From Hymenopus coronatus (taxonomy: Eukaryota; Arthropoda; Insecta; Mantodea; Hymenopodidae): a stretch of 64,000 bases of DNA. The stretch spans positions 11,546,001-11,610,000 of the forward strand of contig CM060896.1 in the NCBI GenBank assembly GCA_030762935.1, written 5' to 3'. Shown in pieces: positions 1-64,000 of this stretch (the first letter of the stretch is position 1; each line of letters opens with the position of its first letter). Both the position numbers and the translations under genes were made by a program. The notes beneath the pieces were generated by a model that worked only from the letters and a program-made list of their open reading frames with translations, had not been told where the DNA came from and ran no database searches.

Positions 1-65
1 CAGTATATCCTCCACTTCATATACTTCCTAATAGTTTCTTCTATGTTTTAATATATATTGTCTTT

Positions 66-640
66 TGTTTCTATGTACATACTGTATAGAGAAGGTATTG
101 CCTCGCACCCAAGAATTCCATACAGAGATTTCACCGGAAATACATGTTTTAGGACCCCCTGAATCCAAAAATAGAATTTTCAGAAAAAGGTCAATGTTTT
201 GTGTGTGTGTGTGTGGACAGCATAGCTCAAAAATTAAAAGATTGTTAATTACCAAACTTGTATTAGTATCTTCTAAGGATGCGACACGAAGATTTTGAAG
301 AAAATCGCCCCCACCACAAACTGCATTTCACCTCGAACTTTTTTAAACAATTTTGATTTTCTGAAAAATGACTAACGATTTTGATTAAATATCGCATATT
401 AAAGATACTTAGCACACAAATAAAATATATCTCTTGAATTTTCTGGGAATAGCCTCTGAAGACATATTTATTCTGGATGAATTTTGCGGAGTTTTGTATA
501 ACTGGTAAACCATAAGAGGGAGACTTGATAGAAAATGCAGACTTCCTTAAAAAACATAATTTATGTTAAATACATTTTTTTCTCAAAGAGGTTTATCCAT
601 TTTTGATATATTCCTCTTTATTAGTTTCAGCTTTAAAAAA
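66..640 (-). mobile_element. PE repeat copy (3' part), interrupted by a second PE copy
   Basis: Reverse-oriented PE copy starting in a degraded terminal palindrome (ATGTACATACTGTATAGAGA) and running through the GTGT tract, the GATGCGACACGAAGATTTT box and the body as far as the TTTCAGCTTT motif. It stops where a forward PE copy begins at 641 and resumes at about 1517. No coding potential is credible; the short reading frames here are by-products of the repeat. Confidence 0.85.
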
Positions 641-1516
641 TCTGATGTGTACCATTCACATGACTTTCTCCATATCCCTGCAACAAATAGTTCTTAAAAA
701 GCTTATACTTCTATTTACTTTATGCTAATCAGAAAAAATTAGCAGAAATAGTCTTATTACTCGCATCCTTGTAAGTAGACGCGAAATAAGGGACAACCGT
801 AGGTTAAAGTGGTAGTCAAAAGCTGGTTGCTATGTCAATGAAGTTCCTTTGTTTATATGGATAGGAGTTGGCAAGTTCCAGTATGAGAAAAGTATACGTT
901 TTTCATTGCAGAAACCAAAAATAAGGAATGTCACAAAAACGACGAACTCCACGAAAAAAATGTATATAACATAAAGTGTGCGTTGTAATGTGCTCTATAT
1001 TTTTTGTGTAGTAAGTTTTTGTCCATCTCTTACGGATTAGCAGTTATTCAAAATTTAGTAAAATTCATCCAGAATAAACTACCCTTCAGAGGCTATTCCC
1101 AGAAAATTCTAGATATACATTTCATTTGTCAGATAAATATGTTTAATATCCGAAATTTTAATCAAAATCGTTAGAGCCATTTTTGAGAAAATCAAAATTT
1201 TCGAAAAAAGTTCCATGTAAAGGGTAGTTGGGGGTGGGAGGATTTTTCTCAAAATCTTCGTGTCGCATCCCTGGAAGATACTAAACTTAAATACCAAGTT
1301 TGGTATTTTACCGACTTTTCGTTTTTGAGTTATCGTGTTCACGGACACACGGACACACACACACACACACACACACGGACCTCTTTGTGAAAATGCTTTT
1401 TTTTGGATATTGGGGACCCTAAAACATATATTTCCGGTGAAATCTCGGTATCGAATGTTTGGTGGAGTGCAATACTTTCTCTATACACTATGTACATAGT
1501 GCGTATGGAGAAAGTA
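641..1516 (+). mobile_element. PE repeat copy, nested in the reverse copy around it
   Basis: Full-length forward PE copy. It begins TCTGATGTGTACCATTCACA and ends ATGGAGAAAGTA within the terminal palindrome. The flanking sequence reads ...TTTCAGCTTTAAAAAA before and AAAACTTATACTTTCTC after, which together rebuild the internal PE motif CAGCTTTGAAAAACTTATAC. The copy therefore inserted into an A-run of an older PE element. It contains a (CA)n tract at about 1354-1376. Confidence 0.9.
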
Positions 1517-1780
1517 AAAACTTATACTTTCTCATACAGGAATTTGTCAACTCGTGTCGTCCATACAAAGGAACTTCAGTCACACAGCAACCAGCTTTTG
1601 ACTATCACTTTAACCTATGGTATTCCCTTATTTCGCTTCTACTTACAAGGAAGCAAGTAATAACACCATTTCTGCTAATTTTTTCTCAATTAGCATTAAG
1701 TAAACAGAAGAATAAGCTTTTAACAATACTTTATTCTGGAGATATAGAGAAAGTGAAGTGAATGGAACACATCAGATTTT
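1517..1780 (-). mobile_element. PE repeat copy (5' part), continuation of the interrupted host copy
   Basis: Continues the copy at 66-640 after the nested insertion. It ends in the reverse complement of the PE start: GAATGGAACACATCAGA followed by T's. The subterminal box TAGAGAAAGT is present. Confidence 0.85.
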
Positions 1781-1794
1781 TATTACTATTATCC

Positions 1795-1915
1795 CCCCCC
1801 CCCCAGGTTTTCCCTTACCCTGAGAAGACGAATGCCGAATAACGTAGAGCTCCATGGACCCCCGAGCATCATTTCACCGATTGCATTCATCGTCCGATGT
1901 GACCAACCAGGAAAA
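1795..1915 (+). mobile_element. SINE family S2, 3' body fragment
   Basis: Matches the non-tRNA body of the S2 SINE seen more completely at 32141-32404: GAGAAGACGAATG, the AGCTCCATGGA box and ATGTGACCAACCAGG. The tRNA-like head is missing and a C-run abuts the left side. This is a degenerate 5'-truncated copy. Confidence 0.7.
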
Positions 1916-1930
1916 ATAAACAACTAAAAC

Positions 1931-2245
1931 ATCTAATACGTTCCATTCACATGAATTTCTCTATAACAAATTATTTTTAAAAATACTTATTTTCTATCTA
2001 CATCATGCTACTCGAGTAAACATTAGCAGAAACGATCTTATTACTTGCTTCTTTGTAAATAGAAGGGAAAAAAGGGAAAATACTAAGCTAAAGCGATAGT
2101 CAAGTATTTTAAAAGCTGTTTGCTGGTTGCTTACGATGGCCACACGGGGATTTGCCAAGTACATATTGTAAAACTGAAACCAATAATGAGCAATACCTCA
2201 GAAATGGTAAACTCTACGAAAAACAGTATATATCAAATTATTAAA
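1931..2245 (+). mobile_element. PE repeat fragment (5' part)
   Basis: Forward PE 5' part beginning ATCTAATACGTTCCATTCAC, with the GCTACTCGAGTAAACATTAG variant. It is lost after about 2245. This is an older, diverged copy. Confidence 0.7.
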
Positions 2246-2277
2246 ATATACCATGTATGTCATATACATATATAAAC

Positions 2278-2490
2278 TTTTCTCAAACATAGAGTCGTCA
2301 TTCGTTTCATCTCTCTTTTGTTTTACTCCTGACTATGCAAAGAAAATCGAATTTCAATTCCATCACACAGCAACCAGCTTTTAAAAGACCTGACTATCTC
2401 GTTAGCCTAGTGTGTCCCCTTCTTACAAGTATGCAAGTAAAATACATTTCCGCTAATGTTTATCTGACTAGCATCATGTAGATAAATGAT
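2278..2490 (-). mobile_element. PE repeat fragment
   Basis: Reverse-oriented interior and 5' region (ACTTTTCTCAAACATAGAG through CTAGCATCATGTAGATAAATG), truncated before its 5' terminus by the next copy at 2496. Confidence 0.7.
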
Positions 2491-2495
2491 TAATT

Positions 2496-2742
2496 ACTTT
2501 CTCTACACGTACTATGTACATATTGTATAAAGAAGGTATTGCAATACACCCAAAATTTCCATACCGAGATTTCACCTGAAATACATGTTTTGAGACCCCC
2601 TGAATAAAAAAAACTTGTTAGACAAATGGCCGCGTGTGTGTGTCTCTGGATAGCATTGCTAAAAACGAATAGACTGTTGACTACCAAAGTTGGTATTTAA
2701 TTTTGGTTTCTTCCAAGAATGCGACACAAAGATTTTCAAGAA
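2496..2742 (-). mobile_element. PE repeat fragment (3' end)
   Basis: Starts with the terminal palindrome ACTTTCTCTACACGTACTAT and runs to GATTTTCAAGAAAAT. It then switches abruptly to opposite-orientation PE sequence at 2743, an internal rearrangement or deletion junction. Confidence 0.8.
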
Positions 2743-3075
2743 AATTATGCAAATGTCATCCAGAATGAAAAGGTCTTCAGAGGTTATTCCCAGGAATGCA
2801 AGTTATACATTTTATTTGCCTTATAAATATCTTTAATATACGGTATTTTAATCAAAATCGTTAGGGTCATTTGAGAAAATCATAATATTAGACAATTTTT
2901 ATGTAAATGGTAGTTTGAGGTGGGGCGATTTTGCTCAAAATCTTCGTGTCGTCATATCCTTGGACGATACTAAGCTTAAATACCCATTTAGGTATTTTAT
3001 GACTTTTCGTTTTTGAGTTATCGTGTTCACAGATACATGGACATGCTGAAACTAGGACCTTTTTCTAAAACTCTT
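2743..3075 (+). mobile_element. PE repeat fragment (interior)
   Basis: Forward PE interior from ATGCAAATGTCATCCAGAATG through the GACTTTTCGTTTTTGAGT box to TTTTTCTAAAACTC. It lacks both ends and lies between two reverse copies. Confidence 0.75.
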
Positions 3076-3077
3076 TT

Positions 3078-3962
3078 ATTTTCTCTACACGTACATGTAC
3101 ATAGTGTATAGAGAAGGTATTGTATTGCACCCAAAAATTCGATACCGAGATTAAACCAGAAATATAACTTTTAGGACCCCCTGAATAAAAAAAAAAATAA
3201 TTTTTGGAAAAAAGGTCCGTGTGTCTGTCAGTCAGTCTGCCTCTGTGTGTGTGTGTGTACATCATAAGCTCAAAAACGAAAAGATCGTTGAAAACCAAAC
3301 TTGGTATTTAGGTTTGGTATTTTCCAAGGATGCGAGACGAAGATTTTCAATAAAATCCATCCCCCCCCCCATCCTCATCTACCCTTTACATGGAACATTT
3401 TTCGAAAATTTTGATTTTCTCAAAAATGGCTCTAACGATTTTGATTAAAATATTACATATTTTAAAATAAAATGTATATATTAAATTTTCTGGAAATAGC
3501 CTCTAAAGACCACTTTATTCTGGACGACTTTTACGGAATTTTGCATAACTGCTAAACCGTAAGAGATGGACAAAGACTTAACACACAAAAAATGTAGAGC
3601 ACGTTAAAACACACAATTTATGTTATATACATTTGTTTCGTGGAGTTCATAGTTTTTTTTTTTTTTAGACATTCCTTGTTATTTTGTTTCAGCTTTAAAA
3701 AAAACTTTACTTCTCTCATACAGGAATTTGTCAACTCGTGCCCATACAAACAAAGGAACTTCAGTCACATAGCAACCAGCTTTTGACTGTCACTTTAATC
3801 TATGATACTCCCTTATTTCGCTTCTACTTACAACGAAGCAAATAATAAGACTATTTCTGCTAATTTTTTCTCGATTAGCTTGAAGTAAATAGCAGCATAA
3901 GCTTTTTAACAATAATTTGTTACAGAGATGTAGAGAAAGTCATGTGAAAGGAACACATGAGA
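3078..3962 (-). mobile_element. PE repeat copy, nearly full length
   Basis: Reverse copy from the terminal palindrome (TTTCTCTACACGTACATGTA) to GAACACATGAGA. It has a GTGT tract at about 3245-3258, a poly-C tract at 3361-3370 and a poly-T expansion at 3653-3666. All body motifs are in order. Confidence 0.9.
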
Positions 3963-4009
3963 TTTTTATAACTAGTAAACAGCAAGATATTTAAAATCTT
4001 ATTTAAAAA

Positions 4010-4793
4010 TCTGATGTCTTCTGTTCCCATAACATTCTCTACATCTGTGTAACAAATTATTGTTAAAAAGCTTATTCTTTTGTCTACTCCATGCTAATCG
4101 AAATAAACTTAAAAGAATGCAGAAATGTTTTCTTGCAAGTAGAAGGGAAAATAATGGAATAATGTATTTTAAAAATTGGTTTCCATGTGGTTGATATCCG
4201 TTTCTATGCATTACCAGGAGTTGAAAAATTGCCGTATGTGAAAAGTTTAAGTATTTTTAAACTGAAACCCATAACAAGGAATATCTAAAAATGGCCAACT
4301 CCACGGAAAAAATGTATATGACATAAATGCGGTGTTATCGAGATATACATTCTTTTTTGTAGTATATCTCTTACGGTTTACTAGTAATGCAAAATCCAAC
4401 AAAATAAAGATATCTTCCGAGGTTATTCCCAGAAAATTCAAAATAACATTTTATTTGCCGTGTAAAATTCTTTAATATACGGTATTTTTAATAAAATCGT
4501 AGAGCCATTTTCGAGAAAATCAAAATTGGGTGGGGGATTTTCCCCAAAATCTTCGTGTCACATCCTTGGAAGAACTAAACTTATGTACCAAGTTTGGTAT
4601 TTTACCGACTTTTCGTTTTGGAGTTATCGTGTTCACACACACACACTGACACACACACTTTTTTCTAAAAATGCGTTTTATACAGGGGAACCTAAAATGT
4701 ATATTCCCGGTGAAGTCAAGGTATCCAATTTTGGGTGGAATGCAATATCTTCTCTATGCACTACGTAGGTGCATAGTATGCGTAGAGAAAGTA
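4010..4793 (+). mobile_element. PE repeat copy, nearly full length
   Basis: Forward copy from TCTGATGTCTTCTGTTCCCA to the terminal palindrome GCATAGTATGCGTAGAGAAAG. It is shorter than most because of internal deletions. The (CA)n tract lies near 4636-4660. Confidence 0.85.
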
Positions 4794-4797
4794 AAAA

Positions 4798-4880
4798 TGT
4801 ACATTTCGTCAAAACACACAATTTATGCAAAACACATTTCTTATTGAGTTTACCATTTCCGAGATATTCGTCTAAGCTGT
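4798..4880 (-). mobile_element. PE repeat fragment (interior)
   Basis: Short reverse interior fragment (CACACAATTTATGC and CCATTTCCGAGATATTC) directly after the previous copy. Confidence 0.55.
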
Positions 4881-5153
4881 CGTAATTCGACCCCCCCCCC
4901 ATGCAAGGAGAATTATGGCGAACACCTATTAAAACAGTTTACAATCGCTTTGGCTGAATATATTCATTCCCGTACACCTGTAAGAAAACAGTAAAACTAC
5001 ACATATAACAACAAGTAGAAGAATATGTAGTGTCAGAAAGTCATATGAATGTAACACAATCGCAGATCTCCTATGAACCAACCTCGTTGCTTTCAAGTTG
5101 GACACATGCGCATTAGTCTATGAGCGACGGTCAGTGGAAATATGAGGACCATG
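4881..5153. other. Unassigned intergenic sequence
   Basis: A C-run (4891-4899) followed by AT-leaning sequence in which no reading frame, RNA-like structure or repeat family of this window was recognised. Confidence 0.4.
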
Positions 5154-5784
5154 CAGAAAGTGACGGACGATTTGTCATAACCAAAGTTATCAACACAAAA
5201 CAGTATTTACAAAGTTACACTACCTTACTCTATTTCTCAACGTAATCGTCATTGCTATCAAGGTATTTATTGTCACGTGGTACACATGTTATAGTCTTCC
5301 ACCGCTAAACATCTGAGCCAAGATGTCACTGTCACTTTGAGGTCTTCATGGCTGGAAAATCTTTTCCATCCAAAAAGTCATGCACCTTGTCCAAAGCGAA
5401 ACACCGGTTTTTCGGAATTCTTTTATCAACATTTGCTTTCAACTCCTCCATAACGATTGATGAGCTTCCACTCCGGTCTTTATCGTACACACTGTTATGT
5501 TCTTCCTTAATTACTCGTAAATTATGTGTTATTTCCTCACTGAAGACTCGTTCATTGCAGTATCACTATGCACTTACGTTATTTTCTATAACATTCGATT
5601 GAGAACATTTTGCGTATTCAAAATAAAACGAATATAAGTTCTTTGGCGGTAGAAAAGTATAACATCTGCATTGAAAAACTGATACCGCGTGACAATAAAT
5701 ACCTTGATAGCAATGACGTTGAGAAATAGAGTAAGGTAGTGTAACTTTGTAAATAAAGTTTTGTGTTGATAACTTTCGTTAGTA
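5154..5784 (-). mobile_element. Foldback mariner relic, left part
   Basis: Begins with a TIR-like CAGAAAGTGACGGACGATTT that pairs with AAATCGTCTGTCACTTTCTG at 7099-7118. Read on the minus strand, 5690-5205 carries degraded mariner coding sequence: an N-terminal block ending DRSGSSSIVMEELKA is joined directly to a C-terminal block with DNKYLDSNDDYVEK, so the catalytic domain is deleted. The C-terminal block occurs again in the opposite direction at 5680-5745, so the relic is a foldback with arms of about 60 bp. It is broken by stops and non-functional, and is interrupted at 5785 by a Tc1-like element. Confidence 0.75.
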
Positions 5785-7084
5785 CACTAGTGTCCAAAAG
5801 TTAAGCATAATTCATTATTTTATTACCAAACTATCACAAGTGTATAAAAGTTGAGCATAATGCAATATGTTGTTACCAATGCATCGCCCATAATCTGGAA
5901 AGGAATAGAGTGAGAAATAGCCGACAATTTTGACCTCGGGACACAAAATCTGACGATCATTTCATGGTCACCATTTTTCATGGTGCTGGGTGATTAATAT
6001 GAGGTATGGTGACCCCTCATGGCTACACAGACCTCGCAGCGTCGTGGCATGCTCTCTATAAGGTGGTCCACGAGCTCTGCAGTTCCCATTTCTCACGCCG
6101 AAGGTCTGGAAGTGTCCTCGGTGGGGGCTGGCGGGCTGCAATCTATCTTCCTAGTGCATCCCAGGCATGCTCTATTGGGTTCATATCCGGGGACATCACT
6201 AGTCAATCCATACACTGCATATCTTCCTTCTCAAGACAGTCGTCTACCAGGTGGGTATTATCGTCCTATAAGATGAAGTGTGGACCAACTGCACCTCTGA
6301 AAAGTCACACATGTGGTTCCAGTACCTCTGGGCATTCACAGTACCACTGTCGAAAATGTAAATATCTGTGCGTCCATTGAACCTAATGCCTGCCCACACC
6401 ACCAAAATGGGCGTTTCTACGATGTTGGTGGGATGAAAACGGGCTCCACGTTCTCTCTTATTGAAGGTAGAGAATCATTGTTCAAACTGAATCTGGACTC
6501 ATATGTAAACAGCATGTTCCTCTATTCATTCAAGGTCCAATGCTGACATTGCTGATCGTATGTGTATTCGAGTGAACGTCTAGCATAGAGGTCTACTGCC
6601 CTGAGACAGTTGTCTCCGGGCATCCTCCGATGTCGTCGTGTTGTTATGGTCAAATATCGGCCCTGTTGTGGCGTTGTGATCCATGGGCGACCAGGATCCG
6701 ACGAACACCTCCTGTTTCTTGGACCGATCACCAAAGCCTGGAAATGACACTTTGTGGCACATTCAGAGCCCGATAGACTGTGGTTTCTGTCTGACCTGCC
6801 TCTAGACGTCAGATGATTCTACCTTTCAAAACAGGGTCCAGTTGACGTCTTTGTGGCATGTTGGTACTGTCTTGTAAACACTACTCTCTGTTCACAATGG
6901 GAGAACAATAACGAATGAGCCACGCGCTGGGTCTGATACTCTAGTATTGGTTTACTGCTCTGGTTTTTGTTGACCTTGAACCCACTTACCTATCAGAGAC
7001 CGCCAGTAAGGAGGCGCTCGCTCACCGTTTTCCCTTTCAATTCTTTGTGTTTTCTGAATTATGCTTAACTTTTGGACACTAGTG
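5785..7084 (-). mobile_element. Tc1-like DNA transposon with degenerate transposase
   Basis: A 1.3-kb element bounded by TA (5783-5784 and 7085-7086) with exact 27-bp terminal inverted repeats beginning CACTAGTGTCCAAAAGTTAA. A second, diverged copy of the terminal motif (CACAAGTGTATAAAAGTTGA) lies just inside the left end, like the inner transposase-binding repeats of IR/DR-type Tc1 elements. On the minus strand an N-terminal region reads GRPWITTPQQGRYLTIT then RRHRRM, the usual Tc1 linker after the helix-turn-helix. The C-terminal catalytic region near 6150-6210 reads MSPDMNPIEHAWDALGR, containing the third acidic residue (E). Frameshifts and stops make it inactive. It is inserted into the foldback mariner relic, whose sequence resumes at 7087. 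Confidence 0.88.
6140..6850 (-). pseudogene. Tc1-family transposase pseudogene
   Basis: The family's enzyme is a DDE-type cut-and-paste transposase acting in the nucleus on the TIRs of its own element. Visible here are the paired-like DNA-binding linker (GRPWITTPQQGRYL, near 6650-6690) and the C-terminal catalytic block PDMNPIEHAWDALGR (near 6150-6200). The reading frame changes several times and no open frame exceeds about 125 codons, against about 340 residues in intact relatives. The start is not preserved. Family assignment rests on these two motifs together with the matching TIRs and TA duplication. Confidence 0.75.
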
Positions 7085-7086
7085 TA

Positions 7087-7118
7087 TTTAGTTGTGGCAA
7101 ATCGTCTGTCACTTTCTG
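7087..7118 (-). mobile_element. Foldback mariner relic, right TIR
   Basis: Right end of the element beginning at 5154, ending AAATCGTCTGTCACTTTCTG. Removing the Tc1-like insertion rejoins ATAACTTTCGTTAG with TTTAGTTGTGGCAAATCG, matching the left terminal sequence read in reverse (GATTTGTCATAACCAAAGTTAT). Confidence 0.7.
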
Positions 7119-7253
7119 AATTAATCGTAAATGATATTGTGCCCAGCCTTGAAGCCATAATCGCCGCACGTGTGTGAGCAGCTTGTATGAGAATTTACAG
7201 CTGGTTGTTGCCGTTCATCCGTTGGCTTTCTTTCATTAGTTAATGCATTGTTA

Positions 7254-7957
7254 CAACTGTGTGAGTGAACACGAGTACTTCACATCGAAGCTTCCATTGT
7301 CGCACCTGTGTGAGTGAACACGAGCACTTTACATCGAAGCTTCCATTGTCGCACCTGTGTGAGTGAACACGAGCACTTTACATCGAAGCTTCCATTGTCG
7401 CACCTGTGTGAGTGAACACGAGCACTTCACATCGAGCTTCCATTGTCGCACCTGTGTGAGTGAACACGAGCACTTCACATCGAGCTTCCATTGTCGCACC
7501 TGTGTGAGTGAACACGAGCACTTTACATCGAAGCTTCCATTGTCGCACCTGTGTGAGTGAACACGAGCACTTCACATCGAGCTTCCATTGTCGCACCTGT
7601 GTGAGTGAACAAGAGCACTTTACAACGAAGCTTCCATTGTCGCACCTGTGTGAGTGAACACGAGCACTTCACATCGAGCTTCCATTGTCGCACCTGTGTG
7701 AGTGAACACGAGCACTTTACATCGAAGCTTCCATTGTCGCACCTGTGTGAGTGAACACGAGCACTTCACATCGAGCTTCCATTGTCGCACCTGTGTGAGT
7801 GAACACGAGCACTTCACATCGAGCTTCCATTGTCGCACCTGTGTGAGTGAACACGAGCACTTTACATCGAAGCTTCCATTGTCGCACCTGTGTGAGTGAA
7901 CACGAGCACTTCACATCGAGCTTCCATTGTCGCACCTGTGTGAGTGAACACGAGCAC
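7254..7957. repeat. 48/49-bp minisatellite array (left block)
   Basis: About 14-15 head-to-tail units of the form GTGTGAGTGAACACGAGCAC + TTCACATCGAGCTTCCATTG + TCGCACCT. Two unit lengths alternate: a 48-bp form (CACATCGAGCTTCC) and a 49-bp form (TACATCGAAGCTTCC). Because 49 is not a multiple of 3 the frame shifts between units, so the repetitive open frames here are not evidence of coding. The array continues after a SINE insertion. Confidence 0.95.
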
Positions 7958-8210
7958 GGGGCCGCGCCGTGGCCGAGTGGTTAGACCACTCGACTCTCAC
8001 CTAGACGGTCGGGGTTCGATCCCAAGCGACCGCATGTGAGATTTGTGGTGGACAAAACGGCGGCGGGGCGGGTTTTCTCCGGGTACTCCGGTTTCCCCCG
8101 CCATCGCATTCCACCGGTGCTCCATCATCATTCATGTATCATCAGTGTCACCGCCTGCGGTGCCATTAGCAGTTAAAGCGGGCGTTAAACACTACCAAAA
8201 AAAAAAAAAA
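7958..8210 (+). mobile_element. SINE family S1, full length, with 11-bp TSD
   Basis: tRNA-derived SINE. The head contains a plausible RNA polymerase III A box (TGGCCGAGTGGTTAG) and B box (GGTTCGATCCC), like Ser/Leu-type tRNAs. The body has TCCACCGGTGCTCCATCATC and a tail GGGCGTTAAACACTACC followed by poly(A) at about 8197-8212. It interrupts the minisatellite and is flanked by AACACGAGCAC on both sides (7947-7957 and 8211-8221). Mobilisation by a LINE partner is the family norm; the partner is not identified. Length and intact promoter boxes suggest a fairly recent insertion. Confidence 0.93.
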
Positions 8211-8300
8211 AACACGAGCACTTTACAACGAAGCTTCCATTGTCGCACCTGTGTGAGTGAACACGAGCACTTTACATTGCCACACCTGTGTGCGAGTTTG
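8211..8300. repeat. 48/49-bp minisatellite array (right block)
   Basis: Resumption of the array after the SINE: about one and a half units ending in a diverged, shortened unit (TACATTGCCACACCTGTGTG). Confidence 0.9.
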
Positions 8301-8760
8301 CAGGTGCAACAATAATCCTTACTTCTGGAATTCTCTTGCAAAGTCAACGACAGGTATAAAAAGGAGAGGAGAGAGTCAGCTTCGGATAGGTAAGCCAGCC
8401 CGCGCCGGCTGCACAGAGGGAACACCCTGCCCAATTACTTTGACGTGACAAAAACGCTTGCATATGACTACATCTACTATATCACACGGGTAAATCCGCA
8501 AGAAAAGCGGATAGGTACCGTGGTGATTTGCCCCCGCCCGAGTACACTCGGGCGACTAGTTCCTGCTCCTGGCTCCTGGCTCCAGCTTCGACGGAAAGTT
8601 GGAAGCGTGCAGTCGTAGCGAGCGTAGACAGAAAACTGAGCGGCAGAATTTTGCGAAAGCATTGAATAAAGACGTTTATCTAGACAAAAAGATTGTTTTC
8701 CTGTTCTATAGACTTCATGTATTCTAGGAAACAAGAAAAATGATCTTTATTTCATTGTAA
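8301..8760 (+). other. LTR-like or promoter-like unassigned sequence
   Basis: Contains a TATA-box-like TATAAAAAGG at 8355-8364, a GC-richer stretch (CAGCCCGCGCCGGCTG) and an AATAAA polyadenylation-type signal near 8664-8669, in the order and spacing expected of an LTR (about 300 bp from TATA to signal). No paired copy, no adjacent primer-binding site and no retroviral-type ORF were seen, so a solo LTR is only a possibility. An isolated host promoter is the alternative. Confidence 0.25.
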
Positions 8761-9121
8761 AATTATTTTAGCTCCTTTGGCAGCTCCCCATTCTTTAAAT
8801 AATGAAAATTCATGGTCATGTAAGTTTTTCGACTTGCCGGGTTACAAACTAAGTACCTTCAGTTATAACCTAAAACTTCTTCGGGAATATCCATTTTCAT
8901 TCACTTATTGATTTATCTGGAGCAGTTTAAACAACCAGAATTGAAAGTGTTTATTCCGGCGGAGTTACGCAGCAACGAACAAACAAAACACTATCTACGT
9001 CACGACTAAAATTCAGTTCCTGTAATGACGACTCTAATAATATAAGATAATATTTCAGTTTATACTAGGAAAGGATAAAACGTTGTATATTACACGTGGC
9101 TTATTAGACTATTATTTGCTC
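8761..9121. other. Unassigned intergenic sequence
   Basis: AT-leaning sequence with no recognisable gene, RNA or repeat. Confidence 0.4.
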
Positions 9122-9391
9122 AAGAGAAATTAGAACACTCATGTACTAAACGTTCCACTCGCAAATAATTCTCTATTTAAGTTACTTATGATATAAATAA
9201 CTATTGATTGTAATCAGTTGGAAGAAATAAAGACTTATTCTTTAAGTAATAAATAGCAGACCAGTAACAATATTTTTAGTCAAAATCGTTGATACTTTCG
9301 AGAAAAACAAACATTTTGGAAAATGTTCCCTGTAAAGGGTAGATAAGGGTGGAAGAATTTTCTGATTTTATAACACAAACACACACACATA

Positions 9392-9454
<63 letters not shown>

Positions 9455-9692
9455 TTGCACCCTAATCTACCCTTTACAAGAACCATTTTTTCAAAAATGT
9501 TTGATTTTCTCGAAAGTATCATAGCAATTTTGGTTTAAAATATTGTAACTGATCTGCTATTTATTACTTAAAAATTAAGTATTTATTACGTCCAACTGAT
9601 TACAATCAATGGTTGTTTATACTATAAGTGGCTGAAATATACTGTTATTTGTGAGTGGGATGTTTAGTGCATGAGTGTTCTAATTTCTCATC
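9122..9692. repeat. Large imperfect palindrome (foldback) with (TA)n at centre
   Basis: Arms of about 225 bp (9122-9350 and 9462-9692) are reverse complements: the left arm has TTGATTGTAATCAGTTGGA and AGTAATAAATAGCAGA, and the right arm has their complements near 9548-9608. The innermost parts resemble the PE body (CCCTTTACA, ATTTTCTCGAAAG), so the arms may come from a distant relative of PE. The centre holds a (TA)n tract at about 9392-9451. Confidence 0.85.
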
Positions 9693-9719
9693 CTATCTAT
9701 CTATAAATAATTATTTCAC

Positions 9720-9915
9720 TGATTTTATTCACCGTCCGGTGTGACCATCTAGCTTGGAGGTTAACAATGAGCTCGGGATGCATGGAGCTTATAGTTGCTA
9801 GACATTCGTCTTCTCAGGAGAAGGAAAAACCTCGAAAAGTAACACCTTATCCGAGTAGCTCATCCTAATCGAGATTCGAACTCGGGACCTCTTGAATGTG
9901 AGGCAGACACGTCAC
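9720..9915 (-). mobile_element. SINE family S2, diverged copy
   Basis: Reverse copy. The body contains GACATTCGTCTTCTCAGGA. The tRNA-like head is present as GAGATTCGAACTC (B box, reverse complement), followed by the A-box region GTGAGGCAGACACG. It is flanked by unrelated sequence; no TSD was seen. Confidence 0.75.
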
Positions 9916-9929
9916 CCCTACACACGAAG

Positions 9930-10469
9930 TTTAGTATTTCTCCGGCTTTCGTTTTGAGTTTTACTGTTCACACACACACGCAGAGTTTTTAGAAATATAT
10001 TTTGGTTTGTTTATCCAGGTACCACAAAGCACGTATTTTGGTGAAATCTTAATATTGTGTTTTTGGATGAAATACACTACTCAATTTAAGTACTAGATGT
10101 GGGCGGGGAAACGAAACAAAAAAATTTGATTTTTAAATTGGCTGTAGCAAAACTTGCTAAATGAAAGCCATGCGCTGTTATAGTTTGTTGCAAAGCACGT
10201 CCATCTGGAAATGATGGGGATGTGTTTGAATCACACCAGGAAATTGTTTTAATTGATTAAACTGGGTTAGCTCTGAACCTCATTTCCTGGGGGAAATTGA
10301 TGCATTTCGACTTTCATAATACGCGGCCCCAAAATGCTGCGGATATCACTTTGAAACGTTTCTAACTTCCTGTATTAGCAGTGATGCAAGCCGCAAACAC
10401 TAGTTCAGTTAAACATTTGTGTACAATCCTTCTCTCTCTCTTCTAAATATCAGTATCACCAACCTTTTT
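9930..10469. other. Mostly unassigned; degraded PE-like piece at the left
   Basis: 9930-10090 shows faint PE traces (GGCTTTCGTTTTGAGTTTTACTGTTC, shown in part, and CACACACACG; GTGAAATCTTAATATTG). The remainder to 10469 contains no recognisable gene or repeat. Confidence 0.4.
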
Positions 10470-11311
10470 ACTTTCTCTACATATACTATATACAAGTATA
10501 TTTTCTATACTATTGTACCCAAAAAATCGATTCCGAGATTTCACCAGAAATACATCTCTTAGGACCACCATAATCCGAAAAAAAAAAAAAAAAAGGTGTG
10601 TCTGGGCAGCATAGCTCAAACACCAAACCTTCGTTAAATACCAAACTTGGTATTTAAGTTTAGTATTCTCCAGGGATGCGACACGAAGATTTTCAGAACC
10701 CCCCCCCCCCCACTCCAAACTACACTTTACATGGAAAAAATTTCGAAAATTTTGGTTTTCTTAAAAATGGCTGTACCGATTTTGATTAAAATGCCGTATA
10801 TCTAGAATATTTACATGAGAAATAAAATGTATATCTTGAATTTTCTGGGAATAGCTTCTATACACCTCTTTATTCTAGATGAATTTTGCTGAATTTTGCA
10901 TAACTGGTAAACCGTAAGTGATAGACAAAGACTTACTACATAAATAGTGTAGATCTCGTTAGAACACACAATTTATGTCATACACATTTTTTCGAGGATT
11001 TGGCGGTTTTGAGATATCCTTTTTATTGGTTTCAGCTTCAAAATACTTACCCTTTTCTTAGACGGGAACTTGTCAACTACAGGCCACGCAAAGAAACGGA
11101 TTTCAATCCCATAGCAACCACATTTTAAAACATTTGACTGTCGGTTTATCCTAGTATATTCCCTTATTTCCCTTCTACTTATAAGGAACTAAGTAATAAG
11201 ACTATTTCTGCTGTTTGTCTCGATTATTATGAAGTAGATAGAAGAATAAGCTTATTAACAATAATTTGTTGCAGAGATATAGAGAAAGTCATGTGAATGG
11301 AACACATCAGA
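10470..11311 (-). mobile_element. PE repeat copy, full length
   Basis: Reverse copy from ACTTTCTCTACATATACTAT (diverged terminal palindrome) to GGAACACATCAGA. It carries an A-run at 10578-10594 and a C-run at 10698-10710, at the two positions where most copies have short homopolymers. Confidence 0.88.
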
Positions 11312-11639
11312 TTTTTCTCTTTAATGGCACTAACTCTGAACAAGTTTTAATTAAGTTGACTTTAAATATGAATACTGCGTTCAATTCGTCTACATGCTGA
11401 TAAATTGCAGCCTTCACTGAACATTTTACATAAACTGGAGGTAATTTGGCCCTTAATGCGTTACTCGTCGCAGCTTAGAAAAATATATTATTTTATGAAC
11501 ATAAACGTAGATATAATTTATTTTATATTGTATCCAATATGTAAACTACAATTATTACTTTCATATTAACAAGCAAATCTATTAATTTTAGGATTATGAA
11601 AATTCAATACTACCACCGTGAACACCATAATCTTAAAAA
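11312..11639. other. Unassigned AT-rich sequence
   Basis: No gene, RNA or repeat recognised between two PE copies. Confidence 0.4.
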
Positions 11640-12400
11640 TCTGATGTGTTCCATTCACATGAACAAATTATTGTTAATAGCTTAACAGATATAGTCTTGC
11701 TTCCTTGTAAGTAGACGTAAAATAAGGGAGTACCATACGTTAAAGTGATAGTCAAAAGCTGGTTGCTATGACACTGAATTTCCTTTGTTTGTATGGACAG
11801 GAGTTGACAAATTCCAGTATGAGGAAAGTATGTCTTTTAAAACTGAAACCAAAAAACACGGAATGTCTAAAAACGATCTTCTATATATCTAACATAGATT
11901 GTGTGTTTTAACATGCTCTACATTTTTTATGTGGTTTGTCAATCTCTTACGGTTTACCAGTTATGCAAAATTCCGTAAAATTCATCCAGAATAAAGTAGT
12001 CTTCAGAAAATTCGCAGAAAATTGAAAATATACATTTTATTAATCAGGTAAATATCTTTAATATACCATATTTTAATCAAAATCTTTAGAGCGATTTTTG
12101 AGAAAATCAAAATTTTCAAAAAAAGTTCCATCTAAAGAGTTGTTGGGGGTGGGGAGATTTTCTTGAAAAGCTTTGTGTCGCGTCCTTAGAAGATACCAAA
12201 CTTCAATGCTAAGTTTTGTGTTTAACGGTATTCAGCTATGCTGTCTACAGACATACTCTGACCTTTTTCTAAAACGGATTTTTTTTATTCAGGGGTATCA
12301 AAACATGTGTTTTTCGTGAAATCTCGGTACGTTTCGAATTTTTGGTTGCATTACAATATCTTCTCTATACACTAAATACATAGTACGTGTAGAGAAAGTA
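11640..12400 (+). mobile_element. PE repeat copy, nearly full length
   Basis: Forward copy from TCTGATGTGTTCCATTCACA to ACGTGTAGAGAAAGTA. A deletion removes most of the first subterminal box (CATGAACAAATTATTG). Confidence 0.88.
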
Positions 12401-12682
12401 AAAAGCTTTCAAATATGATATGTACGTTAAAAGTATTACATTCCTCGTGCTTCTTCTCCCGATAATCTCGATGTGTAGGATGCAATAGTTGCTCTAGGGA
12501 AAGATAAACGAGATTGGAGGTGTTTCATATGAAACAGACGAATGCAGGTCACACGCGCCTCAGCATCAAAGTGCTCTACAATATTAATATTTAAGCAGCA
12601 CGTCTTTTGTCAGTAAAACTCAAAGTCCGTCACACAGGTTAAAGGTGGCCTAAGGCCCCATTTACAGTCAAGCATAACAAAC
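12401..12682. other. Unassigned sequence
   Basis: No recognisable gene or repeat between PE copies. Confidence 0.35.
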
Positions 12683-13404
12683 TCCCATTCACATCTCTGC
12701 AAAAAAGCTTATGCTTCCATTTACTTCACGCTAATCGAGAAAAAAATAGCAGAGTCATATGACTAAAGTTCCTTTGTGAGCTGACAAATTCTTGTATGAG
12801 AAAAGTATAAGTTTTTCAAAGCTGAAACTAAAAACAAGAAATATCTTAAAAACGATCAACTCCATGACAATAATGTATGTAATATAAATTGTGTGTTTTA
12901 ATGTGCTCTACATTTTCTGTGTGTTAAGTTTTTGTCCATCTCTTACGGTTTAGCAGCTATGCAAAAATCCCTTATATTCGTCCAGAATAAAGTGGTCTTC
13001 AGAGGTACTCCCAGAAAATTCAAGATATACATTTTATTTGTCAAGTAAATATCTTAAATATACGAGATTTTGATCAAAATCATTCAAGCCACTTTTAAGA
13101 AAATCAACATTTTTGAATTTTTTTCTATTTAAAGGGTAGTTTGGTGTAGGTGGATTTTCTTGAAAATCTTCGTGTCGCATCCTGGAAGATACCAAACTTA
13201 AATACCAAGTTTAGTTTTTAACGGTCTTCATTTTTGACCTATGCTGCCCACAGACACACACACAGACAGACACATGCACACGGGCATTTTTCTATTTTTT
13301 TTTATTCAGGGGTTCTCAAAACATATATCCGGTGAAATCTCGGTATCGAATTTTTTAATACATTACAATACCTTCTCTATACTATAGTACGTGTAGAGAA
13401 AGTA
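12683..13404 (+). mobile_element. PE repeat copy, 5' end truncated
   Basis: Forward copy beginning inside the 5' region (CCCATTCACATCTCTGC) and ending at a shortened terminal palindrome (CTATAGTACGTGTAGAGAAA). The (CA)n tract lies at about 13253-13282. Confidence 0.85.
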
Positions 13405-13463
13405 AACATGTAATGCTAATCAAGATAATAAGCATGTTTCAGTAATATTGATTTAATTATTTT

Positions 13464-14340
13464 ACTTTCTCTACACGTACTATGTACAAAGTGTATAGAG
13501 AAGGTGTTGTATTGCACCCAAAAATTCGATACCGAGATTTCATCGGAAATAAATGTTTTGAGACCCTCCGAATACAAAAAAAAAAAGCATTTTTAGAAAA
13601 ATGCGTGTGTGTGTGGGCAGCATAGCTCAAAAACGAAAAGTCCGTAAATACCAAAATTGGTATTTAAGTTTGGTATCTTCCAAGGAACGGACACGAAGAT
13701 TTTCAAGAAAATCCCCCCACCCCAAACTACCCTTTACATGGAAAAAGTTTCGAAAATTTTGATTTTCTTAAAAATGGCTATAACGATTTTGTTTAAAATC
13801 TCGTATATTTAAGATATTTACTTGACAAATAAAATGTATATCTTGAATATTCTGGGAACAGCTTCTTAAGACTACTTTATTCTGGATGAATTTTCCCGAA
13901 TTTTTCTTAACTGCTAAACCGTAAGGGATAGAGAAAAGTTGCAACACAGAAAATGTAGATCTCATATAAGCACTAAATTTGTGTCCTTTACATTTTTGTT
14001 GTGGAGGTAACCGTTTCCGAGATATTCCTTTTTATTGGTTTCAGTTGTGAAGTACTTACACGTTTCTCAGACAGTAAGTGATCGTTTTTCATTTGTTCTA
14101 CTCCTGGCCAAGCAAAGAAGCGATTTGCTATGACAATCGCATAACGACAGCTTTTAAAACATTTGACTATCACTTTATTATAGCGCATTCCTTTAGTTCC
14201 CTTCTACTTATGAGAAACTAAGTAATAAGAACATTCTACTAATGACTATCTCGATTAGCATGGTACAGAAAGAAGAATAATCTTATGTAAGAAGTTTGCA
14301 GAGCAGCTAGAGAAAATCATGTGAGTGTAACACCACATAT
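13464..14340 (-). mobile_element. PE repeat copy, full length, subfamily B
   Basis: Reverse copy from ACTTTCTCTACACGTACTAT to GAGTGTAACACCACATA. The right (5') half is a second PE subfamily with GTTCTACTCCTGGCCAAGCA, ACAATCGCATAACGACAGC and GAGTGTAACAC in place of GAATGGAACAC. The same variants recur at 18679, 39504, 40893 and 58259. Confidence 0.88.
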
Positions 14341-14395
14341 TTTTTCACACAAGCTGTGTGTAGAACAGGAGTTGGTTAGGTAGAGTCAGAATTAA

Positions 14396-14478
14396 AAATT
14401 CAATGTCATAGCCGAGATTTGAGCCACGGATCTTCTGGTCTCTAGCCGGTTGCTCTAATCATTGAGCTACCATGGCAA
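14396..14478 (-). mobile_element. tRNA-like SINE head or tRNA pseudogene
   Basis: On the minus strand: GCCATGGTAGCTCAATGATTAG as A-box region and GGCTCAAATCTCGGC as B-box region, with tRNA-like spacing. It is followed by AT-rich sequence rather than a body seen elsewhere in the window. A full cloverleaf was not folded, and base changes in the B box argue against a working tRNA. Confidence 0.5.
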
Positions 14479-14542
14479 CATGCAGGTACGGTTTAAATTA
14501 TGTATATGATATAAATTACTATCTATAATTTTAGTGCAGTAA

Positions 14543-14655
14543 GCCCCCCCCCCCTTCTTAACGTCCTTTAACCTGGGTGGTCATATCGGACGAGAATGAA
14601 ATTGGTGAACAAATGATTTCGGGGCCTACGGAGCTTAAAGTTACTCCGCATTCGT
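14543..14655 (-). mobile_element. SINE family S2, body fragment
   Basis: Reverse fragment containing TTAACGTCCTTTAACCTGGG, GTCATATCGGACGAGAATGA and AAAGTTACTCCGCATTCGT. The tRNA head is missing; the sequence passes directly into PE sequence at 14656. Confidence 0.75.
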
Positions 14656-14982
14656 AGTCAGTTTTTGTTTATCTCTTACGGTTCATTACTTACATAAGTC
14701 ATCCAAAATGAAGAGGTCTTCAGAGGCCATTCACAGAGAATTCTATATAAAAATGTAATTTGTCCTGTAAATATAGTTAATATACAGCATTTAATTAAAA
14801 ACGTTAGATCCATTTTTGAGAAAATCAAAAAAAATTTTTAAATTATTCCAAGTAATGTAGTTTGGGGTGGGGACATTTTCTTGAAAATCGTTGTGTCGCA
14901 TTCTTCGGAGATACTAAACTTGAATTCCAAGTTTGGTATTTAACGGACTTTGAGTTATGCTGTCCACAGACACAAACACACC
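14656..14982 (+). mobile_element. PE repeat fragment (interior), interrupted by a SINE
   Basis: Forward PE interior from TTTTTGTTTATCTCTTACGG to GAGTTATGCTGTCCACAGAC. It is broken by S1 SINE sequence just after the (CA)n position and continues at about 15180. Confidence 0.8.
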
Positions 14983-15164
14983 ACTCGCCTCTCACCAAGG
15001 CGGCCCAAACGACCGCATATGGAATTTGTGGTGTACAAAGTAGCGCAGGGGCGGGTTTCCACCCGTCAACGCATTTCACCGGTGCTCCATCTTCATTTCG
15101 TGAATCATCTGTGTCATCGCCTGCGGTGCCATATGTAGTAAAATCGGGTGTTAAACAATATAAA
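14983..15164 (+). mobile_element. SINE family S1, 5'-truncated
   Basis: Matches S1 from CTCGCCTCTCACCAAGGCGG through TCACCGGTGCTCCATCTTC to the tail GGGTGTTAAACAATA. The A box is lost and the B box is missing, consistent with 5' truncation. Confidence 0.85.
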
Positions 15165-15280
15165 AATATTTCACATAGATCTTGTTCTAATTTGTTTTTA
15201 TTTAGGGATTTTCAAAACATATATTTCCCGCAAATCTCCGTATTTATTTTTGGGTGAATTGCATTACCTTTTCTACCACA
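15165..15280 (+). mobile_element. PE repeat fragment (3' part), continuation
   Basis: Continues the copy of 14656-14982: TTTATTTAGGGATTTTCAAA through GCATTACCTTTTCTACC. The terminal palindrome is cut short where a mariner relic starts. Confidence 0.7.
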
Positions 15281-15559
15281 CACGAGGGCAGTTTTTTTTC
15301 ACCTCCGATAGGCTATAAATAAAAGACAAGTTCATAGAAAACAATTATTTTATTACTAAAATTTTTGTACACTTATGGTTACTTTTCAACATAATCATCG
15401 AAAATATTGAGGCATTTATCGTACCTGTGCACAAGCTTTGCCATACCTGCTTCAAAAAATGTTGCCGCCAATGATTTCAAATGAGCTTTGACGTTGTTTT
15501 GTAGATCTTCGTACTTTACGACGTTTGCGGAGAGTCATTCAAAGCAAACGAAGAGGAAT

Positions 15560-15745
15560 GCTGACTTCAGGAATTGTGCTGACGCTCGTCCACATACTGC
15601 TGGCACAACCCATCGGCTTCTTGAACAATTTCAATGGGACATTTCCGATCATCCGCCGTACAGTCCTGACCTGGCACCCAGCGACTTTCACCTTTTCCGT
15701 GAACTGAAGACGTGGCTAGGAGGGCAGCACTTTCATACCAACAAA
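15560..15745 (+). pseudogene. Mariner transposase fragment (catalytic part)
   Basis: The frame from about 15566 reads NCADARPHTAGTTHRLLEQF, then PPYSPDLAPSDFHLF, then LKTWLGGQHF, typical of the C-terminal half of DD34D mariner transposases. The N-terminal DNA-binding domain and first acidic residue are missing. Intact family members are about 340-350 residues; only about 60 are present. It cannot be functional. Confidence 0.85.
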
Positions 15746-15749
15746 GATG

Positions 15750-15869
15750 TTTTTCCAATTTTTTTCAATTCAGGGGGTCTCAAAACATGTATTTCCGGTT
15801 AAATCTTGGTATCAAATTTTTGGGTGCAATACAATAACTTCTCTATACACTATGTACATAGAGAAGGTA
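15750..15869 (+). mobile_element. PE repeat fragment (3' end only)
   Basis: From about TTCAGGGGGTCTCAAAACAT to the terminal palindrome ACTATGTACATAGAGAAGGTA. It is a 3'-end-only piece inside the mariner relic. Confidence 0.8.
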
Positions 15870-16140
15870 AAAAAAGTTTCTTCTATATATTTTTAAGGAG
15901 TTATTGAACCCTCCTCGTAGATATGTAGTTTTTATCGCCTTGATGTTGGCAGTGTCCAGAAAATATGTGATGCCGCAGTTTGTATGCTGGCTCTAAAATT
16001 CCAAGGTCTTCGCGAGAAACAACTGAATAACGACATCGCTTTAAAAGGGACATTCGTTTTTAAAACTAACACTCAGTAAAAATGGATATATTATCGCTAA
16101 CAGCTGATGTCACAAACAAGTTACACCTAACTACATTTTT

Positions 16141-16310
16141 ACTTTCTCTAGCACGTATGTATAATGTAAGAGGGCCTTTTTTTTTTTTTTTTTGAACCTC
16201 CGATAGGCTATAAATAAGAGACAAGTTCATAGAAAATAACCCGCTTCAAAAAATGTTGCCGCAGATGATTTCAAATGAGTATTGATGTTGAAAAAAAAAT
16301 GGTTCTCGTA
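16141..16310 (-). mobile_element. PE terminal scrap joined to a mariner fragment
   Basis: 16141-16170 is the start of a PE palindrome (ACTTTCTCTAGCACGTATGT), then AGAGGGCC and a T-run. From about 16193 the sequence CCTCCGATAGGCTATAAATA and CTTCAAAAAATGTTGCCGCA matches the antisense C-terminal part of the mariner at 15281, so this is a second, internally deleted copy of the same mariner family. Confidence 0.65.
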
Positions 16311-17381
16311 TATCTGGAGAGTTAGTTTTTCATGAAAATCCTGTGTACCTGTATTACCTTCAGCGGATAAACCTTGTAGTGCCAATAACAATTTAATCGT
16401 GTTGCCGTTTTCATACAGCGGGGAAAGTCTGTGTACTTTCTACACCATGAACATAGAGAAAGGTTTTCTGGAGCGTTTCAGGGCCTTTCCACTCTAAAGC
16501 GCTAAATTAGCTCCAAATTTAATTTCTCTAGCTGGGATTTATTTATGCTGGTTGAAACATGGCGTCGTCTAGTCCTCTGTTAGAGGAAATAAGAAGAAAG
16601 CGAGTGATTTTGAATTTTCAGGCCTTGTTGAAAGAGTTTCCGACATCGACGTAAGACAGCGAGCCTTGCACGCATGCAAATTATCGGGGCACTTATCAAA
16701 ATTGATTTACGGAGGTGTAACCAGACGACGAACACAATATGAATCAACTATTCAGATACGCAATAACAAACACAAGTGCTAAATTGTACAGTAATCTACG
16801 TTACGTTTTTATCCATAACCATTTTCATTAATAGTGATATCATGTTTGTTGTTGTTTTTTCATTTGTAAGCCTTCAGGTTACATGAATTCGTTTTTTGTA
16901 TTTTAAAAAATAAAATATCAGACCAAAATAGGATGCGGTTTTAGTAAAGAAATGTCTATACTTTCATTTAATTAGCCTGAACTTTCTATGTAGCGAGGTT
17001 TTGTATGCCTAATTATTGATTATTTTGGATTTTTTTTTAATTTTTTAAAAACTTCTCATCCATATAATGCATATTACAGACAAAAGGGTTTACCAAAAAT
17101 GAAAAAAAGGCTCAGCTCTGTAACACATTTGGTACTCATTTTATTATTACTTATTTAAAATCTTGCATTCTCCTCTAAAACTTTTCAGACAGCACTTTGT
17201 TATTTGGGCTGGCACTAAAAGGGCTAAATGTGGTCCATTTTTGAGTCAAGAAGAACTTTCTGCCATCGCATGAACTTCTTAATATGGCCTAATAGCGACG
17301 CTATCTTCAAATCTTCGCAGTACTCACAACTAGGCCGATGAAGATCTAACGAAACATCCACAGAGAGTCTGCCTGTGATGC
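16311..17381. other. Unassigned sequence, no gene recognised
   Basis: About 1 kb without a recognisable element. A 31-codon frame from ATG at 16560 (reading MASSSPLLEEIRRKRVILNF...) is the only ATG-initiated peptide with an ordinary composition, but nothing supports it as a gene. Confidence 0.35.
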
Positions 17382-17535
17382 TCTCTTATTTCACCTCTAC
17401 TTACAAACAAGCAAGTAATAACACAATTTCTGCTAATTTTTTCTTGATTAGCAGGAACTAAATAGAAGCATAAGCCTTTTAACAATAATTTGGTGCAGAG
17501 ATGTAGAGAAAGTCATGTGAATGGAACACATTAGA
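17382..17535 (-). mobile_element. PE repeat fragment (5' end only)
   Basis: Reverse 5' end from TCTTATTTCACCTCTACTTA to GGAACACATTAGA. Confidence 0.8.
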
Positions 17536-17804
17536 TTTTTATCTATTTTATTACTCTTAAGTATTACGAAAGGAAAGTGCTGTGAACTCGTGCAATTGAT
17601 TCGTATCAATGTACGTATTCTTTACGTCAATTAACGCACTCACTCAACGTTCACCCATTTTCTTCTCTTGCCAATTTAATGTCATTGGGAATGCCATCCA
17701 TCAATCATTACTGCATACTTAATGAAGCTTTGCGGATTCTATCATCAACACAACGTTTTACCTTCTCAATATATGAATTCAATATGCATCGTATAAGCAA
17801 AAAA

Positions 17805-18674
17805 GCTGATGTGTTCCATTCACATGACTTTCTCTACATCTCTGCAACAAATTATTGTTAGCAAGCTTATGCTTCTATTTCACGCAAATCGAGAAAAAAA
17901 TAGCAGAGATAGTCTTATTACTTGCTTCCTTGTAAGTAGAAGCGAAATAAGGGAGCACCATAGGTTAAAGTGATAGTCAAAAGATGGTTGCTATGTGACT
18001 GAAGTTCCTTTGTTTGTATGGACAGCAGTTGACTAATTCCTGTATGAAAAAAGTATATGTTCTTCAAAGCTGAAACCAAAAACAAGGAACAACTCTAAAA
18101 CTATTAACACCACAAAAAAGTATATGATAGAAAGTGTGTGTTTTAACGTGTTCTACATTTTTTGTGTGGTAAGTTTTTATTCATCTTTTACGGTTTAGTA
18201 GTTATGAAATTTCGTAAAATTCATCCAAAATAAAGTAGTCTTCAGAGGCTATTCCCAGAAAATTCAAGATATACATTCTATTTGTCAGGTAAATATCTTT
18301 AGTATACGATATTTTAATCAAAATCGTTCGAGCCATTTTTAAGAAAATCAAAATTTTCAAAAATGTTTCCATGTAAAGGGTAGTTTGGGGAGGGGGAATT
18401 TTCTTGAAAATCTTCGTGTCGCATCCTTGGAAGATACCAAACTAAATACCAAGTTTAACCGTCTTTTCGTTTTTGAGCTATGCTGCCCACAGACACACAC
18501 AGATACAGACATACACACGGACATTTTTCTATACATGTTTTTTTTTTTTTTTTTTTTTTTTTAATTCAGAGAGTCTCAAAACATGTATTTCCGGTGAAAT
18601 CTCGGTATAGAATTTTTGGGTACTATGCAATACCTTCTCTATACACTATGTACATAGTTCGTATAGAGAAAGTA
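17805..18674 (+). mobile_element. PE repeat copy, full length, subfamily A
   Basis: Forward copy from GCTGATGTGTTCCATTCACA to GTATAGAGAAAGTA. It is followed after only AAAA by the start of a second forward copy (18679), so the two are in head-to-tail tandem. A T-run of about 23 lies at 18540-18562. Confidence 0.9.
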
Positions 18675-18678
18675 AAAA

Positions 18679-19539
18679 TCTGATGTGTTACACTCACATG
18701 ACTTTCTCTGGCTACTCTACAAACAAACGTCTTACAAAAGATAATTCTTATTTCAACATCACACTAATCTAAACATTAGCAGAATTGTATTAGTTCCTTA
18801 TAAGTAGAATGAAACTAAGGGAATACACTAGGCTAAAGTGATTTTCAAATGTTTTAAAAGGCTGTCATTATGTGATTGTCATTGCAAATCACCTCTTTGC
18901 TTGGCCAGGTATAGAACAAAAGAAAAACGAACACTCCCGTCTGTGAAAAGTATAACTACTTCACAACTGAAACTAATAACAAGGAATACCTCTAATACGG
19001 TAAGTTCCACGAAAATAATGTATATGACATAACTTGTGTATTTTAACGAGATCTACGTTTTTTGTATAAGAAGTTTTTTTGTATCTCTTACTGTTAGCTA
19101 GTTATTCTAAATTAAGCAAAATTCATCCAGAGTAAAGAGGACTTTAGAAGCTATTCCCAGAAAATAGAAGATATACATTTTATTTGTGATAGAAATGCCT
19201 TTAATATGTGATATTTTAAGCAAAATCGTTAAGAGTCATTTTTAAGAAAAACATTTTTGAAAAAAATTGCATGTAAAGGGTGGTGTCGCATCCTTGGAAG
19301 ATACCAAACATAAATACCAAGTTTGGTATTTAACAGTCTTTTCGTTTTTGATCTATGCTGTCCAAAGACATACACACACACGCGCGCGCGCTCGCGCGTG
19401 GACCTTTTTGTAAAAATTCTTTTTTTGGATTCAGGGGGACCCAAAACATGTATTTCTAGTGAAATATCGGTATCAAATTTTTGGGTGGAATGCAAGACCT
19501 TCTCTATACACTATGTACGTACTACGTGTAGAGAAAGTA
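18679..19539 (+). mobile_element. PE repeat copy, full length, subfamily B
   Basis: Forward copy from TCTGATGTGTTACACTCACA to CGTGTAGAGAAAGTA. The 5' half is subfamily B. The usual (CA)n position has become ACACACACGCGCGCGCGCTC, a potential Z-DNA tract. Confidence 0.9.
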
Positions 19540-19845
19540 AAAACAGATTCGCAAAACATATATAAGGAAAAACAAGTCTTAAACACAGGAAATTAGACAT
19601 GTACAATTACTAAAGTAACGCAACATGTGAATAAGTAAATATATTTAAAAAGAATTATTTCTCTATTCAGGCAGCCTCAAAACGAGTTTCCATTCAAATT
19701 AGGATTAATATATTATTAATAATAATAATTAATATAAACAATTATATATATTTATAAACATTTTCAGGATGAATACATTGTGAAGGTGTGGCGGTGTTTC
19801 ATTATCTATAAAAGAATATAAGAGTATAAAGAGGTGAAGAAAAAA
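19540..19845. other. Unassigned AT-rich sequence
   Basis: AT-rich spacer, including a TATTAATAATAATAATTAAT stretch; nothing recognisable. Confidence 0.4.
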
Positions 19846-20586
19846 TCTGACGTGTTCCATTCACATGACTTCCTCTACATCGCTATAGTATATTATTGTT
19901 AAAAGGCATATTCTTCTATCTACTTTATGATAATCGATATAAACATCTAAATGTCTTAATTGTTTTCTTGTTAATAGAAGGGAAATAAAGAAATACACTC
20001 GGCTAAAGTGAAAGTCAAATCTTTTAAAAGCTGGTTGCCATGTGTTGAAATCCAGTTTACAGCTTTCCATGTGAGAAAACTTTTAAGTATTTGAAATCTG
20101 AAACAAATAATAAGGAATACCTCAGAAAAGGTTTTTGCCTATTCCTTAGGGTTTACCTGGTACGCAAAATTCATTCTGAATAAAGAGGTCTTTAGAGGGT
20201 ATTCCTGAAAAATTCAAATTTAATTTTATTTGACATATAATCTTTAATAAACGATATTTTAATAAAAGTCGTTAAAGCCATTTTTGAAAAATAAAAATGT
20301 TCGACATTTTTTCCATGTAAAGGATAATTTGGGGTCGGAGGATTTTTCTCAAAATCTTCGTTTCGTATCTCTGGAAGATACTAAACTTGAATACCAAGCT
20401 TAGTATTTTACCGACTTTTTGTTCTTGATTTATCGTGTTCACAAACAAACGGACACACACAGGGATCTTTTTCTAATTTTATACAAGGGACCCTAAAACG
20501 TGTATTTCCGGTTAAATCTCGGTATGGAATTTTTGGGTGGAATGCACTATCTTCTGTATATGTACATAGTATGTGTAGAGAAAGTA
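19846..20586 (+). mobile_element. PE repeat copy, internally deleted
   Basis: Forward copy from TCTGACGTGTTCCATTCACA to ATGTGTAGAGAAAGTA. It lacks the region between the two central boxes and most of the left arm of the terminal palindrome. Confidence 0.85.
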
Positions 20587-20887
20587 GTTGTTAAAAAGCG
20601 TGTAAGACGAGGAGGCAAAGCAAGATGAAAGTGTTACCATGACTACGTATTGCAAGGCGAGGTCACGAGGGCAATACCTGCCCCAGTAAAGTAGTGTCCC
20701 TCTCGACTCTCAGATATCGACCAAACCAAACCACACCCTGCTGCCACATACACCTTCTGTCATGCCTAACCTGTTGAACTTCATCATTATACAACTTCCC
20801 TGCTACACAGTAAATTACAGTTATTCACAACCATTATAACCAACAGGGAAACTGTACGAAATACATTCCATTTAGGTAAACAGCAGA
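20587..20887. other. Unassigned sequence left of the (AGT)n array
   Basis: No recognisable gene or repeat. This is the left flank of the trinucleotide array. Confidence 0.4.
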
Positions 20888-20966
20888 AGTAATAATAGTG
20901 GTAGTAGTAGTATTAGTATTAGTAGTAGTAGTAGTAGTAGTAGTAGTAGAAGTAGTATTGGTAGTC

Positions 20967-21006
<40 letters not shown>

Positions 21007-21045
21007 GAGTAGTAGTAGTAGTGGTAGTAGTAGTAGTAGTGGTAG

Positions 21046-21096
<51 letters not shown>

Positions 21097-21119
21097 TAGT
21101 GGTAGTAGTGGTAGTAGTG

Positions 21120-21177
<58 letters not shown>

Positions 21178-21317
21178 TAGTGGTAGTGGTAGTGGTAGGA
21201 GTAGTAGTAGTAGTAGTGGTAGTAGTAGCAGTAGTGGTAGTAGTGGTAGGAGTAGTGGTAGTAGTAGTAGTAGTAGTAGTGGTAGTAGTGGTAGGAGTAG
21301 GAGTAGTAGTAGTAGTG

Positions 21318-21390
<73 letters not shown>

Positions 21391-21446
21391 TAGTGGTAGG
21401 AGTAGTAGTAGTGGTAGTAGTAGTGGTAGGAGTAGTAGTAGTAGTG

Positions 21447-21492
<46 letters not shown>

Positions 21493-21579
21493 GAGTAGTA
21501 GTAGTGGTAGTAGTGGTAGTAGTAGTGGTAGGAGTAGTAGTAGTAGTGGTAGGAGTAGTAGTAGTAGTAGTAGTGGTAG

Positions 21580-21630
<51 letters not shown>

Positions 21631-21818
21631 GAGTAGTAGTAGTGGTAGTAGTGGTAGTAGTAGTGGTAGGAGTAGTAGTAGTAGTGGTAGGAGTAGTAGT
21701 AGTAGTAGTAGTGGTAGGAGTAGTAGTAGTAGTAGTGGTAGTAGTGGTAGTAGTAGTGGTAGTAGTAGTAGTGGTAGGAGTAGTAGTAGTAGTGGTAGGA
21801 GTAGTAGTAGTAGTAGTG

Positions 21819-21867
<49 letters not shown>

Positions 21868-21890
21868 GAGTAGTAGTAGTAGTAGTAGTG

Positions 21891-21936
<46 letters not shown>

Positions 21937-22020
21937 GAGTAGTAGTAGTAGTGGTAGGAGTAGTAGTAGTAGTAGTGGTAGTAGTAGTGGTAGGAGTAGT
22001 AGTAGTAGTAGTAGTGGTAG

Positions 22021-22107
<87 letters not shown>

Positions 22108-22200
22108 GAGTAGTAGTAGTAGTAGTAGTGGTAGGAGTAGTAGTAGTAGTAGTGGTAGTAGTAGTAGTGGTAGGAGTAGTAGTAGTAGTAGTAGTGGTAG

Positions 22201-22245
<45 letters not shown>

Positions 22246-22326
22246 GAGTAGTAGTAGTAGTAGTAGTGGTAGGAGTAGTAGTAGTAGTAGTGGTAGGAGT
22301 AGTAGTAGTAGTAGTAGTAGTGGTAG

Positions 22327-22371
<45 letters not shown>

Positions 22372-22458
22372 GAGTAGTAGTAGTGGTAGTAGTGGTAGTA
22401 GTAGTGGTAGGAGTAGTAGTAGTAGTGGTAGGAGTAGTAGTAGTAGTAGTAGTGGTAG

Positions 22459-22518
<60 letters not shown>

Positions 22519-22614
22519 GAGTAGTAGTAGTAGTGGTAGGAGTAGTAGTAGTAGTAGTAGTGGTAGGAGTAGTAGTAGTAGTGGTAGGAGTAGTAGTAGT
22601 AGTAGTAGTGGTAG

Positions 22615-22659
<45 letters not shown>

Positions 22660-22755
22660 GAGTAGTAGTAGTAGTGGTAGGAGTAGTAGTAGTAGTAGTA
22701 GTGGTAGGAGTAGTAGTAGTAGTGGTAGGAGTAGTAGTAGTAGTAGTAGTGGTAG

Positions 22756-22803
<48 letters not shown>

Positions 22804-22842
22804 TAGTGGTAGGAGTAGTAGTAGTGGTAGTAGTAGTGGTAG

Positions 22843-22884
<42 letters not shown>

Positions 22885-23034
22885 TAGTAGTAGTGGTAGG
22901 AGTAGTAGTAGTAGTGGTAGTAGTAGTAGTGGTAGGAGTAGTAGTAGTAGTAGTAGTGGTAGGAGTAGTAGTGGTAGGAGTAGTAGTAGTAGTAGTAGTA
23001 GTGGTAGGAGTAGTAGTAGTAGTAGTAGTGGTAG

Positions 23035-23076
<42 letters not shown>

Positions 23077-23205
23077 GAGTAGTAGTAGTAGTGGTAGGAG
23101 TAGTAGTAGTAGTAGTAGTAGTGGTAGGAGTAGTAGTAGTAGTGGTAGGAGTAGTAGTAGTAGTAGTGGTAGGAGTAGTAGTGGTAGTAGTAGTAGTAGT
23201 GGTAG

Positions 23206-23244
<39 letters not shown>

Positions 23245-23303
23245 TAGTGGTAGTAGTGGTAGTAGTGGTAGTAGTGGTAGTAGTGGTAGTAGTGGTAGTA
23301 GTG

Positions 23304-23352
<49 letters not shown>

Positions 23353-23392
23353 TAGTGGTAGGAGTAGTAGTAGTGGTAGTAGTAGTGGTAGG

Positions 23393-23424
<32 letters not shown>

Positions 23425-23456
23425 TAGTAGTAGTGGTAGGAGTAGTAGTAGTAGTG

Positions 23457-23499
<43 letters not shown>

Positions 23500-23586
23500 G
23501 AGTAGTAGTAGTGGTAGTAGTGGTAGTAGTAGTGGTAGGAGTAGTAGTAGTAGTGGTAGGAGTAGTAGTAGTAGTAGTAGTGGTAG

Positions 23587-23628
<42 letters not shown>

Positions 23629-23787
23629 GAGTAGTAGTAGTAGTGGTAGGAGTAGTAGTAGTAGTGGTAGGAGTAGTAGTAGTAGTAGTAGTGGTAGGAG
23701 TAGTAGTAGTAGTGGTAGGAGTAGTAGTAGTAGTGGTAGGAGTAGTAGTAGTAGTGGTAGGAGTAGTAGTAGTAGTAGTAGTGGTAG

Positions 23788-23841
<54 letters not shown>

Positions 23842-23964
23842 GAGTAGTAGTAGTGGTAGTAGTGGTAGTAGTAGTGGTAGGAGTAGTAGTAGTAGTGGTA
23901 GTAGTAGTAGTAGTGGTAGTAGTAGTGGTAGGAGTAGTAGTAGTAGTGGTAGTAGTAGTGGTAG

Positions 23965-24000
<36 letters not shown>

Positions 24001-24051
24001 GAGTAGTAGTAGTGGTAGTAGTAGTAGTAGTAGTGGTAGTAGTAGTGGTAG

Positions 24052-24093
<42 letters not shown>

Positions 24094-24128
24094 GAGTAGT
24101 AGTGGTAGGAGTAGTAGTAGTAGTAGTG

Positions 24129-24162
<34 letters not shown>

Positions 24163-24186
24163 GAGTAGTAGTAGTAGTAGTGGTAG

Positions 24187-24237
<51 letters not shown>

Positions 24238-24281
24238 AAGTAGTATTGGTAGTCGTAGTAGTAGTAGTAGTAGTAATATCG

Positions 24282-24348
<67 letters not shown>

Positions 24349-24365
24349 AAGTAGTATTGGTAGTC

Positions 24366-24404
<39 letters not shown>

Positions 24405-24494
24405 ATATCGGTAGTAGTAGTAGTAGTAGAAGTAGTATTGGTAGTCGTAGTAGTAGTAGTAGTAGTGGTAGTAGTAGTAGTAGTAGTAATATCG

Positions 24495-24530
<36 letters not shown>

Positions 24531-24539
24531 TTGGTAGTC

Positions 24540-24582
<43 letters not shown>

Positions 24583-24593
24583 TAGTAATATCG

Positions 24594-24626
<33 letters not shown>

Positions 24627-24635
24627 TTGGTAGTC

Positions 24636-24666
<31 letters not shown>

Positions 24667-25398
24667 TAGTAATATCGGTAGTAGTAGTAGTAGTAGTAGT
24701 ATTGGTAGTAGCAGTATCGGTAGTAGTAATATCGGTAGTAGTAGTATTGGTAGTAGTAGTATCGGTAGTAGTATTGGTAGTAGTAATATCGGTAGTAGTA
24801 TTGGTAGTAGTATCGGTAGTAGTAGTAGTATTGGTAGTAGTAGTGGTAGTAGTAGTATTGGTAGTAGTAATATTACTAGCTGTGGTACTAGTATTGGTAG
24901 TAGTAGTATTGGTAGTAGTAATATTACTAGTGGTGGTACTAGTATTGGTAGTAGTAGTATTGGTAGTAGTAATATTACTAGTGGTGGTACTAGTATTGGT
25001 AGTAGTAATATTACTAGTGGTGGTACTAGTATTGGTAGTAGTAGTATTGGTAGTAGTAATATTACTAGTGGTGGTACTAGTATTGGTAGTAGTAGTATTG
25101 GTAGTAGTAATATTACTAGTGGTGGTACTAGTATTGGTAGTAGTAGTATTCGTAGTAGTAATATTACTAGCGGTGGTACTAGTATTGGTAGTAGTAGTAT
25201 TGGTAGTAGTAATATTACTAGTGGTGGTAGTAGTAGTATTGGTAGTAGTAGTATTACTAGTGGTAGTAGTATTAGTAGTAGTAGTAGTAGTGGTAGTAGT
25301 ATTAGTAGTAGTAGTAGTAGTAGTAGTGGTAGTAGTAGCAGTAGTAGTAGTGATAGTAGTGGTAGTAGTATTAGTAGTGGTGGTAGTAGTAGTGGTAG
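20888..25398. repeat. 4.5-kb (AGT)n trinucleotide array
   Basis: A continuous array of AGT/GTA triplets with GGT, GGA, ATT, AAT and ACT variants. Three reading frames stay open for more than 1,500 codons (poly-Thr and poly-Leu on minus, poly-Val on plus), which means that across 4.5 kb there is no length change that is not a multiple of three. The left and middle part is built from AGT blocks punctuated by GTGGTAGGAGT. The right part (24240-25260) contains older variants and a 51-bp higher-order unit. The giant frames are a property of the triplet repeat, not evidence of a gene. Confidence 0.97.
24866..25255. repeat. 51-bp higher-order repeat inside the (AGT)n array
   Basis: Units of the form TATTACTAGTGGTGGTACTA + GTATTGGTAGTAGTAGTATT + GGTAGTAGTAA recur with spacing 51, 51, 36 and 51 bp (TATTACTAG at 24871, 24922, 24973, 25009 and 25060). 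Both lengths are multiples of three, so the triplet phase is kept. Confidence 0.85.
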
Positions 25399-25525
25399 TT
25401 TTTTTTTTTCTGTAGGGGAAACATCTTTCAAAGACAACATTCTTTACGGCGAGATGGATTTTCACCAACTATAAAAACCCCTACCTCTACACTACTCATT
25501 TTGGAACTGCGGACAGGCATAAACA

Positions 25526-28376
25526 TCAAAATGGTAGCTGTGCATCATTACTCCTATCTTCTTTTTCCTTCGTCTCCAATATTATCTTACTTAGTCTTTT
25601 CGCTTCTTCCCAGGCCAACCTATTATTTATCGTCGTTGAGATCATATTCTCAGGTGTATGTACCAGTCCTAATTTATTATTTACTTCCTTTCTTATTTCC
25701 TTCCATTTCTCGCAGTGGAATACTGTGTGCTCTACAGAGTCCTCAGCTGGGCAATACCTACAATTACTATTGTCTACTTTTCCCATCTTTAATGCATAGT
25801 TTTGGAATCTGCCATGCCCTGTTAAAACTTGTGTCAGATAATAGTCCATCTGGCGGAATTTGCAATTTACCCACTTCACTATATCTGGAATCAGTCTCTT
25901 TGTCCATTGACCATCCAAAGTTGTTTCATCCCATCTTTTTTGCCATTCTTTTATCATTTCCGCTCGAATAGTTACTTTATGGAAGCGCCGGTTTTCCGGC
26001 ATTTCTTCATGTATGAGTTGTCTCTCTTTTATCTGTAGGTCAATCGGTAGTATCCCTGCAATCACCTGTAGTGCTCTATTAGAGACGGTGCGATATGAAC
26101 AAATCACCCTGAGCAACATCTTTCTTTGTGTCCTCTCCATGTCCATTGCGTACTTTTTCCTCTTTAGCGCAATACCCCATACAGATGAGGCATATAACAA
26201 AATAGAATTGACAGCACTATATATGATCTGCCGTTTTATCGGCCTCGGTCCTCCAATATTGGGCATTACACGTACTAGTTGGGATATTTTTCTTCCGCTT
26301 TCTTTAGTACCATTTTAATATGGGCCCCAAATGTGGTGTATTCATCAATAACACCGAAATATCTTACTGCCTTAGTAGGTGTAATTTTTGTCCCTCGTAG
26401 CATAAAACTTATATTATGTTTCCGCCGGAGTCCTTTCATTATTACAGACTCTGTCTTTTGCGGTGCCAACTCCATTTTGTTTCGTTGTATCCACCTGTCG
26501 ATGCGTCTTAGTGACTCATTTACTCTATAGACGAGCTCCTCTTCCGCCGATACTACCAGTGCTAAATCATCGGCAAAGGCGATTGTTGTTGCCCCTGCTG
26601 TCAGTTGCACTTCCAAGACTCCATCATACAATATGTTCCACAAAGTTGGCCCTAGTATTGAACCTTGTGGCACACCTGCAGTTATTTCCATCTCTTCATT
26701 ATCTGTTTGAATACTCCTTCCTTCAAAATAAGATATTATAACCTGAATCAAATATTCAGGAATAGTTCTTTTAAGCGCATCTATTTTATAGCCCCACATC
26801 GCCGTGTTGAATGCGTTTTTCACATCCAATGTTATTAATGCTACCCACTTATCTTCAGCATCTTTCTTGATCTGAATCACCGCTTCAATTGCTTGAATAG
26901 TGGACTTCCCTTTTCTAAAGCCGTACTGACGATTGCTTAATCCTCCTCCTCTTTCTATTTCTTTTTCTAACCTTAAGCGTATCAAACTTTCATAGAGCTT
27001 GCTAACTGTATTCAAAAGACATAGGGGCCTATGTGCTGATGGATCTTGTGGGGATTTACCCCTTTTCATCAGAAAGACTACCTTAGCTACTTTCATTTTT
27101 CTGGAAAATTTTGTTTTACTATCAACTCATTCAATATGTTTAAAATACATTCTGGCGCAACTTTAGCCATACCCTTTATCGCCTCTGGAGGAATTCTATC
27201 AATTCCTGGCGATTTCCCTACTTTTATATTTTTTACTACTGCCCTCAGCTCCTCCATCGTAAATATATCCACTTTAAAACTTGGACATAGCGACTCCATC
27301 CTGCCTTCTCTATGTGGAAATAGTACTTCGGCAATAGTTCTTTTCTTTTCTCTGGTTAAGCAAACCGGCATTCTGTTTACTAGTCACTCAGTCACGATTT
27401 TATAACCTGTACCCCAAATATCATTATTCACAACATTTGCCACTGTCTTCTCTTCGATTGCTGGATAAGACATCTTAATTCTTTCCTGCACATCTTGTAG
27501 TATTGCCTGAGTTGTTCAATCTCCTCAATCTCTATGTTCTTTTTATTAGACCTGGTTAACAACCTTCTCTTCTCAATACATTTACGCCTAGCTTCGCTTA
27601 TTTCTTTCGTCCACCAATAGGACACTCTGTTCTTTATCCCGTTACTATTTTGTATCTGACTAATGGCACAGGTTTCTTGCAAGATAGTAATCAATTCATC
27701 CGCATTTTCCGGTTCCTTGTTACCTTTAACCTTCCAGTCTAACAGTATTTCAAATACTTCCCAATCATAGGCTACTTTGGTTTTCTCAATAATTCTCTCT
27801 TTACATCCTCTTGCCCCTTTGAGCTCAAAATAGATAAATCTATGATCACTGAGGGTTTCCTCATCTAGCACTTGCCATTCCTCTATTTGCTTTGCAATTC
27901 GCTGTGTAGCACACGTTACATCTATATAAGATTCACAGCTGGCGCTAACAAATGTGGGCACCTCCCCTGTGTTTAGAACAAAATCTAGCGAAGCCAACCA
28001 CTCTGTCCAGTATCTACCTCTGCGATCTGTGCTGGGTGAACCCCATAGTGGCGATTTAATATTTAGATCTCCCAAGATGACACTCTCTCCTCCAGCATCT
28101 TTATGATCTTGCATCAACTTATCTGTATCGCTCTTGAACTCTTCAAAGGGTATGTTCGGTGAACTGTAACAGTTGCCACTTCTTTAAACCAAGGTATGCA
28201 TGTCCATCTTCTGCTCTTATAGTGGATACTTCCAAGTTCTTATTTATAATTAAAATAGCCACATCCACTCGTTTGTCCTTTATCCAATTACTACCGGCCA
28301 CATGTTCTTTATTTGGCTCTCTTGCCACTATAATATCGGCTGACTTATCTACTGATGCAACCATTAACAATATCAT
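25526..28376 (-). pseudogene. R1-clade ORF2: endonuclease and reverse transcriptase, frameshifted
   Basis: ORF2 nicks the target and reverse-transcribes the element RNA there. Domains from N to C: (1) APE-type endonuclease over 28376-27428, with EPNKEHVAGSNWIKDKRVD in the first piece, then ILGDLN (residues 14-19) and the catalytic LSDH (89-92) in the piece 28117-27428; (2) reverse transcriptase over 27371-26275, with YGFRKGKST, LDVKNAF, AGVPQGSILGP and the active-site box FADDLAL (residues 174-180 of the piece starting 27096); (3) a C-terminal region over 26266-25526 with a CX2CX7HX4C finger (C169, C172, H180, C185), typical of R1-clade proteins. Frame changes near 28130, 27420-27370, 27095 and 26270 inactivate it. 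The order gag, EN, RT, CCHC and the RT/EN wording fit the R1 clade better than Jockey or RTE. Confidence 0.93.
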
Positions 28377-28439
28377 GACTGTACTTGGACCTCATCATGT
28401 TTACATGAATTGTGCGTATGGTCTGTGTAACCAGCTGCA

Positions 28440-29073
28440 TTATGTTTTATTTGCCCATCTTCCCCTAGTCTCCAATACCAATTTCCTAAATGTAGGACAT
28501 TTCATCTCATCAAATCTATGTCCTTCTACTTGACATGTACTACAATAAGCATTCCTTGAACACTCTTTTACATTGTGCCCTGTCTCTCCACATTTAAGGC
28601 AAGCCTTTGTCCTATTTACATCTTTTTTACATTGGTACGCTCTATGGCCTAAATCTAGACATCTATAACATCTTAGAATAGGCACCCTTTCCCGCACTTG
28701 ACAGATTGTCCAGCCTATCTGCATTTTCCTATTTTTATTACCATTGGTAGAGTTATGGTAGCATTATTGTTTCCAAATCTACCTAGCCTAAAACTATTTA
28801 CCTCAATTTCCGTCTCTTTTTCTCCGGTTTCCTTGCTGGGTGCCATTTTTAACGCATCTTCTCCAACAGATGGATTCACCCCATACAATAGCACAATAGC
28901 TACATTGCTCTTTGAGGTCACTTCTAAATTTTGAATATTTTTCCTCTGCAACTCTTGCTTCAGTATACTTGCTTTACCTTCTCCTATGGTAAGCAATAGG
29001 TCTTCCTTGCCAATCTTTTTAATGGTTTTAATTGTTACTCCGATCTTATCCACATCTACTTCCTGCTTAACAG
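28440..29073 (-). pseudogene. R1-clade ORF1 (gag-like) remnant with three zinc knuckles
   Basis: ORF1 proteins of this clade bind the element RNA. Two overlapping frames are seen. 29053-28715 gives about 113 residues of ordinary, charged gag-like sequence with no ATG start; the frame enters from the array. 28724-28440 carries three CCHC knuckles: C19-C22-H27-C32, C42-C45-H50-C55 and C61-C64-H69-C76 of that frame (CYRCLDLGHRAYQC, CLKCGETGHNVKEC, CSTCQVEGHRFDEMKC). A frameshift near 28720 separates them. Complete ORF1 proteins are usually several hundred residues, so the N-terminal part is missing. Confidence 0.88.
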
Positions 29074-29738
29074 TAATGGTAGTAGTAGTGGTAGTAGTAT
29101 TATTATTAGTGGTAGTAGTATTATTGTTAGTAGTAGTAGTATTGGTAGTGGTAGTAGTGTTGGTAATAGCAGTATTGGTAGTAATAGTAGTAGTGGTGGT
29201 AGTAGTAGTAGTGGTAGTAGCAGTATTGGTAGTAATAGTAGTAGTGGTAGTAGTAGTAGTGGTAGTAATAGTATTGGTAGTAGCAGTATTGGTAGTAATA
29301 GTAGTAGTGGTAGTAGTAGTGGTAGTAGCAGTATTGGTAGCAGTATTGGTAGTAGTAGTGATAATAGTAGTATTGGTAGTAGTAGTGGTAGTTGTATTGG
29401 TAGTTTTAATATTGGTAGTATTAGTAGTGGTAGTAGTATTGGTAATAGTAGTAGTGGTAGTAGCAGTATTGGTAGTATTAGTAGTGGTAGCAGTATTGGT
29501 AGTAGTGGTAGTAGTATTGGTGGTAGTAGTAGTATTGTTAGTAGTATTGGCAGTACTAGTATTGGTAGTGGTAGTAGTATTGGTAGTAGTAGTAGTGGTA
29601 GTAGTAGTGGTGGTAGTATTGGTAGTAGTATTGGTAGTAGTAGAAGTAGTAGTATTGGTAGTAGTAGTGGTAGTATTAGTAGTAGTGGTAGTAGTATTGG
29701 TAGTAGTAGTAGTGGTAGTATTAGTAGTGGTAGTAGTA
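29074..29738. repeat. (AGT)n array, right part, with ATT/AAT/GGT variants
   Basis: Continuation of the trinucleotide array on the other side of the R1-clade insertion, also without any non-triplet indel (one plus frame is open for about 250 codons). It is richer in ATT, AAT and AGC variants than the left block, like the zone next to the left junction. Confidence 0.95.
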
Positions 29739-31590
29739 TAGTTGTGTTGTTGATGGCAGTAGTATAGTTGTGTTGTTGATGGCAGTAGTATAGTTGTGTT
29801 GTTGATGGCAGTAGTATAGTTGTGTTGATGGCAGTAGTACAGTTGTGTTATTGATGGCAGTAGTATAGTTGTGTTGATGGCAGTAGTATAGTTGTGTTGA
29901 TGGCAGTAGTACAGTTGTGTTGTTGATGGCAGTAGTATAGTTGTGTTGATGGCAGTAGTACAGTTGTGTTATTGATGGCAGTAGTATAGTTGTGTTATTG
30001 ATGGCAGTAGTATAGTTGTGTTGATGGCAGTAGTATAGTTGTGTTGTTGATGGCAGTAGTATAGTTGTGTTGTTGATGGCAGTAGTATAGTTGTGTTGAT
30101 GGCAGTAGTACAGTTGTGTTGTTGATGGCAGTAGTACAGTTGTGTTGATGGCAGTAGTACAGTTGTGTTGTTGATGGCAGTAGTACAGTTGTGTTGTTGA
30201 TGGCAGTAGTATAGTTGTGTTGTTGATGGCAGTAGTATAGTTGTGTTGATGGCAGTAGTACAGTTGTGTTGTTGATGGCAGTAGTATAGTTGTGTTGATG
30301 GCAGTAGTACAGTTGTGTTGTTGATGGCAGTAGTACAGTTGTGTTGTTGATGGCAGTAGTATAGTTGTGTTGTTGATGGCAGTAGTACATTTGTGTTGTT
30401 GATGGCAGTAGTATAGTTGTGTTGATGGCAGTAGTACATTTGTGTTGTTGATGGCAGTAGTACAGTTGTGCTGTTGATGGCAGTGTATAGTTGTGTTATT
30501 GATGGCAGTAGTACAGTTGTGTTGTTGATGGCAGTAGTACAGCTGTGGTTTTGATGGCAGTAGTACAGCTGTGGTGTTGATGGCAGTAGTATAGCTGTGG
30601 TGTTGATGGCTGTCGTATAGTTGTGTTGATGGCAGTAGTACAGCTGTGGTGTTGATGGCAGTAGTACATCTGTTGTGTTGATGGCAGTAGTATAGCTGTG
30701 GTGTTGATGGCAGTAGTACAGCTATGGTGTTGATGGCAGTAGTACAGCTGTGGTGTTGATGGAGTAGTACAGCTGTGGTATTGATGGCAGTAGTACATCT
30801 GTGGTGTTGATGGCAGTAGTACAGATGTGATGTTGATGACAGTAGTACAGCTGTGATGTTGATGGCAGTAGTATAGCTGTGGTGTTGATGGCAGTAGTAT
30901 AGTTGTGTTGATGGCAGTAGTACAGTTGTTTTGATGGCAGTGGTACAGCTGTAGTGTTGATGGCAGTAGGAGAGCTGTGATTTTGATGGCGGTAGTATAG
31001 TTGTGTTTATGGCAGTAGTACAGCTGTGGTGTTGATGGCAGTAGTACATCTGTGGTGTTGATGGCAGTAGTACAGCTGTGGCGTTGATGGCAGTAGTATA
31101 GCTGTGTTGATGGCAGTAGTACAGTTGTGTTGATGGCAGTAGTACAGTTGTGTTGATGGCAGCAGTACAGTTGTGTTGATGGCAGCAGTACAGTTGTGTT
31201 GATGGCAGTAGTACAGTTGTGTTGATGGTAGTAGTACATTTGTGTTGATGGCAGCAGTACAGTTGTGTTGATGGCAGTAGTAGATTTGTGTTGATGGCAG
31301 CAGTACAGTTGTGTTGATGGCAGTAGTACAGTTGTGTTGATGGTAGTAGTAGATTTGCGTTGATGGCAGCAGTACAGTTGTGTTGATGGTAGTAGTAGAT
31401 TTGTGTTGATGGCAGCAGTACAGTTGTGTTGATGGCAGCAGTACAGTTGTGTTGATGGCAGTAGTACAGTTGTGTTGATGGTAGTAGTAGATTTGTGTTG
31501 ATGGCAGCAGTACAGTTGTGTTGGTGGCAGTAGTACATTTGTGTTGATGGCAGCAGTACATTTGTGTTGATGGCAGTAGTATATTTTTGT
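29739..31590. repeat. 24/27-bp minisatellite derived from or fused to the (AGT)n array
   Basis: Units GTTGTGTTGATGGCAGTAGT + ATA or ACA (24 bp), with a longer 27-bp form containing GTTGTTGATG. From about 30540 the variants GCTGTGGTGTTG appear, and from 31100 GGCAGCAGTACA. Every unit keeps a GCAGTAGTA core that continues the triplet register of the neighbouring array. The minus-strand open frame of about 600 codons is explained by the multiple-of-three unit lengths. Confidence 0.93.
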
Positions 31591-32138
31591 TGTCATCAGT
31601 TAAATTTCTTGGCATCCATATCGAAACTGGCTTGGGTTGGCAGACTCATATTAACTACATATCAAGTAAAATATATAAAAGCTTATTTATTATTAAGATC
31701 ACTTAGACATGTGTCTCCCTCTTGTTAAAGTGTATTATACTTATGGTACTCTGTTGTGGGGCAGTCACACTTCTGCCAGTCAGTTATTCATTCTTCAGGG
31801 AGAAATCTCTACGTATCATATTTGGAGCTTCACCAAGAACTCACTGTAACCACTTGGTATACTGACCTTGTCTTCAATGTTTGTTCTGGTTTCCCTTCTA
31901 TCGTTAAAAAAAATAGCAACCTTTTCTCAATATGTTCTTCTGTCCAGAATTATCGCACTTGAAAATGCTCTGATATGTATACTAACACATGTAAATATAG
32001 TAAAACCCTTAACAGTTTCTCATGCATGTCATTTAAAATTTTCAACACCTTATCTCAGAATATCAAGACTCTTCCTTTTTTAAACTTTAAGAGGAGGATC
32101 AAAACAATCTTGAAGGCAAATCCTCTTTATAGCATTAC

Positions 32139-32140
<2 letters not shown>
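31591..32140 (+). pseudogene. Non-LTR retrotransposon RT C-terminal remnant
   Basis: The plus strand reads SVKFLGIHIETGLGWQTHIN, then YISSKIYKSLFIIK, the conserved block downstream of the catalytic box in Jockey/CR1/RTE-like reverse transcriptases, followed by a degraded thumb/C-terminal region (GAVTLLPVSYSFFREKSLRI). Stops and frameshifts are frequent. It is a different lineage and orientation from the R1-clade element and begins exactly where the minisatellite ends. After a SINE the tail may continue to about 32565. Confidence 0.75.
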
Positions 32141-32173
<33 letters not shown>

Positions 32174-32404
32174 GTTTAACGTCCTTTAACATGGTTGGTC
32201 ATATCGGATGATGAATGAAATTGGTGAAATGATGCTCAAATGACCTCGGAATCCATGGAGCTCAAAGTTACTCGACATTCGTCTTCTCAGGATAAGGGGA
32301 AACCCGAAAAAAACCTTATCCGGGTAAGTCACCCTAAGCGAGATTCGAACTCACGACCTGTTGAATATGAGGCAGACACGCTACCACCACACTACCCAGG
32401 CGGG
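32141..32404 (-). mobile_element. SINE family S2, full length
   Basis: Minus-oriented. Poly(T) at 32141-32169 is the oligo(A) tail. The body holds GTTTAACGTCCTTTAACATG, CCATGGAGCTCAAAGTTAC and CGACATTCGTCTTCTCAGG. The head contains the B box (GAGATTCGAACTC, complement) and A box (complement of GGTAGCGTGTCTGCC), starting GCCCGCCTGGGTAGTGTGGT on its own strand. It lies in the tail of the LINE remnant. No clear TSD was found. Confidence 0.9.
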
Positions 32405-32567
32405 CTTTCAGACATTTATGACCTGAAATGGGATTAATATTATCCATTTTTAAATGTATTTTGTAACATTATTGTATGTAAAATGTTTAACTAATTTTTA
32501 TTCTCTCATGACGCAGCCTATGTACGTTTTATACTTAATGACTGAAAATTATCTACTATCTATCTAT
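32405..32567 (+). other. Possible 3' tail of the LINE remnant
   Basis: AT-rich sequence ending in (TATC)n-like TATCTACTATCTATCTATCC, which could be the 3' tail of the LINE interrupted by the SINE. Support is only positional. Confidence 0.3.
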
Positions 32568-33025
32568 CCTCTGAAGACCTTCATTCTGGTCTGGATGACT
32601 TTTGTATAACTGGCATACTGTAAGAGATATACAAAAACTTGCTTCACAAAAAATGTAGATCTCATTAAAACACAATCAATTTTTTTTTTTAAAGCCGTTT
32701 TTGAGATATATTCCGGATTATTGGTTTCAATTTTAAGCCACTTAAACTTTTCTCAAATAGGAAGAAATCTTTTTTTAACGCTTCTCGTTTGTTTACCCCT
32801 GGAATTTCAGTTGTTTCACATAGCGACCGGCTTTTAAAGGACGAGACAATTGCTTTAGCCTGTGCATTTTCTTATTTCCCTTCTACTTACAAGGAAGCTA
32901 GTAATAAGACTAATTCTGCTTATGTTTATCTTGATTATTATGGTGTAGATAACATATTAATGTTTTGAATAAAAGGTTTGTTTACCGAACAGCTAGAGGG
33001 CATCATGTGAATGGAACACATTAGA
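32568..33025 (-). mobile_element. PE repeat copy, 3' half missing
   Basis: Reverse copy from CCTCTGAAGACCTTCATTCT to GGAACACATTAGA. It is diverged, with a T-run at 32678-32687. Confidence 0.8.
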
Positions 33026-33030
33026 TTTTT

Positions 33031-33159
33031 GCCCTTTTACTTACAAGGAACCAAGTAATAAGAACAATTTCTGCTAATGTTTATCTTGATTAGTATGAAA
33101 TAGATAGAACACACTTTTTACCATAATGTTACAAAGATGTAGAGAAAGTCGTGTGAATG
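33031..33159 (-). mobile_element. PE repeat fragment (5' end)
   Basis: Reverse 5' end from CTTTTACTTACAAGGAACCA to GAGAAAGTCGTGTGAATG, joined without spacer to the 3' part of another copy at 33160. Confidence 0.75.
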
Positions 33160-33912
33160 TATTGCATTCCATCCAAAAATTAGACGGAGATCTAATATTG
33201 CCGGAAACACGTGTTTTGAGGACCCATGAATACAAAAAGTAGATTTAGAAAAAGATCCGTGTTTATGTGAGTGTCTGTGTCACTCTATGAACAGCATAAC
33301 CAAAGGTTGGTTGAGTGCAAAACCTGGCATTAAAGTCAGTACTTTTCAAGGATGCGATATGAAGGTTTTCAGCAAAATATCCCCACCCCAAACTACCCGT
33401 TATATAGAACATTTTTCGAAAAGTTTAAACTTCCGTAAATGGTTCTAATGACTTTTATTAAATAACCTAGACATTTACGTCACAAATAAAATACACATCT
33501 AGAATTTTTTTCTGAATATCCTCTGGAGTCCCTTCATTCAGAATGACTTTTTCATAACTGGCAAACCGACAGAAATAAAGAAAATGGCAACACAAAAAGG
33601 TACAGATCTCAACTTATATCCAATACTTTTTGCTTTATTTTAATAATTTCCATTGCTATTGGCTTATATTTTTCAATATTTTTCTGAAATTGAAGTTGTC
33701 ATTTGTTTTTTTTTTTTTTCTTTTCCCGCCTTCTTTTAATTCTATGTGCAAATAAAATGGAATTTCAAATTCAATACTTAACAACAAGTTCTTAAAAGAT
33801 ATGACTACGTTTTAGCCTAGTGCATATTCTGTTGTACCTACAAGTAAATATGAAATAAGCCCTTCTCTAATAATTCTTATTTTGATTAGAACGAAATTGA
33901 CAAAACAATATA
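33160..33912 (-). mobile_element. PE repeat copy lacking both termini
   Basis: Reverse copy from TATTGCATTCCATCCAAAAA (terminal palindrome lost) to GATTAGAACGAAATTGACAA. It is an old, diverged copy. Confidence 0.75.
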
Positions 33913-33916
33913 TTTT

Positions 33917-34567
33917 TGTTTTGTCTACACCTACTATGTACATAGAGTATAGAGAAGTATTACATGGCAATCAAAAATTCGATACCGAGATTTCACCGAA
34001 AATACATGTTTTGGGCCCCCTGATTCAGAAAAAGCATTTTTAGAAAAAGGCGAGTATATCTGTGTGTCTGTGGGCAGCATAGCTCAAAAATGAAAAGTCC
34101 GTTAAATAGTAAACTTCATATGTAAGTTTAGTGTCTCCCAAGAAGAAAATTTCCCCATCCCAAACTACCCTTTACATGGAAAAAATTTTGAAAAGTTTGT
34201 TTTTTCTCAAAAATGACAAATGGTTTTAATTAAAATACCGTATATTAAAGTTATTCACAAGACAAATAAAATGTATATTTTGAATTTTCTCGGAGTAGCG
34301 TCTTAACAAAAACGTACTACATAAAATATGTAGATATCGTTGAAATTAATGTCATGTACATTTTTTTCCTGGATTTTACACTTTTGAGATATTTCTTGTT
34401 ATTGGTTTCAGTTTTAAAGTTTTCACATACGGGAATGTGTCAACTGGCAATGCAAAGAAACGGATTTCAACCACACAGCAACCAGCTTATAAAAGATTTG
34501 CCTATCGTTTTAGCCTAGAGTATTCCCTTATTTATCTCAATTAACAAAAAGACTGAGCTGTTTAATA
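33917..34567 (-). mobile_element. PE repeat copy (main part), interrupted by a mariner
   Basis: Reverse copy starting in the terminal palindrome (TCTACACCTACTATGTACAT), running to GAGCTGTTTAATA. There a mariner element is inserted at a TA dinucleotide; the PE sequence resumes at 35728. Confidence 0.85.
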
Positions 34568-35727
34568 TAGATATCGTCTCATAAGTAATGTAGTTTTTTA
34601 AGAAAACAATTATTTGAAATGTGACAATTAATTAAGCTTCAAAGTACAGATCATTAGATTGTATGGTCTTGAGTCATCTTTCTGCGAGGTTTATTATCCC
34701 ACGATGGTACCAGTCTTTGTTTTTTGATCGAAGAATTCGGTGAGACCCACTTGCACTGCTTCAACGTTGTCAACATTTCTTCCACGTAGGAAAAAGATGA
34801 TAATCTGATGGTGCGAGATCAGGGCTGCATGCTGCGTGTGGTAGCAGTTTGATTTCTCTCAAGTCCTGAATTGTTTCCACGGTTGTTCATGTAGTATGTG
34901 GTCTTGCATTGTCCTGTTGCAATAGAGCCCTATTTCGGTTGAGCTATTTCCGTCCCAAAATTTCATGAACTCGTTCCAGTTGAGAATAAAGATCCGCATC
35001 AATCGCCCGCCCGTTTGGAACAAACTCCCAGTGAATCACACCTTCAAAATTCCACCAGATACGCAAAATTACTTTGGGGCCCAACCGATTTTTTTACGAT
35101 GCCTTTGGCAGGTTGGCGGGGATCAAACCACTGTTTCGAGGCATCAGGGTTTCGGTAATATACCCATTTTTCATCACGCGACAAATGTGTCATCCATGGG
35201 ATTACGGATAAGCTCACGACAGACATCCACTCCACGTTGAGGTGTCAGTTCATGAGCTACAGATCTACAGCTTCTGTATGACTTTCCAAGTGTCTTAATG
35301 TGGCGATGTATGCTATCTTTTGATGCACCAGGTTCTTCTGAAAGCCTATGGTACTTTTTTGCGGATTCTCTCGCAAAACTTGGCATGTACCCTCAATATT
35401 CCATACTTTAGGTATGTTCCATAGTGTTTTCGCCTCCATTGTTGAAACGTTGGAACGGTCGTTGTGCCACACGCTCACTAGCGACACCTTCTCCTTCCAC
35501 TTCACATACTCTTGCGGTAGCGGCTTTATAATCTTGTTTCCAGTAGTGGTTTATAAAGACTCTAAGTTCAAACTTTGGTATCTCCATTTTGTGATTGTTT
35601 ACTAACAACTGAAGACTGATACATGCTCGCAATGTACGCAACACTAGCCATGGCATCCTGTAAATAGCATTGCCAAACCAAAGAAACACAAAATCAAAAA
35701 AACCGACATTACTTATGAGACAACCTA
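34568..35727 (-). mobile_element. Mariner element, nearly full length, inside a PE copy
   Basis: About 1.16 kb with matching ends (left CGTCTCATAAGTAATGTAG; right, read inward, TTAGGTTGTCTCATAAGTAA). The flanking TA is the expected target duplication: PE reads TTAACAATAATTTGTTACAG in other copies and is split here at that TA. The minus strand carries a degraded transposase. Confidence 0.9.
34650..35587 (-). pseudogene. Mariner transposase pseudogene
   Basis: Catalyses cut-and-paste movement of its element. The start is taken at the ATG complementary to 35585-35587 (MEIPKFELRVFINHYWKQDY), matching mariner N-termini. Catalytic positions visible in order: D in SRDEKWVYYRN (near 35170), D in LLQQDNARPHTT (near 34905) and D in SPDLAPSDYHLF (near 34800). 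One count of the residues between the last two gives about 35, with a stop (TGA) between them, so a one-codon change from the usual D34D spacing or a family variant is possible. Frameshifts near 35500 and 35260 and the TGA make it inactive. Confidence 0.88.
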
Positions 35728-35756
35728 ATAATTTGTTACAGAGATATAGAGAAACC
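35728..35756 (-). mobile_element. PE repeat remnant right of the mariner
   Basis: TAATTTGTTACAGAGATATA then GAGAAA: continuation of the copy at 33917-34567 after the mariner. Its 5' terminus is lost. Confidence 0.75.
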
Positions 35757-36055
35757 CGAAATGAGACGCAAGGTGAAAACCAAACAGAGCCAAAAGAATG
35801 GAGATTCAGTGTCTGACACTGTGGAACTGGGAATATGAGATTAGCCTAATACTGAACTTGTAACGAGTATCGCTGACATTTGTGGTAAGGAGGAATGACG
35901 TCAAAGCTGCTAAAGGTCAGAGCACAAGAGTTTTGCGAACTGCTAGACCCTCAGGACTCTGTGGCATTTCAGCATTATGGTAATATCCCTCACCGCATCA
36001 TCCTTCAGAATACGGCAACCAAAAGTTCACGGCATTTTGCTTCCTGGGGAAACAA
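35757..36055. other. Unassigned sequence
   Basis: No recognisable gene or repeat. A 67-codon frame at 35895-36098 extends into the following PE copy and is not supported. Confidence 0.35.
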
Positions 36056-36935
36056 TCTGATGTGTTCCATTCACATGGCTTTCTCTACATCTCTGTAACA
36101 AATTATTGTTATTTATTCTATCTACTTCATATTCGTCAAAATGCTTTCTTGTAAGTAGAAGGGAAATAAGAGAACGCACTGGACTAAAATAATAGGCAAA
36201 TCTTTTAAAAGCTGGATGCCATGTGGATGAAATCCGTTTCTTTGCATTACCAGGAGTTGACAAATTCTCGTAAGTGAAAAGTTAAAAGTATTTTGAAACT
36301 GAAAGCAATAACAAAGAATGTCTAAACAACGGTCAACTCCATGACAAAAATGTATATAACATAAATCGTGTGTTTCAAAAAGATGTACAGATTTTGTGCA
36401 TGAGTCTTTCTGTACCTCTTACGGTTTACTAGTTACACAAAGTCCAACGAAAGTCATCCAGAATGAAGAGGTCTTCAGAGGCTATTCCCAGAAAATTCAA
36501 GATATACGTTTCGTTTGTCATAAAAATATCTTTAATACACGGGATTTTAATCAAAATCATTATAGCCATTTTGAGAAAATCAATATTTTCGAAACTTGTT
36601 CAATGTAAAGGGTAGTTAGTGGTTGGGGGATTTTCTTGAAAAATCTTCGTGTCGCATCCTTGTAAGATACTAAACTTATATAGCAAGTTTGGTATTTCAC
36701 CGAGTTTTCGTTTTTGAATTATTGTGTTCACAGACACACTGACACACACATGCACACGGACTTTTTCCTAAAAATGTTTCTTTTATGTACATAGTACGCA
36801 TAGAGAAAGTAAAATGTTTCTTTTTATTCAGGGGGTCCCAAAACATGTATTTCTAGTGAACTCCCAGTATCGAATTTTGGGTGCAATGCAATTCCTTCTC
36901 TATACACTATGTACATAGTGCGTGTAGAGAAAGTA
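36056..36935 (+). mobile_element. PE repeat copy, full length, with an internal half-palindrome insert
   Basis: Forward copy from TCTGATGTGTTCCATTCACA to GCGTGTAGAGAAAGTA. At 36785-36813 a 29-bp piece identical in type to the last half of the PE palindrome (ATGTACATAGTACGCATAGA + GAAAGTAAA) is inserted and flanked by a perfect 11-bp direct repeat ATGTTTCTTTT (36774-36784 and 36814-36824). Confidence 0.88.
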
Positions 36936-36965
36936 AAAAAAAGGAAGATGGCGCTGTTGATTCCT

Positions 36966-36976
36966 GTTCAATTCTT

Positions 36977-37007
<31 letters not shown>

Positions 37008-37025
37008 TTATTATTATTATTATTA
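36966..37025. repeat. (TTC)n/(TTA)n microsatellite
   Basis: TTC repeats (36968-37005) pass directly into TTA/TAT triplets. Confidence 0.95.
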
Positions 37026-37080
37026 CAATATAAATTATTTTGGGTCGCTTTAACAGCATGAGCATACCGCAACCTTTTTT

Positions 37081-37873
37081 ACTTTTTCTACACGTACTAG
37101 GGAGAAAAAATATTGCATTTCACCCAAAAATTCAATTTCGAGATTTCACCGAAAATGTACTTTTTGAGGCATTTAAAAAAAATATCTGTATGCGTTTTGT
37201 GTGTGAACAGCATAGCTTAAAAACAAAAAAAACAACAAAAAAATACAGGTTAAACACCAATATCCTCCAAGGATGCGACACGAAGATTTTGAAGCAAATT
37301 CCACATCTCAAACTACCCTTTACATTAAAATTTTATTTTCTCAAAAATAGCTCCAATGATTTTGATTAAGATACACAAAAATTAATTGTATCTATATCTT
37401 AGATTTTCTAGGTACTACAGCATCTGAAAAACTCTTCATTCTGAATCACATGTACCTAACATGTAAGAGATAGACAAAACCTTACTACACAATGTAGACC
37501 TCGGTAAAACATAATGCATGTCGTATACTTCTTTTTTTCGTAGAATTAACCATTTCTGAGATATTCCTTGTTATTGGTTTCAATTTTATTTTTTTTTTTC
37601 AAACGGGAAGTGCGCATTTGTTCCATATCTCTTTCGTTTTACTCCTGACTATGCCAAGACAACCGAATTTCAATTGTATATAAAGGATTTGAATATCGCT
37701 TTAGCCTGGTTTATTCCCTAATTTCCCTTCTGCTTACAAGAAAACAAGTAATAAGGCAATTTGTGCTAATGTTTATTTCGATTAACATGAAGCAGATAAA
37801 GAATAATTTTTTGTAAGATTAGCTTTTTTTTGGGGGAAGAAGTAGAGAAAGTCGTGGAGTGGAGCACATCAGA
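37081..37873 (-). mobile_element. PE repeat copy, diverged
   Basis: Reverse copy from ACTTTTTCTACACGTACTAG to GAGCACATCAGA. The centre of the terminal palindrome and several interior blocks are deleted. Confidence 0.82.
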
Positions 37874-37960
37874 TTTTTCTGTCCACACTCCACGTTAAAT
37901 TACGAAACTGAAAAGTAATATTTGTAGCTTTATTCTTCTCCCCCTTCTTGTTGCTTTTTT

Positions 37961-38830
37961 ACTTTCTCTACACGTACTATGTACATAGTGTATAGAGAAG
38001 GAATTGTAATGCAACCAACAATTCCATACCGAGATTTCACCGGAAATACATGTTTTGGGTCCCCCTGAATAAAAAAAACACTTTTGGAAATTGGTCCGCG
38101 CGCGCGCGCGCGCGCGTATATATGTGTGTGTGTGTGTGGACAGCATAGCTCAACAATGAAAAGACCATTAAGTACCAAAATTAATATTTAAGTTTGGTAT
38201 TTTCCAAGGAAGCGACACGAAGATTTTCAAGAAAATCCCCCTCCCCAACTACCCTTTGGGACTTTTTTCGAAATGTTTTATTTTCTCATAAATACCTGTA
38301 ACGATTTTGATTAAAATATCGTATATTAAAGATATTTACTTGACAAATAAAATGTATATCTTGAATTTTCTGGGAGTAGCCTCTGAAGACTACTTTATTC
38401 TGGATGAATTTTACGGAATGATGCATAACTGTTAAACCGTAAGAGATGGACGAAAACTTACCACACAAAAAATGTAGAGAACATTAAAAACACAATTTAT
38501 GTTACAAACATGTTTTCGTGCAGTTGATCGTTTTTGAGATATTCCTTGTTTTTGGTTTCAGCTTTGAAAAACTTATACTTTTCTCGTACAAGAATTTGTC
38601 AACTCGTGTCCATACAAACAAAGGAACTTCAGTCACATAGCAACCAGCTTTTGACTGTCACTTTAACCTATGGTACTCCCTTATTTTGCTTCTACTTACA
38701 AGGAAGCAAGTAATAAGACTATTTCTGCTAATTTTTTCTCGATTATCATGAAGTAAATAGAAGCAAAAGCTTTTTAACAATAATTTGTTGCAGAGATGTA
38801 GAGAAAGTCATGTGAATGGAACACACAAGA
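37961..38830 (-). mobile_element. PE repeat copy, full length
   Basis: Reverse copy from ACTTTCTCTACACGTACTAT to GGAACACACAAGA. The microsatellite site reads CGCGCGCGCGCGCGCGCGCG then TATATATGTGTG, an alternating purine-pyrimidine run. Confidence 0.92.
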
Positions 38831-38883
38831 TTTTTATTCTCTCTGTTGCTTACCTATAGTAACTAGAGCAATCATTGTGATTC

Positions 38884-38968
38884 ATCTAGAACATTTATAC
38901 CGAGATTTCATAAAAATACGTGTTTAGATGTGCCCTGAATCCAAAAGGAACAGTTTTTGGAAAGGTTA
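38884..38968 (-). mobile_element. PE repeat fragment
   Basis: Short reverse piece with ACCGAGATTTCATAAAAATA and CTGAATCCAAAAGG. Confidence 0.55.
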
Positions 38969-38993
38969 GCATATGCATGTATATGTGTCTCAG

Positions 38994-39503
38994 GGTGGAA
39001 ATGCTAGGAAGCACGTTTTGTGAACAGCCGCCATCTTGAGATTCTACACACTACCATATACACCATACGCAACATCTGTCAAATTAATTGTTTTTTCCAA
39101 CTTTTTGAAGTTAAAAACAAATGACAATAGAATTGGAGAGATCTCTAGTTAAGGAATATTTAATACAATCATATTTTTTTGTCCTGTCAGAAGTTATTAT
39201 TGAAAAATTGGTATTATTGCAGTAAACATAATTTCTTGGTCTAAAACTGAAAGAGGGCAAAACATCGGATTTTGACCAAACTTATCCTTTGTCTCTCATA
39301 CCTATATCCATTAATTTCACTACATGAAGTGAGAAGTATCAGAGATTATCCCAAAGATTATAATGACTCACTGTGGACTCCACGTATTACATCCCAGTCC
39401 GGGGAACACGCCCTCTATTCTCACAGTTCTGATAGTAATTATAACTGCTAAATGAGCGAATTATCAATTTCACCAAGTACACCACCGAAAAACCAGAGAA
39501 TTT
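38994..39503 (-). mobile_element. THAP-associated TIR element, truncated copy
   Basis: On the minus strand it matches 52870-53418: GGTTTTTCGGTGGT, GAATAGAGGGCGTGTTCC, TTAATCTTTGGGATAAT-type blocks and the terminal CAAGATGGCGGCTGTTCACA followed by GCATTTCCACCCTG. The THAP-coding half is absent and its inner end abuts a PE copy at 39504. Confidence 0.75.
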
Positions 39504-39936
39504 CTATATTCTGGATGAATTTTGCTTAACTGGTAAATCGTAAGAAAGTAGATCTCGTCAAAAGACACAATTTATGTCCTTTACGTTTTTTGTTGTGGAG
39601 GTAGCGGTTTCCGAGATATTCCTTGTTATCGGGTTCAATTGTACAGTACTTATACTTTTGTCAGACGGCAAGTGGCCGTTTTTCTTTTGTTCTACTCCTG
39701 GCCAAGCAAAGAAGTGATTTGCAATGACAATCGCATAACGACAGCTTTTAAAACATTTGAATATCACTTTAGCCTAGTGTATTCCTTTAGTTCCCTTCTA
39801 TTATAAGTATCTAAGTAATAAGAACATTCTGCTAATGTTTATCTCGATTAGCATTGTGTAGAAAGAAGAATAATCTTTTGTAAGAAGTTTGTTTCTAGAG
39901 CAGCTAGAGAAAGTCATGTGAGTGTAACACATTAGA
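39504..39936 (-). mobile_element. PE repeat copy (5' half), subfamily B
   Basis: Reverse copy from TTCTATATTCTGGATGAATT to GTGTAACACATTAGA, with the subfamily B variants (TCTACTCCTGGCCAAGCAAA). Confidence 0.85.
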
Positions 39937-39949
39937 TTTTTAAAAAAAG

Positions 39950-40612
39950 AGTACGTGGGAGTGTCTGTGGACAGCATAGCTCAAAAACAAAAACACCGCT
40001 ACATGCCAAACTTTGGTATTTTCCAAGAATGCAACACGAAGATTTTCAAGAAAATGCCCCCATCATAAACTACTCTTATATGGAACATTTTTTAAATGTT
40101 TTATTTTCTCAAAAATGGCTCTAACGATTTTGATTAAAATAGCACACATTAAAACCATTTCCATCACAAATAATATGTGTATCTTGAATTTTCTTGGAAT
40201 AGCTTCTGAAAACCTGTTCATTCTGAATGAATTTCGCTGTGTTTGCGTAACTGGTAAACCATAAGACAGACAAAAACTTACTACACAAAAATGTAGATCT
40301 CGTTAAAACACACAATTTATGTCATATCGTGGAGTTGACCATTTTTGAGATATTCCTTGTTATTAGTTTTAGTTTTAAAATACTTACTTTTCTCATACGG
40401 GAACTTGTCAGCTCCTGGCCACGCAAAGAAACGGATTTCAATCCCATAGCAACCACATTTTAAAACATTTGGCTGTCAGTTTAGTCTAGTGTATTCCCTT
40501 ATTTGCCTTGTAATTACAAGAAAATAAGTAATAAGACCGTTTCTGTTAATGTTTATCTCGATTAGCATGAAGTAGATAGAAAATAAGCTTATTAACCATA
40601 ATTTGTTACAGT
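39950..40612 (-). mobile_element. PE repeat copy lacking both termini
   Basis: Reverse copy from GTACGTGGGAGTGTCTGTGG to CATAATTTGTTACAG. The palindrome and the last 40 bp of the 5' end are missing. Confidence 0.85.
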
Positions 40613-40892
40613 GTGGAAATATGGTAATGGTGTCCAAGAATGTTGAACTATGTAGAAGGACTTTAAAGTTTATTGCGATTAATGGACAGCCCTGGTAGTT
40701 AGCGGTGTGCGACACAAATAGGAAGCAGGATGTGTGCCATCACACTTCACCAACACTCCTTCGGTAACAATGCGCTCTACTGTATCCATATTCTGCCATT
40801 TACACAACTTTTGCCTTTGGAGGTCCAATTTTAGCAACTCCGTTGTATAACCTTGTTAACTCATACATGTCTTCGTTTCTTTAACAAAAAAA
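40613..40892. other. Unassigned sequence
   Basis: No recognisable gene or repeat. Confidence 0.35.
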
Positions 40893-40973
40893 TCTTATGT
40901 GTTACACTCACATGAATTTCTCTAGTTGTTCCACAGAGAGACTTCTTACAAAATATTTTTCTTCTTTCAAAAC
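40893..40973 (+). mobile_element. PE repeat copy, segment 1 (5' end), host of multiple insertions
   Basis: Starts TCTTATGTGTTACACTCACA and is subfamily B. It is interrupted at 40974 by a hAT element and continues at 45630, 45924, 47191 and 47740. All segments together form a single PE copy read in order. Confidence 0.85.
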
Positions 40974-41088
40974 CAGTGATGGCCAACTAGTAATGCACTG
41001 AGGGCCAGAATACGATAAGGACCTTACTTGAGGGCCAGCAAAATTAATAGTATGACTATATTAAAAATAAAATAACAGCAATGGCAAC

Positions 41089-44000
41089 TTAGGAGCACAT
41101 TATTTTAATATCATTACATGCACAGTGAAGGAACAAGCATTGTTTTTTTTTACTAAGAACAATAAGGTTTGTAAAATCTTTTACAAGAGATTTAAAATCC
41201 ACTTGCAGTTCTGATGTTGCAATTTTAAGAATAAGAGATAACATTGAATCAGTTTTTCTGTTTTTGGACTTTGATTTCACTAGTTGCATATCAGAGAAAG
41301 CAGTTTCACATATGTAAGTGCCACCAAATATGGAAGTGAGGTTTAAAGCCTAGTTTCATAGCAGAGATGGCAGTTTCATAGCAGAGAAGGCAGTTTCATA
41401 GCAGAGAAGGCAGTTTCACATATGTAAGTGCCACCAAATATGGAAGTGAGGTTTAAAGCCCAGTTTCATAACAGAGAAGGCAGTTTCACATATGTAAGAG
41501 CCGCCAAATATGGAAGTGAGGTTTAAAGCCTAGTTTCATATCAGAGAAGGCAGTTTCATATCAGAGAAGGCAGTTTCATATCAGAGAAGGCAGTTTCACA
41601 TATGTAAGTGCCACCAAATATGGAAGTGAGGTTTAAAGCCCAGTTTCATATCAGAGAAGGCAGTTTCACATATGTAAGTGCCACCAAATATGGAAGTGAG
41701 GTTTAAAGCCCAGTTTCATATCAGAGAAGGCAGTTTCACATATGTAAGTGCCACCAAATATGGAAGTGAGGTTTCAAGCCCAGTTTCATATCAGAGAAGG
41801 CAGTTTCATATCAGAGAAGGCAGTTTCACATATGTAAGTGCCACCAAATATGGAAGTGAGGTTTAAAGCCCAGTTTCATTTCAGAGAAAGCAGTTTCACA
41901 TATGTAAGTGCCACCAAATATGGAAGTGAGGTTTAAAGCCCAGTTTCATATCAGAGAAGGCAGTTTCATATATGTAATTGTCACCAAATATGGAAGTGAG
42001 GTTTAAAACCTAGTTTCATATCAGAGAAGGCAGTTTCATATCAGAGAAGGCAGTTTCATAGCAGAGAAGGCAGTTTCACATATGTAAGTGCCACCAAATA
42101 TGGAAGTGAGGTTTAAAGCCCAGTTTCATATCAGAGAAGGCAGTTTCACATATGTAAGTGCCACCAAATATGGAAGTGAGGTTTAAAGCCCAGTTTCATA
42201 TCAGAGAAGGCAGTTTCACATATGTAAGTGCCACCAAATATGGAAGTGAGGTTTCAAGCCCAGTTTCATATCAGAGAAGGCAGTTTCATATCAGAGAAGG
42301 CAGTTTCACATATGTAAGTGCCACCAAATATGGAAGTGAGGTTTAAAGCCCAGTTTCATTTCAGAGAAAGCAGTTTCACATATGTAAGTGCCACCAAATA
42401 TGGAAGTGAGGTTTAAAGCCCAGTTTCATATCAGAGAAGGCAGTTTCATATATGTAATTGTCACCAAATATGGAAGTGAGGTTTAAAACCTAGTTTCATA
42501 TCAGAGAAGACAGTTTCACATATGTAAGTGCCACCAAATATGGAAGTGAGGTTTAAAGCCCAGTTTCATATCAGAGAAGGCAGTTTCATATCAGAGAAGG
42601 CAGTTTCACATATGTAAGAGCCGCCAAATATGGAAGTGAGGTTTAAAGCCCAGTTTCATATCAGAGAAGGCACTTTCATATCAGAGAAGGCAGTTTCATA
42701 TCAGAGAAGGCAGTTTCATAGCAGAGAAGGCAGTTTCACATATGTAAGTGCCACCAAATATGGAAGTGAGGTTTAAAGCCCAGTTTCATATCAGAGAAGG
42801 CAGTTTCACATATGTAAGTGCCACCAAATATGGAAGTGAGGTTTAAAGCCCAGTTTCATATCAGAGAAGGCAGTTTCACATATGTAAGAGCCGCCAAATA
42901 TGGAAGTGAGGTTTAAAGCCCAGTTTCACATCAGAGAAGAGAGTTTCACATATGTAAGAGCCGCCAAATATGGAAGTGAGGTTTAAAGCCCAGTTTCATA
43001 TCAGAAGGGAATTTCACATATGTAAGTGCCACCAAATATGGAAGTGAGGTTTAAAGCCCAGTTTCATATCAGAGAAGGCAGTTTCACATATGTAAGTGCC
43101 ACCAAATATGGAAGTGAGGTTTAAAGCCCAGTTTCATATCAGAGAAGGCACTTTCATATCAGAGAAGGCAGTTTCATATCAGAGAAAGCAGTTTCACATA
43201 TGTAAGTGCCACCAAATATGGAAGTGAGGTTTAAAGTCCAGTTTCATATCAGAGAAGGCAGTTTCATATCAGAGAAAGCAGTTTCACATATGTAAGTGCC
43301 ACCAAATATGGAAGTGAGGTTTAAAGCCCAGTTTCATATCAGAGAAGGCAGTTTCATATCAGAGAAGGCAGTTTCACATATGTAAGAGCCGCCAAATATG
43401 GAAGTGAGGTTTAAAGCCCAGTTTCATATCAGACAAGGCAGTTTCACATATGTAAGTGCCACCAAATATGGAAGTGAGGTTTAAAGCCCAGTTTCATATC
43501 AGAGAAGGCAGTTCCACATATGTAAGAGCCGCCAAATATGGAAGTGAGGTTTAAAGCCCAGTTTCATATCAGAGAAGGCAGTTCCACATATGTAAGTGCC
43601 ACCAAATATGGAAGTGAGGTTTAAAGCCCAGTTTCATATCAGAGAAGGCAGTTTCACATATGTAAGTGCCACCAAATATGGAAGTGAGGTTTAAAGCCCA
43701 GTTTCATATCAGAGAAGGCAGTTTCACATATGTAAGTGCCACCAAATATGGAAGTGAGGTTTAAAGCCCAGTTTCATATCAGAGAAGGCAGTTTCACATA
43801 CGTAAGTGCCACCAAATATGGAAGTGAGGTTTAAAGCCCAGTTTCATATCAGAGAAGGCAGTTTCATATCAGGGAAGGCAGTTTCACATACGTAAGTGCC
43901 ACCAAATATGGAAGTGAGGTTTAAAGCCCAGTTTCATATCAGAGAAGGCAGTTTCATATCAGGGAAGGCAGTTTCACATACGTAAGTGCCACCAAATATG

Positions 44001-45560
44001 GAAGTGAGGTTTAAAGCCCAGTTTCATATCAGAGAAGACAGTTTCACATATGTAAGAGCCACCAAATATGTAAGTGAGGTTTAAAGCCCAGTTTCATATC
44101 AGAGAAGGCAGTTTCACATATGTAAGTGCCAGCAAATATGTAAGTGAGGTTTAAAGCCTAGTTTCATAGCAGAGAAGGCAGTTTCACATATGTAAGTGCC
44201 AACAAATATGGAAGTGAGGTTTAAAGCCCAGTTTCATAGCAGAGAAGGCAGTTTCATATCAGAGAAGGCAGTTTCACATACGTAAGTGCCACCAAATATG
44301 GAAGTGAGGTTTAAAGCCCAGTTTCATATCAGAGAAGGCAGTTTCACATATGTAAGTGCTACCAAATATGGAAGTGAGGTTTAAAGCCCAGTTTCATATC
44401 AGAGAAGGCAGTTTCATATCAGAGAAGGCAGTTTCACATACGTAAGTGCCACCAAATATGGAAGTGAGGTTTAAAGCCCAGTTTCATATCAGAGAAGGCA
44501 GTTTCATATCAGGGAAGGCAGTTTCACATACGTAAGTGCCACCAAATATGGAAGTGAGGTTTAAAGCCCAGTTTCATATCAGAGAAGGCAGTTTCACATA
44601 CGTAAGTGCCACCAAATATGGAAGTGAGGTTTAAAGCCCAGTTTCATATCAGAGAAGACAGTTTCACATATGTAAGAGCCACCAAATATGTAAGTGAGGT
44701 TTAAAGCCCAGTTTCATATCAGAGAAGGCAGTTTCACATATGTAAGTGCCAGCAAATATGTAAGTGAGCTTTAAAGCCCAGTTTCATATCAGAGAAGGCA
44801 GTTTCACATATGTAAGTGCCACCAAATATGTAAGTGAGGTTTAAAGCCTAGTTTCTTAGCAGAGAAGGCAGTTTCACATATGTAAGTGCCACCAAATATG
44901 GAAGTGAGGTTTAAAGCCCAGTTTCATAGCAGAGAAGGCAGTTTCACATATGTAAGAGCCACCAAATATGTAAGTGAGGTTTAAAGCCCAGTTTCATATC
45001 AGAGAAGGCAGTTTCACATATGTAAGAGCCACCAAATATGTAAGTGAGGTTTAAAGCCCAGTTTCATATCAGAGAAGGCAGTTTCACATATGTAAGTGCC
45101 AGCAAATATGTAAGTGAGGTTTAAAGCCCAGTTTCATATCAGAGAAGGCAGTTTCACATATGTAAGAGCCACCAAATATGTAAGTGAGGTTTAAAGCCCA
45201 GTTTCATATCAGAGAAAGCAGTTTCACATATGTAAGTGCCGCCAAATATGGAAGTGAGGTTTAAAGCCCAGTTTCATATCAGAGAAGGCAGTTTCACATA
45301 TGTAAGTGCCGCCAAATATGGAAGTGAGGTTTAAAGCCCAGTTTCTAAGATGTGGAAAACGTTCCTTTGAAACGAGTTTACAAAAATCAACACCAGTTGC
45401 CTCTGCTGTTTGAAGAGATGAATCACATTGGAGCTCACACAGTTCTATCTGTAGTTCCCCGGGCTGGCCCTCTACTTAACATCTCATGGCATTGTTGAAA
45501 AGTTCCATTTGTGATGGAAACACTTCAAACTCTTGAAATCCACCAACATATTCTAAAATG
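41089..45560 (-). pseudogene. hAT transposase C-terminal remnant, split by a satellite made from its own sequence
   Basis: hAT transposases are RNase H-like enzymes whose C-terminal region holds a conserved dimerisation block. On the minus strand upstream of the array the frame reads GELQIELCELQCDSSLQ, then VSKERFPHLRNWALNLTSIF and GGTYICETAFSDM. Downstream of the array the same block is followed in frame by QLVKSKSKNRKTDSMLSLIL, then KIATSELQVDFKSL. This wording matches the conserved hAT motif (FG..Y.CE..FS.MK...SK.R..LTD) and the helix after it. With a single repeat unit the frame is continuous across the array; with the array it shifts, because the unit is 70 bp. One stop lies in the upstream part (after FNNAMRC). 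The N-terminal BED and catalytic regions are absent. Confidence 0.85.
41287..45345. repeat. 70-bp satellite array derived from hAT coding sequence
   Basis: About 52 units of 70 bp (CAGTTTCACATATGTAAGTG + CCACCAAATATGGAAGTGAG + GTTTAAAGCCCAGTTTCATA + TCAGAGAAGG) with about 20 extra 20-bp subunits (CAGTTTCATATCAGAGAAGG). On the minus strand each unit encodes, in one of the three frames, SIFGGTYICETAFSDM, the hAT dimerisation motif. Subfamilies occupy zones: GAGCCGCC units at left and centre, and TACGTAAGTG and ATATGTAAGTGAGG units toward the right. A 480-bp block (six 70-bp and three 20-bp units) is duplicated around 41646-42125 and 42126-42605. Confidence 0.97.
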
Positions 45561-45629
45561 AGATGTGTTCAGGAAGTTATAAAAACCAATAAATCATACA
45601 CTTATTCGCGGACCGCCGTTGTTCTAAAC

Positions 45630-45710
45630 CTTACTAATAAAGCTGCATTAGCAGAATGTACTTATTACACAGTTCCTTATAAGTAGAAGGAAAGTAAAGG
45701 AATGCGCTAT
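45630..45710 (+). mobile_element. PE repeat copy, segment 2
   Basis: Continues the copy of 40893 after the hAT element: GCATTAGCAGAATGTACTTA and CTTATAAGTAGAAGGAAAGT. It is interrupted again by a short retroposon. Confidence 0.8.
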
Positions 45711-45923
45711 AAAATGGAAATGTCTTTAACTGCTGTGGTTCTCTGCGTCCCACTCTATACTGGGCGTGAAACACCGGTCTAATTAATTTTGCTCAGAGGC
45801 ATCTTGTCAGGCTTGAAGTTCTTTTACGTGCCGTAAATCTACGACACGGGCCCAACAGCTTTACTTCCCTTCCGAAGGAACCTATGTTAAGGATTTTTAC
45901 ACCCATCGTCCTCCGCCGGGTTT
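45711..45923. mobile_element. Short retroposon (SINE-like, family S4) with 10-bp TSD
   Basis: A 213-bp insertion flanked by perfect AATGCGCTAT repeats (45701-45710 and 45924-45933). It contains TTTTACGTGCCGTAAATCTA, CGACACGGGCCCAACAGC and CTTCCCTTCCGAAGGAACC. No RNA polymerase III boxes were recognised, so it could be a 5'-truncated SINE; orientation is uncertain. Confidence 0.75.
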
Positions 45924-46121
45924 AATGCGCTATGCTAAATTGATTGTCAAATGTTTTAAAAGCTATCGTTATGGGATTGTCATTGCAATTCGCTTCTTTC
46001 CTTGACCAGAAGTAGAACAAAAGAAATAGGAACACTTCCTGTCTCAGAAAAGTAAAAAATAAATAAATAAAAAAAAAACGTAAAGGACAAAAATTGTGCG
46101 TTTTGAGGAGATTACATTTCT
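45924..46121 (+). mobile_element. PE repeat copy, segment 3
   Basis: Continues segment 2: GTCAAATGTTTTAAAAGCTA, ATTGTCATTGCAATTCGCTT and TGCGTTTTGAGGAGATTACA. It is then split by a reverse PE copy at 46122. Confidence 0.82.
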
Positions 46122-46263
46122 ACTTTTTCTATACGTACTAAGTACATAGTGTATAGAGAAGGTATTGCACGCCACCCAAAAATTCAATACCGAGATTTCA
46201 ACGGAAATATATGTTTTAGGGTCCCCTGTATCAAAAAAAAAAAAAAGCATTTTCACAAAAAGG

Positions 46264-46300
<37 letters not shown>
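46122..46300 (-). mobile_element. Nested PE repeat copy, part 1
   Basis: Starts with ACTTTTTCTATACGTACTAA and runs to a (GT)n tract of about 17 dinucleotides (46267-46300), where an S1 SINE is inserted. It continues at 46545. Confidence 0.88.
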
Positions 46301-46303
<3 letters not shown>

Positions 46304-46544
46304 TTTTTTTAGTAGTGTTTAACGCCCGCTTTAACTACTTATGGCACTACAGGCGGTGACACTGGTGATACATGAATGATGATGGAGCACCGGTGGAATG
46401 CGATGGTGGGGGAAACCGGAGTACACGGAGAAAACCTGCCCCTGCGCCGCTTTGTCCACCACAAATCTCACATGCGGTCGCTTGGGATTGAACCCCGGCC
46501 GTCTTGAGAGGCAAGTGGTCTAACCACTCGGCCACGGCGCGGCC
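46301..46544 (-). mobile_element. SINE family S1, full length, inside the (GT)n tract of a PE copy
   Basis: Reverse complement of the SINE at 7958: poly(T), AGTGTTTAACGCCCGC, GGAGCACCGGTGGAATGCG, B box GGGATTGAACCCC and A-box region CTAACCACTCGGCCACG. It is flanked by TGTG-rich sequence on both sides, so the TSD cannot be separated from the microsatellite. Confidence 0.92.
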
Positions 46545-47190
46545 TGTGTTTGTGTGTGAACACGATAACTCAAAAACGAAAAGTCGGTAAAATACCAAAC
46601 TTGGTATTTAAGTTTAGTATCTTCCAGGGATGCGACACGAAGATTTTGAAAAAAATCCCCCCACCCCAAAGTGCCCTTTACATGGAACATTTTTCGAAAA
46701 TGTTGATTTTCTTAAAAATGGCTCTTAACGATTTTGATTAAAATGTGTATACTAAAGATATTTACCTGACAATTTTGAATTTTCTGGGAATAGCCTCTGA
46801 AGACTACTTTATTCTGGATGAACTTTACGGCATTTTGAATAACTGCTAAACCGTATGAGATGGACAAAAACTTACTCCATGAAAAATGTAGAGCACGTTA
46901 AAACACCAATTTATGTTATATACATTTTTTTCGTGGAGTCATTGTTTTTGAGCCATTCCTTGTTTTTGGTTTCTGCTATACTTATACTTTTCTCATATAG
47001 GAATTTGTCAGCTGCTTCCGTGACATAGCAGCCAGCAAGGAACAAAGCAAACATAGCAACAAGGAACCAAGTAATAAGACTATTTCTGCTATTTTAGTCT
47101 GATTAACATGAAGTAAATAGAAGTATAAGTTTTTTAAGAGTAATTTGTTGCAGAGATGTAGAGAAAGTCATGTGAATGGTACACATCAGA
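46545..47190 (-). mobile_element. Nested PE repeat copy, part 2
   Basis: Continues 46122-46300 after the SINE, from TGTGTTTGTGTGTGAACACG to GGTACACATCAGA. At 47191 the forward host copy resumes with a T-run and CTGTAGTAATTTTTTGTC. Confidence 0.88.
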
Positions 47191-47481
47191 TTTTTTTCTG
47201 TAGTAATTTTTTGTCTATCTCTTACGGTTTAACAGTTACGCAAAATTCTGCAAAATTCCTGCACAATAAAGACGTCTTCAGAGGTTATTCCCAGAAAATT
47301 CAAGATATACATTTTATTTGGGGTGTAAATATACTTAATATGCGGTATTTTAATCATAAGTTAGAGGTATTTTTGAGAAAATCAAAATTTTCTAAACTTT
47401 TTCCACGTAAAGGATAGTTTGTGGTGGAGGAACTTTCTTGAAAATCTTCGTGTCGCATCCTTAGAAGATACCGTTTAATAT
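47191..47481 (+). mobile_element. PE repeat copy, segment 4
   Basis: Resumes the forward host copy: TTTTTTGTCTATCTCTTACG through TTAGAAGATACCGTTTAATA. It is split again by an S2 SINE. Confidence 0.85.
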
Positions 47482-47737
47482 TTTTTTTTTTGTTTTTTTT
47501 TGTTTTTTAGTTTAACGTAGTTTAACCCGGTTGGTCATATCGGACAATGAATGAAATTGCTGAAATGAGACTCAAATGATCTCGGGGTCCATGGAGCTTA
47601 AAGTTGCTGGATATTCGTCTTTTCAGGCTAAGGGAAAACCGCGAAAAAAACCTTATCCTGGTAACTCACCCCCCTAAGCGAGATTCGAACTCATGAATAT
47701 GAGGCCGACACGCTGCCACCACACTACCCAGGCGGGC
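47482..47737 (-). mobile_element. SINE family S2, full length, with TSD
   Basis: Poly(T) tail at left, body GGTCATATCGGACAATGAAT, head ending in CACTACCCAGGCGGGC. It is flanked by GTTTAATATT (47473-47482) and GTTTGATATT (47740-47749), a 10-bp duplication with one mismatch. It is inserted in the forward PE host copy. Confidence 0.9.
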
Positions 47738-47943
47738 TTGTTTGATATTTAACGGAATTTTCGTTCTTGACCACAGACACAGGCACATAGACTCAACGGA
47801 CCTTTTTCTAAAAATTGCTTTTTCGGACTCAGGGAACCTCAAAATATATATTTCCGGTGAAATCTTGACATCGAAATTTTGGGTGGAATACAATGCCTTC
47901 TCTATCCAGTATGTACATTGTACATAGGGGGCTAGGGAAAGCA
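47738..47943 (+). mobile_element. PE repeat copy, segment 5 (3' end)
   Basis: Final part of the host copy begun at 40893, ending in a diverged terminal palindrome (GTATGTACATTGTACATAGG then GGGCTAGGGAAAG). Confidence 0.82.
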
Positions 47944-48017
47944 AGAAACGTTATCCTGGTAACTCACCGTAAGCGAGATTCGAACTCGTGACCTGTTGAA
48001 TGTGAGGCAGACACGCC
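47944..48017 (-). mobile_element. SINE family S2, head-only fragment
   Basis: Contains the tRNA-like part only: GTTATCCTGGTAACTCACCG, GAGATTCGAACTCGTGACC and GTGAGGCAGACACGCC. Confidence 0.7.
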
Positions 48018-48054
48018 TCATTGCTTTGTTGCAAGTTTTGTCGCTTGTGTTGTT

Positions 48055-48860
48055 ACTTTCTCTACACGTACAATGCACATAGTGTATAGAGAAGGTATTG
48101 TATTGCACCCAAAAATTCGATACCGAGGTTTCACCGGAAATACGTGTTTTGGGCCCCCCTGAATAAAAAAAAGTTTTTGGAAAAAGGTCCGTGTGTGTGT
48201 GTGTCTGTGGACAGCATAGCTCAAAAAGGCAACGTCCGTTAAATACCAAACTTGGTATTTCAGTTTGGTATCTTCCAAGGATGCGACACGAAGATTTTCA
48301 AGAAAATTCCCCTTCCCCCAACTACCTTTTACATGGAACTTTTTTCGAAAATTTTGATTTTGTCAAAAATAGCTCTAACAATTTTGATTAAAATATCATA
48401 TATTAAAAATATTTAAGTGAAAAATAAAATGTATATCTTGAATTTTCTGGGAATAGCCTCTAAAGACTGCTTTATTCTGGATGAATTTTACGGAATTTTG
48501 CATAACTGGTAAACCGTAAGAGATGGATAAAAAGTTACCACACAAAAAATGTAGCGCACATTAAAACACTTAATTTATGCCATGTACATTTTTTTCGTGG
48601 AGCTGATCTTTTTGAGATATTTCTTGTTTTTGGTTTCAGCTTTGAAAAACTTATACTTTTTTCATACAGGAATTAGTAAACTGCTGTCCATACAAACAAA
48701 GGAATTTCAGTCACATAGCAACCAGCTTTTGACTATCACTTTAACCTATGGTACTCTTTTATTTCGGTTCTACTTACAAGGAAGCAAGTAATAAGACTAT
48801 TTCTGATTTTTTTCCCCCTCAATTAGCATGAAGTAAACAGGAGCATAAGCTTTTTATTAT
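48055..48860 (-). mobile_element. PE repeat copy, 5' terminus missing
   Basis: Reverse copy from ACTTTCTCTACACGTACAAT to GAGCATAAGCTTTTTATTAT, truncated about 60 bp before the usual end. Confidence 0.9.
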
Positions 48861-49389
48861 GTTTATATCCAAACATTGGCCAATAAAACAGGTTTTCGAA
48901 AATCATTCCTCTGATGTTGGTTTTACAATGCATGATTCAACTTATTCCCTAAAGAGGAAAGTTTAGCAAGGGATGAATGAATGAAGCAATACTATTTCTG
49001 CTCGCAACGAGCCACGCCACACGACGAGAAGAGCAGTAGATGAAATTGGATTCCAGTACGAAGAGACGGAATGTCTGCAGGCAGCGAGGAAACAATAGTT
49101 CCCGGACATAATAATGTCTTATTGCTTGGTGACTTCTCCGTTTCCTTCGCGAGATCACATTCATGCTGGTCATTCCCATTTCGGCTTTCATTAAACATTT
49201 TACACTCTAGGATGGTCCGTACCTGACACTACTACCATAGACTCCTATGTACCAACAGATAAACCCTTAGAAAATCCAAGAAATTACACTCGTACCATCG
49301 ACAAAAGTTTGTATTTAGTAACCGTCGTCTCTTACTAGACGGCACTTAAAGTGTCGGCTATATCCATCACGTAGTTTCGTTGCCTTAGG
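48861..49389. other. Unassigned sequence, probably including the mariner 5' end
   Basis: No recognisable gene. The two overlapping minus-strand frames at 48949-49198 have no family resemblance that could be recognised. The 5' TIR of the mariner at 49390 was looked for here and not found. Confidence 0.35.
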
Positions 49390-50691
49390 CGATTGAATCA
49401 ACAATCTTGTGCTTCTTTAGAAAGATGTAAAGAAAACGAGTTTCGTGTGGTGATCAAACAATTCTATTTAAAATACTTACCGAAAGAGATACAAGTCAAG
49501 TTGGATGAAGCTAATGTCGCATCTGCTCCTGCGTTTGCAACAATTTACAATTGGATAAACGAATTTAAACGTGGCCATACATCCACAAATGAAGTGACTT
49601 CCTCAGATATTATTGACAAAATCCAGGATATGGTTTGGAGTGATCGACGAATCAAAGTTCGCAAAATAGTAGAGTCCACAGACTTATCACAAAGTACAGT
49701 GTTCTCAATTTTGCACCAAAAATTAGGTCGGACAAAGGTCTCGGCAAGATCGGTGCTTCGTTTGCTCTGAATGGAGAATAAACACAATCGTGTGATCGAT
49801 TCGGAAGCTGGTTTGGCACTTTTCTGCGTCGATACATAACTGTGGATGAAACATGCCTATTTCGGAGGAAGTCACTTCTACTGGACGTCCGGAACGATGT
49901 CCATCATTTGTGGATGTACGGCCACGTTTTAATTCATTCGTCCAATTGTAAGCTATTGCAAACGCAGGAGCAGTTGCGCCATGAACTTATTCCAACTCTG
50001 TTTTTCTCTCTTTCGGTGTTAAGACTTATAAGTAGGTGTTTCATCACCGCACGAAACTCGTTTTTTACCATCTTTCAGTACTACACTCAAGAGACAAAAG
50101 TACAGTCCAAACAGTGGCTTTTTAAAGGCGATCCAGCTCCGAAGAAGGCAAAGGTAGTGAGTGAGTGATCTGCAGACAAGGTGATGGCTCGTTTTTTTTT
50201 CTTTTTCTTTTTTTTTTCTTTCTTTTTTTTTTTGGGGATGCACGTGGAATCATCTTAATTGATTGCTTACAGAAAGGACGAACGACAAATGGAGAGTATT
50301 ATGCATCGTTATTGCTCCGGATGAACGGACAAATCAAGAAAAAACGCCCTCGGCATGCAAAGAAAAATATTCTCTTCCATCAAGACAGTGCAAGACTGAA
50401 CACCTGCGCAGTTTCGATAGTGAAAATTGTAGAATTACGGTTCGAATTATTACAACATCCACCGTATTCAGCAGATTTGACCCCCCATGACTTCCTTTTT
50501 ATTCCCAAACTTGAAAAAGTGGCTCGGCGAAAAATGAATCACGTCTAACGAAGAGGTCATCTCCGAAACAGATGCCTATTTTGAGGATCTTCCAAAATCC
50601 TACTTTTTGGAACGCTTAAAACAGTTGGAGAAAACGCTGGGAAAAGTGTATCGAGCTAAAAGGAGATTATGTTGAAAATATTTTATATATA
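49390..50691 (+). mobile_element. Rearranged mariner relic, left part, host of a DD41D element
   Basis: Plus-strand mariner coding sequence with an internal inverted duplication: 49920-50100 is the reverse complement of 49417-49566 (for example CTCCTGCGTTTGCAA in both). A pyrimidine run lies at 50191-50236. The 3' end (AAGAACTTATTGAACGCCCC then TCGTA) is found at 52210-52234, on the other side of the nested element. Confidence 0.8.
49394..50640 (+). pseudogene. Mariner (DD34D) transposase pseudogene
   Basis: The N-terminal 125 residues (49393-49770) are open and show a helix-turn-helix region: FRVVIKQFYLKYLPKEIQVK, then ATIYNWINEFKRGHTS and LSQSTVFSILHQKLGRTKVS. The segment 49771-50170 is scrambled by an inverted copy of the N-terminal part, removing the first acidic residue. 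The C-terminal half (50250-50548) keeps FHQDSARLNTCAVSIVKIVE and PPYSADLTPHDFLF, with 34 residues between the two acidic positions as in DD34D mariners; the usual HDNA is QDSA here. A stop follows MNHV. Non-functional. Confidence 0.88.
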
Positions 50692-52169
50692 CAGGATGTT
50701 TCAAAAATACGGGGCATAATTTCAGGTATGTATTTCCCACATGTAGACAATCAAATTAGTTCATTATAACATGTGTCCGGAAATGCTTCATTTCCGAGTT
50801 ATGGCCTGCACAACATTGAAATTCACTGGAACGTTTTTCTTTCCGCAGGTTGTTGCCATTACAGAAGATGTTCAAAATGTCCACCTCCTGCTTGAATACA
50901 GACCTCATATCGATGTCTCATTGACCTGCGAACACGATCCCAAACTCCAGGAGTATTGCGTATGTCCTCACAACTTGCCACAATTCGATTCCGAAGGGAT
51001 TCCAAATCCGGCACCGGAGACGAATAAACCAATGATTTTAAATGGCCCCACAAGTAGAAATCGAGAGGGTTCAGATCAGGTGAGCGTGGAGGCCAAGCAA
51101 TTGGGCCACCTCTACCTATCCATCGATCAGGAAACCTTCGATCCAAGTACCGGTGAGCCGTAAGACTAAAGTGTGGAGGAGTGCCATCATGCAAGAAGTG
51201 AATGTGTTAATGATTGATCAGTGGAGTGTCTTCGAAAACGTCAGGTATGGTGTTTTCCAGGAAGTTTGTGTACGCCTGCCCCGTAAGTCTATTTACAAGC
51301 ACATGGGGTCCAACTAATCGATCACCAATGATACCGGCCCACATGTTGAGGGAGAACCGCACCTGGTGATGGGATACAACAGTTGCACGTGGGTTTTCGT
51401 GTGACCATACATGCTGATTGTGGAAATTTCTTATGCCATCTCTTGTGAACTGTGCTTCGTCTGTAAATAATACGACGGCAGAAAAGTTCGGATTTACACC
51501 ACACTGCTGCAAGAACCACTGACAGAACCTAACTCGTGCAGGGTAATCTGCTGGTGACAGGGCTTGTACACGTTGCAAATGATAAGGATACAATTGATAC
51601 TCGTTCAACAGTCTCCAGACAGCCGTATGAGGAACATTGACTTGCAACGCTAACCGTCGTGTGCTGATAGAAGGAGTCCTGTCCACAGCCTCCAGAATCT
51701 CGTCCTTCACTTCTGCAGTTGTAGATCTTGGTCGTCCCCTTCCCAAACCAGGAGAGGTGAATGTTCCATACTCGCACAGACGGGAATGGAGGCGTACAAA
51801 TGTCTTCCGATCTGGACATTGTCGCTGTGGGTACCTCTCCTGGTACAAACGACGAGCCAGCGCAGCATTGCCGTCCGCCTTACCGTACATGAAGTGTATC
51901 TCTGCCAGCTCTTGATTTGAATACATGTCGCACAGTCTTAACGCCTAAAGAACACTGAATGTAACCTTCCTCAGAATGAACTATCAGAGCGCCTTCCTAA
52001 TGTCTCCTTTGACGGCAAAGACCTGCGGAAAGAAAAACGTTCCAGTGAATTTCAATGTTGTAAAGGCCATAACTCGGAAATGAAGCATTTCCGGACATGA
52101 GCTATTTTGATTGTCTTCGTGTGGGAAATACATACCTCAAATTATGCCCCGTATTTTTGAAACATCCCA
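50692..52169 (-). mobile_element. DD41D Tc1/mariner-type transposon, nearly intact
   Basis: A 1,478-bp element with long terminal inverted repeats (about 130-160 bp): left ACAGGATGTTTCAAAAATAC and GGGGCATAATTTCAGGTATG, right end the complement. It is bounded by TA at 50690-50691 and 52170-52171. Removal rejoins ...ATTTTATATATA with TATATACCAAAAAAAATG of the host mariner 3' end. The two TIRs are very similar, and the transposase is broken by only one visible stop, so this is among the youngest elements in the window. Confidence 0.92.
50859..51926 (-). pseudogene. DD41D transposase with a single in-frame stop
   Basis: About 355 codons in one frame from ATG at 51926, broken only by TAA at 51207-51209 (codon 240). 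An N-terminal helix-turn-helix pair lies at residues 1-115 (MYSNQELAEIHFMYGKADGN at the start, GRGRPRS linker at about 62-68, ISTRRLALQVNVPHTAVWRL as the second helix-turn-helix). Catalytic residues: D156 in VLFTDEAQF, D247 in LHDGTPPHFS and D289 in SPDLNPLDFYLW. Forty-one residues separate the last two, defining the DD41D group of the IS630/Tc1/mariner superfamily. The length is typical. A suppressed stop or recent inactivation is possible; the stop lies between the first and second catalytic residues, so the short product would lack them. Confidence 0.92.
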
Positions 52170-52171
52170 TA

Positions 52172-52234
52172 TATATATACCAAAAAAAATGTTTTTCTGT
52201 CTTTTTCTAAGAACTTATTGAACGCCCCTCGTAG
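52172..52234 (+). mobile_element. Mariner relic, right part (3' end and TIR)
   Basis: Continuation of the mariner at 49390, ending TTCTAAGAACTTATTGAACG + CCCCTCGTA, a common mariner terminus. Confidence 0.8.
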
Positions 52235-52388
52235 TTCTTTATGAATAGGAATAGAAAACCTCATTCGTGTACATCTATTCTGTAACAAAGCATATGCGCC
52301 GACTTATGGGGCCAGACACTTTCTGAGATTGGCATTACGATTTAACTGACATCCGCACCCCAAAAGTTCAGCTCATTAAACAAAAAAA
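52235..52388. other. Unassigned sequence
   Basis: Nothing recognised. Confidence 0.35.
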
Positions 52389-52515
52389 TCTCACGTGTTC
52401 CATTCATGCGACTTTCTCTACCTGTTCTGCAAAGTTATTCTGATAAAAAGTATTCTTTTGTGTACATCATGCTAATCGAGATAAACATTATTTCTTACTT
52501 CTTGCAAGTCCATCT
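52389..52515 (+). mobile_element. PE repeat fragment (5' end only)
   Basis: From TCTCACGTGTTCCATTCATG through CATGCTAATCGAGATAAACA; lost afterwards. Confidence 0.75.
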
Positions 52516-52611
52516 GTATGAAAACTGGGATCTTAAGGCCAGCATATTAGCAATGCTTAAACATTTTACTGTCGCAATTCCACAGAAATAGAAGGAGTAG
52601 ATAGGAAATAC

Positions 52612-53418
52612 CCTATCCTTATGCATTGTGGTTGGTGAAGCGCGTTTTTGCCAAGCCGCCATATTTTGATTCTACACTTCTGAAATGAGTACGGGTTTTG
52701 TGGGTCAAATTTGCACCCTAAAATAATATGCTGTAGTTTAAATGTCAATGTAACAGTACATTTGGACTGTAGGTTTCAAACCACCATAATGCTGAATGCG
52801 TATGTTGTGTTTGGTTGTACTTTCTCGAATAGCAGAAACAAAAACAAGGGAAATGTTTTTCAATACATAGGTATTTAAGTGGTTTTTCGGTGGTATACTC
52901 AGTGAAATATGTTATACATCATTTAGCAACTATCGTGAGAAATAATGACTATCAAATTATGTGCTTATGATACCAGAATATGAGAATAGAGGGCATGTTC
53001 CTCGGACTCGGTATGTAATACATGCAGACCACAGTGAAAGTCATAATCTTTGGGATAATATCTTATACTTGTCACCTTTTCGTCCCCCCTTTTGATGTGT
53101 ACTGATTAATATTCAGTTTTAGACCAAAAAATTAGAACAAAATTAAGTTATGACCTTGCCGTGATGTTAACTGTCATAACATCATTTTATCAATAACTTC
53201 TGAAGGTCGAAAAATGTGATTGTATTAAATATTCCTTTAACTAGAGCTCTCTCCCCTTCCATTGTCCTTTTGTTTTTTACTTCAAAAACTTGGAAAAACA
53301 ATTAATTTGGCAGATGTTACGTATGGGGTTTATGATAGTGTGTAGGATCACAAGATGACGGCTGGTCACAAAATGAGCTTCAGCAAAACACAAGGCATTT
53401 CCATCCTGTACGCAATTC
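52612..53418 (+). mobile_element. THAP-associated TIR DNA element
   Basis: Imperfect terminal inverted repeats of about 65 bp: left GAAGCGCGTTTTTGCCAAGC and CGCCATATTTTGATTCTACA; right, read inward, GAAGCTCATTTTGTGACCAG and CCGTCATCTTGTGATCCTAC. The interior matches the truncated copy at 38994-39503. It encodes a short THAP-like frame near the left end. P-element-like transposons combine THAP domains with TIRs, but no transposase core is present, so the class is inferred. Confidence 0.65.
52789..52878 (+). pseudogene. THAP-like zinc-finger N-terminal remnant
   Basis: The 29-codon frame from ATG reads MLNAYVVFGCTFSNSRNKNK then GNVFQYIGI and a stop. The pattern of aromatic/hydrophobic residues, FGC, N-rich loop and K-G-x-x-F resembles the start of THAP DNA-binding domains, but the first zinc-binding cysteine appears as valine and the rest of the domain is absent. 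It may be chance; the position inside a TIR element supports it. Confidence 0.4.
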
Positions 53419-53489
53419 CCTTTCTATCCACAATTATATGTGGCATACAACTGTTTCTGCAAAGATTTATTCCGATTAAATAAGGTTTC

Positions 53490-54262
53490 TTTTTTGTTAA
53501 TTATTGTCTTAACTTTATTGTATACAGTACATTACAGTTGTGAGCAATTAGAAACAAATAACACGAAACATGTGACCGGAGTTCTGCCCAGCGACACTCC
53601 GATTGTATAATTAAGATCTAATTAATGATGCTGTGCAAGTATTGAGTTCGAGACTCTTGTTCGTTTTAATCTTCTGTTTTCTGGATGTGGTGGGTAGTTT
53701 AGAGGCATTTGTTGAACCAGCGGGTCGAACAGTTATGAAGTCTTCTGTAAGTTCTGCTGAGAACAACTGTTATTTCTGAAACCTTGAGATCTGCATTGTT
53801 GATTAAACGGAGACATCTGTTGTGAAGAGTTTGAGAAGGTGAAGCTGAATCCCTTGTTACTGCAGACAGTAAAGATGTAGAAGACGTGCTTTACTTCATG
53901 TAGCTTTCGTGCGAAAATTGCATATCCGTCAATAAACGATTGATGCTAGAGAATGTCACATGAATGTAACATTGGGATGTTTTTAAATTTGATGCTGTTC
54001 ATATTTTAAGATTTATTTTCGAATTTGATACTACAGACCTTATACCACGTACATATCCCAGTTTTCTTCACATTGTACGTTCTCTACCCTAAAATACGCA
54101 TAAGGTTGCAGCTAAACAATTTGGCTAGAAAACATCCGAAAGCTGGGAGCCAAAAATCGTTCTTGTTACGCTGTAGGCAGCACATTGTTGAGAGAAGGAT
54201 ATTTCGTTGGACTTGCACAAAACTTGCCAGGAAGACGAGAGTTAGTTTCGCATGGTAAACTT
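53490..54262 (+). repeat. Unclassified repeat family U1, copy 1
   Basis: Shares blocks with the reverse complement of 62835-63485: ACAGTTGTGAGCA, TCTGCCCAGCGACA, TGTATAATTAAGATCTAATT, GCATTGTTGATTAAAC, AGCTAAACAATTTGG, GAAAGCTGGGAGCCA and TTGCCAGGAAGACGAGAGTT. Block order differs between the copies. The PE scrap at 53945-53985 is inserted in it. No protein family recognised. Confidence 0.75.
53945..53985 (-). mobile_element. PE repeat scrap (5' terminus)
   Basis: CTAGAGAATGTCACATGAAT then GTAACATTGGGATGTTTTT: the last about 40 bp of a reverse subfamily B copy. Confidence 0.55.
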
Positions 54263-54439
54263 CTCTCTAAGCGACAGTTTCTATGGGCACCTCACTTCAA
54301 AAGTTTGCTTGCATTCAAAAGAAACTTTAGCAGAAGTTAACTGTCAACTTAAGTTGAATTCCATAAAAGAATAGATCATTTCTATATTTTCTGAAACTTT
54401 CACAGTTAGTTTAGTCTCTCGACTTCGCCTAAGTCTGGG

Positions 54440-54509
54440 GGGGGGAGTCGAATTTATTGGTGGAATGCAATACTTCCTCCACTTATTCAAGTAAGGTGCT
54501 GAGAAAGTA
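54440..54509 (+). mobile_element. PE repeat scrap (3' end)
   Basis: GTCGAATTTATTGGTGGAAT through GCTGAGAAAGTA: the last about 70 bp of a forward copy with a degraded palindrome, preceded by a G-run. Confidence 0.6.
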
Positions 54510-54856
54510 AAACTACAGAACACTCATTGGGATCATTAAATTTAGGTTATATGAGGTTATACACAACTTGGTTGGTTGTTTGGGTATTGACAGGAAAACT
54601 GGATTGTCATTCATACACAAAGAGTATGTCTACTGAATGATAATTAAAATGTAATTAAATTTATGTACAAATAATAAAAAGCAATAATCTTATAGTATTC
54701 AAATATTATAACATTTCTGTTAAATTACAGGCTGACACAAAAAAGCGGGAATATTTGAACAGTTCAATGAGTGATGTAGTGTAAGAAAACATTGTATTCA
54801 TACATAATGGAAACCTTACAACTTGTCATTTAAAAACAATATTGAAATATATTATT
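54510..54856. other. Unassigned AT-rich sequence
   Basis: No recognisable gene or repeat. Confidence 0.4.
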
Positions 54857-55724
54857 ACTTTCTCTTCACGTACTATGTACATAGTGTATACAGAAGGTAA
54901 TGCACTCCACCCAAAAATTCGATACTGAGATTTCACCGGAAATATATATTTTAGGGTCCCCTTTATCAAAAAAAAAAAAAACATTTTCAGAAAAAGGTCC
55001 GTGTGTGTGTGTGTCCGTGTGTCTGTGAACATGATAACTCAAAAACGAAAAGTCGGTAAGATACCAAACTTGGTATTTAAGTTCAGTATCTTCCAGGGAT
55101 GCGACACGAAGATTTTGACAAAAATCCCACCACCCCAAAATACCCTTTACAAGAAACTTTTTTCGAAAATTTTGATTTTCTCAAAAATGGCTCTAAGGAT
55201 TTTGATTAAAATATCGTATACTAAAGATATTTACCTAATAAATAAAGTGTGTATTCTGAATGTTCTGGGAATAGCTTCTGAAGACTACTTTATTCTGGAT
55301 GAATTTTACGGAATTTTGCATAACTGTTAAACCGTAAGAGATGGACCAAAAACTTATCACACAAAAAATGTAGAGCACGTTAAAACACACAATTTATGTT
55401 ATATACATTTTTTCTTGGAGTTGATCGTTTTTGAGATATTTCTTGTTTTGGGTTTCACCTTTGAAAAAATTAACTTTTCTTATACAGGAATTTGTCAACT
55501 CGTTCCATACAAACAAAGCAACTTCAGTCACATAGCAACCAGCTTTTGATTATTACTTTAACCTATGGTACTCCCTTATTTCGCTTCTACTTACAAGGAA
55601 GCAACTAATAAGACTATTTCTGCTAATTGTTTCTCGATTAGCATGAAGTAAATAGAAGCATTCGCTTTTAACAATAATTTGTTACAGAGATGTAGAGAAA
55701 GTCATGTGAATGGAACACATTAGA
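54857..55724 (-). mobile_element. PE repeat copy, full length
   Basis: Reverse copy from ACTTTCTCTTCACGTACTAT to GGAACACATTAGA, with a 13-A run at 54968-54980 and a (GT)n tract at about 54998-55012. Confidence 0.93.
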
Positions 55725-55739
55725 ATTTTTTTTAAATTA

Positions 55740-56010
55740 CGTTCTTGAGATGGAGTCCTACCGTACAAATGCATGCTTGAAATCTGCTGGGAGATTCCTC
55801 ATTGACCGTTGTAACATCTCAGCTGGGATAATGTAAATTTCATCCTGAATTCTCTGTTTTAACACATGCAGAATTCATAGTCCAGTCGTGAACACTTTAT
55901 TCTTGAGATAGCCCCACAGAAAAACATCACAAACGGTCAAACGTGGTGATGTAGGGGGCCAGGGAACGTTACCAAACCTGGAGACACGCGGTTACCAAAC
56001 AATTCTCTCT
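55740..56010 (-). pseudogene. Mariner/Tc1-type transposase C-terminal fragment
   Basis: The minus strand reads FGNVPWPPTSPRLTVCDVFL then WGYLKNKVFTTG, followed by LKQRIQDEIYIIPAEMLQRS, the end of a transposase of the 'WPPRSPDLTxxDFFLWGYLK' type. The third acidic position is retained (CD). Stops interrupt it and the N-terminal two thirds are missing. The wording is closer to the DD41D element at 50859 than to the DD34D relics. Confidence 0.8.
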
Positions 56011-56164
56011 CAGCTGTCATTGATTGCCTTGTTAAACCAGGTGACTTGAACGTATGAAAAATCGTTAAATTTAGGTGCAACGAAAGTTTGTAGGGTCCGA
56101 TGATCCCAACGATGAAATAGATCACCATACTGTCGCTTTAACAAATTTGAACCTTTCTATTTTT

Positions 56165-56805
56165 ACTTTCTCTACACGTACTATGTACATTGCGTATAGA
56201 AAAGGTATTAAATTGCACCCAGAAATTCAATACCGAGATTTCACCGGAAATATATATTTGGGACCCCTGTATCCAAAACAAGCATTTTTTTTTAGAAAAA
56301 TGTCCCTGTGTGCATGCATCATAGCTGAAAAACGAAAAGTCAGTTAAATGCCAAGATGCGACACGAAGATTTTAAAGAAAGTACCCCCACCCCAAACTAC
56401 CCTTTACCTGGAAAAAATTTCGAAAATTTTGAATTACTCAAAAATGGCTCTAACGATTTTGAATAAAGTATCGCGTATTTTAGATCTTTACCTGACAAAT
56501 AAAACGTATATCTTGAATTTTCTGGGAACAGCCTCTGAAGACCTCTTTATTCTGGATGATTTTTATTGAATTTGCATAACTGATAAACCAAAGGTATATG
56601 TCGATCTCGATAAAACACATTTCATATTAATTTTTTTCGAGAAGTTGGCCATTTTCGAGATATTTCTTGTTATTAATTTCAGAATCAAAATACTTACTCT
56701 TTTTTCATACGGGAGTTTGTCAAATCCTGGCAATGAAACAAAGGAACTTCAACTACATGGCAACCAGCTTTTAAAAGATTTGACTACCGCTTTAGCCTAG
56801 TGTAT
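56165..56805 (-). mobile_element. PE repeat copy, 5' part missing
   Basis: Reverse copy from ACTTTCTCTACACGTACTAT to CTTTAGCCTAGTGTATTTGC. Confidence 0.88.
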
Positions 56806-57114
56806 TTGCCTGTACTATCCAGTTTTTAAGCGTTTGCTTGAGTTTGGTGTGAATAAAAAAGTAAGTATACGCTAAGCCTAATAAAACCTAAGATTTTTTC
56901 CTGGGCATTTACTAGGCTTAACTAGAGAATAAACCTTAGATACTACTAAAGAGGGTAGTAAAATCTAAGTTTTTCTCAAATCTTCCATCAGGCATGCTAG
57001 CTTTTCCCTTAGTATCTGCTGTAGCCATCTTCGTGCAAGTTCGCAACAGAAGATGTGCCAGGTATTTTGTGGAAAAGTGGACTTTTTTTTTCTCTTATCA
57101 AGAATTTTCAACAT
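56806..57114. other. Unassigned sequence
   Basis: Contains several CTAAG/CTTAG-type motifs (ACGCTAAGCCTAATAAAACC; TAAACCTTAGATACTACTAA) but no recognisable element. It could be one end of the element holding the fragment at 57115. Confidence 0.35.
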
Positions 57115-57369
57115 CTACTTTTCCCATGGCTTCAATTTAATTGCTTTGTTCCCAGTAGCATGTGTACCTGTTTTTTTCTTCAGGATAGATTTCATGTCAT
57201 TTAATACTTTCTTATGGTCAACATCCACTTTCTTTCCAATTGCATGCGAGTACTCGTCAACCAGCTCTTGTTTTTGATAAAACAACAACAACAGGTATCT
57301 GTGATTGTGATGGTATAAATCAACCAATGCCCTATCCAGATGTTTTGTGTTTCCAACTTGTGTCCTCAT
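57115..57369 (-). pseudogene. Possible Myb/SANT-like DNA-binding fragment
   Basis: An 84-codon minus frame. The part KQELVDEYSHAIGKKVDVDH, then KKVLNDMKSILKKKTGTHAT and GNKAIKLKPWEK, resembles the trihelix/Myb-SANT-like domain found in arthropod transposon-borne and host regulators (a second helix, then 'W.NM...YKK.KD...TG'). The first tryptophan is not seen and a stop lies shortly upstream. It could be a transposon (Harbinger-type) accessory protein relic or a decayed host exon; the evidence is weak. Confidence 0.3.
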
Positions 57370-57695
57370 CAGGTGATGTCATTGCTCCAGTTTGAGCTTC
57401 CTACTCTTGTCATTTTCAGGTTCAGTGTTAACATTAACCACAGGTGACATTGTTACACTAGTTTTGTGAGATATAATGACAATGGTCTCTGCCTATTTTA
57501 ATGCGGAGAACGTGTAATTTATTTGTAAAACAAAAGTAAAATATGTTCTATATTTTGAAACCTAAATATTACTATACATTATAAAGAGGAACTTGCTGGC
57601 TCAGCAAAATTTGGGAGGGAAATTAGCAAATGCTACGGCAAGCAAATATATGACTTAGTATTTATAAGCTTTTATTTCCGGGTAGCCTAGCATTT
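57370..57695. other. Unassigned sequence
   Basis: Possibly the upstream part of the reading frame at 57115 on the minus strand (MSPVVNVNTEPENDKSRKLK precedes it in the same direction), then AT-rich sequence. Confidence 0.3.
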
Positions 57696-57697
57696 AC

Positions 57698-57820
57698 TTT
57701 TTTTTTTTTTTTTTTTTTATTTATTTATTTATTTATGCTAAGCTTTATACAGGTGAATATGACCGGTGTTCAGCCCTGGCTCTTTACCGGTCATACTCAT
57801 ATTTTACAATAGTTTATTAA
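57698..57820 (-). mobile_element. SINE-like or retroposed fragment with poly(T)
   Basis: Poly(T) at 57698-57718 and (TTTA)n, then GCTAAGCTTTATACAGGTGA and a hairpin-capable pair GACCGGTG...TTACCGGTC. The tail-first arrangement suggests a minus-strand retroposon. No tRNA head recognised. Confidence 0.45.
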
Positions 57821-58136
57821 TTCTAGTAGCATTTACTTGCTGTTTTTAGTAAAAGGTTATTCATCTCGTTTTTAGCAAGTTCTAAAACTACCTTGTATTT
57901 ACTAGCTAGCATTCACTTCACCCAATGTTTATCTCGATTAGCATGAAGTAGATAGAAGAATTAGTGTCTTTTGGACAGAGTGGAAGTTGAGGAACCAAAG
58001 CTGTTATTATGTCATTATCAGAAGTTAAGGAAGAAGGACAAAAGCTGGCAGTGACACAAAGTGTTTGAGGTCTGTCTATATTAAACTGTGGCCGGTCTGC
58101 ATGCGCCTCGATTTAACCCAAGGCCTACCCATCCTT
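57821..58136. other. Unassigned sequence with a short PE scrap
   Basis: Includes a short PE-like piece, ATGTTTATCTCGATTAGCAT then GAAGTAGATAGAAGAATTAG (57927-57965, reverse). Otherwise nothing recognised. Confidence 0.45.
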
Positions 58137-58257
58137 GCTGTGTTCCATTCACATGGCTTTCTCGACATCTCTGTCACACATTATTGTTATAAAGCTTATG
58201 CTTCATGATAATCGAGATAAACATTAGCAGAACTTGCTTGCTTCTAAATGGGAAAAA
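58137..58257 (+). mobile_element. PE repeat fragment (5' end)
   Basis: From GCTGTGTTCCATTCACATGG to CTTGCTTCTAAATGGG. It is directly followed by the start of another forward copy. Confidence 0.78.
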
Positions 58258-58258
58258 A

Positions 58259-58970
58259 TCTGGTGTTATACTCACATGACTTTCTCTAGCTGTCCTACAA
58301 ACTTCATATAAAAGATTATTCTTCTTTCTACACAAAGCTAATCGAGATAAACATTAGCAGAATGTTCTTATTACTTAGTTGCTTATAAGTAGAAGGCAAC
58401 TAAAGGAGTGCACTAGGATTAAATGTTTTAAAAGCGATCGTTATGCGACTGTCATAGCAAATGCCTTCTTTGATTGGCCAGGAGTAGAACAAAAGAAAAA
58501 CGGACACTTCCTGTTTGACAAAAGTTCAAGTACTTCACAATTGAAATCAATAACAAGGAATATCTTGCAAACGGTTACCTCCACAACAAAAGCGTAAAGG
58601 ACATAAAATGTGTGTTTTAACGTTATCTTTCATTGCACCGTAAGTTTTTGTTTATCTCTTATGGTTTGCCAGTTATACAAGTCATCCAGAATGAAGAGCT
58701 CTGCAGAGGCTATTCCCAGAAAATCCAAGATATACATTTCGTTTCTCATAAAAACAGCTTAAACAAACGGTATTTTAATAAAAATCGTTAGAGCCATTTT
58801 TGAGAAAATCAACATTTTCAAAACATGTTCCATGTAAAGGGTAATGATGGGATTTTCTTGAAAATATTCATGTCACATCCTTGGAGGATACCAAACTTAA
58901 ATAACAACAATATTTAACGGTCTTTTCGTTTCTTAGCTATGCTGCCAACGGACATTTTTTTGTTTTTTTT
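58259..58970 (+). mobile_element. PE repeat copy, segment 1, subfamily B, host of a nested PE copy
   Basis: Forward copy from TCTGGTGTTATACTCACATG to GCTGCCAACGGACATTTTTT. A reverse PE copy is inserted in the T-run. It continues at 59908. Confidence 0.88.
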
Positions 58971-59907
58971 ACTTTCTCCATATGCACTATGTACATAGTG
59001 TATAGAGAAAGTATTGCACTCCACCAAAAATTCGATACCGAGATTTCACCGGAAATATATGTTTTAGGGTCCCCAATATCCAAAAAAAAAGCATTTTCAC
59101 AAAAAGGTCCGTGTTTGTGTGTGTGTCTGTGTGTGTGTGTGTGTGTGTGTGTCTGTGAACACGAAAAGTCGGTAAAATACCAAATTTAGTACTTAAGTTT
59201 AGTATCTTCCAGGGATGCGACACGAAGATTTTGAGAAAAATCCCCCCCACCCCAACTACCCTTTACATGGAACTTTTTTCGAAAATTTTGATTTTCTCAA
59301 AAATGGCTCTAACGATTTTGATTAAAATTTCGTATATTGAAGATATTTACCTGACAAATAAAATGTATATCTTGAATTTCCTGGGAATAGCCTCTGAAGA
59401 GTAGTTTATTCTGGATGAATTTTACTAAATTTTGAATAACTGCTAAACCGTAAGAGATGGACAAAAACTTGCTACACAAAAAATGTAGAGCACATTAAAA
59501 TACACAATTTATGTTATATACATTTTTTTTTTCGTGGAGTTCGTCGTTTTTTAAACATTCCTTATTTTTAAAATAAGAAGCCAAGTTTTTACCTGGCTAG
59601 AAGCCCGAGAAGATTTTGAATTCCTTATTTTTGGTTTCTGTTATGAAAAACATACTTTTCTCATACAGGAACTTGTCAACTCCTATCCATATAAACAAAG
59701 GAACTTCATTGAACATAGCAACCAGCTTTTGACTATCACTTTAACCTACGGTTGTCCTTTATTTCGCTTCTACTTACAAGGAAGCGAGTAATTAGACTAT
59801 TTCTGCTATTTTTTTCTGATTAGCATAAAGTAAATAGAAGTATAAGCTTTTTAAGAATTATTTGTTGCAGGGATATGGAGAAAGTCATGTGAATGGTACA
59901 CATCAGA
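58971..59907 (-). mobile_element. PE repeat copy, full length, nested
   Basis: Reverse copy from ACTTTCTCCATATGCACTAT to GGTACACATCAGA. It is longer than usual because of a short insertion at about 59569-59617 flanked by a direct repeat of ATTCCTTATTTTT. Intact (GT)n at 59112-59152. Confidence 0.93.
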
Positions 59908-60039
59908 TTTTTTTTAAATTGCTTTTTTTGAATTCTGTGGATCTCAACACATGTATTTCCGGTGAAATCTCGGTTTCGAATTTTGGGTGGAATACAATAC
60001 CTTCTCTATAATATGTACATAGTACGTGTAGAGAAAGTA
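59908..60039 (+). mobile_element. PE repeat copy, segment 2 (3' end)
   Basis: T-run, then AAATTGCTTTTTTTGAATTC through GTACGTGTAGAGAAAGTA. Together with 58259-58970 it rebuilds the PE motif GGACATTTTTCTAAAAATTG, apart from the inserted copy. Confidence 0.88.
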
Positions 60040-60221
60040 TATATACTATCCGTAAGCGCTAATAAGGGGTGAAGAAAGTATAGAATACTTATTTATCATA
60101 TCAAGGCAGTGACCCAATTTCTTGTCTCCTCCTAATATAAATTGTGAATTATATATGCTATTTAATAGATCAAAAGGGAAACATCGAGTTCTATAAGATT
60201 TACAGAAGTAACTGTTTTATT
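60040..60221. other. Unassigned AT-rich sequence
   Basis: Nothing recognised. Confidence 0.35.
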
Positions 60222-61086
60222 ACTTTCTCTAGCCCCAAATGTACAATGTACATAGGGATAGACAAGGTATTATATTCCACCCAAAAATTCCATGTCGAAA
60301 TGATATTCCATATTTCCACCGGAAATATATGTTTTGGGGTCCGCTGAGTCCGAAAAAAAAATTTAATAAAAGCTCCGTGTGTGTGTGTCTGTGGACAGCA
60401 CAGTCCCAAAACGAAAAAAACCGTTAAGTACGAAACTTGGTATTTAGGTTTAGTATCTTCCAAATATGCGACACAAAGATTTTGAAAAAATTCCCCCCAC
60501 CACAAATTACCCTTTACATGGAAAAATGTTTTGAGAATTTTGATTTTCTTAAAAATGGCTCTAACGATTTTGTTAAAATATCATATATGAAAGATATTTT
60601 CCTGGCAAATAAAATGTATATCTTGATTTTCTGAGAATAGCCTCAGAAGACTAATTTATTCTCGATGAATTTTGCGGAATTTTGCATAACTGCTAAATCA
60701 TAAGAGATGGACAAAAACTTACCACACAAAAATGTATGATACGTTAAAACACACAATTTATGTTATATATTTTGTTTGTGAAGTTGATCGTTTTTTAGGT
60801 ATCTCTTGTTTTTGGTTTCAGCTTTGAAAAACCTATATTTTTCTCATACAGGAATTTGTCAACTTGTGCCCATACAAAGGAACTTCAGTCACATAGGAAC
60901 CAGCTTTTGACTATCACTTTAACCTATAGTACTCCCTTATTTCCCTTCTACTTACAAGTACAGTAAAGTAATAAGAATATTTCTGCTAATTTTTTCTCGA
61001 TTAGTATGAAGTAAATATAAACATAGCTCTCTAACAATAATTTGTTGCAGAGATGTGGAGAAAGTCATGTGAATGGAACACATAAC
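60222..61086 (-). mobile_element. PE repeat copy, full length
   Basis: Reverse copy from ACTTTCTCTAGCCCCAAATG to GGAACACATAACA. The palindrome variant TAGCCCCAAATGTACAATGT is shared with the copy ending at 47943 (complement TACATAGGGGGCTAG), indicating a third terminal subfamily. Confidence 0.92.
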
Positions 61087-61091
61087 ATTTT

Positions 61092-61253
61092 TGAGTTATG
61101 CTGCCCACAGACACACACGGACATGTTTTCTAAAGATCATGGGGATCTCAAAACTTGTACTTCATGTGAAATCTCGGTAGGTATAGAATTTTGAGGGAAT
61201 ACAATACCTTCTGTACCTATAATGTACAGTTTACATATATGCTAGAGAAAGTA
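61092..61253 (+). mobile_element. PE repeat fragment (3' end)
   Basis: From GAGTTATGCTGCCCACAGAC to TATGCTAGAGAAAGTA; a 3'-end-only piece facing the preceding copy. Confidence 0.85.
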
Positions 61254-61269
61254 AAGTGTGCACGAGGCA

Positions 61270-61700
61270 GGTTGCAAGTGATGAAAGCTATCCACCATGT
61301 ATTTACGGGTGTGGTGGCGAGCATTAGCAGACAATGAAGTCAAGTATTGCGATCAAAGCGACGCGATGCCCCTTCAACTGCACTACAATACCCTGATAGC
61401 ATCGACATTCTTGAGCACCTCTCAGCATGCAAGGATCAGCCGCACCAGATCTCATCTCCATCCATCTATTTACTGTTTACCCATGGTAAATACAACAAGC
61501 ACTGCACTCCACCAAAATATTACATACTTAGATTTGATATTAAAAAAGAGCACCTTACAGTCATAATAAAGAAAATTCGTCATGAAAATCACGTTTTGTC
61601 TTCGAAATCACTGTCTATACAGTATAAAAGCGTTTACTTATATGGATGGAGTTCAGTTTCACCTTCTCAAATCCGAATCGCAGGAAAATATTAAGTCTAA
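61270..61700 (+). pseudogene. Degraded frame upstream of an RNase H remnant (possible LINE part)
   Basis: Overlapping frames of 89 and 115 codons (61297-61566 and 61347-61694) with an ordinary amino-acid mix. A CXXXC...H pattern (PPCIYGCGGEH) might be a decayed zinc knuckle. No confident match to a family; association with the RNase H fragment is by position and strand. Confidence 0.35.
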
Positions 61701-61854
61701 CATATGCCACAAAGATCGCATCACATCCAACTCTTAAAATGCATAGCTATGTCTTTCCATCAAACAAACCTTATCGGACACCAATAGAAGACACAGCAGT
61801 CCATTTTACATCAGAAGTCTACAGTATCTGAAAGAAATAGATTTTGAAATCCCT

Positions 61855-62140
61855 TTGGTCTATCCTCGCGATCCTGGAAGTGCCACATCCTACTGGAAAA
61901 TCCAGTATCCACCAATTGATATCCAACTTTCATCTCACTCTAAGTTACAAACACCTTCATGTGTCCTCAAGCAAATGTCCAATTCTCTAATTGACAAAAT
62001 ATATAAGTCTACCACGAAAATGTTCACAGATGGATCAGCATCCAATGAAGGAAGGGGATGCGCTATTGTACACCCAGATCAGATAATGCTCTACAGCTTC
62101 CCTCATTTCTTTACAGTGTTCTCTTGTGAAGCATTCTCCA

Positions 62141-62188
<48 letters not shown>

Positions 62189-62640
62189 CTAATTCATCCA
62201 CTAAAAGAAAATATACCATATTCACAGATTCCTTAAGTGGACTGCTTGCCACGCAAAGCTCCGAACCAAAACACGCACGAAATCCGATTATTAAGCTATA
62301 ATATAAATAAGACCGATAAAAAGGTATCCTTTGTATGGACTCCCTCTCATATTGACATAAAAGGAAACGAAACAGCCGATGACGCAACTAAACATCCCGT
62401 GAGTTGTCTCCCCACACCAAGACATCATTAACTGCACCAAAAATAGAAATTGGAATGGTCATCAACTAACAGTAAACTTGAGGAAGCTCGCTGTGGCTGC
62501 ACCAAACCTTTCCTACATTCCTGAACTCTCAAAGAAGAGATCAAGTCGACTCAGAATCGGTCACTCTGACGCATTGTTATCTACTAAGGACCAACTGTAG
62601 AGCTGTGACAGGCCTCTGTAGACTGTCCACTACTTAGCAG
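61855..62640 (+). pseudogene. Non-LTR retrotransposon RNase H domain remnant
   Basis: RNase H removes template RNA during reverse transcription in I/Jockey-type elements. Catalytic positions are readable in order: D in MFTDGSASNEGRGCAIV (near 62030), E in CEAFSI (near 62130), D in IFTDSLSGLLA (near 62225), and the C-terminal block FVWTPSHIDIKGNETADDAT (near 62330-62390), with H and the last D. A (TA)n run (62146-62188) interrupts it after the glutamate and a frameshift lies near 62290. Downstream, SRLRIGHSDALLSTKDQL (62545-62600) matches the usual post-RNase H tail that precedes a Cys-rich motif (SCDRPL.TVHYLAE). Confidence 0.88.
62146..62188. repeat. (TA)n microsatellite inside the RNase H remnant
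   Basis: About 21 TA dinucleotides between the CEAFSIN codons and the IFTDSLS codons. The run replaces or expands coding sequence. Confidence 0.95.
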
Positions 62641-62834
62641 AAGAAGAAAAGAGGCCGACATCTCCAGTCTTCCTAATGCAATCAACAACACACCCAAAGA
62701 AGACGCTACAGTTTATAATACATACAAAACTTACTATTTATTATAAATGTTAACATAACTGTAATACAATGTACCTGGAAAACCATATACAATGTATTTA
62801 TGATCGGTCGTGATAAGACCTTAACATTTTTAAA
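62641..62834. other. Unassigned sequence (possible LINE 3' tail)
   Basis: AT-rich sequence after the RNase H remnant; no polyadenylate-type end recognised. Confidence 0.3.
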
Positions 62835-63490
62835 AAAATTACAAATATTCACAACAGATGTCTCAGTTTAATCAACAATGCACCAGAAACTGCACTATTC
62901 ACTCAGATCTCAAAGTTTAACTGTCACAAGTTTACCATATGAATATGCTAACTCTCGTCTTCCTGGCAAGTTTTGTGAAAGTCCAACAGAATATCCTTCT
63001 CTCAACAATGTGCTGCCTCAGGATTGTTGGCTCCCAGCTTTCAGATGTTTCCTAACCAAATTGTTTAGCTGCAACTTGGGTAGATATGTACGAAGTATAA
63101 GGTGTGTAGTCTCAAATGCGAAAATATGAACAATAGCAAATTTAAAAACAAACCATGTTAAATTCCAGCCACCGTTGACTATCAACAGATGTACAAACTG
63201 TTCTCACGAAACCTGCATTAACAATATAAACTATTCAGTAGATTTCATAACTCATTCCACCCGCTAGTGCAACAAACTACCCTCCACACAAAAAAAAAAG
63301 AAAAAAAAAAAAGAAAAAAAAAAAAAAAAAAAAAAAACAGAAGATTAAAACGTAAAGAACTCGGACACTAATTAGATCTTAATTATACAATCAGCACTGT
63401 CGCTGGGCAGAAACCCGAACATTTTATTTGCTTCTTTTAAAATGCTCACAACTGTAATATATATTACACACAGTAAATTAAGTTATTAAT
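62835..63490 (-). repeat. Unclassified repeat family U1, copy 2
   Basis: Inverted relative to 53490-54262 and shares the blocks listed there (for example AACTCTCGTCTTCCTGGCAA and GATCTTAATTATACAATCAG). On the plus strand an 83-codon frame (62878-63129) spans the best conserved part, but the other copy does not keep it open, so coding is unlikely. A purine run (A with single G's) lies at 63290-63338. Confidence 0.75.
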
Positions 63491-63496
63491 TAAAAA

Positions 63497-64000
63497 ATAT
63501 CATGGTTCCACTCACATGACTTTCTCTACATTTCTGCAACAAATAATTGTTAAAAAGCTTATGCTTCTATTTACTTCATGTTCATCGAGAACCAATTAGC
63601 AGAAATAGTCTTATTACTTGCTTCCTTGTAAGTAGGAGCGGAATAAGGGAGTACCATAGGTTAAAGTGACAGTCAAAAACTGGTTGCTATGTGACTGAAG
63701 TTCCTTTGTTTGTATGGACACGAGTTGACAAATTCCTGTATGAGAAAAATATAAGTTTTTCAAGGCTGAAACCAAAAACAAGAAATAACTAAAAAACGTT
63801 CAACTCCACGAAAAAATGTATATAAGTTGCGTGTTTTAATGTGCTCTACAATGTTTTTGTCTATCTCTTACTGTTTACCAGTTATACGCAATTCCGTAAA
63901 ATTCAGAATAAAGTAGTCTTCAGAGGCTATTCCTAGAAAATTCAAGATATACATTTTATTTGTCAGGTAAATATCTTTAATATACGATATTTTAATCAAA
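63497..64000 (+). mobile_element. PE repeat copy, cut by the window end
   Basis: Forward copy from ATCATGGTTCCACTCACATG through TTTAATATACGATATTTTAATC. It continues beyond the window. Confidence 0.9.

Follow-up and report, generated by a model that had tools for sequence, protein, structure and literature searches.

A tandem array within a non-autonomous hAT copy

The window, a 64,000-nucleotide stretch of Hymenopus coronatus contig CM060896.1, contains a tandem array lying inside an internally deleted, non-autonomous hAT copy, which is in turn inserted into a host repeat. The features of the locus are listed by position.

40009..40970, no strand assigned: host repeat, left part, the target of the hAT insertion; many copies within the window
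40966..40973, no strand assigned: left target-site duplication TTCAAAAC, present as one copy in related empty sites, e.g. TTCTACAC
40974..45623, minus strand: internally deleted non-autonomous hAT copy holding the array; its left terminal repeat CAGTGATGGCCAAC begins at 40974
41167..41286, minus strand: transposase C-terminal coding remnant downstream of the array, QLVKSKSKNRKTDSM...DFTN
41288..45345, minus strand: tandem array of 52 L and 73 S modules
41288..41307, minus strand: last S module GAAACTGCTTTCTCTGATAT, the downstream edge of the array, followed by GCAACTAGTG
45276..45345, minus strand: first L+S unit, the upstream edge of the array; one unit with its flanking bases encodes about RNWALNLTSIFGGTYICETAFSDM
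45346..45555, minus strand: transposase C-terminal coding remnant upstream of the array, including MELFNN...FPHL; outer end approximate
45624..45631, no strand assigned: right target-site duplication TTCTAAAC, 7/8 identical to the left one
45646..46250, no strand assigned: host repeat, right part

The array spans 4058 bp and reads from 45345 down to 41288. Tandem Repeats Finder, splitting at GAAACTG and module tiling resolved it into 52 modules of 50 bp (L) and 73 modules of 20 bp (S), one S module having only 18 bp. The first-pass annotation of this DNA had described about 52 units of 70 bp, a count that is correct for the L modules but leaves 21 S modules over; its explanation of 20-bp subunits by the GAAACTG repeat was borne out, as these extra modules begin and end at GAAACTG. 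Among the 52 units there are 30 distinct forms, the longest repeated run is 5 units and no long exact block is present. The term satellite fits in that the repeats run head to tail and show some homogenisation inside each locus (not clear among the C19 loci described below), although the array could equally well be called minisatellite-like; the longest array seen, in a genome search with the 70-bp unit that scored 39 of 417 candidates, measures 7.3 kb.

The right boundary of the window copy was set by the target-site duplication together with empty-site relatives of the host repeat, found in the window near 14.2, 18.7, 39.9 and 58.3 kb. A first guess that this right end is an imperfect inverted repeat was abandoned when longer right ends were found in other copies, and roughly the final 10 bp of the terminal repeat present in them seem to be missing from the window copy. 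Target-site duplications of 8 bp, as expected of hAT elements, match at 8/8 positions at L016, L017 and L019 and at 7/8 at the window copy and L015; they are weak at L010 and L014 and not convincing at L011, L012, L018 and L020 (two and four of the 11 array loci, respectively). Short terminal inverted repeats, CAGTGATGGCC-like on the left and GGCCATCACTG-like on the right, were found in L010, L014, L015 and L017 and, more decayed, in L019. A third hAT hallmark, the C-terminal dimerisation region of the transposase, is also present. None of the 11 array copies or 29 sister copies read has a complete transposase of its own, as an autonomous element would, and the copies represent a non-autonomous derivative.

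The repeat unit and the transposase reading frame

The coding remnants on either side of the array had been proposed to join in frame through exactly one unit. This bridged reading aligns without gaps over both edges to the transposases P0001, P0004, P0005 and P0006 (71% identity to P0001 and 61% to P0004), and 26 of 29 sister copies do carry one unit at this point, further supporting the join. The unit encodes residues that are conserved in longer hAT transposase relatives from elsewhere. Dimer_Tnp_hAT (PF05699) spans the join with an E value of 0.002 and 18.3 bits, below the curated cut-off of 21.4, whereas P0004 (28.3 bits) and P0001 (28.2 bits) both score above it. No solved structure matched the bridged fragment at E <= 1. 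The flanks are connected in frame by a single L+S unit, matching the arrangement in longer hAT proteins, and we therefore conclude that the array originated from transposase coding sequence belonging to the Pfam Dimer_Tnp_hAT domain. The original proposal of a satellite derived from hAT transposase coding sequence and sitting inside its parent element therefore stands, since the longer relatives contain the segment; full-length hAT relatives without it, which would have argued the opposite, were not what the alignments returned. A 20-base word of the unit had one exact match, in a Ruminococcus contig, which we took as chance, and none in viral contigs. A reverse-transcriptase search pointed to a single named organism, Exocentrus adspersus, at 48%.

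A further proposal, that expansion by a 70-bp unit, not a multiple of 3, destroyed the gene, was ruled out: array and single-unit copies alike lack about the first 350-370 of 509 transposase residues. The transposase match starts at P0004 residue 353 or later in all 29 sister copies (at 369 in 17) and at residue 358 or later in all 11 array copies (at 369 in seven). The upstream remnant in the window contains a stop at 45476-45478, and the same stop is common to 9 of the 11 array copies, which are all those holding the stretch. The shared late match starts and the shared stop therefore indicate that most of the transposase was lost before these copies spread. We predict no coding role for the array, given that its 70-bp unit length is not divisible by 3 and that most of the transposase is missing from this copy.

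From one unit to 104 at a single point of the element

Genome searches covering 3.13 Gb returned 612 first-look candidates for the family, 40 of which were scored, and showed that the hAT family is dispersed in the genome. Eleven loci, including the window, carry about 2 to 104 units, in all 11 at the identical internal point of the element. There are 56 units at L011 and 104 at L012; the window array and L010 have 52 and 54 L modules, both with extra S modules; and a single C19 group contains copies with 2, 3, 3, 7 and 18 units.

None of the 29 further copies read holds an array. Edge-to-edge alignment found 22 with one whole unit and four with one unit that has lost 13 or 18 bp. Within this stretch L023, L032 and L047 have lost 13 bp between AAAC repeats; L024 and L029 retain the whole unit and have deletions upstream of it. 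L037 has lost 64 bp of the unit, L039 is split by an insert, and L040 has one whole unit and a further partial piece about 390 bp on. That the window array is one of a series had not been seen in the first-pass annotation.

GAAACT motifs at module boundaries

In the single-unit sister copies GAAACT occurs, where not mutated, at offsets 0, 50 and 70, which are the module boundaries. All three motifs are at exactly these offsets in 9 of 28 copies and are shifted by small indels in two more; a fourth GAAACT, 35 bp upstream, is not used as a boundary. Some 6-mer was present at least three times in 2641 of 5000 first-order Markov sequences of such length and composition. Because such triples are common by chance, the motif triple by itself is weak, and its force lies in the coincidence with the module boundaries.

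The junctions within the arrays follow the same motifs. At 10 of 11 array loci (L020 differs) the commonest internal junction joins the bases preceding the downstream motif to the bases following the upstream motif, and in both C17 arrays the extra 20-bp modules begin and end at the motif. All five C19 arrays have the downstream motif CAAACTAG or a near form and TATCAAACT at internal junctions, with TATGAAACT at some internal junctions of L015, while the upstream edge retains GAAACTGGGC; this pattern is the recombinant that would be expected from exchange inside AAACT. The short similarities noted earlier at both array edges are real, and they support the reading of these edges as short direct repeats fitting slippage or unequal exchange.

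Unit divergence, unit order and the copy tree

About 260 of 327 units have their closest match within their own locus. Units of the window array and L010 differ by 4.7% between loci and by 4.5 and 4.1% within them; for L011 and L012 the values are 7.0% between and 7.2 and 5.9% within. In C19, L014 units differ by 5.6% among themselves but by 4.8% from those of L018, and L017 units by 10.7% inside the locus, so that units are not everywhere more alike within than between loci. The window array and L010 have no identical ordered run longer than 2 units in common (30 shuffles gave a mean of 1.97 and a maximum of 2), and for L011 and L012 the longest is 1 unit (shuffle mean 1.4). Within loci, blocks have been copied: L012 has an identical run of 44 units and L019 one of 14. 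Unequal exchange would be expected to leave edge units more divergent than the rest; no such excess was seen in the six arrays compared (window, L010, L012, L014, L019 and L011), and L011 showed the reverse.

Arrays sit at five places on the copy tree. A single origin of all 11 was rejected (AU p 0.012); without L020, the C5 copy, one clade of ten arrays was not rejected (AU p 0.32).

Origin and growth of the arrays

We consider it very probable that the array inside this non-autonomous hAT arose by unequal exchange or slippage between the GAAACT repeats bounding a 70-bp transposase stretch, and then grew in place. Recombination or slippage between short repeats is the likely cause because GAAACT at 0, 50 and 70 marks the module boundaries in single-unit copies. 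The first duplication would have taken place between the motifs at 0 and 70, and in the C17 lineage exchange between those at 50 and 70 would have multiplied the 20-bp module. Once the elements had inserted, unequal exchange or gene conversion would have added and removed units, because neither of the two sister pairs tested has a unit order in common above chance and the arrays contain block duplications. The data cannot tell apart slippage, unequal exchange and repair of transposition breaks. Whether satellite birth was repeated in this one family is, in our judgement, evenly balanced: three built-in short repeats would have served as fixed breakpoints, with arrays born separately in at least three lineages (C17/C18, C19 and C7; a different 40-bp duplication occurs in C5) and forming a replicate series from one to 104 units at one point of the element.

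Alternatively, the array could have been cargo, grown once in a founder element and then spread ready-made by hAT transposition, which we regard as unlikely. The sister loci on one contig (window and L010; L011 and L012) are alike in units and length, the flanks compared outside the element are not collinear in either pair, so that the members look like separate insertions, and the single clade of ten arrays that is tolerated once L020 is set aside would suit such a spread. L011 and L012 also share 11 unit polymorphisms, against 1-5 in four other pairs (the window and L010 share four), so the parents of at least the C18 pair may already have held several units. However, unit order common to either pair does not go beyond chance, copies of one C19 group range over 2, 3, 3, 7 and 18 units, and one clade of all 11 arrays was rejected. 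Collinear cargo thus finds no support in unit order, though it could still apply to the C17 and C18 pairs.

An equally doubtful alternative to growth by exchange or slippage in place is that the initial duplication occurred during repair of a hAT excision break, with slippage of the copying strand from one GAAACT repeat to another. Internal deletions are a known outcome when gaps left by transposon excision are repaired; the family is internally deleted, and some copies have deletions in this very stretch, but nothing separates this route from ordinary slippage or unequal exchange.

Assembly artefact, the array being a shorter repeat misassembled, is highly improbable: L012 has its 44-unit exact block of 3150 bp twice, something assemblers can produce, but the diversity of unit forms and short repeated runs in the window array and the graded lengths over eleven loci argue against it. 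Capture by the hAT of an older, free-standing satellite foreign to it, as proposed for Xenopus miDNA4, is described for another element and is the least credible explanation here, since the unit is conserved transposase sequence, is single in nearly all sister copies and has hAT flanks at all 11 array loci read (39 of 417 candidates scored), rather than being an older, widespread satellite that a hAT fragment had entered.

Relation to known satellites and elements

The first step in the birth of a satellite, the doubling of a single copy, is difficult to observe after parents and intermediates have disappeared. In this family the same point of the element holds one unit in some copies, 2, 3, 7 or 18 in others and 50 to 104 in the large arrays, and the short repeats likely to have fixed the breakpoints can still be read; such a series would allow one to measure how fast, in which direction and how often satellites arise. 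With the terms used, the open-access literature returned no title or abstract on a satellite derived from hAT transposase with a copy-number series. The kind of phenomenon is already known, and what distinguishes the present case is an unusually complete series from one to 104 units.

A close parallel is miDNA4, a Xenopus Tc1/mariner-type non-autonomous element with an internal satellite (Scalvenzi and Pollet, as cited in PMC12628747; PMC9659126). As summarised there, copies of this DNA transposon likewise contain either a single monomer or an array that varies in length, for which short direct repeats are the suggested cause, but capture of an earlier repeat is proposed for it, whereas the hAT unit is transposase coding sequence and its single-unit copies are at hand. 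Tetris/TIR-220 of Drosophila virilis (PMC4079207) is also non-autonomous, and tandem repeats inside this DNA transposon supplied the building blocks for arrays of kilobase size, but it is described as a foldback element whose repeats lie within terminal inverted repeats and not in coding sequence. The dispersed satellite-like arrays of the Pacific oyster are central repeats of non-autonomous Cg_HINE elements (PMC7492417); these are Helentrons, not hATs, and the abstract gives no coding origin for the repeats. Satellite monomers related to the coding parts of retrotransposons include chicken HinfI (CR1), Phodopus PROsat (LINE-1 ORF II) and rye E900 (a GAG-like frame), but the section describing them (PMC9659126) involves no DNA transposase and no copy-number series inside a parent element. 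Finally, amplification by unequal sister-chromatid exchange of units flanked by short repeats that mediate it (PMC8831618) resembles the mechanism proposed here, although as described it concerns gene and element clusters and not an array inside one transposon family.

Structure of the array and coding content of its unit

Repeat searching and module tiling delimited one array inside the hAT copy of the window:

41288-45345, minus strand: tandem array, head-to-tail

Read on the minus strand, its 4058 bp were tiled by two modules, L (50 bp, GAAACTGGGCTTTAAACC...ACATATGT) and S (20 bp, GAAACTGCCTTCTCTGATAT), both of which start with GAAACTG in consensus. Tiling gave 52 L and 73 S modules, with S arranged in 52 runs (37 of one module, 10 of two, 4 of three and 1 of four). 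The first-pass annotation had counted 52 units of 70 bp (L plus S), which holds for the L modules but leaves out 21 additional S modules.

When the flanks were bridged via one unit they read ...FPHLRNWALNLTSIFGGTYICETAFSDMQLVKSKSKN..., and this reading matched the related protein P0001 at 78% over 65 residues, crossing both edges gap-free. Alignments to P0004 (509 aa), P0005 and P0006 were likewise gap-free across both edges; P0005 and P0006 carry the name general transcription factor II-I repeat domain-containing protein 2-like (Clavelina). P0002 supported the upstream part only. PF05699, the hAT dimerisation region, spanned the join, although its score lay below the curated cut-off for the decayed window reading; it also matched P0004 and P0001. 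The in-frame join through exactly one unit, proposed earlier, is thus upheld by four gap-free alignments, and the array unit is transposase coding sequence.

Sister copies with a single unit

Searching with the C-side flank yielded 612 first-look candidates, of which 40 were scored (the window copy and 39 others; 42 matches were listed, two being second pieces of copies), and 29 of the 39 sister copies (L022-L050) were read. Edge-to-edge alignment placed one unit in 26 of the 29, whole in 22; L042 had lost 18 bp of it and L023, L032 and L047 13 bp. The 13-bp loss common to these three runs between AAAC repeats, the opposite of array growth. In L040 one whole unit was followed ~390 bp on by a partial piece, L037 had lost 64 bp of the unit stretch, and in L039 this stretch was split by an insert. 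No array was present among the 29 sister copies read. GAAACT was kept at exactly 0, 50 and 70, offsets that mark where L, S and the unit begin or end, in 9 of 28 copies; all three motifs were present but shifted by small indels in two more, and at least one was mutated in the rest.

In all 29 sister copies, viewed with ~1.2 kb further upstream, the transposase match began at or beyond P0004 residue 353 (at 369 in 17); in all 11 array copies it began at or beyond residue 358 (at 369 in 7). An identical stop codon occurred in 9 of 11 array copies, namely all that retain that stretch. Because of these late starts and the common stop, the sampled family is an internally deleted, non-autonomous hAT. 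The earlier statement that expansion destroyed the gene must therefore be withdrawn, since the truncation and common stop mean that the window copy had no working transposase for it to destroy. In two single-unit copies, L046 and L025, the frame ran without a stop through much of the dimerisation region, for 163 and 111 codons; a putative repressor-like fragment from such frames in some single-unit copies is conceivable.

Array loci across the genome

The 3.13-Gb genome was searched with three units as query, giving at least 179 matches, a lower bound because 39 of 417 candidates were scored. We compared the window array with ten further array loci.

L modules at the 11 array loci
L018: 2
L016: 3
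L017: 3
L015: 7
L014: 18
L019: 28
Window: 52
L010: 54
L011: 56
L012: 104
L020: one full unit + partial second

All 11 arrays lay between the same hAT flanks, starting after ...CACATCTTA and stopping before ...AAACTAGTGAAATCAAAG, or mutated versions of the two; at L019 the downstream motif itself was absent. Among the 11, surplus S modules were clear in the window and L010 only. L019 (about C7:144017000-144019000) was very uniform (1.3% between units), with a 10-unit higher-order repeat of ~684 bp. At L012 with L013 (about C18:7142307-7149586), one run of 44 units recurred exactly at a spacing of 45 units (~3150 bp), which would reflect either recent duplication of the block or faulty assembly. 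All 11 loci were at most ~13 Mb from a contig end, an observation made post hoc.

Passages of PMC12628747, PMC9659126, PMC7492417 and PMC4079207 describe arrays within other DNA transposons, and one in PMC9659126 satellites akin to retrotransposon coding sequence. Among the titles and abstracts listed by open-access literature searches, none combined hAT transposase code with single-unit copies and intermediates within one genome.

Number of births and junctions

On a tree of 40 copies, 11 with arrays (22 of 37 inner branches weak), the array state needed 5 changes, 5-6 over the 200 bootstrap trees, none of which allowed one change. Arrays grouped by contig into C17 (100/98), C18 (100/99), C19 (86/90), C7 and C5, where L020 paired with the single-unit S028 (98/94), 48 kb apart. 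The AU test rejected a single clade of 11 arrays (p 0.0118). With L020 set aside, one clade of the remaining 10 was not rejected (p 0.32), and neither was C17 + C18 as one clade (p 0.445); these two groups were linked by unit consensus sequences. A mostly 19-bp S was common to the C19 loci. Two array births are likely, and three or more are possible.

In the C17 and C18 arrays the most frequent internal junction was TATGAAACTGGG. The five C19 copies had CAAACTAG or a near form as downstream motif, internal junctions TATCAAACT (some TATGAAACT in L015) and an upstream edge retaining GAAACTGGGC, as expected if exchange took place inside AAACT. The C form also occurred in L019 on C7, and L020 had a distinct 40-bp duplication. 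The first expansion was likely driven by recombination or slippage between GAAACT repeats, with unequal exchange afterwards, a mechanism favoured because the motif spacing fits both module lengths. The GAAACT triple on its own is not unusual, and a fourth GAAACT nearby does not act as a boundary.

Probable growth after insertion

For ~260 of 327 units the nearest unit lay in the same locus, no unit order was common beyond chance to the members of the two sister pairs compared, and blocks of units were duplicated inside arrays. These features favour arrays that would have grown after insertion. The picture is not simple, because pair members shared unit polymorphisms (4 in C17, 11 in C18, 1-5 in other pairs), units in C17 and C18 were about as alike between the loci of a pair as within one, and the C19 loci were not homogenised locus by locus. 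The closest-kin array copies lay on the same contig (C17, C18, C19), 0.9 to 5.5 Mb apart, and L020 lay close to its single-unit partner (noted post hoc), as if the element had hopped or been copied locally.

Insertion site and neighbouring repeats

The left terminal repeat of the window hAT copy begins at 40974; at the right end of this copy the outermost ~10 bp of the terminal repeat present in other copies are seemingly missing. The copy had inserted into an older host repeat with many occurrences within the window. Empty-site relatives of this host repeat at ~14.2, 18.7, 39.9 and 58.3 kb carry one 8-mer, e.g. TTCTACAC; around the inserted element the left 8-mer reads TTCAAAAC and the right one TTCTAAAC. 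Target-site duplications matched at 8/8 positions at L016, L017 and L019, 7/8 at the window copy and L015, and 6/8 at L014 and, only with a one-base shift, L010; no convincing one was found at L011, L012, L018 or L020.

An interspersed repeat of ~1 to 1.5 kb occurred in the window as dozens of pieces at ~70-90% identity (including 40009-40970 and 45646-46250). Long simple or near-simple repeats, open in several frames for up to 1544 codons, occupied 20834-25474 and 28715-31650; between them, at ~25526-28763, lay a LINE-like element with reverse transcriptase (LINE type by eye). Remnants resembling mariner/Tc1-type transposase, also judged by eye, were present in both orientations at 49375-51944.
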